A program made the translations under genes and the position numbers. Source: Hordeum vulgare subsp. vulgare (taxonomy: Eukaryota > Streptophyta > Magnoliopsida > Poales > Poaceae). From it: DNA of 64,000 bases. The DNA lies in NCBI RefSeq assembly GCF_904849725.1, contig NC_058518.1, positions 10,002,147-10,066,146 on the forward strand, read 5' to 3'. Below the pieces are notes generated by a model. That model saw only the letters and a program-made list of their open reading frames with translations. It searched no databases and was not told the origin of the DNA. Below, in pieces: positions 1 to 64,000 of this stretch; position 1 is the first letter of the stretch, and every line of letters begins with the position of its first letter.

Positions 1-252
1 TTTTTTGAACTTATTTGAACTCCATAGTTTTTCTGTGTTCAAAATGCACCATTAAAATCCACATCATCAATTTACAACCCTTTCTGACTTCGTTTGTTAT
101 TTTTCATGCATTTACTGATTATTTTGAGCTATAAGACCATGAAATTGAAAATACTTGAAATGAACTCTGAAAAGGTTCCAAGTTGGCATGGTATCATCAT
201 TTCACCCACATAACATGTGCGAGAAAGTTGAGAGGGTTACGACAAAAAATGG

Positions 253-3200
253 ATGCACTTCGTGTACAAAACGGACAATCTCTTTCGAAGTATGAGGGTT
301 TCATACGGAAACTCGTCTGTTACAAAGGGATTTCATTTTTTTGAACTTATTGAACTCCATAGTTTTTCTGTGTTCAAAATGCACAATTCAAAGCCACATC
401 ATCAATTTACAACCCTTTCTGACTTCATTTGTTATTTTTCATGCATTTACTGATTATTTTGATCTATAAGACCATGAAATTAAAAAGCATTTGAAATAAA
501 CTCTGAAAAGGTTCCAAGTTGGTATGGTGTCATCATTTCACCCACATAGCATGTGCGAGAAAGTTGAGAGGGTTACGGCAAAAACTGGATGCACTTCGTG
601 TACAAAACGGACAATCTCTTTGGAAGTATCAGGGTTTCATACGGAAACTCGCTTGTTACAAAGGGATTTCATTTTTTTGAACTTATTTGAACTCCATAGT
701 TTTTCTATGTTCAAAATGCACGATTCAAAGCCACATCATCAGTTTACAACCCGTTCTAACTTCATTTGTTATTTTTCATGCATTTACTGATTATTTTGAG
801 CTATAAGACAATGAAATTGAAAAGAATTTGAAATGAACTATGAAAAGGTTCCAAGTTGGCATGGTATTATCATTTCACCCACATAGCGTGTGCAAGAAAG
901 TTGAGAGGGTTACGGCAAAACTGTATGCACTTCGTGTACAAAAAGGACAATCTCTTTCGAAGTATCATGGTTTCATACGGAAACTCGTCTGTTACAAAGG
1001 GATTTTATTTTTTGAACTTATTTGTACTCCATAGTTTTTTTGTGTTAAATTTGCACCATTCAAAGCCACATCATCAATTTACAACCCTTTCTGACTTCAT
1101 TTGTTATTTTTCATGCATTTACTGATTATTTTGAGCTATAAGACCATGAAATTGAAAAGCATTCGAAATGAAGTCTGAAAAGGTTCCAAGTTAGCATGGT
1201 ATCATCATTTCACCCACATAGCATGTGCGAGAAAGTTGAGAGGGTTACGACAAAAATTGGATGCACTTCGTGTACAAAACGGACAATCTCTTTCGAAGTA
1301 TGAGGGTTTCATACGGAAACTCGTCTATTACAAAGGGATTTCATTTTTTTGAACTTATTTGAACTCCATAGTTTTTCTATGTTCAAAATGCACCATTCAA
1401 AGCCACATCATCAATTTACAACCCTTTCTGACTTTAATTGTTATTTTTCATGCATTTACTGATTATTATGAGCTATAAGACCATGAAATTGAAAACATTT
1501 GAAATGAACTCTAAAATGGTTCCAAGTTGGCATGGTATTATCATTTCACCCACATAGCATGTGCGAGAAAGTTGAGAGGGTTACGGTAAAAACTGGATGC
1601 ACTTCGTGTACAAAACGGACAATCTCTTTCGAAGTATCACGACTTCATACGGAAACTCGTCTGTTAGAATGGGATTTCATTTTTTTGAACTTATTTGATC
1701 TCCATAGTTTTTCTGTGTTCAAAATGCACCATTCAAATCCACATCATCAATTTACAACCCTTTCTGACTTCATTTGTTACTTTTCATGCATTTACTGATT
1801 ATTATGAGCTATAAGACCATGAAATTGAAAACATTTGAAACACTGAAAAGGTTCCAAGTAGGCATGGTATCATCATTTCACCCACATAGCATGTGCGAGA
1901 AAGTTGAGAGGGTTACGGCAAAAACTGGATGCACTTCGTGTACAAAATGGACAATCTCTTTCGAAGTATCAGGGTTTCATACGGAAACTCGTCTGTTACA
2001 AAGGGATTTCATTTTTTGAACTTATTTGATCTCCATAGTTTTTCTGTGTTCAAAATGCACCATTCAAATCCACATCATAAGTTTACAACCCTTTCTAAAT
2101 TCATTTGTTGTTTTTCATGCATTTACTGATTATTATGAGCTATAAGACCATGAAATTGAAAACATTTGAAATGAACACTGAAAAGGTTCCAAGTAGGCAT
2201 GGTATCATCATTTCACCCACATAGCATGTGCGAGAAAGTTGAGAGGGTTACGGCAAAAACTGGATGCACTTCGTGTACAAAACGGACAATCTCTTTCGAA
2301 GTATCAGGGTTTCATACGGAAACTCGTCTGTTACAAAGGGATTTCATTTTTTGAACTTATTTGATCTCCATAGTTTTTCTGTGTTCAAAATGCACCATTC
2401 AAATCCACATCATAAGTTTACAACCCTTTCTAAATTCATTTGTTGTTTTTCATGCATTTACTGATTATTTTGAGCTATAAGACCATGAAATTGAAAAGCA
2501 TTTGAAATGAACTCTGAAAAGGTTCCAAGTTGGCATGGTATCATCATTTCACCCACATAACATGTGCGAGAAAGTTGAGAAGGTTATGGCAAAAACTGGA
2601 TGCACTTCGTGTACAAAACGGACAATCTCTTTCGAAGTATCAGGGTTTCATACGGAAACTCGTCTGTTACAAAGGGATTTCATTTTTTTGAACTTATTTG
2701 AACTCCATAGTTTTTCTGTGTTCAAAATGCACCATTCAAAGCCACATCATCAATTTACAACCATTTCTGACTCCATTTGTTATTTTTCATGCATTTACTG
2801 ATTATGATGAGCTATAAGACCATGAAATTGAAAAGTATTTGAAATGAACTCTGAAAAGGTTCCAAGTTGGCATGGTATCATCATTTCACCCACATAGCAT
2901 GTGCGAGAAAGTTGAGAGGGTTACGGCAAAAACTGGATGCACTTCGTGTACAAAACGGACAATCTCTTTCGAAGTATGAGGGTTTCATACGGAAACTCGT
3001 CTATTACAAAGGGATTTCATTTTTTTGAACTTATTTGAACACCATAGTTTTTCTGTGTTCAAAATGCACAATTCAAAGCGACATCATCAATTTACAACCC
3101 TTTCTAACTTCATTTGTTATTTTTCATGCATTTACTGACTATTTTGAGCTATAAGACCATGAAATTGAAAAGCATTTGAAACGAACTCTGAAAAGGTTCC

Positions 3201-5293
3201 AAGTTGGCATGGTATCATCATTTCACCCACATAGCATGTGCGAGAAAGTTGAGAGGGTTGCGGCAAAAACTGGATGCACTTCATGTACAAAACGGACAAT
3301 CTCTTTCGAAGTATCAGGGTTTCATACGGAAACTCGTCTCTTACAAATGGATTTCGTTTTTTTGAACATATTTGAACTCCATAGTTTTTCTGTGTTCAGA
3401 ATGCACAATTCAAAGCCACATCATCAATTTACAACCCTTTCTGACTTCGTTTGTTATTTTTCATGCATTTACTGATTATTTTGAGCTATAAGACCATGAA
3501 ATTGAAAAGCATTTGAAATGAACTCTGAAAAGGTTTCAAGTTGGCATGGTGTCATCATTTCACCCACATAGCATGTGCGAGAAAGTTGAGAGGGTTACGA
3601 CAAAAACTGGATGCACTTCGTGTACAAAACGGACAATCTCTTTTGAAGTATCAGGGTTTCATACGGAAACTCGTTTGTTACAAAGGGATTTCATTTTTTT
3701 GAACTTATTTGAACTCCATAGTTTTTCTCTGTTCAAAATGCACAATTCAAAGCCACATCATCAGTTTACAACCCTTTCTAACTTCATTAGTTATTTTTCA
3801 TGCATTTACTGATTATTTTGAGCCATAAGACCATGAAATTGAAAAGCATTTGAAATGAACTATGAAAAGGTTCCAAGTTGGCATGGTGTCATCATTTCAC
3901 CCACATAGCATGTGCGAGAAAGTTGAGAGGGTTACGGCAAAAACTGGATGCACTTCGTGTACAAAACGGACAATCTCTTTCGAAGTATCAGGGTTTCATA
4001 CGGAAACTCGTTTGTTATAAAGGGATTTCATTTTTTTGAACTGATTTGAACTCCATAGTTTGTCTGTGTTCAAAATGCACCATTCAAAGCCACATCATCA
4101 GTTTACAACCCTTTCTAACTTCATTTGTTATTTTTCATCCATTTACTGATTATTTTGAGCCATAAGACCATGAAATTGAAAAGCATTTGAAATGAACTAT
4201 GAAAAGGTTTCAAGTTGGCATGGTATCATCATTTCACCCACATATCGTGTGCGAGAAAGTTGAGAGGGTTACGGCAAAAACTGTATGCACTTCGTGTACA
4301 AAACGGACAATCTCTTTCGAAGTATCAGGGTTTCATACGGAAACTCGTCTGTTACAAAGGGATTTCATTTTTTTGAACTTATTTGAACTCCATAGTTTTT
4401 TTGTGGTCAAAATGCACCATTCAAAGCCACATCATGAATTTACAACCCTTTCTGACTTCATTTGTTATTTTTCATGCATTTACTGATTATTTTGAGCTAT
4501 AAGACCATGAAATTGAAAAACATTTGAAACGAACTCTGAAAAGGTTTCAAGCTGGCATGGTATCATCATTTCACCCACATAGCATGTGCGAGAAAGTTGA
4601 GAGGGTTAAGACAAAAACTGGATGCACTTCGTGTACAAAACGGACAATCTCTTTCGAAGTATCACGGTTTCATACGGAAACTCGTGTGTTACGAAGGGAT
4701 TTCATTTTTTTGAACTTATTTGAACTCCATAGTTTTTCTAGGTTCAAAATGCACCATTCAAAGCCACATCATCAATTTGCAACCCTTTGTGACTTCATTT
4801 GTTATTTTTCATGCATTTACTCATTATTATGAGCTATAAGACCATGAAATTGAAAACATTTGAAATGAACTCTGAAAAGGTTCCAAGTTGGCATGGTATC
4901 ATCATTTCACCCACATAACATGTGCGAGAAAGTTGAGAGGGTTACGACAAAAACTGGATGCACTTCGTGTACAAAACGGACAATCTCTTTCGAAGTATGA
5001 GGGTTTCATACGGAAACTCGTCTCTTACGAAGGGATTTCATTTTTTTGAACTTATTTGAACTCCATAGTTTTTCTGTGTTCAAAATGCACCATTAAAATC
5101 CACATCATCAATTTACAACCCTTTCTGACTTAGTTTGTTATTTTTCATGCATTTACTGATTATTTTGAGCTATAAGACCATGAAATTGAAAATACTTGAA
5201 ATGAACTCTGAAAAGGTTCCAAGTTGGCATGGTATCATCATTTCACCCACATAACATGTGCGAGAAAGTTGAGAGGGTTACGACAAAAAATGG
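253..5293 (+). repeat. Higher-order repeat unit 1 (15 monomers, 5,041 bp)
   Basis: The phase is arbitrary and is set at a recognisable variant monomer containing 'gacaaaaaatggatgcac'. The same ordered series of variant monomers returns at 5,294. Two adjacent monomers, around 1,850-2,184 and 2,185-2,519, are nearly identical and share the variant 'cataagtttacaac'. This local duplication gives 15 monomers where units 3 and 4 have 14. Confidence 0.9.
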
Positions 5294-8200
5294 ATGCACT
5301 TCGTGTACAAAACGGACAATCTCTTTCGAAGTATGAGGGTTTCATACGGAAACTCGTCTGTTACAAAGGGATTTCATTTTTTTGAACTTATTGAACTCCA
5401 TAGTTTTTCTGTGTTCAAAATGCACAATTCAAAGCCACATCATCAATTTACAACCCTTTCTGACTTCATTTGTTATTTTTCATGCATTTACTGATTATTT
5501 TGATCTATAAGACCATGAAATTAAAAAGCATTTGAAATAAACTCTGAAAAGGTTCCAAGTTGGTATGGTGTCATCATTTCACCCACATAGCATGTGCGAG
5601 AAAGTTGAGAGGGTTACGGCAAAAACTGGATGCACTTCGTGTACAAAACGGACAATCTCTTTGGAAGTATCAGGGTTTCATACGGAAACTCGCTTGTTAC
5701 AAAGGGATTTCATTTTTTTGAACTTATTTGAACTCCATAGTTTTTCTATGTTCAAAATGCACGATTCAAAGCCACATCATCAGTTTACAACCCTTTCTAA
5801 CTTCATTTGTTATTTTTCATGCATTTACTGATTATTTTGAGCTATAAGACAATGAAATTGAAAAGAATTTGAAATGAACTATGAAAAGGTTCCAAGTTGG
5901 CATGGTATTATCATTTCACCCACATAGCGTGTGCAAGAAAGTTGAGAGGGTTACGGCAAAACTGTATGCACTTCGTGTACAAAAAGGACAATCTCTTTCG
6001 AAGTATCATGGTTTCATACGGAAACTCGTCTGTTACAAAGGGATTTTATTTTTTGAACTTATTTGTACTCCATAGTTTTTTTGTGTTCAAAATGCACCAT
6101 TCAAAGCCACATCATCAATTTACAACCCTTTCTAACTTCATTTGTTATTTTTCATGCATTTACTGATTATTTTGAGCTATAAGACCATGAAATTGAAAAG
6201 CATTCGAAATGAAGTCTGAAAAGGTTCCAAGTTAGCATGGTATCATCATTTCACCCACATAGCATGTGCGAGAAAGTTGAGAGGGTTACGACAAAAATTG
6301 GATGCACTTCGTGTACAAAACGGACAATCTCTTTCGAAGTATGAGGGTTTCATACGGAAACTCGTCTATTACAAAGGGATTTCATTTTTTTGAACTTATT
6401 TGAACTCCATAGTTTTTCTATGTTCAAAATGCACCATTCAAAGCCACATCATCAATTTACAACCCTTTCTGACTTCAATTGTTATTTTTCATGCATTTAC
6501 TGATTATTATGAGCTATAAGACCATGAAATTGAAAACATTTGAAATGAACTCTAAAATGGTTTCAAGTTGGCATGGTATTATCATTTCACCCACATAGCA
6601 TGTGCGAGAAAGTTGAGAGGGTTACGGTAAAAACTGGATGCACTTCGTGTACAAAATGGACAATCTCTTTCGAAGTATCACGATTTCATACGGAAACTCG
6701 TCTGTTAGAATGGGATTTCATTTTTTTGAACTTATTTGATCTCCATAGTTTTTCTGTGTTCAAAATGCACCATTCAAATCCACATCATCAATTTACAACC
6801 CTTTCTGACTTCATTTGTTACTTTTCATGCATTTACTGATTATTATGAGCTATAAGACCATGAAATTGAAAACATTTGAAACACTGAAAAGGTTCCAAGT
6901 AGGCATGGTATCATCATTTCACCCACATAGCATGTGCGAGAAAGTTGAGAGGGTTACGGCAAAAACTGGATGCACTTCATGTACAAAACGGACAATCTCT
7001 TTCGAAGTATCAGGGTTTCATACGGAAACTCGTCTGTTACAAAGGGATTTCATTTTTTGAACTTATTTGATCTCCATAGTTTTTCTGTGTTCAAAATGCA
7101 CCATTCAAATCCACATCATAAGTTTACAACCCTTTCTAAATTCATTTGTTGTTTTTCATGCATTTACTGATTATTATGAGCTATAAGACCATGAAATTGA
7201 AAACATTTGAAATGAACACTGAAAAGGTTCCAAGTAGGCATGGTATCATCATTTCACCCACATAGCATGTGCGAGAAAGTTGAGAGGGTTACGGCAAAAA
7301 CTGGATGCACTTCGTGTACAAAACGGACAATCTCTTTCGAAGTATCAGGGTTTCATACGGAAACTCGTCTGTTACAAAGGGATTTCATTTTTTGAACTTA
7401 TTTGATCTCCATAGTTTTTCTGTGTTCAAAATGCACCATTCAAATCCACATCATAAGTTTACAACCCTTTCTAAATTCATTTGTTGTTTTTCATGCATTT
7501 ACTTATTATTTTGAGCTATAAGACCATGAAATTGAAAAGCATTTGAAATGAACTCTGAAAAGGTTCCAAGTTGGCATGGGATCATCATTTCACCCACATA
7601 ACATGTGCGAGAAAGTTGAGAAGGTTATGGCAAAAACTGGATGCACTTCGTGTACAAAACGGACAATCTCTTTCGAAGTATCAGGGTTTCATACGGAAAC
7701 TCGTCTGTTACAAAGGGATTTCATTTTTTTGAACTTATTTGAACTCCATAGTTTTTCTGTGTTCAAAATGCACCATTCAAAGCCACATCATCAATTTACA
7801 ACCATTTCTGACTCCATTTGTTATTTTTCATAAATTTACTGATTATGATGAGCTATAAGACCATGAAATTGAAAAGTATTTGAAATGAACTCTGAAAAGG
7901 TTCCAAGTTGGCATGGTATCATCATTTCACCCACATAGCATGTGCGAGAAAGTTGAGAGGGTTACGGCAAAAACTGGATGCACTTCGTGTACAAAACGGA
8001 CAATCTCTTTCGAAGTATGAGGGTTTCATACGGAAACTCGTCTATTACAAAGGGATTTCATTTTTTTGAACTTATTTGAACACCATAGTTTTTCTGTGTT
8101 CAAAATGCACAATTCAAAGCGACATCATCAATTTACAACCCTTTCTAACTTCATTTGTTATTTTTCATGCATTTACTGACTATTTTGAGCTATAAGACCA

Positions 8201-10322
8201 TGAAATTGAAAAGCATTTGAAACGAACTCTGAAAAGGTTCCAAGTTGGCATGGTATCATCATTTCACCCACATAGCATGTGCGAGAAAGTTGAGAGGGTT
8301 GCGGCAAAAACTGGATGCACTTCATGTACAAAACGGACAATCTCTTTCGAAGTATCAGGGTTTCATACGGAAACTCGTGTGTTACAAATGGATTTCGTTT
8401 TTTTGAACATATTTGAACTCCATAGTTTTTCTGTGTTCAGAATGCACAATTCAAAGCCACATCATCAATTTACAACCCTTTCTGACTTCGTTTGTTATTT
8501 TTCATGCATTTACTGATTATTTTGAGCTATAAGACCATGAAATTGAAAAGCCTTTGAAATGAACTCTGAAAAGGTTTCAAGTTGGCATGGTGTCATCATT
8601 TCACCCACATAGCATGTGCGAGAAAGTTGAGAGGGTTACGACAAAAACTGGATGCACTTCGTGTACAAAACGGACAATCTCTTTTGAAGTATCAGGGTTT
8701 CATACGGAAACTCGTTTGTGACAAAGGGATTTCATTTTTTTGAACTTATTTGAACTCCATAGTTTTTCTATGTTCAAAATGCACAATTCAAAGCCACATC
8801 ATCAGTTTACAACCCTTTCTAACTTCATTTGTTTATTTTCATGCATTTACTGATTATTTTGAGCCATAAGACCATGAAATTGAAAAGCATTTGAAATGAA
8901 CTATGAAAAGGTTCCAAGTTGGCATGGTGTCATCATTTCACCCACATAGCATGTGCGAGAAAGTTGAGAGGGTTACGGCAAAAACTGGATGTACTTCGTG
9001 TACAAAACGGACAATCTCTTTCGAAGTATCAGGGTTTCATACGGAAACTCGTTTGTTATAAAGGGATTTCATTTTTTTGAACTGATTTGAACTCCATAGT
9101 TTGTTCGTGTTCAAAATGCACCATTCAAAGCCACATCATCAGTTTACAACCCTTTCTAACTTCATTTGTTATTTTTCATCCATTTACTGATTATTTTGAG
9201 CCATAAGACCATGAAATTGAAAAGCATTTGAAATGAACTATGAAAAGGTTTCAAGTTGGCATGGTATCATCATTTCACCCACATATCGTGTGCGAGAAAG
9301 TTGAGAGGGTTACGGCAAAAACTGTATGCACTTCGTGTACAAAACGGACAATCTCTTTCGAAGTATCAGGGTTTCATACGGAAACTCGTCTGTTACAAAG
9401 GGATTTCATTTTTTTGAACTCCATAGTTTTTTTGTGGTCAAAATGCACCATTCAAAGCCACATCATGAATTTACAACCCTTTCTGACTTCATTTGTTATT
9501 TTTCATGCATTTACTGATTATTTTGAGCTATAAGACCATGAAATTGAAAAACATTTGAAACGAACTCTGAAAAGGTTTCAAGTTGGCATGGTATCATCAT
9601 TTCACCCACATAGCATGTGCGAGAAAGTTGAGAGGGTTAAGACAAAAACTGGATGCACTTCGTGTACAAAACGGACAATCTCTTTCGAAGTATCACGGTT
9701 TCATACGGAAACTCGTGTGTTACGAAGGGATTTCATTTTTTGAACTTATTTGAACTCCATAGTTTTTCTAGGTTCAAAATGCACCATTCAAAGCCACATC
9801 ATCAATTTGCAACCCTTTGTGACTTCATTTGTTATTTTTCATGCATTTACTCATTATTATGAGCTATAAGACCATGAAATTGAAAACATTTGAAATGAAC
9901 TCTGAAAAGGTTCCAAGTTGGCATGGTATCATCATTTCACCCACATAACATGTGCGAGAAAGTTGAGAGGATTACGACAAAAACTGGATGCACTTCGTGT
10001 ACAAAACGGACAATCTCTTTCGAAGTATGAGGGTTTCATACGGAAACTCGTCTCTTACGAAGGGATTTCATTTTTTGAACTTATTTGATCTCCATAGTTT
10101 TTCTGTGTTCAAAATGCACCATTAAAATCCACATCATCAATTTACAACCCTTTCTGACTTCGTTTGTTATTTTTCATGCATTTACTGATTATTTTGAGCT
10201 ATAAGACCATGAAATTGAAAATACTTGAAATGAACTCTGAAAAGGTTCCAAGTTGGCATGGTATCATCATTTCACCCACATAACATGTGCGAGAAAGTTG
10301 AGAGGGTTACGACAAAAAATGG
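5294..10322 (+). repeat. Higher-order repeat unit 2 (15 monomers, 5,029 bp)
   Basis: Monomer order is the same as in unit 1, with scattered single-base differences. It keeps the duplicated 'cataagtttacaac' monomer pair (around 6,890-7,560). Most of the 12-bp shortening relative to unit 1 comes from a ~10-bp loss near 9,416, where 'ttttttgaactccat' lacks the internal 'ttatttgaac'. Confidence 0.9.
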
Positions 10323-13300
10323 ATGCACTTCGTGTACAAAACGGACAATCTCTTTCGAAGTATGAGGGTTTCATACGGAAACTCGTCTGTTACAAAGGGA
10401 TTTCATTTTTTTGAACTTATTGAACTCCATAGTTTTTCTGTGTTCAAAATGCACAATTCAAAGCCACATCATCAATTTACAACCCTTTCTGACTTCATTT
10501 GTTATTTTTCATGCATTTACTGATTATTTTGATCTATAAGACCATGAAATTAAAAAGCATTTGAAATAAACTCTGAAAAGGTTCCAAGTTGGTATGGTGT
10601 CATCATTTCACCCACATAGCATGTGCGAGAAAGTTGAGAGGGTTACGGCCAAAACTGGATGCACTTCGTGTACAAAACGGACAATCTCTTTGGAAGTATG
10701 AGGGTTTCATACGGAAACTCGTGTGTTACAAAGGGATTTCATTTTTTGAACTTATTTGAAAACTCCATAGTTTTTCTGTGTTCAAAATGCACCATTCAAA
10801 TCCACATCATCAATTTACAACCCTTTCTGACTTCATTTGTTATTTTTCATGCATTTACTGATTATTTTGAGCTATAAGACAATGAAATTGAAAAGAATTT
10901 GAAATGAACTATGAAAAGGTTCCAAGTTGGCATGGTATTATCATTTCACCCACATAGCGTGTGCAAGAAAGTTGAGAGGGTTACGGCAAAACTGTATGCA
11001 CTTCGTGTACAAAACGGACAATCTCTTTCGAAGTATCATGGTTTCATACGGAAACTCGTCTGTTACAAAGGGATTTTATTTTTTGAACTTATTTGTACTC
11101 CATAGTTTTTTTGTGTTCACAATGCACCATTCAAAGCCACATCATCAATTTACAACCCTTTCTGACTTCATTTGTTATTTTTCATGCATTTACTGATTAT
11201 TTTGAGCTATAAGACCATGAAATTGAAAAGCATTCGAAATGAACTCTGAAAAGGTTCCAAGTTAGCATGGTATCATCATTTCACCCACATAGCATGTGCG
11301 AGAAAGTTGAGAGGGTTACGACAAAAATTGGATGCACTTCGTGTACAAAACGGACAATCTCTTTCGAAGTATGAGGGTTTCATACGGAAACTCGTCTATT
11401 ACAAAGGTATTTCATTTTTTTGAACTTATTTGAACTCCATAGTTTTCCTATGTTCAAAATGCACCATTCAAAGCCACATCATCAATTTACAACCCTTTCT
11501 GACTTCAATTGTTATTTTTCATGCATTTACTGATTATTATGAGCTATAAGACCATGAAATTGAAAACATTTGAAATGAACTCTAAAATGGTTCCAAGTTG
11601 GCATGGTATTATCATTTCACCCACATAGCATGTGCGAGAAAGTTGAGAGGGTTACGGCAAAAACTGGATGCACTTCGTGTACAAAACGGACAATCTCTTT
11701 CGAAGTATCACGGTTTCATACGGAAACTCGTATGTTAGAATGGGATTTCATTTTTTTGAACTTATTTGATCTCCATAGTTTTTCTGTGTTCAAAATGCAC
11801 CATTCAAATCCACATCATCAATTTACAACCCTTTCTGACTTCATTTGTTACTTTTCATGCATTTACTGATTATTATGAGCTATAAGACCATGAAATTGAA
11901 AACATTTGAAACACTGAAAAGGTTCCAAGTAGGCATGGTATCATCATTTCACCCACATAGCATGTGCGAGAAAGTTGAGAGGGTTACGGCAAAAACTGGA
12001 TGCACTTCGTGTACAAAACGGACAATCTCTTTCGAAGTATCAGGGTTTCATACGGAAACTCGTCTGTTACAAAGGGATTTCATTTTTTGAACTTTTTTGA
12101 TCTCCATAGTTTTTCTGTGTTCAAAATGCACCATTCAAATCCACATCATAAGTTTACAACCCTTTCTAACTTCATTTGTTGTTTTTCATGCATTTACTGA
12201 TTATTTTGAGCTATAAGACCATGAAATTGAAAAGCATTTGAAATGAACTCTGAAAAGGTTCCAAGTTGGCATGGTATCATCATTTCACCCACATAACATG
12301 TGCGAGAAAGTTGAGAAGGTTATCGCAAAAACTGAATGCACTTCGTGTACAAAACGGACAATCTCTTTCGAAGTATCAGGGTTTCATACGGAAACTCGTG
12401 TGTTACAAAGGGATTTCATTTTTTTGAACTTATTTGAACTCCATAGTTTTTCTGTGTTCAAAATGCACCATTCAAAGCCACATCATCAATTTACAACCAT
12501 TTCTGACTCCATTTGTTATTTTTCATGCATTTACTGATTATGATGAGCTATAAGACCATGAAATTGAAAAGTATTTGAAATGAACTCTGAAAAGGTTCCA
12601 AGTTGGCATGGTATCATCATTTCACCCACATAGCATGTGCGAGAAAGTTGAGAGGGTTACGGCAAAAACTGGATGCACTTCGTGTACAAAACGGACAATC
12701 TCTTTCGAAGTATGAGGGTTTCATACGGAAACTCGTCTATTACAAAGGGATTTCATTTTTTTGAACTTATTTGAACACCATAGTTTTTCTGTGTTCAAAA
12801 TGCACAATTCAAAGCGACATCATCAATTTACAACCCTTTCTAACTTCATTTGTTATTTTTCATGCATTTACTGACTATTTTGAGCTATAAGACCATGAAA
12901 TTGAAAAGCATTTGAAACGAACTCTGAAAAGGTTCCAAGTTGGCATGGTATCATCATTTCACCCACATAGCATGTGCGAGAAAGTTGAGAGGGTTGCGGC
13001 AAAAACTGGATGCACTTCATGTACAAAACGGACAATCTCTTTCGAAGTATCAGGGTTTCATACGGAAACTCGTCTGTTACAAATGGATTTCGTTTTTTTG
13101 AACTTATTTGAACTCCATAGTTTTTCTGTGTTCAGAATGCACAATTCAAAGCCACATCATCAATTTACAACCCTTTCTGACTTCGTTTGTTATTTTTCAT
13201 GCATTTACTGATTATTTTGAGCTATAAGACCATGAAATTGAAAAGCATTTGAAATGAACTCTGAAAAGGTTTCAAGTTGGCATGGTGTCATCATTTCACC

Positions 13301-15028
13301 CACATAGCATGTGCGAGAAAGTTGAGAGGGTTACGACAAAAACTGGATGCACTTCGTGTACAAAACGGACAATCTCTTTTGAAGTATCAGGGTTTCATAC
13401 GGAAACTCGTTTGTTACAAAGGGATTTCATTTTTTTGAACTTATTTGAACTCCATAGTTTTTCTGTGTTCAAAATGCACAATTCAAAGCCACATCATCAG
13501 TTTACAACCCTTTCTAACTTCATTTGTTTATTTTCATGCATTTACTGATTATTTTGAGCCATAAGACCATGAAATTGAAAAGCATTTGAAATGAACTATG
13601 AAAAGGTTCCAAGTTGGCATGGTGTCATCATTTCACCCACATAGCATGTGCGAGAAAGTTGAGAGGGTTATGGCAAAAACTGGATGCACTTCGTGTACAA
13701 AACGGACAATCTCTTTCGAAGTATCAGGGTTTCATACGGAAACTCGTTTGTTATAAAGGGATTTCATTTTTTTGAACTGATTTGAACTCCATAGTTTGTC
13801 CGTGTTCAAAATGCACCATTCAAAGCCACATCATCAGTTTACAACCCTTTCTAACTTCATTTGTTATTTTTCATCCATTTACAGATTATTTTGAGCCATA
13901 AGACCATGAAATTGAAAAGCATTTGAAATGAACTATGAAAAGGATTCAAGTTGGCATGGTATGATCATTTCACCCACATATCGTGTGCGAGAAAGTTGAG
14001 AGGGTTACGGCAAAAACTGTATGCACTTCGTGTACAAAACGGACAATCTCTTTCGAAGTATCACGGTTTCATACGGAAACTCGTCTGTTACAAAGGGATT
14101 TCATTTTTTTGAACTTATTTGAACTCCATAGTTTTTTTGTGGTCAAAATGCACCATTCAAAGCCACATCATGAATTTACAACCCTTTCTGACTTCATTTG
14201 TTATTTTTCATGCATTTACTAATTATTTTGAGCTATAAGACCATGAAATTGAAAAACATTTGAAACGAACTCTGAAAAGGTTTCAAGTTGGCATGGTATC
14301 ATCATTTCACCCACATAGCATGTGCGAGAAAGTTGAGAGGGTTAAGACAAAAACTGGATGCACTTCGTGTACAAAACGGACAATCTCTTTTGAAGTATCA
14401 CGGTTTCATACGGAAACTCGTGTGTTACGAAGGGATTTCATTTTTTGAACTTATTTGAACTCCATAGTTTTTCTAGGTTCAAAATGCACCATTCAAAGCC
14501 ACATCATCAATTTGCAACCATTTGTGACTTCATTTGTTATTTTTCATGCATTTACTCATTATTATGAGCTATAAGACCATGAAATTGAAAACATTTGAAA
14601 TGAACTCTGAAAAGGTTCCAAGTTGGCATGGTATCATCATTTCACCCACATAACATGTGCGAGAAAGTTGAGAGGGTTACGACAAAAACTGGATGCACTT
14701 CGTGTACAAAACGGACAATCTCTTTCGAAGTATGAGGGTTTCATACGGAAACTCGTCTCTTACGAAGGGATTTCATTTTTTTGAACTTATTTGATCTCCA
14801 TAGTTTTTCTGTGTTCAAAATGCACCATTAAAATCCACATCATCAATTTACAACCCTTTCTGACTTCATTTGTTATTTTTCATGCATTTACTGATTATTT
14901 TGAGCTATAAGACCATGAAATTGAAAATACTTGAAATGAACTCTGAAAAGGTTCCAAGTTGGCATGGTATCATCATTTCACCCACATAACATGTGCGAGA
15001 AAGTTGAGAGGGTTACGACAAAAAATGG
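10323..15028 (+). repeat. Higher-order repeat unit 3 (14 monomers, 4,706 bp)
   Basis: Same monomer order as units 1 and 2, but only one 'cataagtttacaac' monomer (around 11,925-12,260). The unit is therefore shorter by one monomer length (about 335 bp). Several diagnostic bases are shared with unit 4 and not with units 1 and 2, for example 'ctaacttcatttgttg' in place of 'ctaaattcatttgttg'. Confidence 0.9.
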
Positions 15029-18000
15029 ATGCACTTCGTGTACAAAACAGACAATCTCTTTCGAAGTATGAGGGTTTCATATGGAAACTCTTATGTTACA
15101 AAGGGATTTCATTTTTTTGAACTTATTGAACTCCATAGTTTTTCTGTGTTCAAAATGCACAATTCAAAGCCACATCATCAATTTACAACCCTTTCTGACT
15201 TCATTTGTTATTTTTCATGCATTTACTGATTAGTTTGATCTATAAGACCATGAAATTAAAAAGCATTTGAAATAAACTCTGAAAAGGTTCCAAGTTGGTA
15301 TGGTGTCATCATTTCACCCACATAGCATGTGCGAGAAAGTTGAGAGGGTTACGGCAAAAACTGGATGCACTTCGTGTACAAAACGGACAATCTCTTTGGA
15401 AGTATCAGGGTTTCATACGGAAACTCGCTTGTTACAAAGGGATTTCATTTTTTTGAACTTATTTGAACTCCATAGTTTTTCTATGTTCAAAATGCACGAT
15501 TCAAAGCCACATCATTAGTTTACAACCCTTTCTAACTTCATTTGTTATTTTTCATGGATTTACTAATTATTTTGAGCTATAAGACAATGAAATTGAAAAG
15601 AATTTGAAATGAACTATGAAAAGGTTCCAAGTTGGCATGGTATTATCATTTCACCCACATAGCGTGTGCAAGAAAGTTGAGAGGGTTACGGCAAAACTGT
15701 ATGCACTTCGTGTACAAAACGGACAATCTCTTTCGAAGTATCATGGTTTCATACGGAAACTCGTCTGTTACAAAGGGATTTTATTTTTTGAACTTATTTG
15801 TACTCCATAGTTTTTTTGTGTTCAAAATGCACCATTCAAAGCCACATCATCAATTTACAACCCTTTCTGACTTCATTTGTTATTTTTCATGCATTTACTG
15901 ATTATTTTGAGCTATAAGACCATGAAATTGAAAAGCATTCGAAATGAACTCTGAAAAGGTTCCAAGTTAGCATGGTATCATCATTTCACCCACATAGCAT
16001 GTGCGAGAAAGTTGAGAGGGTTACGACAAAAATTGGATGCACTTCGTGTACAAAACGGACAATCTCTTTCGAAGTATGAGGGTTTCATACGGAAACTCGT
16101 CTATTACAAAGGGATTTCATTTTTTTGAACTTATTTGAACTCCATAGTTTTTCTATGTTCAAAATGCACCATTCAAAGCCACATCATCAATTTACAACCC
16201 TTTCTGACTTCAATTGTTATTTTTCATGCATTTACTGATTATTATGAGCTATAAGACCATGAAATTGAAAACATTTGAAATGAACTCTAAAATGGTTCCA
16301 AGTTGGCATGGTATTATCATTTCACCCACATAGCATGTGCGAGAAAGTTGAGAGGGTTACGGCAAAAACTGGATGCACTTCGTGTACAAAACGGACAATC
16401 TCTTTCGAAGTATCACGGTTTCATACGGAAACTCGTCTGTTAGAATGGGATTTCATTTTTTTGAACTTATTTGATCTCCATAGTTTTTCTGTGTTCAAAA
16501 TGCACCATTCAAATCCACATCATCAATTTACAACCCTTTCTGACTTCATTTGTTACTTTTCATGCATTTACTGATTATTTTGACCTATAAGACCATGAAA
16601 TTGAAAACATTTGAAACTCTGAAAAGGTTCCAAGTTGGCATGGTATCATCATTTCACCCACATAGCATGTGCGAGAAAGTTGAGAGGGTTACGGCAAAAA
16701 CTGTATGCACTTCGTGTACAAAACGGACAATCTCTTTCGAAGTATCAGGGTTTCATACGGAAACTCGTCTGTTACAAAGGGATTTCATTTTTTGAACTTA
16801 TTTGATCTCCATAGTTTTTCTGTGTTCAAAATGCACCATTCAAATCCACATCATAAGTTTACAACCCTTTCTAACTTCATTTGTTGTTTTTCATGCATTT
16901 ACTGATTATTTTGAGCTATAAGACCATGAAATTGAAAAGCATTTGAAATGAACTCTGAAAAGGTTCCAAGTTGGCATGGTATCATCATTTCACCCACATA
17001 ACATGTGCGAGAAAGTTGAGAAAGTTATGGCAAAAACTGAATGCACTTCGTGTACAAAACGGACAATCTCTTTCGAAGTATCAGGGTTTCATACGGAAAC
17101 TCGTGTGTTACAAAGGGATTTCATTTTTTTGAACTTATTTGAACTCCATAGTTTTTCTGTGTTCAAAATGCACCATTCAAAGCCACATCATCAATTTACA
17201 ACCATTTCTGACTCCATTTGTTATGTTTCATGCATTTACTGATTATGATGAGCTATAAGACCATGAAATTGAAAAGTATTTGAAATGAACTGTGAAAAGG
17301 TTCCAAGTTGGCATGGTATCATCATTTCACCCACATAGCGTGTGCGAGAAAGTTGAGAGGGTTACGGGAAAAACTGGATGCACTTCGTGTACAAAACGGA
17401 CAATCTCTTTCGAAGTATGAGGGTTTCATACGGAAACTCGTCTATTACAAAGGGATTTCATTTTTTTGAACTTATTTGAACACCATAGTTTTTCTGTGTT
17501 CAAGATGCACAATTCAAAGCGACATCATCAATTTACAACCCTTTCTAACTTCATTTGTTATTTTTCATGCATTTACTGACTATTTTGAGCTATAAGACCA
17601 TGAAATTGAAAAGCATTTGAAACGAACTATGAAAAGGTTCCAAGTTGGCATGGTATCATCATTTCACCCACATAGCATGTGCGAGAAAGTTGAGAGGGTT
17701 GCGGCAAAAACTGGATGCACTTCATGTACAAAACGGACAATCTCTTTCGAAGTATCAGGGTTTCATACGGAAACTCGTCTGTTACAAAGGGATTTTATTT
17801 TTTGAACTTATTTGAACTCCATAGTTTTTCTGTGTTCAGAATGCACAATTCAAAGCCACATCATCAATTTACAACCCTTTCTGACTTCGTTTGTTATTTT
17901 TCATGCATTTACTGATTATTTTGAGCTATAAGACCATGAAATTGAAAATCATTTGAAATGAACTCTGAAAAGGTTTCAAGTTGGCATGGTGTCATCATTT

Positions 18001-19732
18001 CACCCACATAGCATGTGCGAGAAAGTTGAGAGGGTTACGACAAAAACTGGATGCACTTCGTGTACAAAACGGACAATCTCTTTTGAAGTATCAGGGTTTC
18101 ATACGGAAACTCGTTTGTTACAAAGGGATTTCATTTTTTTGAACTTATTTGAACTCCATAGTTTTTCTGTGTTCAAAATGCACAATTCAAAGCCACATCA
18201 TTAGTTTACAACCCTTTCTAACTTCATTTGTTTATTTTCATGCATTTACTGATTATTTTGAGCCATAAGACCATGAAATTGAAAAGCATTTGAAATGAAC
18301 TATGAAAAGGTTCCAAGTTGGCATGGTGTCATCATTTCACCCACATAGCATGTGCGAGAAAGTTGAGAGGGTTACGGCAAAAACTGGATGCACTTCGTGT
18401 ACAAAACGGACAATCTCTTTCGAAGTATCAGGGTTTCATACGGAAACTCGTTTGTTATAAAGGGATTTCATTTTTTTGAACTGATTTGAACTCCATAGTT
18501 TGTCCGTGTTCAAAATGCACCATTCAAAGCCACATCATCAGTTTACAACCGTTTCTAACTTCATTTGTTATTTTTCATCCATTTACTGATTATTTTGAGC
18601 CATAAGACCATGAAATTGAAAAGCATTTGAAATGAACTATGAAAAGGATTCAAGTTGGCATGGTATCATCATTTCACCCACATATCGTGTGCGAGAAAGT
18701 TGAGAGGGTTACGGCAAAAACTGTATGCACTTCGTGTACAAAACGGACAATCTCTTTCGAAGTATCAGGGTTTCATACGGAAACTCGTCTGTTACAAAGG
18801 GATTTCATTTTTTTGAACTTATTTGAACTCCATAGTTTTTTTGTGGTCAAAATGCACCATTCAAAGCCACATCATGAATTTACAACCCTTTCTGACTTCA
18901 TTTGTTATTTTTCATGCATTTACTGATTATTTTGAGCTATAAGACCATGAAATTGAAAAACATTTGAAACGAACTCTGAAAAGGTTTCAAGTTGGCATGG
19001 TATCATCATTTCACCCACATAGCATGTGCGAGAAAGTTGAGAGGGTTAAGACAAAAACTGGATGCACTTCATGTACAAAACGGACAATCTCTTTCGAAGT
19101 ATCACGGTTTCATACGGAAACTCGTGTGTTACGAAGGGATTTCATTTTTTGAACTTATTTGAACTCCATAGTTTTTCTAGGTTCAAAATGCACCATTCAA
19201 AGCCACATCATCAATTTGCAACCATTTGTGACTTCATTTGTTATTTTTCATGCATTTACTCATTATTATGAGCTATAAGACCATGAAATTGAAAACATTT
19301 GAAATGAACTCTGAAAAGGTTCCAAGTTGGCATGGTATCATCATTTCACCCACATAACATGTGCGAGAAAGTTGAGAGGGTTACGACAAAAACTGGATGC
19401 ACTTCGTGTACAAAACGGACAATCTCTTTCGAAGTATGAGGGTTTCATACGGAAACTCGTCTCTTACGAAGGGATTTCATTTTTTTGAACTTATTTGATC
19501 TCCATAGTTTTTCTGTGTTCAAAATGCACCATTAAAATCCACATCATCAATTTACAACCCTTTCTGACTTCGTTTGTTATTTTTCATGCATTTACTGATT
19601 ATTTTGAGCTATAAGACCATGAAATTGAAAATACTTGAAATGAACTCTGAAAAGGTTCCAAGTTGGCATGGTATCATCATTTCACCCACATAACATGTGC
19701 GAGAAAGTTGAGAGGGTTACGACAAAAAATGG
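15029..19732 (+). repeat. Higher-order repeat unit 4 (14 monomers, 4,704 bp)
   Basis: A 14-monomer unit within 2 bp of unit 3 in length. It shares the single 'cataagtttacaac' monomer and other diagnostic variants with unit 3. Differences from unit 3 are scattered substitutions. Confidence 0.9.
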
Positions 19733-21930
19733 ATGCACTTCGTGTACAAAACAGACAATCTCTTTCGAAGTATGAGGGTTTCATACGGAAACTCGTCTGT
19801 TACAAAGGGATTTCATTTTTTTGAACTTATTGAACTCCATAGTTTTTCTGTGTTCAAAATGCACAATTCAAAGCCACATCATCAATTTACAACCCTTTCT
19901 GACTTCATTTGTTATTTTTCATGCATTTACTGATTAGTTTGATCTATAAGACCATGAAATTAAAAAGCATTTGAAATAAACTCTGAAAAGGTTCCAAGTT
20001 GGTATGGTGTCATCATTTCACCCACATATGCTATGTGCGAGAAAGTTGAGAGGGTTACGGCAAAAACTGGATGCACTTCGTGTACAAAACGGACAATCTC
20101 TTTGGAAGTATCAGGGTTTCATACGGAAACTCGCTTGTTACAAAGGGATTTCATTTTTTTGAACTTATTTGAACTCCATAGTTTTTCTATGTTCAAAATG
20201 CACGATTCAAAGCCACATCATCAGTTTACAACCCTTTCTAACTTCATTTGTTATTTTTCATGCATTTACTGATTATTTTGAGCTATAAGACATTGAAATT
20301 GAAAAGAATTTGAAATGAACTATGAAAAGGTTCCAAGTTGGCATGGTATTATCATTTCACCCACATAGCGTGTGCAAGAAAGTTGAGAGGGTTACGGCAA
20401 AACTGTATGCACTTCGTGTACAAAACGGACAATCTCTTTCGAAGTATCATGGTTTCATACGGAAACTCGTCTGTTACAAAGGGATTTTATTTTTTGAACT
20501 TATTTGTACTCCATAGTTTTTTTGTGTTCAAAATGCACCATTCAAAGCCACATCATCAATTTACAACCCTTTCTGACTTCATTTGTTATTTTTCATGCAT
20601 TTACTGATTATTTTGAGCTATAAGACCATGAAATTGAAAAGCATTCGAAATGAACTCTGAAAAGGTTCCAAGTTAGCATGGTATCATCATTTCACCCACA
20701 TAGCATGTGCGAGAAAGTTGAGAGGGTTACGACAAAAATTGGATGCACTTCGTGTACAAAACGGACAATCTCTTTCGAAGTATGAGGGTTTCATACGGAA
20801 ACTCGTCTATTACAAAGGGATTTCATTTTTTTGAACTTATTTGAACTCCATAGTTTTTCTATGTTCAAAATGCACCATTCAAAGCCACATCATCAATTTA
20901 CAACCCTTTCTGACTTCAATTGTTATTTTTCATGCATTTACTGATTATTATGAGCTATAAGACCATGAAATTGAAAACATTTGAAATGAACTCTAAAATG
21001 GTTCCAAGTTGGCATGGTATTATCTTTTCACCCACATAGCATGTGCGAGAAAGTTGAGAGGGTTACGGCAAAAACTGGATGCACTTCGTGTACAAAACGG
21101 ACAATCTCTTTCGAAGTATCACGGTTTCATACGGAAACTCGTCTGTTAGAATGGGATTTCATTTTTTTGAACTTATTTGATCTCCATAGTTTTTCTGTGT
21201 TCAAAATGCACCATTCAAATCCACATCATCAATTTACAACCCTTTCTGACTTCATTTGTTACTTTTCATGCATTTACTGATTATTATGAGCTATAAGACC
21301 ATGAAATTGAAAACATTTGAAACTCTGAAAAGGTTCCAAGTTGGCATGGTATCATCATTTCACCCACATAGCATGTGCGAGAAAGTTGAGAGGGTTACGG
21401 CAAAAACTGGATGCACTTCGTGTACAAAACGGACAATCTCTTTCGAAGTATCAGGGTTTCATACGGAAACTCGTCTGTTACAAAGGGATTTCATTTTTTG
21501 AACTTATTTGATCTCCATAGTTTTTCTGTGTTCAAAATGCACCATTCAAATCCACATCATAAGTTTACAACCCTTTATAACTTCATTTGTTGTTTTTCAT
21601 GCATTTACTGATTATTTTGAGCTATAAGACCATGAAAGTGAAAAGCATTTGAAATGAACTCTGAAAAGGTTCCAAGTTGGCATGGTATCATCATTTCACC
21701 CACATAGCATGTGCGAGAAAGTTGAGAGGGTTACGGCAAAAACTGGATGCACTTCGTGTACAAAACGGACAATCTCTTTCGAAGTATCAGGGTTTCATAC
21801 GGAAACTTGTTTGTTACAAAGGGATTTCATTTTTTTTGAACTTATTTGAACTCCATAGTTTTTTTGTGTTCAAAATGCACCATTCAAAGCCACATCATCA
21901 ATTTACAACCCTTTTCGACTCGGGCATTAG
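19733..21930 (+). repeat. Higher-order repeat unit 5, truncated (about 6.5 monomers)
   Basis: The series restarts at 19,733, follows units 3 and 4 through the single 'cataagtttacaac' monomer (21,411-21,611), then enters one last, slightly diverged monomer that breaks off at about 21,922. The terminal monomer has 'catgaaagtgaaaagc' and a longer T-run, as expected for an edge repeat that escapes homogenisation. Confidence 0.85.
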
Positions 21931-22159
21931 TCCCGGTTCATAATATACTCCAAAGTGCGTCGGTCAGCGTACATCCATTGGCGGTTCATCTCTATTATGA
22001 AATTAAGTATATATAAAAAAACCATTGTAGAACAAAATGAATAGATAAATGACCAAATTAATACAAGTTCATCATCACATTAAAACGAAAGCACAATAGT
22101 GATCAAATGTTATTACTGAAAAATAAATACATAAAGGTCTCTCATAAAACAACATACAA

Positions 22160-22653
22160 CTATGTAAAACATTTAAATGCAACAACAAACGCGATCAAAA
22201 TCGCAAGTAAGGTAACAATTGACCCAACGGCATTATGATACCAAGCCTCTTTATCAATGGCATATTTTTTAATATTCCTAATCTTCAAGCGCATTTCATC
22301 CATCTTCAAGCGCATTGCATCCATCTTCAACTGCATCGCATTGATCTTCATCTTGCGATCGTCAATGACCTCGGCAACATGCAACTCCATTTCCATATTC
22401 TTATCCTCAATCATTTTCAATTTTTCCTTCAAGTATTTGTTTTCTTTTTCAACCAAAGTTAACTTCTCGAGAAGAATTTCTAGGTGGGTTGGAATTTCCG
22501 GTTCACATACCTCCTAGATTAAAAATATATGTCACGTTGGTCATCATAATTGTCATAAACAATAAATGAACCAAATAGTTATGAAAAGATAATATATACC
22601 ACATCTGAATCATAGACAGGACGAGGGCCGACGGGGGCGGATACCAAAACCAT
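22160..22653 (-). CDS. Two-exon gene for a 135-aa coiled-coil protein with a C-terminal membrane segment (CACTA-borne)
   Basis: Exon 1 runs 22,653-22,600 (ATG at 22,653; 18 codons ending Asp-Val before a GTATAT donor). Exon 2 runs 22,513-22,160 after a 'tttaatctag' acceptor. The joined frame is open and gives 135 aa. Residues ~25-95 are a charged helix rich in Lys, Glu and Met, with near-repeats of 'MQLKMDAMRLKMDEMRLK' that predict a coiled coil. Residues ~110-132 (GSIVTLLAILIAFVVAF) form one hydrophobic segment followed by a 4-residue tail, the layout of a tail-anchored protein. The 5' intron and leader match those of the TNP2 gene of element C, so this gene uses the transposon promoter. I know similar predicted proteins as frequent 'uncharacterized' entries in Triticeae annotations and know of no function. 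The 3' flank to 21,931 shows no other gene. Confidence 0.7.
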
Positions 22654-22939
22654 CGCACTATATAATAACAAGGAATAATAAAAGTAAGAAAATTAGGCAA
22701 GTATCTATCTGAAGTCAGAATTTTTTTCTTTCAGAAAGAAGATAAGAACAAGAGGCTCACCACGGTGGTGCCGGCGACGAGATCGGCGCGGGCGATCGAC
22801 GACGGTGAAGACGGGGCGGGGACGGGGCATGACAGACCGCTAAATCTAGACAAGTATCGTTGAAAATGGAGCTCGGAGGTCGAGTTTCGAGAGGAGAAAG
22901 CTTAACTAGTGTGGCTCGGGCATTTCATCGAACACCTCA

Positions 22940-23318
22940 TGTGCATAGGAGGTGAACTAGAGCACCCAAATGCCCTCCCCTCGCCGGCTCGACAAAAACA
23001 GAACACTGTGGAGTGCTCTGCCGCGGCGGTGGGTATATATGTAGGCAAGTTATTTTTCCCAGTTCGTGGCATGAACCGGGACTAAAGCCACCCCTTCTGT
23101 CCCGGTTCATGCCACGAACCGGGACGAATGGTTGTGGACCAGCAGCGAGGGCCATTGGTCCCGGTTCGTGGCTCGAACCGGGACAAATGGTTCCACACGA
23201 ACCGGGACCAATGCCCACGAGGTCCCGGCCGGCCCCCTGGGCTCACGAACCGGGTTCTTGAAGAACCGGGACTAATGGGCTGGCCACGGCCGAACTATAG
23301 CCCTGTTTTCTACTAGTG
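22940..23318 (-). repeat. 5' TIR and subterminal repeats of element A
   Basis: From the terminus at 23,318 inward there are at least five copies of the motif family 'cccggttc(g/a)' in both orientations, several paired as short palindromes such as 'gaaccgggactaa'. In En/Spm elements such subterminal repeats bind the element's own proteins. The block ends at the TATA box. Confidence 0.85.
23034..23040 (-). promoter_or_regulatory. TATA box of the element A transcript
   Basis: The minus strand reads TATATA directly inside the subterminal repeats. A GC-rich leader follows, then a GTGAGC donor at 22,760-22,755 and an intron reaching the 'atatag' acceptor just before the ATG at 22,653. The same arrangement is at 53,518-53,892 in element C. 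Confidence 0.6.
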
Positions 23319-24169
23319 TTAGCATGAACTTGTCTTATAAGTTAACATATGGTTAGCACGAACTTGTGTTTTATTTCCTTGATTTAGTCATCTGCATGTG
23401 AACTTATTTCTTTATCCTTTTAGAATATAACAACTAGTATTACCACCATAGTGAATATAGCTTTGGTTTATTTATTTATAGTAAGTGCTTAGTAGTTGAA
23501 CTAGTTGATTTAATAAAACTACTTTATTTTACTATATATAGAAGTAGTTTATTTTTAGCAAGAAAATTAATAGAACTAGTTTATTTTTTAGTTCATTTTA
23601 CGATGCCTATCCCTCATCCTCGTCGTCGACTTGGCGGAGGACACCTGCTTGATCAGAGGGGCCATGTCCGGGACTGGGCTCCGCCCGGCTGGTATTGGGA
23701 GATGCTACCTTTCGGGGAGCGTAGGTTGGTGAGGACCCAGCCCGTTTGAAAAGTACGTGGATGTCGCCTAGAGGGGGGGGTGAATAGGCGATTTAAAATA
23801 GTTAAGGTTTAGGCTTGAACAAATGCGGAATAAAACTAACGTTTAATATGTCAAGCACAAAACCTACAAACACTAGGCTCACCTATGTGCACCAACAACT
23901 TATGCTAAGCAAGATAAACAACTAAGTGATAGCAAGATATATTACAATAAACAATATGTCTATCACAAAGTAAAGTGCATAAGCAAAGGGTTCGGGTAAG
24001 AGATAACCGAGGCACGGGGAGACGATGATGTATCCCGAAGTTCACACCCTTGCGGATGCTAATCTCCGGTGTGGAGGCACAATGCTCCCCAAGATGCCAC
24101 TAAGGCCACCGTAATCTCCTCACGCCCTCGCACAATGCAAGATGCCGTGATTCCACTAAGGGACCCTTG

Positions 24170-24270
24170 AGGGCGGTCACCGAACCCGTACAAATGGCAA
24201 CCCTTGGGGGCGGTCACCGAACCCGTACACGTGGCAACCCTTGGGGGCGGTTACCAGTACCCGTACAAAT
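24170..24270. repeat. Short tandem repeat, ~39-bp unit, 2.5 copies
   Basis: The unit 'ggcggtcaccgaacccgtac' plus 'aaatggcaacccttggg' occurs twice and partly a third time, with small changes. Confidence 0.85.
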
Positions 24271-24844
24271 TGCTCGGGGCAATCTCCACAACCTAATTGG
24301 AGACCCCAACGCTTCCCGGAGCTTCACACCATAATGATTGAGCTCCGAGACACCACCAAGCTTCTAGGACGCCAAAGCATCCACGAAGAACAATATCAAG
24401 GGTACTAAGTACCAAAGGTAGTAAGCTTCTCAACTTCTCACTTCCACGTATCACCGTGGAGAACTCAAATCGATGCAACTAATGCAATGGCAAGAACACA
24501 CGAAGTGGTCAAGTCCCTCACACTCAAGTCCCTCCACAACAACAAAAGCTATGGAGAAATATGAGAGGAAGAACAAGGAGCTCACAAAGAACTCCAAGAT
24601 CAAGATCCAAGGGGTTCCCCTCACATAGAGGAGAAAGTGATTGGTGGAGATGTGGATCTAGATCTCCTCTCTCTTTTCCCTCAAGAACAAGCAAGAATCA
24701 TTGGAGGGATTGAGAGTAATCAAGCTCTAAGAATGTCAACAATGGAGGTAGAACAAGAGCTCAACAGAATAGCAAAGACCAAGGGGGAAGAAGACCCCCT
24801 TTATATAGTGGGGGAAGGAATCAGACCGTTACCCCCACTTTCTG

Positions 24845-25262
24845 CCCGAGCTCCAGCGGTACTACCGCTGGCACTTCAGCGGTACTACCGCTGGTACTCC
24901 AGCGGTACTACCGCTAGCTAGCGGTACTACCGCTGGCACTCCAGCGGTACTACCGCTGGCCCCTGGTAGTGCAACGGCACTACCACCGCCAAGAAAGTCT
25001 TCGCAAAAAGGTTCGTCCACGAACAACCGCTAGGCAGGCGGTACTAAGCTCCTGGAGCGGTACTACCGCTGACCAGGGGCGGTACTACCGCGAGCCAGCG
25101 GTACTACCGCTAGGGCCAGCGGTACTACCGCCAACTCTAGCGGTACTACCGCTAGGTCGAGCGGTACTACCGCTAGGGCCAGCGGTACTACCGCCAACTC
25201 TAGCGGTACTACCGCTAGGTCGAGCGGTACTACCGCTAGGTCCAGCGGTACTACCGCTCGCC
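24845..25262. repeat. Hairpin minisatellite with core GCGGTACTACCGC, 15 complete copies
   Basis: The 13-bp core is a palindrome around a single central base. I count 15 complete cores and a few degenerate ones. From about 25,090 the cores join into a ~60-bp higher unit (three cores with spacers 'tagggcca', 'caactcta' and 'taggtcga'). Both strands are open in several frames only because of the repetition. Confidence 0.9.
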
Positions 25263-25924
25263 ACTGAAACAGCCATAACTTTCGCATACGAGCTCCGAAT
25301 CGAGCAAACCCAAGCTTGTTGGATTCAGGACGACAAGGGCTATCCAAACAGCGACTGGAAATCTTAAGACCATGCGGTTATGAATATGCCAAAGATATAG
25401 AGATGTGAGATCTCTATGAATGAAGAACTGGCAAAAACTCCAACATCGAAAACATCATAGTAGATGCATATGGACTCCGTTTTCGATGAACTCGAGCTTG
25501 TCATGAAGATGACCATAAGCTCTAAAACTCACAAAGAGAAACACCAACTAAGAACCAAGAAGTATGATGCAAGGATGCAAATGGTTTGAGCTCTCAACGA
25601 ACGATACGATCAAGCTACTCACTTGAGAGCCCCCCTTGATAGAACAACAATCTATCCTAACCAGAAAACCTATCAAGGGCAAACCTATACCTTGCACCTC
25701 ATCCTCTTGAGCTAGATGATGATGATCTTGGCTTCCTCAAGATGGACCACCTTTCTTGATTGTGTTGGCTTGATGAATACTAGTTGATTGCTCCCCCATA
25801 CTCACTATGGGTGAGCCACTCTTCAGCATATCTTCACAAGTCCATTGCCACCATAATGGACGGCAAGCTTCAAGCATGCTATCTTCGTGCTGATCCACTT
25901 GAACTTGCACGTCGCAATCTTGAT

Positions 25925-26720
25925 GACGATCACAACTTGACGTCATACTCCATGGGTTGTATGAGATCTTCCCTTTGACGCAAGCTCATGGAAACACACC
26001 TAACCCCCACATAGAACTCTCACGAAGACCATGGGTTAGTACACAAACACGTAATGGACAATGCTTACCATACCATGGGATCACTTGATCCCTCTCGGTA
26101 CAACTTGTACGCTTTGTGTGTTGATCATCTTGGTTTACTCTTTGTCTGAGATCTTGATCAACCATTGATGATGATCACAACTTGACGTCATACTCCATGG
26201 GTTGTATGAGATCTTCCTTTTGACGCAAGCCCATGTAAACACACCTAACCCCCACATAGAACTCTCACGAAGACCATGGGTTAGTACACAAACACGTAAT
26301 GGACAATGCTTACCATACCATGGGATCACTTGATCCCTCTCGGTACATCTTGTACGCTTTGTGTGTTGATCATCTTGATTTACTCTTTGTCTGAGATCTT
26401 GATCAACCATGTCTCTCTATGACCATTCTTTGGATAATACCTTGGATACCATCTTGGTCATCATATAAACTCCTTGAACCCAACAGATGGACTTCAAGAA
26501 GTGCCTATGGACAAATCCATACCATGGGATCACTTGATCCCTCTCGGTACATCTTGTAGGCTTTGTGTGTTGATCATCTTGATTTACTATTTGTCTGAGA
26601 TCTTGATCAACCATGCGTCTCTATGACCATTCTTTGGATAATACCTTGAATACCATCTTGGTCATCATATAAACTCCTTGAACCCAACAGATGGACTTCA
26701 AGAAGTGCCTATGGACAAAT
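25925..26720. repeat. Two sets of tandem duplications (~243 bp and ~204 bp)
   Basis: A block starting 'gatgatcacaacttgacgtc' at 25,926 is repeated at about 26,170, with differences such as 'acaacttgtacg' against 'acatcttgtacg'. A second block, 'gtctctatgaccattctttg' and following (26,411-26,518), returns at about 26,615-26,720 after a partial copy of the first block. This is stepwise tandem growth inside the LTR-like insertion. Confidence 0.85.
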
Positions 26721-27344
26721 CCTATAGATGTAACTTAAGGCAACCATTAGTCCATAGGAATTTTCATCAAGTACCAAAACCACATATGGAGATATATGCT
26801 CCAATATATGCTCCAACACCGTTGTTGACCCGATCCTTGTTTGGTGGCGGTCGCGTGGGCCAGTGATGGTGCCGAGGCTTACGGACAACGCGAAGGTGGT
26901 ACGTCACCGTGTCAGCGAGGAGGACGAGCACGTCCATCGCTTTCAGGGTTTCATACGGAAACTCGTCCATAGGGCCATGCCAATTCTGGTAGAGGAGTAC
27001 ATCCCACAGCCTGGCCTGGGGCTTCGCCGCTCTAAGCGCATCAGGATGATGAAGGAGAAGGTGAAGAAGCAGGAGTGAAGATCTTAAGAACCTGATGGAG
27101 CTTTAATCTTTATAGTGTAAACCTTTTAAGTACGATAGTGTTGAACTGCTACTCCACTTTTAAGTATGATGGTGGTGTGCCTGATGAAATTTTGTGCATG
27201 CTCATGGATGCTCATTGATGAAAGATAAAATTATTTATTTTTGTGCTTGCTCATGGATGCTCCTTGGTTGGTGTATATAACAACCTAAATTAACCCCTAA
27301 ACCAGCCCCTTTAAAAAAAAGCTCAGCTTCAGCCAGGTGCTGAC

Positions 27345-27565
27345 GCGTGGATGCCTTTTGGTCCCGGTTGGTGTCACCAACCGGAACTAAAGGCCCCCCC
27401 TGCCTGGCCTGGCCGCAGCGGCCACGTGGAGGCTCATCTGTCCCGGTTGGTGTAAGAACCGGGACTAAAGGCCGAGGGCATTAGTAACGACCTTTTAGTC
27501 CCGATTCCAAAACCGGGACAGAAGGCCCTTACGAACCGGGACAAAAGGCCATTTTTCTACTAGTG
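27345..27565 (+). repeat. 3' subterminal repeats and TIR of element D
   Basis: Inverted motifs 'gtcccggttggtg', 'caccaaccggaac', 'gaaccgggactaaagg' and 'ttttagtcccgattcc' precede the terminal ...TACTAGTG. The block is nearly identical to 61,545-61,765 of element C. Confidence 0.85.
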
Positions 27566-28009
27566 TGACCGAAAAACGACCTTACGTGACAAATCTTGCC
27601 ACATTTGTTGAAACTCGTGCACCCGCTTGGTATGCACACCTAAAATATCAACATCAACCGCGTATCAAATTTTGAGATCGTTTGGAGTTGGTCTTACAAT
27701 CGACTTCTCTAAAATGGCGTCACGTGGGGTAGCATATCCTTCATCTTGCCACCTTTGTTGACTTTTTTTAAATAATCTGTTTATTTTTTCTTTTTATCGT
27801 TTTCTAAATTTTTCATTTATTTCTAATAATTTATGGAAGTTCTATTTTTTTTAAATAGTCAAACAAATTTAAAATATTATGAAAAATAATACATAATAAC
27901 TTCGATAAATAAGTTAGATAATATAATGAAATTCGATACATAACTTAATAAAACATAGTTCACGATTACATTCGAATATAGCTCGATTTTAATTAAAACG
28001 ACTAAAAAA
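27566..28009. other. AT-rich sequence without a recognisable gene
   Basis: This lies between the end of CACTA D and the stop codon of the minus-strand gene at 28,010. The right 150 bp probably holds that gene's 3' untranslated region. I see no repeat or terminus in it. Confidence 0.5.
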
Positions 28010-28639
28010 CTAATCGGACTCGTCGACGTAGACGACGTCCTGTCCAACCCCCGCGCCGCCACCGTCCGTGCCGTCGTCGTCGTCGCCGGTGACGGCCTGC
28101 GGGTCCGCCGCTCCCATAGCCTGCGCCGCTTGGATGGCCGCCGCGATCTCGGCCTCCTCTCTCGCCGCCTCCGCTGCCGCGGCGGCCGCCGCCGCCGCCT
28201 GAGAGGCGCGCAGGGCGACGAGCAGCCCCGGCGTGTCGTCGGGGTCGCCGTCCTCGCGGAGGACAATCTGCTCCGGCGGCAGGTCAAACTCCTCGGGAAC
28301 CGGCGGGGCCGCCGGCGGGTGCTGGGGGACGGCCGCCCGCCTCCTCGGGCGGAGCTGCGCGACGACGGCGTAGTAACTCTTACCGTCCCAGAAGGCGTGA
28401 TGGCCGCAGGCATTGTACCGGCCGCCCTGGTGGGTGCGGAGCTCCTCCGCCGTCGGCGGGTCGCCCTTCGTCGGGTAGCCGTCCTTGCTGATCCGCCACG
28501 GCTTCGCAAGGTGGCAGCCTTGCGGGACGAGGAGCCCAAGCCGGTGGAGGTGCTCCGTCGCCGGCTCGTCGAGGCTGTTCGGCCAGTTGCTCCCCGGGGC
28601 ACTGCCAATGCCGGAGCTGATCCCGTCAGCGTGGTCCAT
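28010..28639 (-). CDS. Unknown 209-aa protein with Ala-rich and acidic C-terminal half
   Basis: The frame extends further upstream, but the start is placed at the ATG at 28,639 because a TATAAAA box lies ~75 bp upstream (28,712-28,718) and the extra N-terminal stretch is low-complexity Arg/Pro. Residues ~1-100 look like folded sequence: 'EHLHRLGLLVPQG', 'AKPWRISKDGYPTKG', then 'GGRYNACGHHAFWDGKSYY'. Residues ~140-175 hold an Ala/Glu helix with a 9-residue Ala run, and the last ~25 residues are Asp-rich. GC content is very high across the coding part and drops sharply at 28,000. I do not recognise the family. It could be a low-copy grass gene or a gene carried by an unidentified transposon; the sequence stays open with no defect. 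Confidence 0.55.
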   Translation of the reverse strand: MDHADGISSGIGSAPGSNWPNSLDEPATEHLHRLGLLVPQGCHLAKPWRISKDGYPTKGDPPTAEELRTHQGGRYNACGHHAFWDGKSYYAVVAQLRPRRRAAVPQHPPAAPPVPEEFDLPPEQIVLREDGDPDDTPGLLVALRASQAAAAAAAAAEAAREEAEIAAAIQAAQAMGAADPQAVTGDDDDGTDGGGAGVGQDVVYVDESD

Positions 28640-28711
28640 CGTCGGCGGAGGAGGGGGGAGGAGAACGTCGGACAGAGAGCGTCGCCGGAGGAGGGAGGGA
28701 GGAGGTCGTCG

Positions 28712-28718
28712 TTTTATA
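28712..28718 (-). promoter_or_regulatory. TATA box upstream of the 28,010-28,639 gene
   Basis: The minus strand reads TATAAAA, followed by a CT-rich leader ('ctcctccctccctcc') and the ATG at 28,639. Spacing fits a plant RNA polymerase II promoter. Confidence 0.55.
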
Positions 28719-29286
28719 GCGCAGCGCGGGGGGAGGGGGGAGGGCAGGCGACGTGGTATGTGGCCGGCGTTACTCCGGGGGAGTAAACGCGGTGCCTCGG
28801 GAGCGCGACGGCCTCGGGAACGCGGCGGACCCGCGGTCAATAGCCTGCGTCGCCTCAGGAGACGGCGGACTGACGGTCAGCTGGCGGCGCCGCCAGGGAA
28901 CGACGCTGCCGCCATTAATGGCGCCCTGAGGAGACGACGAAACGACGGGACGCACTGACGTGGGTAGGTATTAACTGCTCCTCCGAAACGATGGGACGCA
29001 CTGGCGACGTGGCTGCGCGATTGAAGGCGGCGGCCTCGGGAACCGACCACGCGGCATGCTTCGGGAACCGTCGCGAGACGACGTGGACGTGCCAAGTCAT
29101 GACGGTTGGCGCGCTGACGACACGTCACCCCGGCGGTTGTATGTCGCGTACATTTCAAAGGACCATACTGCCCTTTGTTATGAAGAGGTATCGACTCATC
29201 TCGGTCGTCGTTGTGTTAGGGGTGTACCGAAGCAGAAGTGTTGATTGAATCATTTCTGAAACTCTGCACCATTGTGTGATGATCAG
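28719..29286. other. GC-rich upstream region, then the tail of a kinase intron
   Basis: From 28,719 to ~29,150 the sequence is GC-rich with no convincing gene. Several imperfect copies of 'gaaacgatgggacgcactg' suggest local duplication (28,938-29,006). From ~29,160 it looks like intron, ending in 'tgtgtgatgatcag' just before the first recognisable kinase exon. The expected first exon (an N-terminal acylation start, Met-Gly-Asn-Cys type, in this family) is not found here. Confidence 0.45.
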
Positions 29287-29883
29287 GGGCAAATTCCAGG
29301 TATGCTAGCAGGAACGGGGCGGCCTTGAGCAACTCCAGCAGCTATGCCTCGGCGGCGTCAGTGCAACGGAGCGAGGGTGAGATTCTGGAGTCAGCGAACG
29401 TCAAGGCCTTTACCTTCAATGAGCTAAGGACCGCCACGAGAAACTTCCGGCCGGACAGCGTGCTAGGCGAGGGAGGGTTTGGGTCAGTCTTCAAGGGGTG
29501 GATCGATGAGAAGACCCTCGCCCCAACTAAACCAGGCACCGGGATGGTCATTGCTGTGAAGAAGCTTAACCAGGAAAGCTATCAGGGCCATAGGGAATGG
29601 CTGGTTAGTCGCAGTTTCGCCTGCTGGAAATGGGATTTCCTCTTTATTTCTGTTTTGCATTGTGCCTGACATGCTTTTCCTTTGGGACGCAGGCTGAAGT
29701 GAATTACCTTGGACAACTATCGCACCCGAATCTTGTAAAGCTCGTCGGGTACTGTGTCGAAGACGAACAGCGGCTTCTCGTCTATGAGTTCATGCCTCGT
29801 GGGAGTTTAGAGAATCATCTCTTCAGGAGTAAGTGCCTGGTCTTCTACCTATCCCATTCCTATTCTCCGGTTGTTATTCTCTA

Positions 29884-29987
29884 CGACCACCGTCCAGAAT
29901 TACCTGTCCCTGAAATGAATGTATCTAGACGCGTTTCAGTGTGTAGATACACTCATTTCAGCGGCAGTTAATTCCGGACGGAGGGAG
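29884..29987. mobile_element. Stowaway MITE (104 bp) in a kinase intron
   Basis: Flanked by TA on both sides (29,882-29,883 and 29,988-29,989). The right end reads CTCCCTCCGTCCGGAATTA on the reverse strand and the left arm is its imperfect complement, so the whole element folds back on itself. This terminus is typical of Tc1/Mariner-derived Stowaway elements of cereals. Confidence 0.85.
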
Positions 29988-30394
29988 TAGTTTTGAAGGA
30001 ATGATGCCAGCCGCTCTCCTGGAACCTCCGGATGAAAATTGCCCATGGAGCAGCAAAAGGGCTCGCGTTTCTCCACAGTGACAAGGCCAAAGTCATCTAC
30101 CGCGATTTCAAAACCTCTAATATCCTCCTAGATGCGGTATATATATCCACACCTTTGAAGGACAATTTCCTTTGTGTCCGCAAAATATTTCTATCGGTCG
30201 ATCTGATAACCATGCAATTTCTTCTTCAGAACTACGACGCAAAGCTCTCAGATTTCGGCCTGGCGAAGGACGGACCAACCGGTGACAAGAGCCATGTGTC
30301 CACAAGGGTGATGGGGACATATGGGTATGCTGCACCAGAATACCTTGCAACAGGTCGGTTGGTCATTCCACTTTCAGAATCCTCAGCTGCACAA

Positions 30395-30755
30395 GTATCT
30401 TGCTGAAAATCTAACAACACCTACCTGAATCGTGATTGTGTTGTTACCCTGGTTGCGTCATCGACCAAGATGCCAAACTTAACTAATTTTTCGGCTACAA
30501 CCTTTCAGTTCTCATCTGCACAAATATCTTGCTGAATACCTAAACACACCCACCTGAAACGTGATTGCGTTGCGACTCTGGTTGCGTCATCGACCAAGAT
30601 GCCAAACTTAACTGATTTTTCGGCCACGTGCACAAATATCTGCTTCATTTCCATGATCTAAACACACCGATGTTGAACGTGATTATTTTGTCACTCCGGT
30701 AGCGTCATCATCGACCATCATGCCGAACTTAAACTAATTTTCCTGCCACAACATT
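30395..30755. repeat. Three imperfect ~115-bp direct repeats in the last kinase intron
   Basis: Each copy contains the series 'cacaa(a/g)tatct', 'cctgaa(t/a)cgtgattg', 'gcgtcatcgacca', 'atgccaaacttaact', 'tttttcgg'. Copies begin near 30,390, 30,515 and 30,630. The third is the most diverged. Confidence 0.75.
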
Positions 30756-31200
30756 TCCATGATCAGGCCACCTGACCACGAAGAGCGACGTGTACAGCTT
30801 CGGCGTGGTCCTCCTGGAGATGCTGTCGGGGCGGCGTGCGGTGGACAAGAACCGGCCGACCGGCGAGCACAACCTGGTGGAGTGGGCGCGACCGTACCTA
30901 ATGAGCAAGCGGCGCATCTTCCGCGTGCTGGACCCCCGTCTGGGCGGATAGTACTCCCTCGCCAAGGCCTAGAAGGCAGCGTCACTGGCGCTTTAGTGCC
31001 TCTCAGCGGACTCGAGGCACAGGCCGAGCATGGAGCAGGTCGTCGTGGCGCTGGAGGAGCTCCACGACGCCGAGGAGGGAGGGAACATCCCTCGCCCGCA
31101 GCTGCAGAGGAAGCCGAGCAGCAGCCGGAGCATGACCGGCTCGAGACCATCGTCGACCAAAGGGAGCAACAACAGGCCCGCTTCGCCGAGACCGGCTTGA

Positions 31201-32929
31201 TCGGTCCTGCTAGAGAGATCCGTTGAGTTGATGTGTAATGTATGTATGGGACAATAGGGTTTTAGAGGCGATCTGCGACGAGGCATCGGATTTGTGAATG
31301 TTTTGTGGCTGTGATTTAGGTCTATACGTTTGCAGGTTCTAGTGTTGGTATGTACAGCTTGTATCTATCCGGTTTGTAGCTAGTCTGTACGTATGTAGTG
31401 CTTTTTGTAGTACATGCTTGGTCGCTTTGGTTCTGACTTAAGGTCCAGACATCATCTGATTCAGATGCATGCACCCTGTTAAACCAAACCCTTGAAAAAA
31501 TGATGGGAAAACGTTCAAGGGAATAATGTTGTGAAAACAAACCTCTCAATTCCACTTCTGTCATATATATATATATAGTACTAGTAGTACAGTAGTGGTA
31601 TATGCTGCAGAGAATGTTGGGAGAATCAGCTTCTGTATTTTTAAACAGTTAGTCACTTTGATCTTTTAAATTAACCTGGTGGGTTCAGCCAAATTACATT
31701 TCTTTTAGCTAAACTCAGCCAAATTATGTGGGCACACGAGGCAGAGCACGCAGCCCGGCGGCCAAAACAGAGCTCGCCCTCGCTTCCTCCCGGCCCGAGT
31801 GCCGCTCCACTCGTCGGTCAACGCCGGCGCCGGTGCCGGTGGATGTCTCCGCCGTGCTAGCCTTTGATGGTAATGCTCTTTACTACGTTTGTTGATCTGA
31901 TAAACGAGCACTATCTACAAGTATCGTGTTCGATTGTCTCTGCACAATTTCTGTGAAATTCAGACTGCTAGCAAAGCTGATAGATAGATTTCATATTCTC
32001 TCTTCCTGTTGACAGCTTTTGTTCGGTAAGTATCTAGTCACCTTTCTTAATTTCTTTTTTGCAAGGTTGCCTAGGGTTACGTTTTTTTGCGGGGTGATTA
32101 CCTGTCTTTCTTCTTCCTTTTCCATGGTCAATGTACTCATGTAAAAGTAAAACAGCACTGTGAGGCAATTTTTAAAATCATACACGGTGCTTCTCTGATA
32201 TGTATTGCACACATTTATCATACACGGTGCTCCTCTGATATGTATTGCACACATATTGGTATGCTCATCTGCTCCATATCAAGAAGGCCATTCAGCAGAG
32301 TAATATTAACACTGATGCTAATGCTCATATTACATCCTGACAGGAATTTATCTGAAAACAAGATGGCCAACTGCGCAAGCACCTAATCCGACTGTAAGGA
32401 TCATGGATCTTGCCGAACAACCACCGGAGGATTGGAATACACTCTAATCATGGAAGTAGTATATAGATATGTTAAGAAGGCTGGTATTAACAGTGTTTGT
32501 TTCAATTATTATTACATTTGTAGGGGTGAGTGTATGTGGGGAATACATGTTTGTACTGCCTTCATAAAAGAAAATCATATTTCTACACAAAGTTCCTACA
32601 CAACTTTTACGTACTACGTAGTTCAATTGGATCATAACCACATCCATGATTTTAGCTAACTGCTTACCGATTGAACTTGTACGGAAAATAAATAAATGGG
32701 TTTGCTAAAACTCAGAGCTGAGTTTTACCTATGGTCTCATTCACGTAAATGGTCGTTTGATTAAAAAACACATAGTGATTCGTCTAGTGTCCGAGCCAAG
32801 TTGCCCTCGTCCTGTTTTCCTTTTCCAAGCTGGCCCAGTTATTTTTCTGTTACCTATTACCTTCCCTGTTTTTTATTTTGATTTTGGTTTGCTTTTTCTT
32901 CCCTTTTTCCTTTTATTTGATAAAAAACA
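31201..32929. other. Downstream region of the kinase remnant; no gene recognised
   Basis: The first ~350 bp is probably former 3' untranslated and flanking sequence. A perfect-looking 40-bp tandem duplication lies at 32,178-32,257 ('tcatacacggtgc' and following). A short GC-rich island at 31,735-31,860 has no supported frame. The rest is AT-rich and featureless to me. Confidence 0.5.
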
Positions 32930-33660
32930 TTTTTCGAAAACGAGATTTTTTTTGGAAACGCGGACAATTTTTTAAAGCACGAACATTTTTTAAATCTTGA
33001 GAACACAATTTTGAAAAGGAGAATGATTTTGAAAAATTACTAACAAATTTGAAAGCGTGAACTGATTTTTTAAAGTATGACCTTTTTTGGATTTTGAGAA
33101 TAAATTTTGAAACCAAGAAGAATTTTAAAAAAATGTGAACTAATTTGGAAGCGCGAACAATTTTTTAAATATTGAAAACAACATTTTGAAAAGGAGAACA
33201 ATTTTGAAAAAAACCCAAACAAATTTTAAAGTGTGAATAAATTTTTAACACACAAACATTTTTTGAAGTTTAAAAAAATTGAAACCATGAACAAATTTAA
33301 AAAACGTAAACAAATTTGGAAGCGCGAACATTTTTTTAAAGTACGAACATTTTTTGAATCTTGAGAACAAACTTGAAAACCCCAAACAAATTTGGAAGCA
33401 TGAACATTTTTTCAATTTTGAGAACAAATTTTGAAATCGATAACAATTTTGAAAAATCCTGAACAAATTTGACAGCATGAACAATTTTTGAATCTTAAGA
33501 AAGTTTTTTTAAAATGAGAACAAATTTCAATCTTTAGAACAAATTTTGAAAACGAGAATATTTCTTGGAAAATACAGAACTTTCTTGAAAATGGAGAATA
33601 TTTTTGAAAATTCAAAAAGTTTTCTTGAAAATCAAGAATATTTTTTGGAACAGAAACATA
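32930..33660. repeat. Degenerate minisatellite, 'gaacaaattttgaaa' type, ~35-45 bp spacing
   Basis: Dozens of variants of 'gaacaaattttgaaa', 'gaacattttttgaa' and 'ttgagaacaaattttg' alternate along the block with no fixed period. Long frames on the minus strand (Phe/Lys/Ser-rich) are artefacts of this composition. Confidence 0.75.
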
Positions 33661-34149
33661 AAAGAGAAAAAGGAACAGAAAAGAATAAAGTAAATGAAAA
33701 AGAAATAAGCCGGTCCAGGAAACCTTGTAGAAGTTTTCCAAAACGAAACAAAAAAACTGGCTGAAACGTTCCCAAAACCGGGCACTGCAACCCCCGCTAA
33801 CGGGCCAGCCCATTTGAAAGTGATCCCTCTCCAGCTTTGTGCGAAGACCCGACACAGCTTCGCACAGAGCGACGAATAGGGTTTTCCGATTACGGCCGGT
33901 CATGTCCTCCTGTCAATTATCGAGGAAAGAAAGAGGTAGCGATGTTGTCTAGTTTTTTTTTCAGGTACCGATGCTGCCTTGTCTATGTGTATCGGTCCAT
34001 GTTGTCCTTTTCTGCTTTGTTTTTTAGCGTTTTTATTGACCATTGTCTTATTTTCTATATTTTTTGCTTTCTATATTCAGCTTTTTAATTAATTTATTTT
34101 GTTTTACTGTTCTTAGTTTTTTTCATTTTATGGTAGTGCAATGAAGAGC
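33661..34149. other. Spacer between two degenerate minisatellites
   Basis: Contains a short GC-richer stretch (33,770-33,910, with 'cgggccagcccatttgaaa') followed by T-rich DNA. I see no gene. Its position between two repeat blocks suggests all three belong to one old, unidentified element. Confidence 0.4.
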
Positions 34150-35345
34150 CAAGCCTTTCCTTCGGTGGAAATGCTTTCTCCTAGTGAGGGTCGCAACTGC
34201 ATATGTTTAAACTGGACCGAAACTAAAACTTCAAATGGGTAGCAATTGCATATTTTTAGTGATGATTGTAACTGCATGTGTTTAAATGCTTGTCGCAAGA
34301 ACACGTTTTCAAGGCGAGGCGTAGCTGCAAATTTTTCAAACGGGGTTGCAACTAATTTTTTAAGTGAGGTTGCTATTGCATGTTTTTATAAAAGGTCATA
34401 ACTGCATGTGTTCAAATGCTTGCCACAACTACATGTTTTCAAGCGGAGGCGCAACTATAATTTTTCCAAACAGGGTCGGAACTAACTTTTTTAAAATTGG
34501 GTCGCAGTTGCAAATTTTTCGTAAGGGTTCATGTGTCCAAATGCCAGTCGCAACTTCATGTTTTCAAGGGGAGTCGCAACTGTAAGTTTTTCAAATGGGA
34601 CACATTTACAAGTTTAAAATGGGGTCCCATCTACATGCTTTTGAGGGGAGGTCGCAACTACACATATTTAAGGGGGTCGCCGCTGCAAGTTTTTAAGATG
34701 GGATCGCAACTGCAAGTTTTCAGCGAGGGTTGCTATTGCAAATTTTTAAAATGGGATCGAAGCTGTTTGTTTTTTCAAGGGTCACAATTGCATGTTTTTA
34801 TACTGGGGTCACAACTATAATTTTTCAAAAGGGAGTTGCAGCTGCATTGTCTTTAAGGAGGATCGCAACCGCAAGTTTTTCAAGTGGGGATGCTACTACC
34901 AATTCCAAATGGGGTCGCAACTGCAAGTTTACAAGGGGAGGTCGCAATTGCATGTTTTCAAGGAGAGGCCGCAACTACACGTTTTAAATGGTGGTGGTGG
35001 TGGGGGGGGGGGTTGAAATTCCAAGTTTTTCAAACAAGGATGCAACTACCAGTTTCAAATGGGATCACAACTGCAAGTTTTTAAGAGAAAGTCGCAAGTG
35101 CATGTTTTCAAGGTGGGAGGGGGGGTTGCAACTGCACTTTTTCAATGGGTCACAACTGCAAGTCATTCAACTGCATGTTTTCAAAGGCGAGGTCGCAAGT
35201 GCACATTTTCAAAACAAAGACCGCAACTGCACTTTCCAAGTCAGGGCCGCAACTCCACATTTTTAATTAGGTTGTTGGCCAATTGTATGTCCACCTCTAG
35301 ACTTGCATTTGCAAGCGTTGTAACCCAACTGTAACTACATGTTTA
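34150..35345. repeat. Degenerate minisatellite, 'gtcgcaactgcatgttttca' type, ~30-36 bp spacing
   Basis: About 30 variants of 'ggtcgcaactgcaagttttt' / 'cttcaaatgggg' follow each other. The period drifts and orientation is constant. A G-run (35,000-35,012) follows four GGT triplets. Apparent frames here reflect the repeat only. Confidence 0.8.
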
Positions 35346-36002
35346 CCAACACGAGTGAAACTCGTGGCTAGAGGGGGGATTGTCGGCCCGCTGCATGTCT
35401 ATTATTGAAAAAAAAATCATTCAACAAACACACTAGGTGAGTTTTCTAAACGAATATTCATTACACAGATTATGCGGCACAATAGTGTTAGGAATGTAGT
35501 TTTGCTTTTCTTTTTCTTTGATAATATGTAGTGTGTGTTTCCTTGTTATGCAAGTATGGTATTTTTTAGTCACATTTCAATAAACACAATAGTTCAAATA
35601 AAATAAATATTTTTTAATGTGGTGTTTTGGAATTACAATTTTTTGGAGTGTCCTCCTTTTTAAAGATAGGTACATGCAAGTATATATATTGGTATATTCA
35701 TCCATCTAGCTGTGAGATTCAGCTGCTTGTGCTGGTCTGTGCATAACCGATGTCACACAACCCAAAAGAGAAGAACAAAAAATACAAAAGAAAGGAAGCT
35801 AGAGCACTAGGCCACAACCGAAAACCAACAAAATGAAAACCAGTCCGGGCCCAGGAGAAAACGGGGCTGAATACATGGCCTGACGTCCGGTGACTTAGCC
35901 CTTACTATTTCTCAGCCACCCGAGTTCTAGGCGCATCCATAAATAAATATTGTTACCGAGAGCAAGATGTGTCTATATATGGGAAGAGGCGTTTTGACTC
36001 CC
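35346..36002. other. AT-rich intergenic DNA
   Basis: I see no gene, RNA or transposon terminus in this stretch. Confidence 0.45.
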
Positions 36003-36363
36003 GAGCTCATCTGTACCCGTTAAACAAAAAACAAAAAATAAAAATAAATACTAAACAAATTTACAAAATTCCAATTTTTTTTGTGTGTGGTGGATAATTT
36101 GGTGCGTGAGGTCTGCTTCAAATTTGAACTCATGTGGGCATCTGAGGCGCTCTCAGAAAAAAAAATCTGGATATAAAAAAGATCTACTGTTCATGAACTT
36201 TTCTGACCTGATTTATCTTTTTTGCCAAGAGTTGCTCAGATGTCCAAATAAGATGAAATTTGGAACGAACCTCACGCATCAAATTATCTACCACACATTT
36301 TTAAGAGTTTTCTGAATTTTTCTAGTATTTATTTTTAATTTTTTTTTCTGACCGGGAGCAGGA
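36003..36363. mobile_element. Long inverted-repeat (foldback/MITE-like) element, ~360 bp
   Basis: The left arm 'gtgtggtggataatttggtg', followed by 'cgtgaggt' (from 36,085), pairs with the right arm 'acctcacgcatcaaattatc', followed by 'taccacaca' (36,269-36,297). Pairing continues outward through 'aaaaataaatactaaac' against 'ctagtatttattttta', and inward through 'gggcatctgag' against 'ctcagatgtcc'. The RNA of either strand would form one long imperfect hairpin. Exact ends and target duplication are not clear. Confidence 0.7.
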
Positions 36364-36778
36364 TCGAATTATCGCTATATATGTCCTTTATAAATTTTGA
36401 CTTAAGAGAAAATAGAAGTATTCTTTAAAACCATGGATCAACTTTTTCTTTTTGCTAGGAAAACCTTTTATTTATTTATTCATTTTAGCAAAAAACAACG
36501 GAACTCCTGTGTTCATTTTTAAACATGACAAACCAAACATTGTTGATGAAAAATTAAGTGTCCTGTGGGCCTCAGAATTCCCTGGAGCAAGCAAGGCATG
36601 ACAAATCCTGCTGCCGGATTTGAGAATTTGCCATCCTTGCGATAAGTAATTTTTTCATAAAAAAAAGGTTTCATTCTCCATATATAGAGTAGTTAAATAA
36701 CCTGATGCTTGATTTGTAGCATTTCCTTTTGAAAAATGCTGCGGTGAGTGGAGCGCGAGTTGCAATAGGAGTGGGCCC
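36364..36778. other. No gene recognised
   Basis: AT-rich flank between the foldback element and the F-box fragment. Confidence 0.4.
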
Positions 36779-37290
36779 ATGCTGCCTCCCAAGCTGGCCG
36801 ACGGGGTGAGGCGCAACAGAACGTTAATACTAGCACGCACCAGTAGTGAAGTTGAGGTGGCGGCATCATCATCAAGGCAACCCTCCTCCACCACAGCCGA
36901 CTCCATTCGGGACGGCGCCCTCCGGCTAATCCTGCTCCTCCTCCCGTCGGCGGCGTCCTAGCGTGCGTAGCGTCAGTCTCCCGGCGCTGGCGCCGCATCG
37001 CCTCCGACAAAGGTTTTCTCAAAAACTTCCGCCAGCACCACCCGTCGTCGCCCCTCCTCGGCTTCTTCAACTCCCGACTCGACTTCCACACACTGCCCGC
37101 TCCGTGCCCACATCCCCTCACCTCGCCGCCATTCTTACCCAGGCCGATATTGCGCTCGCACGCTTTGAGAGGGATTGGTCCATCAAGGACTGCCGCAATG
37201 CCTGTCTCCTCCTCTTTGGACCCGACGATTCGCTCTGCATCTATGATCCGCTCTCCCAGCGGTGCGTGCCCATCCGCAAGATATTGGTCG
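36779..37290 (+). pseudogene. F-box protein gene fragment (frameshifted)
   Basis: An ATG at 36,779 opens a frame reaching 'IRDGALRLILLLLPSAAS' and a stop at 36,959. In the next frame the F-box continues as 'LACVASVSRRWRRIASDKGF' and 'LLGFFNSRLDFHTL', which is the usual grass F-box order (leucine-rich helix, then Val-Ser-Arg-Arg-Trp-Arg). A further frame change near 37,150 leads to 'DWSIKDCRNACLLLFGPDDS' and 'LCIYDPLSQRCVP'. Intact proteins of this type are SCF ubiquitin-ligase substrate adaptors. The remainder is lost where retroelement sequence begins at about 37,290-37,300. Confidence 0.65.
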
Positions 37291-39560
37291 GACGGATTGG
37301 CATGCATAACGATGCTTCCAAATGCGAAGATCTGTTCGGGGACGAAAACATCCGTGTTGATGATCTCCTCGGTGATGACTAGGCATGCCATCGATCCTTT
37401 CGGGGATCCAATCAGCGAAGCTCACAATGAAAGCACCAACGTCGGTGTCAAAACTGGCAGATCTCACGTAGGGGGTCCCGAACTCTGGACCTTAGATCGA
37501 TGGATTGCAAGAGGATAAGAGGAGACAATATTTACTCAGGCTTGGGCCCTCGTGTGGAGGTAAAACCCTACGTCCTGCTTGATTATATTGATGTGGATGG
37601 TAATTACAGAGTTGATCCACCTCGAGATGAGCTAAACCCTAGATGAGATAATCTGCCTACATGGACTAGTACCCCTAGTTTATATAGTCACCAGGGTGTT
37701 GGGGAACGTTGCATGGGAAACAAAAAATTTCCTACGCACACGAAGACCTATCATGGTGATGTCCATCTATGAGAGGAAATTAGATCCACATACCCTTGTA
37801 GATCGCTAAGCGGAAAGCGTTAAGAAACGCGGTTGATGTAGTGGTACAGCTTCGTGATTCAAATCATCGCCGTCCCACGATCCGTTCCAATCTAGCGCCG
37901 AACGGACGACAACTCCGCGTTTAGCACACGTACAACTCGATGACGATCTCGGCCTTCTTGATCCAGCAAGAGAGACGGAGAAGTAGATGAGTTCTTCGGA
38001 AGCGTGACGGCGCTCCGGTGATGGTGATGATCTATTCCTGCAGGGCTCCTCCCAAGCTCTGCAGAAATTCGATCTAGAGGAAGAACTACGTGGTATAGGT
38101 TAGAGTTGCACGTGGCAAAGTTGTGTCTCAAAAAGCCCTAAACCACCAATATATATATAGGAAGAGGGGAGGGGCTAGCCTTGGGGCTCAAGGGAGCCCC
38201 AAGGGCGCCGGCCGAGTGGGAGGAGGTGGACTCCCACCGCAATTCGATTTGGGGGGAGGAGTCCCCTCCTTCCTTCCCACCTCCCTCTTTCCTTGTTTTT
38301 CTTTTTCTTTTGGTTTTTTCACTTGTGGCGCCATGGCCCTATTGGGCTGACCTCACCAGCCCACTAAGGGATGGTGCACCACCCTAGGGTCACTGGGCTC
38401 ACTCCCGGGTGGGTGGGCCCCTCCCGGTGAATACCCGGAACCCATTCGTCACTCCCGGTACACTACCAATGATGTCCGAAACTTTCCGGTGACCAAATGA
38501 AACCATCCTATATATAAATCGTCGTTTCCGGACAATTCAGGAAACCCTCGTGACGTCCGTGATCTCATCTGGGACTCCGAACAACCTTTGGGTAACCACA
38601 CATATAACTCAACTATACTAAAACATCATCGAACCTTAAGTGTGCAGACCCTGCGGGTTCGAGAACTATGTAGACATGACCCGAAACACTCCTTGGTCAA
38701 TATCCAATAGCGGGACCTGGATGTCCATATTGGATCCTACATATTCTACGAAGATCTTATCGGTTGAACCTCTTGCCAAGGATTCATATAATCCCGTATG
38801 TCATTCCCTTTGTCCTTCGGTATGTTACTTGCCCGAGATTCGATCGTCGGTATCCATATACCTATTTCAATCTCGTTACCGACAAGTCTCTTTACTCGTT
38901 CCGTAATACAAGATCCCGTGAGTTACACTTGAGTCACATTGCTTGCAAGGCTTGTTTGTGATGTTGTATTACCGAGTGGGCCCGAGATACCCATCCGTCA
39001 CACGGAGTGACAAATCCTAGTCTTGATCCATGCTAACTCAACGGACACCTTTGGAGATACCTGTAGAGCACCTTTATAGTCACCCAGTTACGTTGTGACA
39101 TTTGATACACACAAGGTATTCCTCCGGTGTCAGTGGTTTATATGATCTCATGGTCATAGGAATGAATACTTGACATGCAGAAAACAATAGCAATAAAATG
39201 ACATGATCACATGCTACGTTCATAGTTTGGTCTAGTCCATCACATGATTCTCCTAATGATGTGATCCAGTTATCAAGTGACAACACTTGCGTATGATCAG
39301 AAAACCTTAACCATCCTTGATCAATTGGCTAGCCAACTAGAGGCTTGCTAGGGACATTGTTTTGTCTATATATCCACACATGTATCTATGCTTTCATTCA
39401 ATACAATTGTAGCATGGATAATAAACGATTATCTTGAAACAGGAAATATAATAATAACTATTTTATCATTGCCTTTAGGGCATATTTCCAACACAGGGGA
39501 CCTAGGGTTACATACAACCGACCTCCAACTGACGGTGGCTGGGCCGACCTAGTCTACTAA
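37290..39560 (+). mobile_element. 3' end of a gypsy-type retroelement (internal tail and start of 3' LTR), split by the Angela solo LTR
   Basis: The stretch 37,290-37,438 looks like internal tail. From ~37,439 an LTR start of the type 'tcggtgtcaaaactggcaga' plus 'ggggtcccgaactctgg' can be read, with 'gggccctcgtgtggaggtaa' and 'cctacgtcctgcttgatt' further in. The same LTR type appears in opposite orientation at 42,206. The continuation after the solo LTR is 39,499 to about 39,560 ('cctagggttacatacaaccg'). Only a few hundred bp of this LTR remain. Confidence 0.55.
37697..39493 (+). mobile_element. Angela/WIS/BARE-type Copia solo LTR (1,797 bp) with target duplication CAGGG
   Basis: The LTR starts TGTTGGGGAACGTTGCATGG and ends with 'ggcatatttccaaca'. 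It contains recognisable Angela/WIS/BARE landmarks in order ('cctacgcacacgaagaccta', 'cttgatccagcaagagagac', 'gtgcagaccctgcgggttcg', 'tggataataaacgattatct'). CAGGG precedes it at 37,692-37,696 and follows it at 39,494-39,498. No internal domain or second LTR is present, so the element has been reduced to one LTR by recombination. Confidence 0.95.
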
Positions 39561-39949
39561 CAGGACATTTCTATACCATTTGCTATACCATTTTGTTTGA
39601 GTGAAATTGTGTATTGTGCACTCTAAAATTTTGAACATTTTTTGATTTAAAATGATCATGTTTGATATGGCTTCTAATGTCTTTACCTTGAAATATGGTT
39701 GCATGTACATTAAGAGTACGAGGTGGTGCGTGGATGACTAGCAGCTTCTAAGGACAGATCCAATAGTGGTGCTGACGTCCATGTAGAACAGCTTCAATTA
39801 TGAAGTTTGAAGAAGCTTACTTCAAGTTAGAACAAAATGGAATTTTCTATGATGTGATGGTATCTGTTATGTTATGTTAGGTTGTAAGTTGATGAAATAC
39901 TAAGTATTGCTAGCTATTATGTGCCCTTCTGATTCGCTGTGATTACGTA
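39561..39949. other. AT-rich DNA, no gene recognised
   Basis: It may belong partly to the CACTA fragment that ends at 40,487, whose left border I cannot place. Confidence 0.35.
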
Positions 39950-40487
39950 CTATAATGTGAATATTTTTTCGCTGGATAAATGATCAGCTGAACAACTAAT
40001 TTTTAGAAAATTGCTAAGAGCGTGCAAAATTACCATGGCCTAATAATGTTTGATTAACAAAACAGCCCAATCAAAATAAAAAATAGATCCGCCAAAGTAA
40101 TAAATGGGCTGTATTTATGGGCTTGGTCCGTTGGGACACTAAGAATGCCATGCCAGATTATATGTGGCCTCCATGTCATTATTTTGCCACATGGATGATG
40201 CCATGTCACCTTGTGCCACGTGGATGATGCCATGCCAGCTTAGCCACATGAGATCATACGTGGATGAAGCTCATGGGTAATGACCAATTTTTTGGTCAAG
40301 AGATTCTACAACCTATAGTTTTTGGTCATAGGATCCATGACCAAAAACTACGAAAGGTCATCTTTGTTTGTTCTTGACGGCCAACTATTGACCCTCTCAT
40401 TTTGGTCAAAACAAAGTCATAAATAAAAAATAATGACAATTCAGTGACCAAAATGGTGGGTCATTATCGACCATATTTCTTGTAGTG
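39950..40487. mobile_element. End fragment of a second CACTA family (TIR CACTACAAGAAA)
   Basis: The right end reads ...ATATTTCTTGTAGTG, the reverse complement of CACTACAAGAAATAT, a terminus of many grass CACTA elements. Inside are repeated motifs 'ttttggtca' and 'tgaccaaaa' in both orientations (40,290-40,480) and three 'gccacatggatgatgccatg'-like copies (40,190-40,240). The matching left terminus is not visible. Confidence 0.6.
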
Positions 40488-40489
40488 AT

Positions 40490-42206
40490 TAGTCAGCTCG
40501 ATTTTCTATTCTAGCAAGATGGAGATGCATCTTGTCGGTGCCTTCACCTCCGCAGCCCCCCCAATCGAGGGACTTATCCGTCCAAAACACTTGCCAGGTG
40601 AGAGGACCGGATCTGAACTCAGGAGGTGCTAGCTGCCCACCCCGCGGCGTGTGGCTCGGTGATGTAGAACCACTCCATTTGCCATGCCTTGACGGTATCT
40701 ATCAAGGTACCGTCCCATCATATAACCAGGGGAGCTTACTAATCATTGCTCCCCCACATTCTGCCCGCTCGCCGTTGACTACCATCAGATTAATGTTGAG
40801 ACTTTCAACCATAAGCCAAAGTGGGGGTGGACTCACAAAAAGGCCTCACATACTATGATGAAGGCCGAAATGTGCCAAAAGGAATTCGGGGGAAGATCAT
40901 GGAAATCTAACCCATAATAAAAAATTATGCCCCAAACAAAGGGGTGGAGAGGGAAGCCAAGGCCCCTAAGAAAATGGGAGATAAAAACCACTCTTTCACC
41001 TTCTTTAGGTGTAGGGATGAGCTGGCCCTTCTATAAAGCATGGTGGACGATGTTTGTTGACAAGTAGCTGGATGTCCTTTTCAGTGACACAGGAGGCCTC
41101 CCACTTGCCTTTTGAACCCGAGCCGGCCATGGCCGGACTAGGGAAAGGGATTTGAGTAGATTGGGAAAAGGGGAGAGGTTGGAGGCGGGATCTCTGAGGA
41201 TTGGGAAAGGCAACGGCGATGTGAGATCTGGAAAGCGTAAGGAGGCTGGGGTGGCGGTCTCCTTTTTATAACCCACTGTAATACCAAGAGCCCCTCTGCT
41301 GCGCCGTGAAACTTCACCATTTCCCAATAAACCATGCAGTTATTAGCGTATGAGATAGCCTAAATCATAAACATATCCCTTAAAATGGGGTACACGATCT
41401 CCATGTTAATGGGGCGTGTCAATGAAAACTACCTTGAACTATGTTTCCGTAGCGGGTCATTGGTATGGACCAGCCATGACCTTTGGTTAAAAAGGTTGTC
41501 AGGAAAAATGGTGTTCGCTATCGAATGGTCGGCCTGGAAGGATAAATCATATCTTTATGAGTATATGTATATATATTGTTCGGAAACAGGCAAGTTATTA
41601 GTGATGGAACTGTAACCGGCTGAATATAAATGGGGAGAACTCGCCTCGCAAGCCGGAGACTTTGGACGCACGAAGCAGCTGGAAGTCAAGACTACAACAT
41701 TGGAGGCCAGTTCAGGGGCTTCTGAGGGAGCGAGAGACAAATGGGTCCTTGGGCTGCTTGCCTATTTCTATGGGCCAGACTCCGCCATATTATTATTATT
41801 ATTTGAATCTGGAAGATAAGGCGATGTTGTATCCAAGACGGACTCTTTCGAAGACTTGGCGTGCACCCCACGGCCACGTGGTAATCGACATGTTTTCTCC
41901 TTAATGAAACGGACATTATTAACCCTAGTGCTCCTGGTTTCTATATGCACCAGAGGGCTTTACTTCGTAGGACAAGTTAAGATCATTATTCCTAGGTTTT
42001 AGACCACAACATATGATGTGGAGGTAGGTCAACTATGTACTTGATATTCTACCATCAATACAAACAAGAGTAGGACATAGGGTTTTACCTCCATCAAGAG
42101 AGCCCGAACCTAGGTAAACGTCTTCTCCTTTTTATCATGTTACCCATCGATCCAAGGTCCACATTTCGAGTCCCTTACCGAAGATCCGCCGATTTTGACG
42201 CCGACA
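40490..42206 (-). mobile_element. 5' part of a gypsy-type retroelement, minus strand (LTR and GAG-like start)
   Basis: On the minus strand it begins at 42,206 with 'tgtcggcgtcaaaatcggcg' and 'gatcttcggtaagggac', the same LTR type as 37,439. It includes 'gatggaggtaaaaccctatg', a TATAAAAAGG promoter motif at 41,261-41,272, then a GAG-like gene from an ATG at 41,130. It breaks off at the CACTA end at 40,487. The LTR-to-leader border is not clear. Confidence 0.65.
40560..41130 (-). pseudogene. 'Putative gypsy type transposon' domain (GAG-like N-terminal region), frameshifted
   Basis: From the ATG at 41,130 the frame gives 'MAGSGSKGKWEASCVTEKDI' and soon stops. In the neighbouring frame the family core is plain: 'GERVVFISHFLRGLGFPLHP', 'FVWGIIFYYGLDFHDLPPNS', 'HISAFIIVCEAFL', a stop, then 'HPHFGLWLKV'. 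I recognise this as the domain called putative gypsy type transposon in grasses (PF04195). Further frame changes follow up to ~40,560. Confidence 0.7.
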
Positions 42207-43179
42207 CCTATCCCGATGACAGATGACGTGACCGCATGGAGGTACCCGTCCCTCCTACCGAGCCCCCATCGAGCACACCCACGTATCGTCGCGCCACGAC
42301 AACCTTCACACATCCCCGCGAAGCCACTAGAAATCGCGCGCCCGCCAACGAGGGGAACCAAATTGACCCGCAGTCGCAGCCAAGGAAGCAACGTCCTATA
42401 ATCACAAACCAAACCTCTCGTTATTCTGGATAGATCAAGAAAATTGACCTACAGTCGCAACCAAGGAAGCGACGTCCTAGAACATCAACTTGATACCACT
42501 AGTGCAGCGACATCCTACGATAGAGTTCTAAATTGTCGCCTTACTTGTGTGTGCGACAGGGTGTGCATCCCACCCAACACAGAAGAATCGTCGGTGTTAT
42601 GGAACAAGGACGCAAACATTTGGCCTAAGTAAGTGTATGCGATGTCTGCATTTACCACAAATGAGAGTCATCGGTCAATCATTTGAGATATGTATTATTT
42701 TCCAAATGGTCTATCCTTGCTACTCATGTGGGATCATATTAACATCGCACGTGTGTCATAGATGCATCACGACGCTAAGGTATGCGATAGATGGAGGAGC
42801 TTAATAGTAGCATTTTGCATCAGTGTTTGGACCATAATGACAAACCAAACTGCTCGTTATTCCGGATAGATCGTAGCCATTAAATTATGAAGCTCTAGGC
42901 ATTAGACCACTGATGCCTATCCCTGCATCAGACCAATGCCCCACCGTTGGATGAGAAAGCTTTGACTGGTTAGATTTGATTTGTGAACGTGGGTGCATGA
43001 TAGTTTCCACGTAACAAAAGGATTTGAATGCGATTTGTTTCCTAAAACTGTCCAGCGGAAATTACGTGCCCCCCTAAAATCATGCAAGCATAATTGGCAG
43101 TCTGTTTATTTTTTTCTTTTTGTTGAAAATTTGGTTCAAAAATTTCTGTAAGCCATGCATGCTACTAAAATCTAACGCA
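42207..43179. other. Unidentified repetitive DNA with partial duplications
   Basis: A segment around 'cagtcgcagccaaggaag' (42,371) recurs around 42,453 as 'cagtcgcaaccaaggaag', with 'ctcgttattctggatagatc' nearby, and again in part at 42,852 ('ctcgttattccggatagatc'). A small palindrome, 'tgatgcctatccctgcatca', lies at 42,910. No gene is recognised. Confidence 0.45.
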
Positions 43180-43810
43180 TATTAATTTTGCGTCCATCGG
43201 AATGCAAATATGCTTCCATAAGTTAATAAATTTGCTTCAAAGTAAAATATGTTCTACTTCAGGAAAAGTTGTTTTGTGTTGGATAAACTTATTTATCTAA
43301 CGTCGCAGCTCGAACGGGGAATTTGTTTGCTTCCGATGCATACCAAAATTTCTTTAGTGTAACACACGTTTTCAACATAATGAAATCATGTTCCAATGAA
43401 CTCGAGAATTTGCGTGTGGTGCAACAAAAATAAGCTTCTATGTTTTTCTCCTTTGGGGAACATAATTATTATGTTTGACCATCATAGTTTTATTAGAGAA
43501 TTTGCTTCCATGAGATAGATACATGTCTCCAATGTAACTGAATATCCATTTTGACAGTAAAACTTGGGCCATCAAATTATACAGTTTGCTTCTGTTATGG
43601 TTAGATTTTTTTTAATCTATATACATATTAGGTGTGCTGTATCTTGTTCTGCATCGTTCGTTCGTTCTTTGCTTCATATGTTCATGTAACACGTTTCCAA
43701 CAAATCTAAACATTTGCTTCATTTAAGTGCCAATGGCATACTGTTCCCATCAACGGTTTCTCACTGGCTACAAATTTGCTGCAATCTACTTGCTAATATG
43801 CTTCCTACAT
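43180..43810. repeat. Degenerate repeats with 'aatttgcttcc' motif
   Basis: Variants of 'a(a/t)(t/a)tgcttcc(a)' occur at roughly 43,208, 43,229, 43,325, 43,502, 43,585, 43,670, 43,714 and 43,797, with irregular spacing. This resembles the other degenerate blocks at 32.9-35.3 kb in style but has a different motif. Confidence 0.45.
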
Positions 43811-45932
43811 GCTTCATACACTGAAAAACAAATATATTACGAGCACTCCTTTCCCTTGTTTTCCAACAAGTAGCCACAAGGCTATTAACGCAGAACTATT
43901 GCATGAGGTGGAGTGTGTATGGAGGCGCAAGATGGGTCGTGCATGTAGATGTAAGGTAGATCAATGTTTACAACAGACATATGTGAAAAGCAAAGAAGCA
44001 TGGCGGCCTTGTATCCATCAGACTTCAGTACAATAGAAGCATAACCAAGAGTCAAGAGAACCATGGATGTTAGCATATGGATCAGAACTAAACAATATGA
44101 GAATGAAACTAGCACGGCCTTTTGAGACCTCGTCGTCAACCAGCTGCAGGGCACTTGCAAGAATATGAACAAGTGAACACCGTCCAGGGAGGCGCATCTT
44201 GTCCAATCCAGAGATAGATGTGGCTGACATGGATCAAACGAAATAGCTGTGAGACGGGCATGGGCGGTGCGTCAGCGACGAGGAGACATGCGAGATGAGA
44301 GGAATGTAGGACGGTGAGGACGATGCAGAGCGGTTGTTGGCGACAGGAGGAGGGGAGAGGGATATACGGGGCGAGCGATTAGGGCGGAGGTTACGTACGG
44401 GGATTTCGGCCGTGCGGATGGTTAGCTCGCCGAGGATTTTTTTTGTACGAAGCAAGTTGTGACCGTGAGATCCCAATCATATCAACGACAGTCGTCAGGT
44501 CTGAGGATTGTATCGTATCATACTATAGATATGAAGTGTTTCCCTTAAATTATAGATCCATTCTTTGATATATAATGATGCGCATCAACGTTTATATAGA
44601 CAATTAAGTCTCTTCCCATTGACAAGCCTTGATTTACCTCCACTCATACTGGATCACGGCACTATGATAATTAAGTCTCTTCCCATTGACAACCCTTGAT
44701 TTACCATTAACATCACCTTCGAGTCTTATGGCCCTGATGGATAAATACTAGCAGTGGTATGGTGACCATAGGCATGCAGAACAAATATGTTGGTAGGTAT
44801 GGTCCAGTGGGGCATGGACACGTCAATGCAAAGGAGCCTCAGGTACATAATCGAATGGATTTGATGATCTATTTTCACATGGTATGTAGGCATCTGATAA
44901 GCTAGTGATTATAATTTCGAGCTGAAAAGGAGGGGAACAGCGCAGCAGAGACATGCAGGAGCACCATGCTGCTCCTGCCTTATCCCTCTACTTTTTTTTG
45001 TCATCTATCCGGCCATCTCTAGCTACCGACACCTAATGCCCAGCTGAGTCATACATAGCATAATTAAGTTTAGTGTGTGTAGATAAGAGATAACTCTTGC
45101 CCCACAAATTGGCCAACACATATATGTACACCAGCCAGACAATCACCAGCTGATGTGGAAGGAAGAAGAGTAGCACCACAAATTGGCCCGGTGGAATAAT
45201 CAGATAGAGTCAATCATATGCATACAGAAATGTCAACTACAAGCATGCATATCAAATATGTGCACATATATCTCTTTTCTTTTGTTTTCATCCAATGAGC
45301 CTCTACCACCGTAGCTTTTGGTGATTTGCTCTCACAATGATCTGATCTGATCCTGACAAGGAGGTGCCATCTATCCACATGCACTTACCTTTTCTCCCCA
45401 CTCCTGAGTAGCGAGAAGTCTCCTAGAACAAGTTCACTGCATGCTCATCAGGCAGTTGTGACTAGTCATTTGGAGTTGTCAATTAAAGTGCCATTGATCT
45501 GTGAAAGCTCAAATTAGTTGCCCCTTTCTTGGCGGGGAAAAGCTCAAAGTTGCTGTGAAGGAGATGGAGGGAATATACCGTATGGTAGTTCGTCTGCCTA
45601 TAATGCAATCAGCCCTTTGGACAAATTAAGCGATGGCTCGCAATATGACTTTACTGAGGCACTTGGGACCAGCTGGCACGAGCTTGCTTTCTTTAGATCA
45701 CTAATACTACACTTTACTAGCCGAATGGAGCAACAGAAACTGAACTTTCCAATCTCCTGTTCTGATTCTGCTCATGCCATGTTCCTTTACTAGCTAGCCT
45801 CATCCTGTATGGCAGGCAGGTGGTGAGATGAGATAGGTCAACTGGGTTCCAAGCTCCCGGCCGGAGCGCTGACTACTGACAGGGAAAAGGACTTGGACCC
45901 CTACCATACGCATGCATCTTCATTGGCCTAAC
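43811..45932. other. Low-copy-looking intergenic DNA; no gene supported
   Basis: A 36-bp segment ('aattaagtctcttcccattg' and following) at 44,602-44,638 is repeated at 44,669-44,704. A GC-richer block at 44,240-44,440 and a short open stretch at 45,518-45,793 show no recognisable domain. I do not call genes here. Confidence 0.4.
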
Positions 45933-45935
45933 TAA

Positions 45936-46256
45936 GAGCATCTCCAATAGCTGCACAAAAATATCGCATCCAATAATTTTTTTAGCGTGTCACTGTAGCA
46001 CTTTTAAAGCGCGGGGATCGAAGTATCTCCAACAGACGCGTGTTAGTGGGGCGTCCAATTCAGCCCTATCCAACGACCCCATCGGCAGCAACACAGAGTT
46101 TGCTACGCGCGCAAGCCGGCGCACCAAATATGCTGCACGCGCCCAAAAGTTTTTAGCGCGCATACTGTTTTACAACGTCTGTTGGCGCTATCCGGCGTCC
46201 AAAAAATGAATCTTTTAACGTGCGGAGCATTTTTTGATCGCCTGTTGGAGATGCTC
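45936..46256. mobile_element. Tourist-type MITE (PIF/Harbinger), 321 bp, target duplication TAA
   Basis: Ends GAGCATCTCCAA... and ...TTGGAGATGCTC are inverted repeats and are flanked by TAA at 45,933-45,935 and 46,257-46,259. GC-rich palindromic interior motifs such as 'gcgcgcaagccggcgc' are typical of this grass MITE family. Confidence 0.92.
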
Positions 46257-46707
46257 TAATACACACGTTCATGGTCACAACCTATGGTTTCAACAGTTAT
46301 ATTCCTGGCTCCCATATATCTTATCTGAGCTTCTGCGTTTTAAATTTTTTAGTCAGGTCGTCCAAATCACTTGATATAGGCCCATCATATATTTGTTTTT
46401 GGAAACAGGAAGGTATGCATATATTGATCGGTGCAAAACTCTGTTCATGGGTCTTCACAAGATATACATATAGGTAGGTAGGTACCGACAAGTTCATCAC
46501 GGCCACCAAGTGGCGCCTGCTTCCACTAATTTGTGCATCCACAATATTGTGCAATAAACACGTCCTTGATTGCAACTTTTTAATGTTAGGCATTACTGTT
46601 CATATCAGAGAAAAAATAATGTACTAATTGGCTTAAGGAAAAAAACTCATGCATGTAAAACTCATGGGTCTTCACAAGATATACATATATAAACTCTATT
46701 CATCATT

Positions 46708-47062
46708 CAGGGTGCATAATAATTTATTCTTCACCCGAGATAATCGTACGATCAATTTACAAATAATTTAAATTTTAAATACAAATATTTACATTTATAT
46801 TGAATCACTATGTAAAAATTTGACAAAAGAAAAACAAAAATATAGGTTATAATACCAGAAAAATTTAATTTTTTTGTATTTTTTGCACTATTTTTGTATG
46901 TTCGTAATTTTACGTGATATAAAATATTTTTATATTGGTTATATTTTTTTTACAGCCACGTTTTACGTATAAAATAAGATAAAATTTACGGAACGTAAAA
47001 TTACGGTGCATTGATATTAAAACAGAGGGAGTGAAGAATAATTATTTCTCATCCAGAGTGAC
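46708..47062. mobile_element. Possible MITE with imperfect inverted ends
   Basis: The left end 'gggtgcataataatttattc' plus 'ttcaccc' partly pairs with the right end 'gagtgaagaataattatttc' plus 'tcatcc'. The interior is AT-rich, with 'tttacg' motifs in both orientations. Borders and target duplication are uncertain. Confidence 0.4.
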
Positions 47063-47068
47063 GAATAG

Positions 47069-47708
<640 letters not shown>

Positions 47709-47932
47709 TTAAAGCATCTCCAGCCGTTTGGCCCGACAGCGCATCAAGTGCGTTGGACATTTGCATCGACGCTTTTTTCGTCCTGACGGTGATCAAGTTT
47801 CCAGCCACGCCTCCAGGTTTTAGCCCTAACGCATAAAAGTTCAAATTTGTCTTTCCAGCTAAGAAAAGCACACAAGTTCGGCGATCATCATGCCACAGGG
47901 TCGGCGTTCGAACATAGCCAAAGTTCGGCGAA
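47709..47932. mobile_element. Harbinger-type MITE or element end, cut by CACTA B
   Basis: It starts at the 'ttaaagcatctccagccg' end (a variant of the GAGCATCTCCA terminus, with a TTA in front) and runs into CACTA B at 47,933 without reaching a matching right terminus. B apparently inserted into it. The three bases before B are GAA. Confidence 0.6.
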
Positions 47933-48175
47933 CACTAGTAAAAAAAAGCATTTAGCCCTGGTTCGGTTGGGCCATTAGTCCCGGTTCTCGAACCGGGACT
48001 AAACAATCGGGACTAATGCTAGCTCCGGTTCGGCACCGAACCAGGGCTAATGGCTTTTCACGTGGCGGGGCTGGGAGCGAGGGGGGAGGGGAATTAGTCC
48101 CGGTTCGTATTACGAACCGGGGCTATTTCATCGCTGTTTTTTTGAGCAATTTTTTGGGTTTAGGGTTTTGCACTA
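47933..48175 (-). repeat. 3' TIR and subterminal repeats of element B
   Basis: After the TIR come 'ttagccctggttcgg', 'ttagtcccggttctcg', 'gaaccgggactaa', 'ccggttcggcaccgaacc', 'ttagtcccggttcg' and 'cgaaccggggcta', in both orientations. Confidence 0.85.
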
Positions 48176-48543
48176 AATTGGATGGGGCTATTTTGCCGGC
48201 CCCTATTTTCCCATTTATTTGTTTTGGGCATTTTTTAATTTTTGTTTTGCACTAAATTGGATTGCACATACACACCAATAAAGGAACAACTTGCACATCG
48301 TCACAAATATATTACACCATCTCATCCATCGTGCTTTGTCGAACGTACTTACAAAATATAGACATGAGTTACATGAACATATATGCATCTTTTTTACACT
48401 ATATCATTTCATATCTTTCTCGTTGAATGGCAATAGTATTCTCCCTTGGGATCTAGGACCTGTGCATCAAAGAATCCGGCAATTTCCTCTTGAATTGCTC
48501 GTATACGTTCCTGTGGTAGAAGACCGTCCCACAATCGTTCGAT
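48176..48543. other. 3' flank of the element B second gene
   Basis: AT-rich sequence between the subterminal repeats and the last recognisable coding sequence, probably its 3' untranslated region. It shows no feature of its own. Confidence 0.45.
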
Positions 48544-50829
48544 CTAATTTAAAGAATGAGTCAATATATATATCAATGAAATCGAACACAATTCACGGTA
48601 ATAAAATAAAGCGTTCATATTCTGTTCATGATGGGCATATGCCCTCTTAATATTGTCCTCTCTAGTATAGTCCCAATGTCTCTTCACCATATTCTTATGA
48701 GGTACTGTTGGGAGGGGCGACAACTTACGTTTTGGTGATCGGATCCCCTTTCTGCCGCCACCACTAGCGGTGGTCTGTTTCCACTTTTTTCTCTGATCCT
48801 GAGTGGATGGAGACGGATGAGGGGGCGGTGGAGACGGCTGACGGGGCGGTGGAGACGACTGACGGGGCGGTGGAGACGGCAGCGCTGGAGACTGGTGAGG
48901 CGGCGAAGACGATGGCTGCGTTGGAGATTGGTGAGGCGGCGAAGACGACGGTTGCGCTGGAGACTGGTGAGGTGGAGGCAAAGAAGGATTGCTGCTATGA
49001 GGAGTCTATGGCCTTGGCGTCCAATTTGGAAGGTAGATGTCCTCCTTTGGCCATACAACGGTTTGGGATTTGACTTCTCCAAGTTGAGTCAAATCCCTAT
49101 CTTCACCAGTACGGTGGTCGAACTTCAGCTCCTCATAATCTTTCATCACTTCATCCACCGCGATGACAGCGTACCCTTGTGGAACAGGAGAGCAATGCCA
49201 AGTTGGATGTGGTCCAATTTGTAAGGCCATGCCGACCGCCACTGTCAACCTTAAGTTAGCAACTTTCACATTTAGCTCACAATGTGTGCTCTCAGTGATA
49301 TCATCCACTGGGTAGTGACGAGGAGGACTTGTCGTCGGTGCATCATCACCATCATCCTGGAGCTGCGTGGAAGCAACACTGCTTTTCCGATTCGATGCAG
49401 ATTCTATCATGAGCCGCTGAGATTGGTCGCTACCTTGCTGTCTCTCGATTTGATACTGCTGCAGCCGCTTTACTGCTTCTTCTACATTACGCAGCCGGTC
49501 TGCAGCAGCTGCTTTCTCAGCTGCCTCCTTTTCCTTTCTCCTCTGATGGCTTCTATCAGGAAATCTCTTTCTTTCCTCGGAAAACGCAAGCGTCCACGGA
49601 GGGGAGCCTGGTAAGCCTCGTGCTCGCCCTTTGTGTTCGTTATTCCCAAGGGCGCGTGTGAGCTCGTCGTTCTCTCTATCAGGAACGAACACTCCCTCTT
49701 CAACATCCTGTACTGCACGTCTAATCTCCTCGATGGGTAGGGGGTTATTTGTGTGTCTTTGGTTACTACCTTTCCTTCTTCGTCCAACTTGCCCCCATGC
49801 CCGTAAAACCAGTTTCTTCCTCGTGGGAGCCATATTAAGGGCTCTGGAGTGATTTTTTTCCAGATATGATGCCTCAAGTGCTTCCCACTCAGCCATCTTA
49901 GCGTCGTAGCCACCATGCCCCATAATATGGTGGTACTTCTTCTTGCCTGCATTCGCCTTATTTTTTGTAGACTTTTTCAAGGCGTCCTCCGATTTCTTGT
50001 ACCTCACAAATTCAGCCAGCAGTCTTTTATCTTCTCATAGCCGTGATCGAAATCTGGAGTCTTCTCTTTCAAGATAAATTCGTTGTCCAATCTTTTTTTC
50101 CAGCCCCTGAATAGATCGGCCATCTTCTTAAGAGCCCACTCCTTGACTTTTTTCTCTAGGGCCTCTTTTCGCCTATTCATTTCCTCCTCATTTGGCTCCT
50201 CCTCATCTGGAGCCACCTCTGGCGCCGGCAGGGTGAAATTAAGCATGAACTTTCTCCAATGGTTTTCTTTGGTTGTTGTGCCGACATATGAGACTCCTTC
50301 CTGATCCCTTGGCTTAATCATTCTCGAATGGTGATAGGGATGTGGTCCCTAACAACAACTCCGCATGCCTTCACAAACTTCTGCTTTACATCTGCGGGAG
50401 CAATTGGTTCCCTGACATGTGAGACTGTTTCGATCTTGTACCTCTGACCGTCATCCAGCTTCTTGGTTGGGCCTTGTTTCGTACGTACTGAAGTTTTGCT
50501 CGATCCAGAGGGCTAAAATAAAGAGCGTTAATATATGTATACATATAGCAGAGGATTAATTTATTAATATATATATGCACCTCGACGCAGCGGTCGGCTT
50601 CTCCCTCTTCGGCTTCTTCCTCATTGGAACCGTCGATTCCTCCCTCGCCCGAGGCGTGGGCGTCTACCTCACCGGAGCTTCTACCTTGTGTGTTGAGAGA
50701 CTCATCTCCCTCGCCGGACTCGTTCAGAAACTGATTGGTGACATCGACATCGCCAACTAAAATATCATCCCCGCGGATGACACCATGCATCACGTCTTCC
50801 TGATATTCGTCTCTACCGTGTGGATCCAT
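48544..50829 (-). pseudogene. Ptta/En/Spm-type CACTA second protein (with DUF8039-like region), disrupted
   Basis: Starts at an ATG at 50,829 with an acidic N-terminus. A donor at about 50,580 and an acceptor near 50,515 remove an intron of about 60 bp. The region after it ('KIETVSHVREPIAPADVKQK') is followed by a Trp-to-stop change and frame shift near 50,325. Then come 'HWRKFMLNFTLP', a Lys/Glu-rich helix, a one-base loss near 50,010, 'YHHIMGHGGYDAKMAEWEAL', and 'WFYGHGGKLDEEGKVV' in another frame (about 49,830-49,740). The frame then returns with 'RRAVQDVEEGVFVPDRENDE', a coiled coil, and a C-terminal globular region 'NLRLTVAVGMAL' through 'PQGYAVIAVDEVM'. A TAG near 49,006 precedes a Pro-rich repeat tail ('PPHQSPAQPSSS' units). 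Proteins of this sort are the second product of Triticeae CACTA elements and may bind subterminal repeats; that role is inference from En/Spm TNPA. Confidence 0.75.
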
Positions 50830-51017
50830 AGTATCTACAAATTAATTAAACATAAAAAACTAAATTAACTAACAACTAAAACTATATATATATATCGAAT
50901 AATCCACTTAATTAATGCATCATTGAATAATCCACTTAATATTATCGAATATATAATCTGGAATACATAAATAATACATCTCTCGAATACAGTAATACAT
51001 CGAATAATAACGACTGA

Positions 51018-51424
51018 TCAGTCAACAAAGAGCCGTCGTACTACTGAGGCGCGGGGGGTGGACACCCAAAGAGCAGGGACCATCACCGGATCATAGCTCC
51101 CGTGAGACCCCCAAAGAACCTGCCAGGTCCTGTCGAACCTTTCATCCAACGCCTCCATGTAGCGACGGACGTGCTCGTCCTCCTCCCTAACACGGCGACG
51201 TACCTCCTCCTCAGGGGTCGGCACCCTCTGCACCCTCTATGGCCCCCGCGACCGCCGAAAAGAAGCTCCGGGTCGACGACGGGAGCCTGGTTCCTCACCA
51301 AGTTGCGCGCCCCGGAAGGTAACACCTCCCAGTGCCATCCCGGCGGAGCCCAGTCTCGCACACGCTGGCGCATATCAAGCAGGTGGCCGCCACCGAGTCG
51401 ACGACGAGGATGCTGGCCGGGCAT
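51018..51424 (-). pseudogene. 'WAPPGW' protein of CACTA B, frameshifted
   Basis: From the ATG at 51,424: 'MPGQHPRRRLGGGHLLDM', then 'VRDWAPPGWHWEVLPSG'. The frame shifts at about 51,260 relative to the element C copy (one base short in 'cttttcggcggtcg'). It then continues as 'RVPTPEEEVRRRVREEDEHV', 'FDRTWQVLWGSHGSYDPVMV' and ends in 'RRLFVD' at 51,018. The same protein is at 59,846-60,246 (C) and 23,603-27,078 (D). Conserved Trp, Gly and Pro residues suggest a small folded domain. I know no function. Confidence 0.7.
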
Positions 51425-51478
51425 CGTATGTCCTACTATTTAAATTCCTACTGTTTAATAAACATTTCTAAATTTGTA

Positions 51479-51648
51479 CTCTCCTTCCGTTCCAAAATAT
51501 AAGACATTTCAAAGATTTCATCAGAAAACTACATACGGAGCAAAATGAGTGAACATATACTCTAAAGTATGTCTATATATATACATCCGTATATGTAGTC
51601 CACTAATGGAACCTCTCTAAAAAGACTTATATTTAGGAACGGAAGAAG
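51479..51648. mobile_element. Stowaway MITE (170 bp)
   Basis: TA on both sides (51,477-51,478 and 51,649-51,650). Ends are 'ctccttccgttccaaaatat' and 'atatttaggaacggaag', inverted copies of the CTCCNTCCGTTCC terminus. It lies in the leader/intron region of element B's second gene. Confidence 0.88.
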
Positions 51649-51650
51649 TA

Positions 51651-52244
51651 ATTAATTGCAAATACATAACAAACTTTTGCAAATGTCAAAATTCTCATCA
51701 AACTTTTGCAAAAAAACTAAACAACTAAAACAACTAAACTACCTAAAACAATAATCCTAATTTTCTGTTTTACAATCTAATTAACTAATTTTATTTCTTA
51801 ACCCTAATTTTTTCAGAGCTCGTGTTTCAGGGCGGGTGTGTACGTGTACGTGTGTGTACGTAGGGCACCGGCGGCTCGAACCTCGAAGATGGACGGGGCG
51901 CGGTGGAGAATATGGATCGGGAATCTAAGGTGGTGGCTAGGTGGGGGATGGGCTCGGGGAGGGGCGGCCATGGCGGCAATGGCCGGCGCGCGGTCGAGCT
52001 CGTCCGCCGCGGCACCTCACGAGGAGAGGGAGAAGAGGGCCGATGGCTCACCTCGGGGGAGAAGAGGACCGCGCGGAGATCTGATGCCGGCGAGGAGGAC
52101 GACGGGCGTCGGCGATGGCAACAGCGAGGCGGACGTCGGGGCAACCTAGCGGCGTCGAGCTCGTCGTCGCGTGCGGTGCGCGAGGAGGAAGAAAACGAAA
52201 CTAGCGATGGTGAGGGTGGAAAAATTGAAGTCCCGTTTATATAG
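51651..52244 (-). promoter_or_regulatory. Second promoter, GC-rich leader exon and intron of element B
   Basis: On the minus strand a TATATAAAC box (52,236-52,243) directly follows internal subterminal-type repeats. A GC-rich leader (about 52,200-52,060) ends at a GTGAGC donor near 52,055 ('ccccgaggtgagcc'). Further GC-rich then AT-rich sequence, including a Stowaway MITE, leads to the ATG at 51,424. Element C has the same arrangement at 58,817-59,845. Long frames here on either strand are compositional. Confidence 0.6.
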
Positions 52245-52520
52245 GACGGGATTTAGCCCCGGGTCGTGGGAAGAACAAGGACTAAAGACCACCCTTTAGT
52301 CCCGGTTCTTCCCACGACCCGGGCCTTTAGTCCCGGTTCTTCCCACGACCCGAGGCTAAAGGTAGTTTTCGGCAGGCGAGGAGGCGGGAAGGCGAGGGGC
52401 TTTAGCCCCGGGTCGGGGCTAGACCCGAGACTAAAGGGGGTCTTTAGTCCCGGTTCTAGCCACGACCCGGGGCTAAAGCCCCTCGGCTGGCTGTGCGATA
52501 TGTTTAGTCCCACCTCGCCG
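52245..52520 (-). repeat. Internal subterminal-type repeats in front of element B's second promoter
   Basis: At least eight 'tttagtcccggttc' / 'gacccggg(g)cta' motifs in both orientations, the same motif family as the element ends but ~4.3 kb from the 3' TIR. Confidence 0.85.
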
Positions 52521-52779
52521 AGCGAGGGGCGCTCGCACTAGTTTATAAGCCCCGCCGCAGCATCTCCGTCGAGCTCCTCTCTAAAGCAGGCCTTCGGGCC
52601 TATCTGTCCTCTCGTTGCCTGTTGGGCCAATATTGGGCTCGTGGGCCTGCATCCTGGCCCACCTGTCGGGTAGGGTTTCTAGTCGTATCCAGGTCGTGAT
52701 GGCCCAATAGGCGGCATTTTTTTTACTTTAATAATTTTCCTCTTTTATTTTTGTTTTCTATTTAAGATTTTAACAAAGG
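52521..52779 (-). other. Conserved spacer of the CACTA family
   Basis: The sequence 'tttataagccccgccgcag' to 'ggtcgtgatggcccaatagg' matches the reverse complement of 58,330-58,550 in element C. It is non-coding in both. Confidence 0.7.
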
Positions 52780-53261
52780 GATTTCATTCTTTTGAACTTA
52801 TTTGAACTTCATACTTTTTGTGTGTTCAAAATGCACCATTTAAAGGCACATCACAAATTTTCAACAATTTCTGACTTCATTTGATATTTTTCGTGCATTT
52901 ACTTAATTTTTTTAGCTAGTTGACCCTGAAATTGAAAAGCACTACAAATGAACTCTGAAAATGTTGAAAGTTGGCATGGTATCATCATTTCACCCACATA
53001 GCATGTGATAAAAAGTTGAGAGGGTTACGACAAAAAATGGATGCACTTCGTGTACAAAACGGACAATCTCTCTCGAAGTATCACGGTTTCGAACGATAAC
53101 TCATCTATTACAAAGGGATTTCATTCTTTTGAACTTATTTGAACTCCATACTTTTTTTGTGTTCAAAATGCACCATTCAAAGGCACACCACAAATTTTCA
53201 ACAATTTCTGACTTCATTTGTTATTTTTCGTGCATTTACTTATTTTTTTAGCTTGTTGACC
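52780..53261 (+). repeat. Relic ~336-bp repeats in element B, left of element C
   Basis: About 1.4 monomers, clearly related to the 1-21,930 array ('ttggcatggtatcatcattt', 'cacttcgtgtacaaaacgga') but diverged, for example 'atagcatgtgataaaaagtt' where the array has 'gcgagaaagtt'. It is cut at 53,261 by element C and resumes at 61,769. Confidence 0.9.
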
Positions 53262-53515
53262 CACTAGTAGAAAACAGGGCTATCGTTCGGACCTAGCCAG
53301 CCCATTAGTCCCGGTTCTTCAAGAACCGGGACCAATGGGGGGTATTAGACCCGGTTCGTGAGCCCAGGGGGCCGGCCGGGGCCTCGTGCGCATTGGTCCC
53401 GGTTCGTGTAGAACCATTTGTCTCGGTTCGAGCCACGAACCGGGACCAATGGTCCTTGCTGCTGGCCCACAACCATTAGTCCCAGTTCATGCCATGAACC
53501 GGGACAAATAACTTT
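53262..53515 (+). repeat. 5' TIR and subterminal repeats of element C
   Basis: Inverted motif pairs 'cattagtcccggttc' / 'gaaccgggaccaatg' recur about seven times and closely match the 5' end of element A (22,940-23,318, reverse). Confidence 0.88.
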
Positions 53516-53517
53516 CC

Positions 53518-53525
53518 TATATATA
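53518..53525 (+). promoter_or_regulatory. TATA box of the element C transposase gene
   Basis: TATATATA lies right after the subterminal repeats. The leader runs to a GTGAGC donor at 53,779 and the intron ends 'atgcacgcag' at 53,892, immediately before the ATG at 53,893. Confidence 0.65.
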
Positions 53526-53892
53526 CCCACCACCGCGGCAGAGCACTCCACAGTGCTCTGTTTTTTCAATCCGGCGAGGTTTCTAGTTCACCTCCTATGC
53601 ACATGAGGTGTTCGATGAAATGTCCGAGCCACACTAGTTAAACTTTCTCCTCTCGAAGCTCAACCTAGGAGCTCCATTTTTTTCGAGATTTGTCTAGATT
53701 TTAGGGGTCCGTCACGCCCCGTCCCCCTTTTCACCGCCGTTGATCGCCCGCGCCGATCTCGTCGCTGGCACCACCGTGGTGAGCCTCTTGTTCTTATATT
53801 CTTTATGATACTTGTCTGATTTTCTTACTTTAGATAGATATTTGTCTGATTTTCTTAATTTTGACACACATAATTATATGTAATGCACGCAG

Positions 53893-56800
53893 ATGAACCG
53901 ACAATGGATGTATGGTGACAGACACACCTCCGAGTACATTAAGGGCGTGCATATTTTTCTCGAAGTGGCTGAGGCAAACAAGCAGAATGGTTTTATGTGT
54001 TGTCCATGCAGTAAATGTGGGAATACAAAGTCTTACTCTGACCGGAAAATCCTTCACACCCACCTGCTTTACAAGGGTTTCATGCCACACTATAATGTTT
54101 GGACGAGGCACGGAGAAATAGGGATTATGATGGAAGACGGCGAAGAAGAAGAGGACGATGACAACTATGTGCCCCCTGAATACGGTGATGCTGCAATGGG
54201 GGGAGATGTTGAAGATCAAGAGGAACCAGATGATGTGCCCGATGATGCTGCAACGGGGGAAGCTGCTAAAGATCAAGAGAAACCAGACGATGTGCCCGAT
54301 GATGATCTCCGCTGGGTCATTGTCGATGCAAGGACGCAATGCGAAAGTCAAAAGGAGAAGCTGAAGTTCGATCGCATGTTAGAGGATCACAAAAAAAAAG
54401 GTGTACCCCAATTGTGAAGATGGCAACACAAAGCTGGGTACCGTACTGGAATTGCTGCAGTGGAAGGCAGAGAATGCTGTGCCTGACAAAGGATTTGAGA
54501 AGCTACTGAAAATATTGAAGAAGAAGCTTCCAAAGGATAATGAATTGCCCGACAGTACGTACGCAGCAAAGAAGGTCGTATGCCCTCTAGGATTGGAGGT
54601 GCAGAAGATACATGCATGCCCTAATGACTGCATCATCTACCGCGGTGCGTACGAGGATTTGAACGCATGCCCCGTATGCGGTGCATTGCGGTATAAGATC
54701 AGACGAGATGACCCTGGTGATGTTGACGGCGAGCCCCGCAGGAAGAGAGTTCCAGCGAAGGTGATGTGGTATGCTCCTATAATACCACGGTTGAAACGAC
54801 TATTCAGAAACAAAGAGCATGCCAAGTTGATGCGATGGCACAGTGAGGACCGTAAGAAAGAAGGGAAGTTGAGAGCACCCGCTCATGGGTCGTAGTGGAG
54901 AAAAATTGAGAGAGAGTACTGGGCTGAGTTTGCACGTGACCCAAGGAACGTATGGTTTGGTTTAAGCGCGGATGGCATTAATCCTTTTGGGGAGCAGAGC
55001 AGCAATCACAACACCTGGCCCGTGACTCTATATATGTATAACCTTCCTCCTTTGATGTGCATGAAGCGGAAGTTCATTATGATGCCAGTTCTCATCCAAG
55101 GCCCTAAGCAACCCGGCAACGACATTGATGTGTACCAAAGGCCATTAGTTGAAGAACTTTTACAGCTGTGGAATGGAAACAGTGTACGTGCGTGGGATGA
55201 GCGCAAACAGGAGGAATTTAACCTGCACGCGTTGCTGTTTGTAACCATCAACGATTGGCCCGCTCTCAGTAACCTTTCAGGACAAACAAACAAGGGATAC
55301 CACGCATGCACGCACTGTTTAGCTGACAGCGAAAGTATATACCTGGGAAGCTGCAGGAAGAATGTGTACGTGGGCCATCGTCGATTTCTTCCGACCAACC
55401 ATCAATGTCGAAAGAAAGGCAAGCATTTCAAAGGCGAGGCAGATCACCGGAAGAAGCCCGCCATGCGTACCGGTGATCACGTACTTGCTATGGTCAATGA
55501 TTTACACGTAATCTTTGGTAAGGGTCCCGGCGGACTAGCTGTTCCAAGTGACGCTGGGGGACACACACCCATGTGGAAGAAGAAATCTATATTTTGGGAC
55601 CTAACCTACTGGAAAGACCTAGAGGTCCGCTCTTTGATAGACGTGATGCACGTGATGAAGAACCTTTGCGTCAACCTGCTAGGCTTCTTGGGCGTGTATG
55701 GGAAGACAAAGGATACAACTGAGGCATGGGAGGACCTGCAACGTTTGCACGAAAAAGACGGCATGCCTCCAAAGCAGTATGAAGGTCCTGCTAGCTACGC
55801 TCTTACCAAAGAAGAGAAGGAAATTTTCTTTGAATGCCTGCTTAGTATGAAGGTCCCGACTGGCTTCTCATCGAATATAAAGGGAATAATAAATATGGCA
55901 GAGAAAAAGTTTCAAAACCTAAAGTCTCATGACTGCCACGTGATTATGACGCAACTGCTTCCGGTTGCATTGAGGGGGCTTCTACCGGAAAACGTCCGAT
56001 TAGCCATTGTGAAGCTATGGGCATTCCTCAATGCAATCTCTCAAAAGGTGATCGATCCAAAAATCATACCAAGGCTAAGGAGTTATGTGGTGCAATGTCT
56101 TGTCAGTTTCGAGCTGGTGTTCCCACCATCCTTGTTCAATATCATGACGCACGTCCTAGTTCATCTAGTTGACGAGATTGTCATTCTGGGCCCCGTATTT
56201 CTACACAATATGTACCCCTTTGAGAGGTTCATGGGAGTCCTAAAGAAATATGTCCGTAACCGCGCTAGGCCAGAAGGAAGCATCTCCATGGGCCATCAAA
56301 CAGAGGATGTCATTGGGTTTTGTGTTGACTTCATTCCTGACCTTAAGAAGATAGGTCCCCCTAAATCGCGGTATGAGGGGAGACTGACTGGAAAAGGCAC
56401 GCTTGGAGGGGAGACAATAATAGGCAGGGACGGATATTCTTGGTCTCAAGCACACTGCACAGTTCTACAGAACTCTACCTTGGTGACCCCTTATGTCGAT
56501 GAACACAAGAACAGTCTGCGCTCCAAACACCCGGAGCAGTGCGACAACTGGATTACATGTGAACACATCAGGACTTTCAGCAGTTGGTTGGAAACACATC
56601 TCAGAGATGAAAACACTGTTTGTGATGAGCTATACTCGTTGTCCAGGGGACCATCGTCGACTGTTACGATTTGGAAAGGATACGAGATAAATGGGAATAC
56701 ATTATACACGATCGCCCAAGATAAAAAAGCACCAACCAAAACAGCGGTGTCCGGTTTGATGCAGCCACCGAGAGGGGAAAGGACACATATTATGGTTACA

Positions 56801-57231
56801 TAGTGGACATATGGGAACTTGACTACGGAGTAGATTTTAAGGTCCCATTGTTTGAGTGCAAATGGGTCAATCTGTCAGGAGGCGGGGTATAGGTAGACCC
56901 ACAGTACGGAATGGCAACAGTGGATCTGAACAATCTTATGTACACTGACGAACCGTTCGTCCTAGCCAATGATGTGGCACAGGTTATCTATGTGAAGGAC
57001 ATGTCTATCAAACCGAGAAAAAGAAAAAGTAAGGAAGCGAATACATCATACGATGAGCCAAAGCGCCACATAGTTCTTTCAGGAAAAAGGGACATCGTGG
57101 GAGTGGAGGGCAAGACAGACATGTCCGAAGATTATGAAAAGTTTCATGAAATTCCTCCCTTCAAAGTCAAGGCTGACCCACGCATCCTGATAAATGATGA
57201 AGATTATCCATGGTTACGGTGCAATAAGTAA
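53893..57231 (+). pseudogene. TNP2-type (En/Spm) CACTA transposase, near full length, disrupted
   Basis: The ATG at 53,893 follows the 3' splice site. Residues ~5-75 are the transposase-associated domain: 'WMYGDRHTSEYIKGV', Cys-Pro-Cys-x2-Cys, 'HTHLLYKGFMPHYNVW', 'TRHGE'. An acidic linker follows. A poly-A frame change at ~54,395 leads into the TNP2 core (PF02992): 'CPNDCIIYRGAYEDLNACPV' with a CPVCG zinc-type motif, 'WFGLSADGINPFGEQSS', whose Asp is the likely first catalytic acid, and 'GNDIDVYQRPLVEELLQLW' with the likely second. 'LIDVMHVMKNLCVNLLGFLG' and the DUF4218-like 'LVHLVDEIVILGPVFLHNMY' come next, then the DUF4216-like C-terminus 'YYGYIVDIWELDYG' through 'FVLANDVAQVIYVKD'. Defects: the frame change at ~54,395, TAG at 54,893-54,895 where Gln is expected, a poly-A frame change near 56,728, and TAG at 56,890-56,892. 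Apart from these four lesions the gene is intact. Confidence 0.9.
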
Positions 57232-57269
57232 AGGACACAAGCGAAGAAAAAGTGAAGACTTTCTCCACA

Positions 57270-57475
57270 ACTATTATGATGATACCATGCCAACTTTCAA
57301 CCTTTTTGTAGTTCATTTGAAATGCATGTTGTAACAGACAAGTTTCCGTATGAAATCCTGATACTTCGAAAGAGATTGTCCGTTTTGTACACGAAGTGCA
57401 TCCAGTTTTTTTCGTAACCCTCTCAACTTTCTTGCATATGCTATGTGGATGAAATGATGATACCATGCCAAAATA
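57270..57475 (-). repeat. Remnant of the ~336-bp repeat in element C (reverse orientation)
   Basis: The minus strand reads 'ggcatggtatcatcatttca', 'ttgagagggttacg', 'gtacaaaacggacaatctct' and 'cagg(a)tttcatacggaaac', ending in 'atgataccatgcc' duplicated on both sides. Only about 0.6 monomer remains. Orientation relative to the transposase is the same as in A and B. Confidence 0.92.
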
Positions 57476-57759
57476 AAAGAGAGGCGCAATGCTCACCTGC
57501 ACGTTGCTTAGCTTCAGGCCAACGTGCACGTGAGCACTGCGCTTCTCCCTTCATCGTCTCTACACTCAGGGCTTAGAAACCGCTGCGAGTGCCTCCCGCT
57601 TGGCGAGGTGGGCCTAAAAAACAGCTGCAGAAAGAATCAACTAAAAAACTCTTTTACCGGTTCATGCCATGAACCGGTACTAAAAGGTGCTTGTGGGGCC
57701 GCAGCCTTAAAACCTGTACCAAATAAAATGCCTTTGTAACAGCCTTAGAACTGATACTA
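57476..57759 (+). other. Non-coding spacer with one subterminal-type palindrome
   Basis: The palindrome at 57,657-57,680 ('accggttcatgccatgaacc') is of the subterminal type. I see nothing else. Confidence 0.5.
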
Positions 57760-58310
57760 AGGAATCAACTAAAAAGATTTTATAAACCTCTAGTATTATT
57801 GAAACTAAAATTAAATATAATTTGTTACAAACTTTAATAGCAAAAAGAATTATCATAAAAGAAAATAAATAAGTAATTAGAATTTTGTTCAAAACATTAA
57901 AAGCAAAAAGAATTATCATAAAAGAAAATAAATAAGTAATTAGAATTTTGTTACAAACTTTAATAGCAAAAAGAATTATCGTAAAAATAAATAAATAAGT
58001 AATTACAAACAAAAAAGAAAGCAAAAAAAACTGGAAACAAATTTAAAATAAAGGAATCAAGTAAAAAGCTTTTATAAACCTCTAGTATTATTGAAACTAA
58101 AATTATATAGAATTTTTTACCAACTTTAATAGAAAAAATAATTCTCATAAAAGAAAATAAATAAGTAATTAGAATTTTGTTCAAAACATTAAAAGCAAAA
58201 AAATTTATCATAACAGAAAATAAATAAGTAATTAGAATTTTGTTACAAACTTTAATAGCAAAAAGAATTATCTAAAAGAAAATAAATAAGTAATTAGAAA
58301 AAAGCAAAAA
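57760..58310. repeat. AT-rich nested tandem repeats (~290-bp duplication with ~64-bp internal unit)
   Basis: 'ggaatcaa(c/g)taaaaag' to 'attattgaaactaaaatta' occurs at 57,760 and again at about 58,050. Within and after each copy, 'aaaagaaaataaataagtaa' plus 'ttagaattttgtt(a)c(a)aaac' recurs five or more times. Confidence 0.85.
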
Positions 58311-58329
58311 AAAGGAAAAAAATTAAAAT

Positions 58330-58550
58330 AAAGTGCCACCAACAGGGCCACCACGACCTGCATACGACTAGAAACCCATTATTAGGGCCAGGATGCAGGC
58401 CCGCAGTAGGCCCAATAGGCTCATAAGCACAGAGAGTGATTTTAAGCCCGTAAGCCTGCAGTAGAGAGGAGCTCGAAGTGGTTGGTTCGGCAGGGGTTAT
58501 AAACCACTCCGAGCCCCTCTCGGCTAGCGAGGTGGGACTAAACATAGCAC
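58330..58550 (+). other. Conserved spacer of the CACTA family, element C copy
   Basis: Reverse-complement match to 52,521-52,779 in element B ('gacctgcatacgactagaaa' against 'tttctagtcgtatccaggtc'). Non-coding. Confidence 0.7.
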
Positions 58551-58554
58551 CGCA

Positions 58555-58810
58555 CCGTGCCAGCACACGCCCTTTGGTCCCAGTTGGTGCCACCAACCGG
58601 GACTAAAGGGGTGCATTGGTACCTGTTGGTGGCACCAACCGGGACCAATGCCCCTCTTTTGTCCCGGTTTGTGGCACCAACCGGGACCAAAGGTCTCTGT
58701 TTCCCGCCCTTTGGGCTGCTCAAAAGAGGGCTTTGGTTCCGGTTGGTGCCACCAAGCGGGACTAAAGGGGTGTATTGGTCCCGGTTGGTGCCATGAACCG
58801 GGACGAATGC
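58555..58810 (+). repeat. Internal subterminal-type repeats before the second promoter of element C
   Basis: Eight or more 'ggtcccggttggtg(c/g)' / 'caccaaccgggac' motifs alternate in orientation, directly in front of the TATA box at 58,817. Confidence 0.88.
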
Positions 58811-58816
58811 TCTCCC

Positions 58817-59845
58817 TATATAAGCAGCACTCGCGAAAATTTGGTTCAGTTCGTTCTTCCCCGCCGCCAGGCTGCCCGTCCGTCTCCGCCTCGCCGTCGC
58901 CGTCGTCGCCCCGCGACGTCCCGCGCCGCCCCGACGCCGTCGCCGCCCCCCGCCCCGCGCCCCGCGACTCCGCCGGCCCCTGCCCGTCGCCGCCCCGCCC
59001 CGGCCCGCGCCGCACCTCGCCGTCGCCGTGAGCAAAATTTTCGCTAATTTAATTTCATGTTAGTAGTAGTTAATATAGATGTGTAGTTAATTGAGTTAGA
59101 TTTTGTTAGATTTTTTTTAGATTTTTTTGTTAGATTTTTTTGTTAGATTTTTTTTAGTTCATAGATTTTTTTGTTAGATGTGTAGTTCATAGATTTTTCT
59201 GTTAGATTTTTTTTCATATTGTGTAATTAATTTGTTCATATTGTGTTATATTTTTTTTTGTTAAAAGCTTTTTTTGGTGATATTATTATTGAATATGCAT
59301 GTTTGTATTTTCATATATATGCAAAGATCGAATATGTCAAATTTTTATGATTTTTTTTCTGTTCATATAATTTTTATGATTTTTTTCTGTTGTAATTTTG
59401 TTTATAGAATTTTAATGATTTTTTTGTTCATAGTGTTTTCTTTGTCAATTTATGTATATGTTCATATTGTGTATGTATAGGAAAATTGTGCATGATCAAA
59501 GTCATTTATGAATATGTTCATATTTAAAATAGAGGAAAAAGGAAAAAATAAGAAGAGAAAGTGTTTAATATAATTAGTTAGAAAAATAATAAAACTATAG
59601 TTAAACTAGTTTATTTTTAGTAAGTACTACTTTATTTTATTTATAGTAAGTGCTTCATATATAGTTGAACTAGCTAGTTGATTTAATAAACTACTTTATT
59701 TTACTTTATATAGAAGTAGTTTGTTTTTAGTAAGTACTACTTTATTTATTTACAGTAAGTGCTTAGTAGTCGAACTAGTTGATTTAATTAATAAAACTAC
59801 TTTATTTAACTATATATAGAAGTAGTTCCCGCATCGACGTCGACG
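58817..59845 (+). promoter_or_regulatory. Second promoter, GC-rich leader and long T-rich intron of element C
   Basis: TATATAAG at 58,817-58,824; very GC-rich leader 58,850-59,026 ('cgtcgccgccccgccccgg'); GTGAGC donor at 59,028. The T-rich intron-like stretch to ~59,830 contains 'ttagattttttt' repeats (59,095-59,260) and a 'tagtaagt(a/g)ct' repeat (59,618-59,765), and precedes the ATG at 59,846. The last ~350 bp match 23,450-23,602 of element D. Confidence 0.6.
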
Positions 59846-60246
59846 ATGCCTATCCCGCATCCTCGTCGTCGTCGACTTGGCGGTGGAGGCCTGCTTGATC
59901 AGGGCCATGTTCGGGACTGGGCTCCACCGGGTTGGTATTGGGAGCTGCTACCTTCCGGGGACGTAGGTTGGTGAGGAGGCAACCCGTTGTTGACCCGATC
60001 CTTATTTGGTGGCGGTCGCGTGGGCCAGTGACGGTGCCAAGGCTTCCGGACACCGCGGAGGTGGTACGTCACCTTGTCAGCGAGGAGGACGAGCACGCCT
60101 GTCGCTGCATGGTTGCATTGGAGGGCAGGTTCGACAATACCTGGCAGGTTCTTCAGGGATCTCACTGGAGCTATGATCCTGTGATGGTTCCTTATCTTTG
60201 GGTGTCCACCGCCCGCGACGATACCCGTCGGGCGCTACGGTTCTAG
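59846..60246 (+). pseudogene. 'WAPPGWYWE' protein of CACTA C, one-base frameshift
   Basis: The ATG opens 'MPIPHPRRRRLGGGG', then 'VRDWAPPGWYWELLPSGD'. A one-base loss near 59,960 ('ggggacgtagg' where D has 'ggggagcgtagg') ends this frame. The other frame continues through 'VVDPILIWWRSRGPV', 'EVVRHLVSEEDEHACRCMVA', 'FDNTWQVLQGSHWSYDPVMV', 'PYLWVSTARDDTRRALRF' and stops at 60,246. Expected size is ~133 aa. The protein is shared by B, C and D. Family unknown to me. Confidence 0.75.
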
Positions 60247-60626
60247 CTGTATTAGTGATGCTATATGTATGACAAGAGATGATGTAGTTTTTCTTATAAT
60301 TGAATGCATGCTAATTTGAATACTACTTTATTTTACGATTTGGTTTTGCTTATTAAATGCTCAAATTGGAAAAGTACTCCTACTTTGAATGCTAAAATAG
60401 GAGAGCACTATGCAGAAATCTAGGAGCCCCCTCCATCATCCACGTCGTCGTCCCCGTCACCGACCCCCCTCCGACCTCGAGTCAGGGTCTATATTGTTTT
60501 ATGCTATTTTACCTTAAAGAGGGTATTTAATTAGGTCCTACCTAATACTGATGATCATGTTGATGTAAATGTTGTATGACAATGTTGTAAAGGGTAGTAA
60601 TTGGTCTCTTCAGCTGCTTTTCAGAG
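60247..60626 (+). other. Spacer between the 'WAPPGWYWE' gene and the B3 gene
   Basis: AT-rich, with a short 'cgtcgtccccgtcaccgacc' leader-like segment at 60,441-60,475. The end, 'ttcagctgcttttcagag', resembles a 3' splice site just before the ATG at 60,627, so both genes may be parts of one transcript. Confidence 0.45.
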
Positions 60627-61290
60627 ATGGAGTTCTTCACGATTATACTTGAGAAATCCTCCAGCAGGCAGGTGCTGCCAGACAATTTTGTGAAGATGCT
60701 GGACGGCCATCGGCCACAAAACATGAAGCTGAGGCAGGCCGGCAATGGGCTTCGCAAGCTGTGGGACGTGGAGGTGGTGTTCGACACCGATGGAAGCATG
60801 TACCTAGATCATGGCTGGAAGCAATTCGTCCGTGCCTACGACCTGCGGCACGGGTACTTCCTTGTCTTCAGGTACGACGACAACGCCACGTTCGCCGTGA
60901 AGGTGTTCGACACGACTATGTGTCGGAGGCGCTACCAGAACAACGACGATGCCAGTACGCTCTGTCTCTTCTTCCTATCCATTAGGCTATGTCTCACACC
61001 CATTTTTAAAAAAACTTTTTTGCATTTGGCAAGGCAATGGGAGCAGGAGCAGCGAGTACTGCGACAGGTGCTATGTCTACGGCAGCAGTGACTCTGGCTA
61101 TAGCAAAAGTAGCAGCGACTCTGGCTACAGCAAAATTAGCAGCGACGAGGGCCTCGCGATGGTGATCCCATAGCTGGGCGACAGGGCCATGCCAAGTCTG
61201 GTAGAGGAATACATCCCACAGCCTGGCCTGGGGCTTCGCCGCTCTAAGCGCATCAGGATGATGAAGGAGAAGGTGAAGAAGCAGGAGTGA
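60627..61290 (+). pseudogene. B3 DNA-binding domain protein carried by CACTA C (one in-frame TAG)
   Basis: Exon 1 is 60,627-60,954; donor GTACGC; acceptor 'ttggcaag' at 61,033; exon 2 starts at 61,034. Residues ~1-100 form a plant B3 domain: 'FFTIILEKSSSRQVLPDNFV', a Trp-Asp-Val strand, 'HGWKQFVRAYDLRHGYFLVF', 'YDDNATFAVKVFD'. This is the REM-like spacing of a DNA-binding B3 fold. Exon 2 encodes Ser-rich repeats ('YSKSSSDSGYSKISSDEG') and a TAG at 61,171-61,173, then in the same frame 'RAMPSLVEEYIPQPGLGLRR' and a basic tail to a stop at 61,288-61,290. Element D retains only this tail. If the TAG is a late change, the ancestral protein was ~195 aa and probably nuclear. Whether it acts in transposition or is a captured host gene is not settled by the sequence. 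Confidence 0.8.
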
Positions 61291-61539
61291 AGATCTTAAG
61301 AACCTGATGGAGCTTTAATCTTTATAGTGTAAACCTTTTAAGTATGATAGTGTTGAACTGCTACTGCACTTTTAAGTATGATGGTGGTGTGCCTGATGAA
61401 GTTTTATGCATGCTCATGGATTAAAGATAAAATTATTTCTTTTTGTGCTTGCTCATGGATGCTCCTTGGTTGGTGTATATAACAACCTAAATTAACCCCT
61501 AAACCAGCCCCTTTCAAAAAAACTCAGTTTCAGCCAGGT

Positions 61540-61765
61540 GCTGACGTGTGGATGCCTTTTGGTCCTGGTTGGTGTCACCAACCGGGACTAAAGGCCCCCC
61601 TGCCTGGCCTGGCCGCAGCGGCCACGTGCAGGCCCATCTGTCCCGGTTGGTGTAAGAACCGGGACTAAAGGCCGAGGGCATTAGTAACGACCTTTTAGTC
61701 CCGGTTCCAAAACCGGGACAGAAGGCCCTTACGAATCGGGACAAAAGACCCTTTTTCTACTAGTG
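61540..61765 (+). repeat. 3' subterminal repeats and TIR of element C
   Basis: 'ggtcctggttggtgtcacc', 'caccaaccgggactaaagg', 'ttttagtcccggttcc' and 'aaaaccgggacagaagg' precede ...CTACTAGTG. Nearly identical to element D's end. Confidence 0.88.
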
Positions 61766-61768
61766 ACA

Positions 61769-62260
61769 CTGAAATTGAAAAGCACTACAAATGAACTCTG
61801 AAAATGTTGAAAGTTGGCATGGTATCATCATTTCACCTGCATAGCATGTGATAAAAAGTTGAGAGGGTTACGACAAAAACTGGATGCACTTCGTGTACAA
61901 AACGGACAATCTCTCTCAAAATATTAGGGTTTCGAACTATAACTCATTTGTTACAAAGGGATTTCATTCTTTTGAACTTATTTGAACTCCATACTTTATG
62001 TGTGTTCGAAATGCACCATTCAAAGGCAGCTCACAAATTTTCAATAATTTCTGACTTCATTTGATATTTTTCATGCCTTTACTTATTTTTTTTGAGCTAG
62101 TTGACCGTGAAATTGAAATACACTACAAATGAACTCTGAAAATGTCGAAAGTTGGCATGGTATCATTATTTCATCCACATAGCATGTGATAAAAGGTTGA
62201 GAGGGTTACGACAAAAATTAGATGCACTTCGTGTGCAAAACGGACAATCTCTCTCTAAGT
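61769..62260 (+). repeat. Relic ~336-bp repeats in element B, right of element C
   Basis: Continues the monomer cut at 53,261 ('ctgaaattgaaaagcactac') for about 1.5 units, with the same diverged variants ('gcatgtgataaaaagttgag'). It ends near the stop region of element B's transposase gene. Confidence 0.9.
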
Positions 62261-62261
62261 T

Positions 62262-62352
62262 TAATACATTAGTACACATCACATAAAGTTTAATACAGTA
62301 GTACACATCACATAAAGTTTAATACATTAGTACACATCACATAAAGTTTAAT
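62262..62352. repeat. Short tandem repeat, ~31-bp unit, about 3 copies
   Basis: 'aagtttaatacattagtaca' plus 'catcacata' repeats three times with one variant ('acagtag'). Confidence 0.9.
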
Positions 62353-62384
62353 AAATTACATAGATTTATATTTCGATCCCTTGC

Positions 62385-64000
62385 CTATGATCGGTTTGGC
62401 CGTAACCATGGAGCATCTTCATTATTTAACGGCATGCTTGGGTCAATTCTTACTATGAAGGGCGGAATTTCATTAAACTTATTATAATCTGTTGACATGT
62501 CTGTCTTGTCCTCGATCACCACGATGTTTCTTTTCCATGAAAGAACTATGTGACGCTTTGGCTCATCGTCTGATGTATTCATTTGCTTATTTTTTTTGTT
62601 TTTTCGGTGTGGAGGACATGTCTTTCACGTAGAAAACCCGAGCCACGTCATTGGCTAGGACGAATGGCTCGTCTATGTAACCAAGATTCTTGAGATCAAC
62701 TGTTGTCATTCCGTACAACTGGTCTTCCTTTACCCCTTCGCCATTCATGTTCACCCAACTACACCGAAACAAAGGGACCTTCAAAGTAGGTCCGTAGTCA
62801 AGTTCCCATATATTCTTTATGTAACCATAGTATGTGTCCTTTTTCCCATTATCGTCCGTGGCATCATAGCGGACACCACTGTTTTTGTTGGTGATCCTTT
62901 TATCTTGGGCGGTCGTGTAAAAGTATTCCCGTTTATCTCGTACCCTTGGAAATGTAATACAGTCAAAGAAGGTGACGCGACCAACAAGTAGAGTTGATCT
63001 CCAACAGTGTTGTCATTCATGAGACGTGCTCGCAACCAACTGCCGAAAGTATCCATGTGTTTTTCTTCAATCCAGGAGATAGCGTTCCCCAGGAACTCGG
63101 AGCGTACAAAATTCTTGTGCTCCTCGATATACGAAGCCACGAAGGTGGAACTTTTTAGGACTATGTAGTGTGTTTGAGTGAAAGAATGCTCGTCCCTACA
63201 TATCACTGCTTTCTTTTCTAGTGTGCCTTTTCCACTCAGTTTCCCCTCATGTCGCGATTCAGGAATACCAATCGGCTTAGGGTCAGGAAGAAAGTCTACA
63301 CAGAACCAATGACCTCCTCTGTTCCATAGCCCTTGGAGATGCTTCCTTCTGGCCTAACACGGTTATGAACATATTTCTTTAAGACTCCCATGAATCTCTC
63401 GAAAGGGAACATATTGTGTAGAAATACAGGACCAAGAATGGAAATCTCGTCGACTAGGTGAACCAGGAGATGCGTCATAATATTGAAGAAGGACGGGGGG
63501 GAACACCAACTCAAAACTGACAAGACATTGGACCACATCCTTCTGTAGCCTTTCCAGACGTTCTCGATCAATTACCTTCTGAGATATTGCATTGAGGAAT
63601 GCACATAGCTTCAGAATGGGTAATTGAACATTTTCCGGTAGAAGCCCCCTCAATGCAACCGGAAGCAACTGCGTCATAATCACGTGGCAATCATGAGACT
63701 TCAGGTTCTGGAATTTTTTCTCTGCCATATTTATTATTCCCTTTATATTAGATGAGAAGCCAACGGAGACCTTCATACTGCTCAGACATTCAAAAAAGAT
63801 TTTCTTCTCTGCTTTGCTAAGAGCGTAGCTGCTTAAGTATTGACACCCTTTATCAGTCTTCTTGTCGTATGCGTCTTCCATACATTGCTCCTCCTCCCGT
63901 GCTTCTGTTGTATCTTTTGTCTTCCCATACACGCCCAGGAAGCCTAGCAGGTTCACGCAAAGATTCTTCATCACGTGCATCACGTCGATTGAAGACCGGG
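62385..64000 (-). pseudogene. TNP2-type CACTA transposase of element B, C-terminal part (N-terminus beyond the window)
   Basis: Minus-strand frames read in order 'MMHVMKNLCVNLLGFLGVYG', 'FSSNIKGIINMAEKKFQNLK', 'LPVALRGLLPENVQLPILKL', then after a frame change in a G-run (~63,490) 'LVHLVDEISILGPVFLHNMF', 'MGVLKKYVHNRVRPEGSISK'. A further one-base loss near 63,305 follows, then 'YEINGNTF', another loss near 62,930, 'YYGYIKNIWELDYGPTLKVP', 'FVLANDVARVFYVKDMSS', and an indel in the A-rich run near 62,590. The C-terminus 'DEPKRHIVLSWKRNI' through 'IPPFIVRIDP' ends at 62,385. It is collinear with 55,640-57,231 of element C but carries largely different lesions, so the two copies decayed independently. 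Confidence 0.88.

What the first reader, a model, noticed from the sequence alone, without database searches (positions are those of the whole stretch)
1..22500. A higher-order satellite array housed inside a CACTA transposon
More than 21.9 kb of ~336-bp monomers are arranged in ~5-kb higher-order repeats, an organisation usually tied to centromeric or subtelomeric satellites. Here the array ends directly at the 3' flank of a gene whose leader, promoter and TIR are those of a CACTA element. Short diverged copies of the same monomer sit at the same place, and in the same orientation relative to the transposase, in elements B and C. This suggests that an internal transposon segment was amplified into a satellite, and that such elements could seed satellites elsewhere.
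Basis: partly seen in the sequence, partly recalled or inferred. Interest (0 to 1): 0.75.

Follow-up and report, generated by a model that had tools for sequence, protein, structure and literature searches.

The report
Afa satellite array beside CACTA transposon
This stretch of barley DNA is a long, young array of a well-known grass satellite repeat that ends at the remains of a jumping gene, and two neighbouring jumping genes of the same kind carry a few copies of that repeat, which fits the published idea that the satellite came from such elements.

Summary
Positions 1-21914 are one unbroken array of 337-bp monomers (65 complete) in a real higher-order repeat of 15 monomers (5.04 kb; 14 monomers, 4.70 kb, in later copies). 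HOR copies are about 99% identical, different monomer classes about 94%. It is not a new satellite: probe and primer matches show Afa/pAs1 (HvuSat01-338 in barley), and an exact 135-aa protein match says the window is barley. The right edge joins a deletion-derivative CACTA: a 16-codon transposase remnant, a spliced 135-aa gene, a leader, and a TIR at 23318. Elements B and C carry 0.6 and 2.9 Afa copies just 3' of their transposase genes, in the same relative orientation; B is inserted inside C's copies. 'Housed inside' is unproven: the left end is outside the window and the genome search did not complete. CACTA homology of this satellite is already in print. Not found in print in my searches: HOR structure of Afa and this junction with a truncated transposase. 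Most likely a CACTA spacer was amplified. Capture of an older satellite remains a real rival: a fourth element (D) holds a 25-bp Afa filler at a deletion junction.

The parts
1..21914 (+). Afa/pAs1 satellite array, 65 complete 337-bp monomers plus ends; runs off the left edge of the window
   Evidence: TRF; segmentation; pAs1 probe and Afa primer matches (sequences printed in papers)
49..5089 (+). HOR copy 1, 15 monomers A-O
5090..10118 (+). HOR copy 2, 15 monomers (M variant 10 bp shorter)
10119..14824 (+). HOR copy 3, 14 monomers (lacks G)
14825..19528 (+). HOR copy 4, 14 monomers (lacks G)
19529..21914 (+). HOR copy 5, partial, cut at the junction
21925..21941 (.). subterminal-repeat motif (CCCGGTTC type) between array and transposase remnant
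   Evidence: short BLAST matches to subterminal repeats elsewhere in the window
21942..21989 (-). remnant of the transposase start in element A, 16 codons, then truncated
   Evidence: 13 of 16 residues identical to element B's start; DNA alignment 60 of 81 ungapped columns with upstream bases; 22-bp BLAST match E 6.5e-5
22160..22513 (-). exon 2 of the 135-aa coiled-coil/membrane-like protein gene of element A
   Evidence: exons 1+2 translate to a protein identical to P0121, barley UniProt
22600..22653 (-). exon 1 of the same gene (18 codons)
22680..23318 (-). CACTA leader, subterminal repeats and TIR of element A (TIR ends at 23318, CACTAGTAGAAAACAGGGC on the minus strand)
   Evidence: BLAST and pairwise alignment to element B; TIR pattern
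23319..27565 (+). element D, 3' part of a B-like CACTA next to or around A, with its own insertion at about 23.75-26.81 kb
   Evidence: matches to B at 59.6-61.77 kb; best stretch 569 of 592 ungapped columns, 12 gap columns
26943..26967 (+). 25 bp identical to the Afa consensus in element D, at a junction where D lacks about 1.06 kb that B has (60119-61182)
   Evidence: 24-bp match; flanking matches; alignment
53262..61765 (+). element B, CACTA, interrupted tnp2 transposase from 53893 to about 57231, inserted in element C's Afa copies
   Evidence: TIRs; Pfam Transposase_21, DUF4218, Transpos_assoc; stops; insertion register
57276..57471 (-). Afa relative in element B (about 0.6 monomer, with about 150 bp missing inside), 45 bp 3' of the transposase stop
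   Evidence: two adjoining BLAST pieces; alignment
47933..64000 (-). element C, CACTA on the minus strand; 3' TIR at 47933, 5' end beyond the window; interrupted by B
   Evidence: sequence; TIR position; homology to B
62385..64000 (-). C transposase, 3' part
   Evidence: 76.9% BLAST match to B; DUF4216 1.2e-16; stop codon in the frame printed, position read
61766..62260 (+). Afa relatives of element C, right part
52773..53261 (+). Afa relatives of element C, left part; same register as the right part once B is left out

Best explanation
The array is a locally amplified block of the Afa/pAs1 satellite in barley, joined at its right end to a deletion-derivative (non-autonomous) CACTA. The CACTA lineage carries the Afa monomer as part of the spacer between its transposase gene and its second gene (shown in B and C). 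In element A the transposase was lost after 16 codons and the spacer monomer expanded: first into a series of monomers that diverged to about 94%, then as a 15-monomer (5.04 kb) unit copied several times, with one monomer lost or gained. The expansion step is inferred to be unequal recombination or reinsertion of circles copied by rolling-circle replication. Once inside or beside a mobile element, such arrays can seed the satellite elsewhere (inferred).
For: Identity: the 59-nt pAs1 probe matches 1 site exactly and 45 sites with up to 3 substitutions, all in the array; the Afa primer AS-A matches 23 sites exactly and 66 with up to 2 substitutions, all in the array; AS-B matches 55 sites in the array and 4 in B and C with up to 3 (sequences printed in PMC9017042 and PMC2543021). 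Organism: 135 of 135 aa identical to a Hordeum vulgare protein. CACTA anatomy: TIRs, leader, transposase remnant. Position: Afa copies 3' of the transposase in both B and C, orientation opposite to the genes in A, B and C. Timing: within-array identity 95.3-95.4% exceeds A-B (89-92%) and A-C (87-90%). Two-stage growth: same-class 98.8% versus different-class 93.7%. Mechanism support from others: wheat Afa forms extrachromosomal circles in monomer steps (PMC2543021, passages).
Against: The left end of A is not in the window, so the array may run on without a CACTA end. In A a subterminal-repeat motif sits between the transposase remnant and the array, so the layout is not simply B or C with more monomers. 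Element D holds 25 bp identical to the Afa consensus as filler at a deletion junction within its gene-2 region, not in the spacer, so Afa sequence does get copied into CACTA elements. B-C monomer identity (82-88%) is above that of the transposase DNA (79.8%) and of the gene-2 promoter stretch (71.7%), which hints at exchange with the genome's Afa pool or at constraint. In the short-region, midpoint-rooted tree the smallest group holding all 65 array monomers also holds B (66 leaves), so A's array is not cleanly separated. Only B and C were compared in full.
Confidence: 0.55

Rival explanations
1. Capture: Afa is an older independent satellite, and CACTA elements picked up pieces of it, by break or gap repair or by inserting next to or into arrays.
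For: A 25-bp Afa filler at a deletion junction in element D, absent from the matching place in B although D and B are 94-96% identical nearby. B itself is inserted in Afa repeats. B-C monomers are more alike than the other B-C stretches compared. In Chenopodium quinoa an array inside CACTA elements was read as capture by its authors (PMC8978399, passages).
Against: B and C carry Afa at matching places and in the same orientation, 45 and 125 bp 3' of the transposase stop, although their transposase DNA is only 79.8% identical. Independent capture at the same place twice is less simple.
Confidence: 0.29
2. Edge accident: a long ordinary Afa array happens to end where a CACTA fragment was inserted or rearranged; the array was never inside the element.
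For: The left end is unseen; the array is cut inside a monomer with the HOR phase running up to the junction; a subterminal motif of unclear origin lies at the junction.
Against: The same monomer is found inside two neighbouring related elements, and the flank of A is the element's own transposase start, not random DNA.
Confidence: 0.13
3. The HOR is an assembly artefact (a 5-kb unit repeated by misassembly).
For: Near-identical 5-kb copies are hard to assemble (general knowledge; no call tests it).
Against: The copies differ from each other by 0.6-1.1%, by presence or absence of a monomer and by a monomer 10 bp shorter, which a simply repeated assembly path would not produce.
Confidence: 0.03

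Closest known systems
Afa family / pAs1 satellite (HvuSat01-338 in barley)
   Same: Monomer length 337-338 bp, 65% A+T, pAs1 probe and Afa primers match; HvuSat01-338 is reported as the most abundant satellite of H. vulgare (0.60% of the genome) and as Afa-homologous
   Different: A 15-monomer HOR is shown here; I found no report of HOR in Afa. The HvuSat01-338 sequence itself was not available to compare.
EnSpm-N1_AT and other CACTA/EnSpm entries that cover these satellites
   Same: RepeatMasker covers 100% of wheat TaeSat04-337 (2.7% divergence; that this 337-bp satellite is Afa is my inference) and 95-100% of barley HvuSat01-338 and HvuSat02-444 (PMC10827815, PMC11447152)
   Different: Those are consensus matches; here a junction with a truncated element is read base by base. 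Repbase itself was not available to me.
Afa copy inside CACTA 'Conan', wheat 3B
   Same: A single Afa-type unit within a CACTA element (PMC3017796, passages)
   Different: One match of 233 bp, no array
Chenopodium CACTA Jozin and satellite CficCl-61-40; C. quinoa CACTA with a 32.5-copy array
   Same: Satellite generated from, or carried in the 3' region of, a CACTA (PMC7320549, outline and abstract; PMC8978399, passages)
   Different: Unrelated monomers (about 40 and 171 bp); in Jozin the monomer is part of the transposase gene, here it lies 3' of it

Membership tests
Afa/pAs1 satellite family | Tandem monomer of about 337-340 bp | tested here: met
   Period 337, 65 monomers
Afa/pAs1 satellite family | Matches to the Afa primers AS-A/AS-B and the pAs1 probe | tested here: met
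   AS-A: 23 exact, 66 with up to 2 substitutions; AS-B: 0 exact, 7 with 1, 55 with up to 3, in the array; pAs1 59-mer: 1 exact, 45 with up to 3
Afa/pAs1 satellite family | Subtelomeric/interstitial FISH bands | not testable with these tools
   Reported in PMC11447152 for HvuSat01-338; chromosome position of the window unknown
CACTA (En/Spm) transposon, element A | CACTA-type TIR at both ends | tested here: inconclusive
   Right TIR present at 23318; left end outside the window
CACTA (En/Spm) transposon, element A | 3-bp target site duplication | not testable with these tools
   Only one flank is in the window
CACTA (En/Spm) transposon, element A | tnp2-type transposase | tested here: not met
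   Only the first 16 codons are present on this side of the array; A would be non-autonomous
CACTA (En/Spm) transposon, element B | TIRs, subterminal repeats, tnp2 transposase, 3-bp TSD | tested here: met
   TIRs at 53262 and 61765; Transposase_21 7e-75; flanks ACC and ACA, one mismatch; ORF interrupted
Centromere-type higher-order repeat | Multi-monomer unit with higher identity between units than within | tested here: met
   0.988 versus 0.937; 0 of 1000 shuffles. Centromere function was not tested.

The most novel reading that the evidence does not exclude
The most abundant barley satellite began as the spacer between the two genes of a CACTA family, and non-autonomous members such as element A still turn that spacer into HOR arrays of tens of kilobases and carry them to new places, so a cut-and-paste transposon is a working source of satellite blocks in the Triticeae.
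Probability: 0.28. Interest if true: 0.6.

Novelty: new member of a known kind. Interest (0 to 1): 0.35.

Why it matters
Afa/pAs1 is a standard chromosome marker of wheat and barley, and the link to CACTA that I found in print rests on consensus matches and one single unit in an element. A junction read base by base, with diverged copies at the same place in two related elements, gives a concrete route from transposon spacer to satellite and makes it testable: whether the array has a second TIR, and whether sister elements carry the same HOR.

Tried and rejected
Looked for the monomer in viral contigs and in prokaryote genome contigs with an exact 31-base pattern: 0 matches in each, as expected for a plant repeat. 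Rfam: 0 matches at gathering scores. Pfam on the 117-aa exon-2 part of the 135-aa protein: 0 families. The idea that the gene beside the array is the transposase was dropped: it is a separate spliced 135-aa gene, with a 16-codon transposase start between it and the array. The idea that C's left and right Afa copies belong to two elements was dropped: they join in register with 3 extra bases when B is left out. Chance as the source of the HOR was rejected; assembly artefact is rated unlikely. A search for CACTA with B3-domain genes in barley gave 5 papers holding all terms, none about this by title and start of abstract. A much-cited paper on CACTA in Triticeae (PMC166951) is not held; that CACTA elements usually contain tandem arrays I saw only in PMC5738225, which cites it (passages).

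Absence claims and their reach. 'No report of HOR in Afa' rests on search 52 (58 papers, 20 listed; listing only, except PMC2543021, whose passages speak of HOR for Vicia repeats, and PMC11447152, PMC10827815 and PMC10747672 opened elsewhere) and on 'higher-order' having 0 occurrences in PMC10827815 and PMC11447152. 'No report of an Afa array joined to a truncated CACTA' rests on search 15 (9 papers, passages of 5 opened), 21 (13, 5 opened), 22 (28, 20 listed, 8 opened), 28 (4, none opened) and 53 (5, 2 opened). Thirteen papers were opened in all, none read whole; I read sections 12 and 15 of PMC10827815, the outline and abstract of PMC7320549, and passages of the rest. Of these, PMC2756281, PMC4440537, PMC10747672 and PMC5688495 gave nothing used here. 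Subscription papers were not searchable and supplements were not open to me.

Full report
What is there. Positions 1-21914 form one tandem array, period 337, 65.2 copies, 0% indels by TRF. I cut it into 65 complete monomers: 31 of 337 bp, 13 of 335, 12 of 336, 5 of 331 and 4 of other lengths. Mean pairwise identity is 0.940 and mean identity to the consensus 0.965. The array runs off the left edge of the window.

Higher-order structure. Mean identity between monomers peaks at lags of 14 and 15 and their multiples. Clustering gives the class order A-O twice, then the same order without G twice, then a partial fifth copy. The four complete copies are 5041, 5029, 4706 and 4704 bp, 98.9-99.4% identical over ungapped columns (6 pairs). 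Same-class pairs average 0.988 (113 pairs), different-class pairs 0.937 (1967 pairs). In 1000 shuffles of monomer order none reached the observed peak. G is closest to its neighbour H (0.973), so G may be a gained duplicate rather than a lost unit. The last complete monomer before the junction is the most divergent of its class (best match 0.97).

Which satellite. The 59-nt pAs1 FISH probe matches one site exactly and 45 with up to 3 substitutions; the Afa primer AS-A matches 23 sites exactly and 66 with up to 2; AS-B fits less well (0 exact, 7 with 1, 55 with up to 3, plus 4 sites in B and C). I had typed these from memory; PMC9017042 Table 3 and the methods of PMC2543021 print the same letters (passages). 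The array is therefore Afa/pAs1. The species is barley: the spliced 135-aa protein of element A is identical to a Hordeum vulgare UniProt entry, and the 120 hits listed (of 723) are named Hordeum vulgare. In barley the 337-338-bp Afa family is called HvuSat01-338, 0.6031% of the genome (PMC11447152, passages).

The CACTA side. Element A ends at 23318 with the TIR CACTAGTAGAAAACAGGGC read on the minus strand. Inward lie subterminal repeats and a leader 90.6% identical to element B's (519 of 573 ungapped columns, 94 gap columns; 77.8% over 667 columns with gaps counted), then the two-exon 135-aa gene (22653-22600, 22513-22160), then 16 codons of a transposase start (21989-21942; 13 of 16 residues identical to B's), a subterminal-type motif (21925-21941), and the array. 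The transposase body is absent on this side. Whether A has a second TIR to the left cannot be seen here.

Elements B and C. B (53262-61765) has both TIRs and a tnp2-type transposase (Transposase_21 7e-75, DUF4218, Transpos_assoc) whose frame is interrupted by stops and shifts. It carries about 0.6 of an Afa monomer, with about 150 bp missing inside, on the opposite strand, starting 45 bp after the transposase stop. C lies on the minus strand from a TIR at 47933 to beyond 64000, with DUF4216 in its transposase and a weak, sub-threshold Transposase_24 match in its second gene (E 0.0036, 17.9 bits against a cut-off of 28.7). C's Afa copies lie at 52773-53261 and 61766-62260; on the two sides of B they continue in register as 2.9 monomers, with 3 extra bases at the join that fit a target duplication (ACC and ACA, one mismatch). 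So B inserted into C's Afa mini-array. In C the Afa copies begin 125 bp after the transposase stop, with 29-bp repeats between (distance read from the sequence).

Element D. The region 23319-27565 matches B's 3' part. Between its matches to B at 59980-60118 and 61183-61774, D lacks about 1.06 kb and has instead a few bases that include 25 identical to the Afa consensus (26943-26967). This is best read as filler copied from an Afa repeat during break repair (inference). It shows that Afa can enter a CACTA from outside the spacer.

Descent or capture. In a shared region of about 150 bp, array monomers average 95.3-95.4% to each other; B is 89-92% and C 87-90% to them (the range for B reflects whether bases at its internal deletion are counted). 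The A-B leader is 90.6%. These agree with A, B and C inheriting the monomer and A amplifying it afterwards. Against a simple story: B-C monomers (82-88%) are more alike than the B-C transposase DNA (79.8%) and than the gene-2 promoter stretch at about 58.3-59.0 kb (71.7%, 82 gap columns), so exchange or constraint is possible; and D's filler shows capture at small scale. In the short-region tree C's units group together (0.999), but the smallest group with all array monomers also holds B. The elements are too few to settle direction.

What is already known. Wheat: the 337-bp satellite TaeSat04-337 (Afa by my inference; the passages I saw do not say so) is covered 100% by EnSpm-N1_AT at 2.7% divergence, and the authors conclude an origin from transposons (PMC10827815, sections 12 and 15). 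Barley: HvuSat01-338 and HvuSat02-444 are 95-100% related to CACTA (PMC11447152, passages). An Afa unit lies in CACTA Conan on wheat 3B (PMC3017796, passages). CACTA elements are said usually to contain tandem arrays (PMC5738225, passages). Outside grasses, CACTA-derived and CACTA-carried satellites are known in Chenopodium (PMC7320549, outline and abstract; PMC8978399, passages). Rye satellites are described with distinct higher-order organisation (PMC4857426, passages). So the general claim is not new; the Afa HOR and this junction are what I did not find in print, within the searches named in Tried and rejected.

Mechanism. Shown: HOR units of about 5 kb in several copies that differ by one monomer; array joined to a truncated CACTA; Afa in the transposase 3' spacer of two relatives. 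Inferred: growth by unequal recombination or by reinsertion of circles. Afa circles in monomer steps have been seen in wheat (PMC2543021, passages). Not shown: containment, mobility of the array, direction of descent.

Limits. The genome-wide search did not complete, so all DNA evidence comes from this one window, beside protein databases and papers.

Noticed in passing
22160-22653: The 135-aa protein of element A (heptad-like middle and a hydrophobic C-terminal stretch, by eye) belongs to a large barley family: 723 proteins at E<=0.001, the 120 listed named barley. No Pfam family (exon 2 only). A cargo gene of CACTA elements with no known role.
   Followed up: partly
60591-61091: Element B's second gene encodes a B3 DNA-binding domain (2.6e-14); 232 related proteins at E<=0.001, every named one among the 120 listed from barley. 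A transcription-factor-type domain multiplied as transposon cargo; one paper search with these terms found nothing on it (listing only).
   Followed up: partly
53262-61765: CACTA element inserted inside the Afa copies of another CACTA element, with a near-perfect 3-bp duplication: Afa repeats serve as insertion sites too.
   Followed up: yes
26943-26967: 25 bp of Afa consensus as filler at a deletion junction in element D.
   Followed up: yes
23319-27565: 3' part of a B-like CACTA directly next to A's TIR, itself holding a 3-kb insertion with 21-bp GCGGTACTACCGC-type repeats at about 24.85-25.26 kb. A may have inserted into it.
   Followed up: no
40290-40487: Right end of another element with a TIR of CACTACAAGAAATATGGTC type; family not worked out.
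   Followed up: no
29283-31226: Protein kinase gene pieces (Pkinase 1.8e-13 at 30005-30406) with a 129-bp tandem duplication at 30382-30624.
   Followed up: no
47071-47206: Pure (AT)25 followed by (TG)43.5 microsatellite, a likely polymorphic marker.
   Followed up: no
1-21914: CpG observed/expected is 0.71 in the array against 0.85 in element B and 0.89 in a 20-kb control stretch, which fits past methylation of the array.
   Followed up: no
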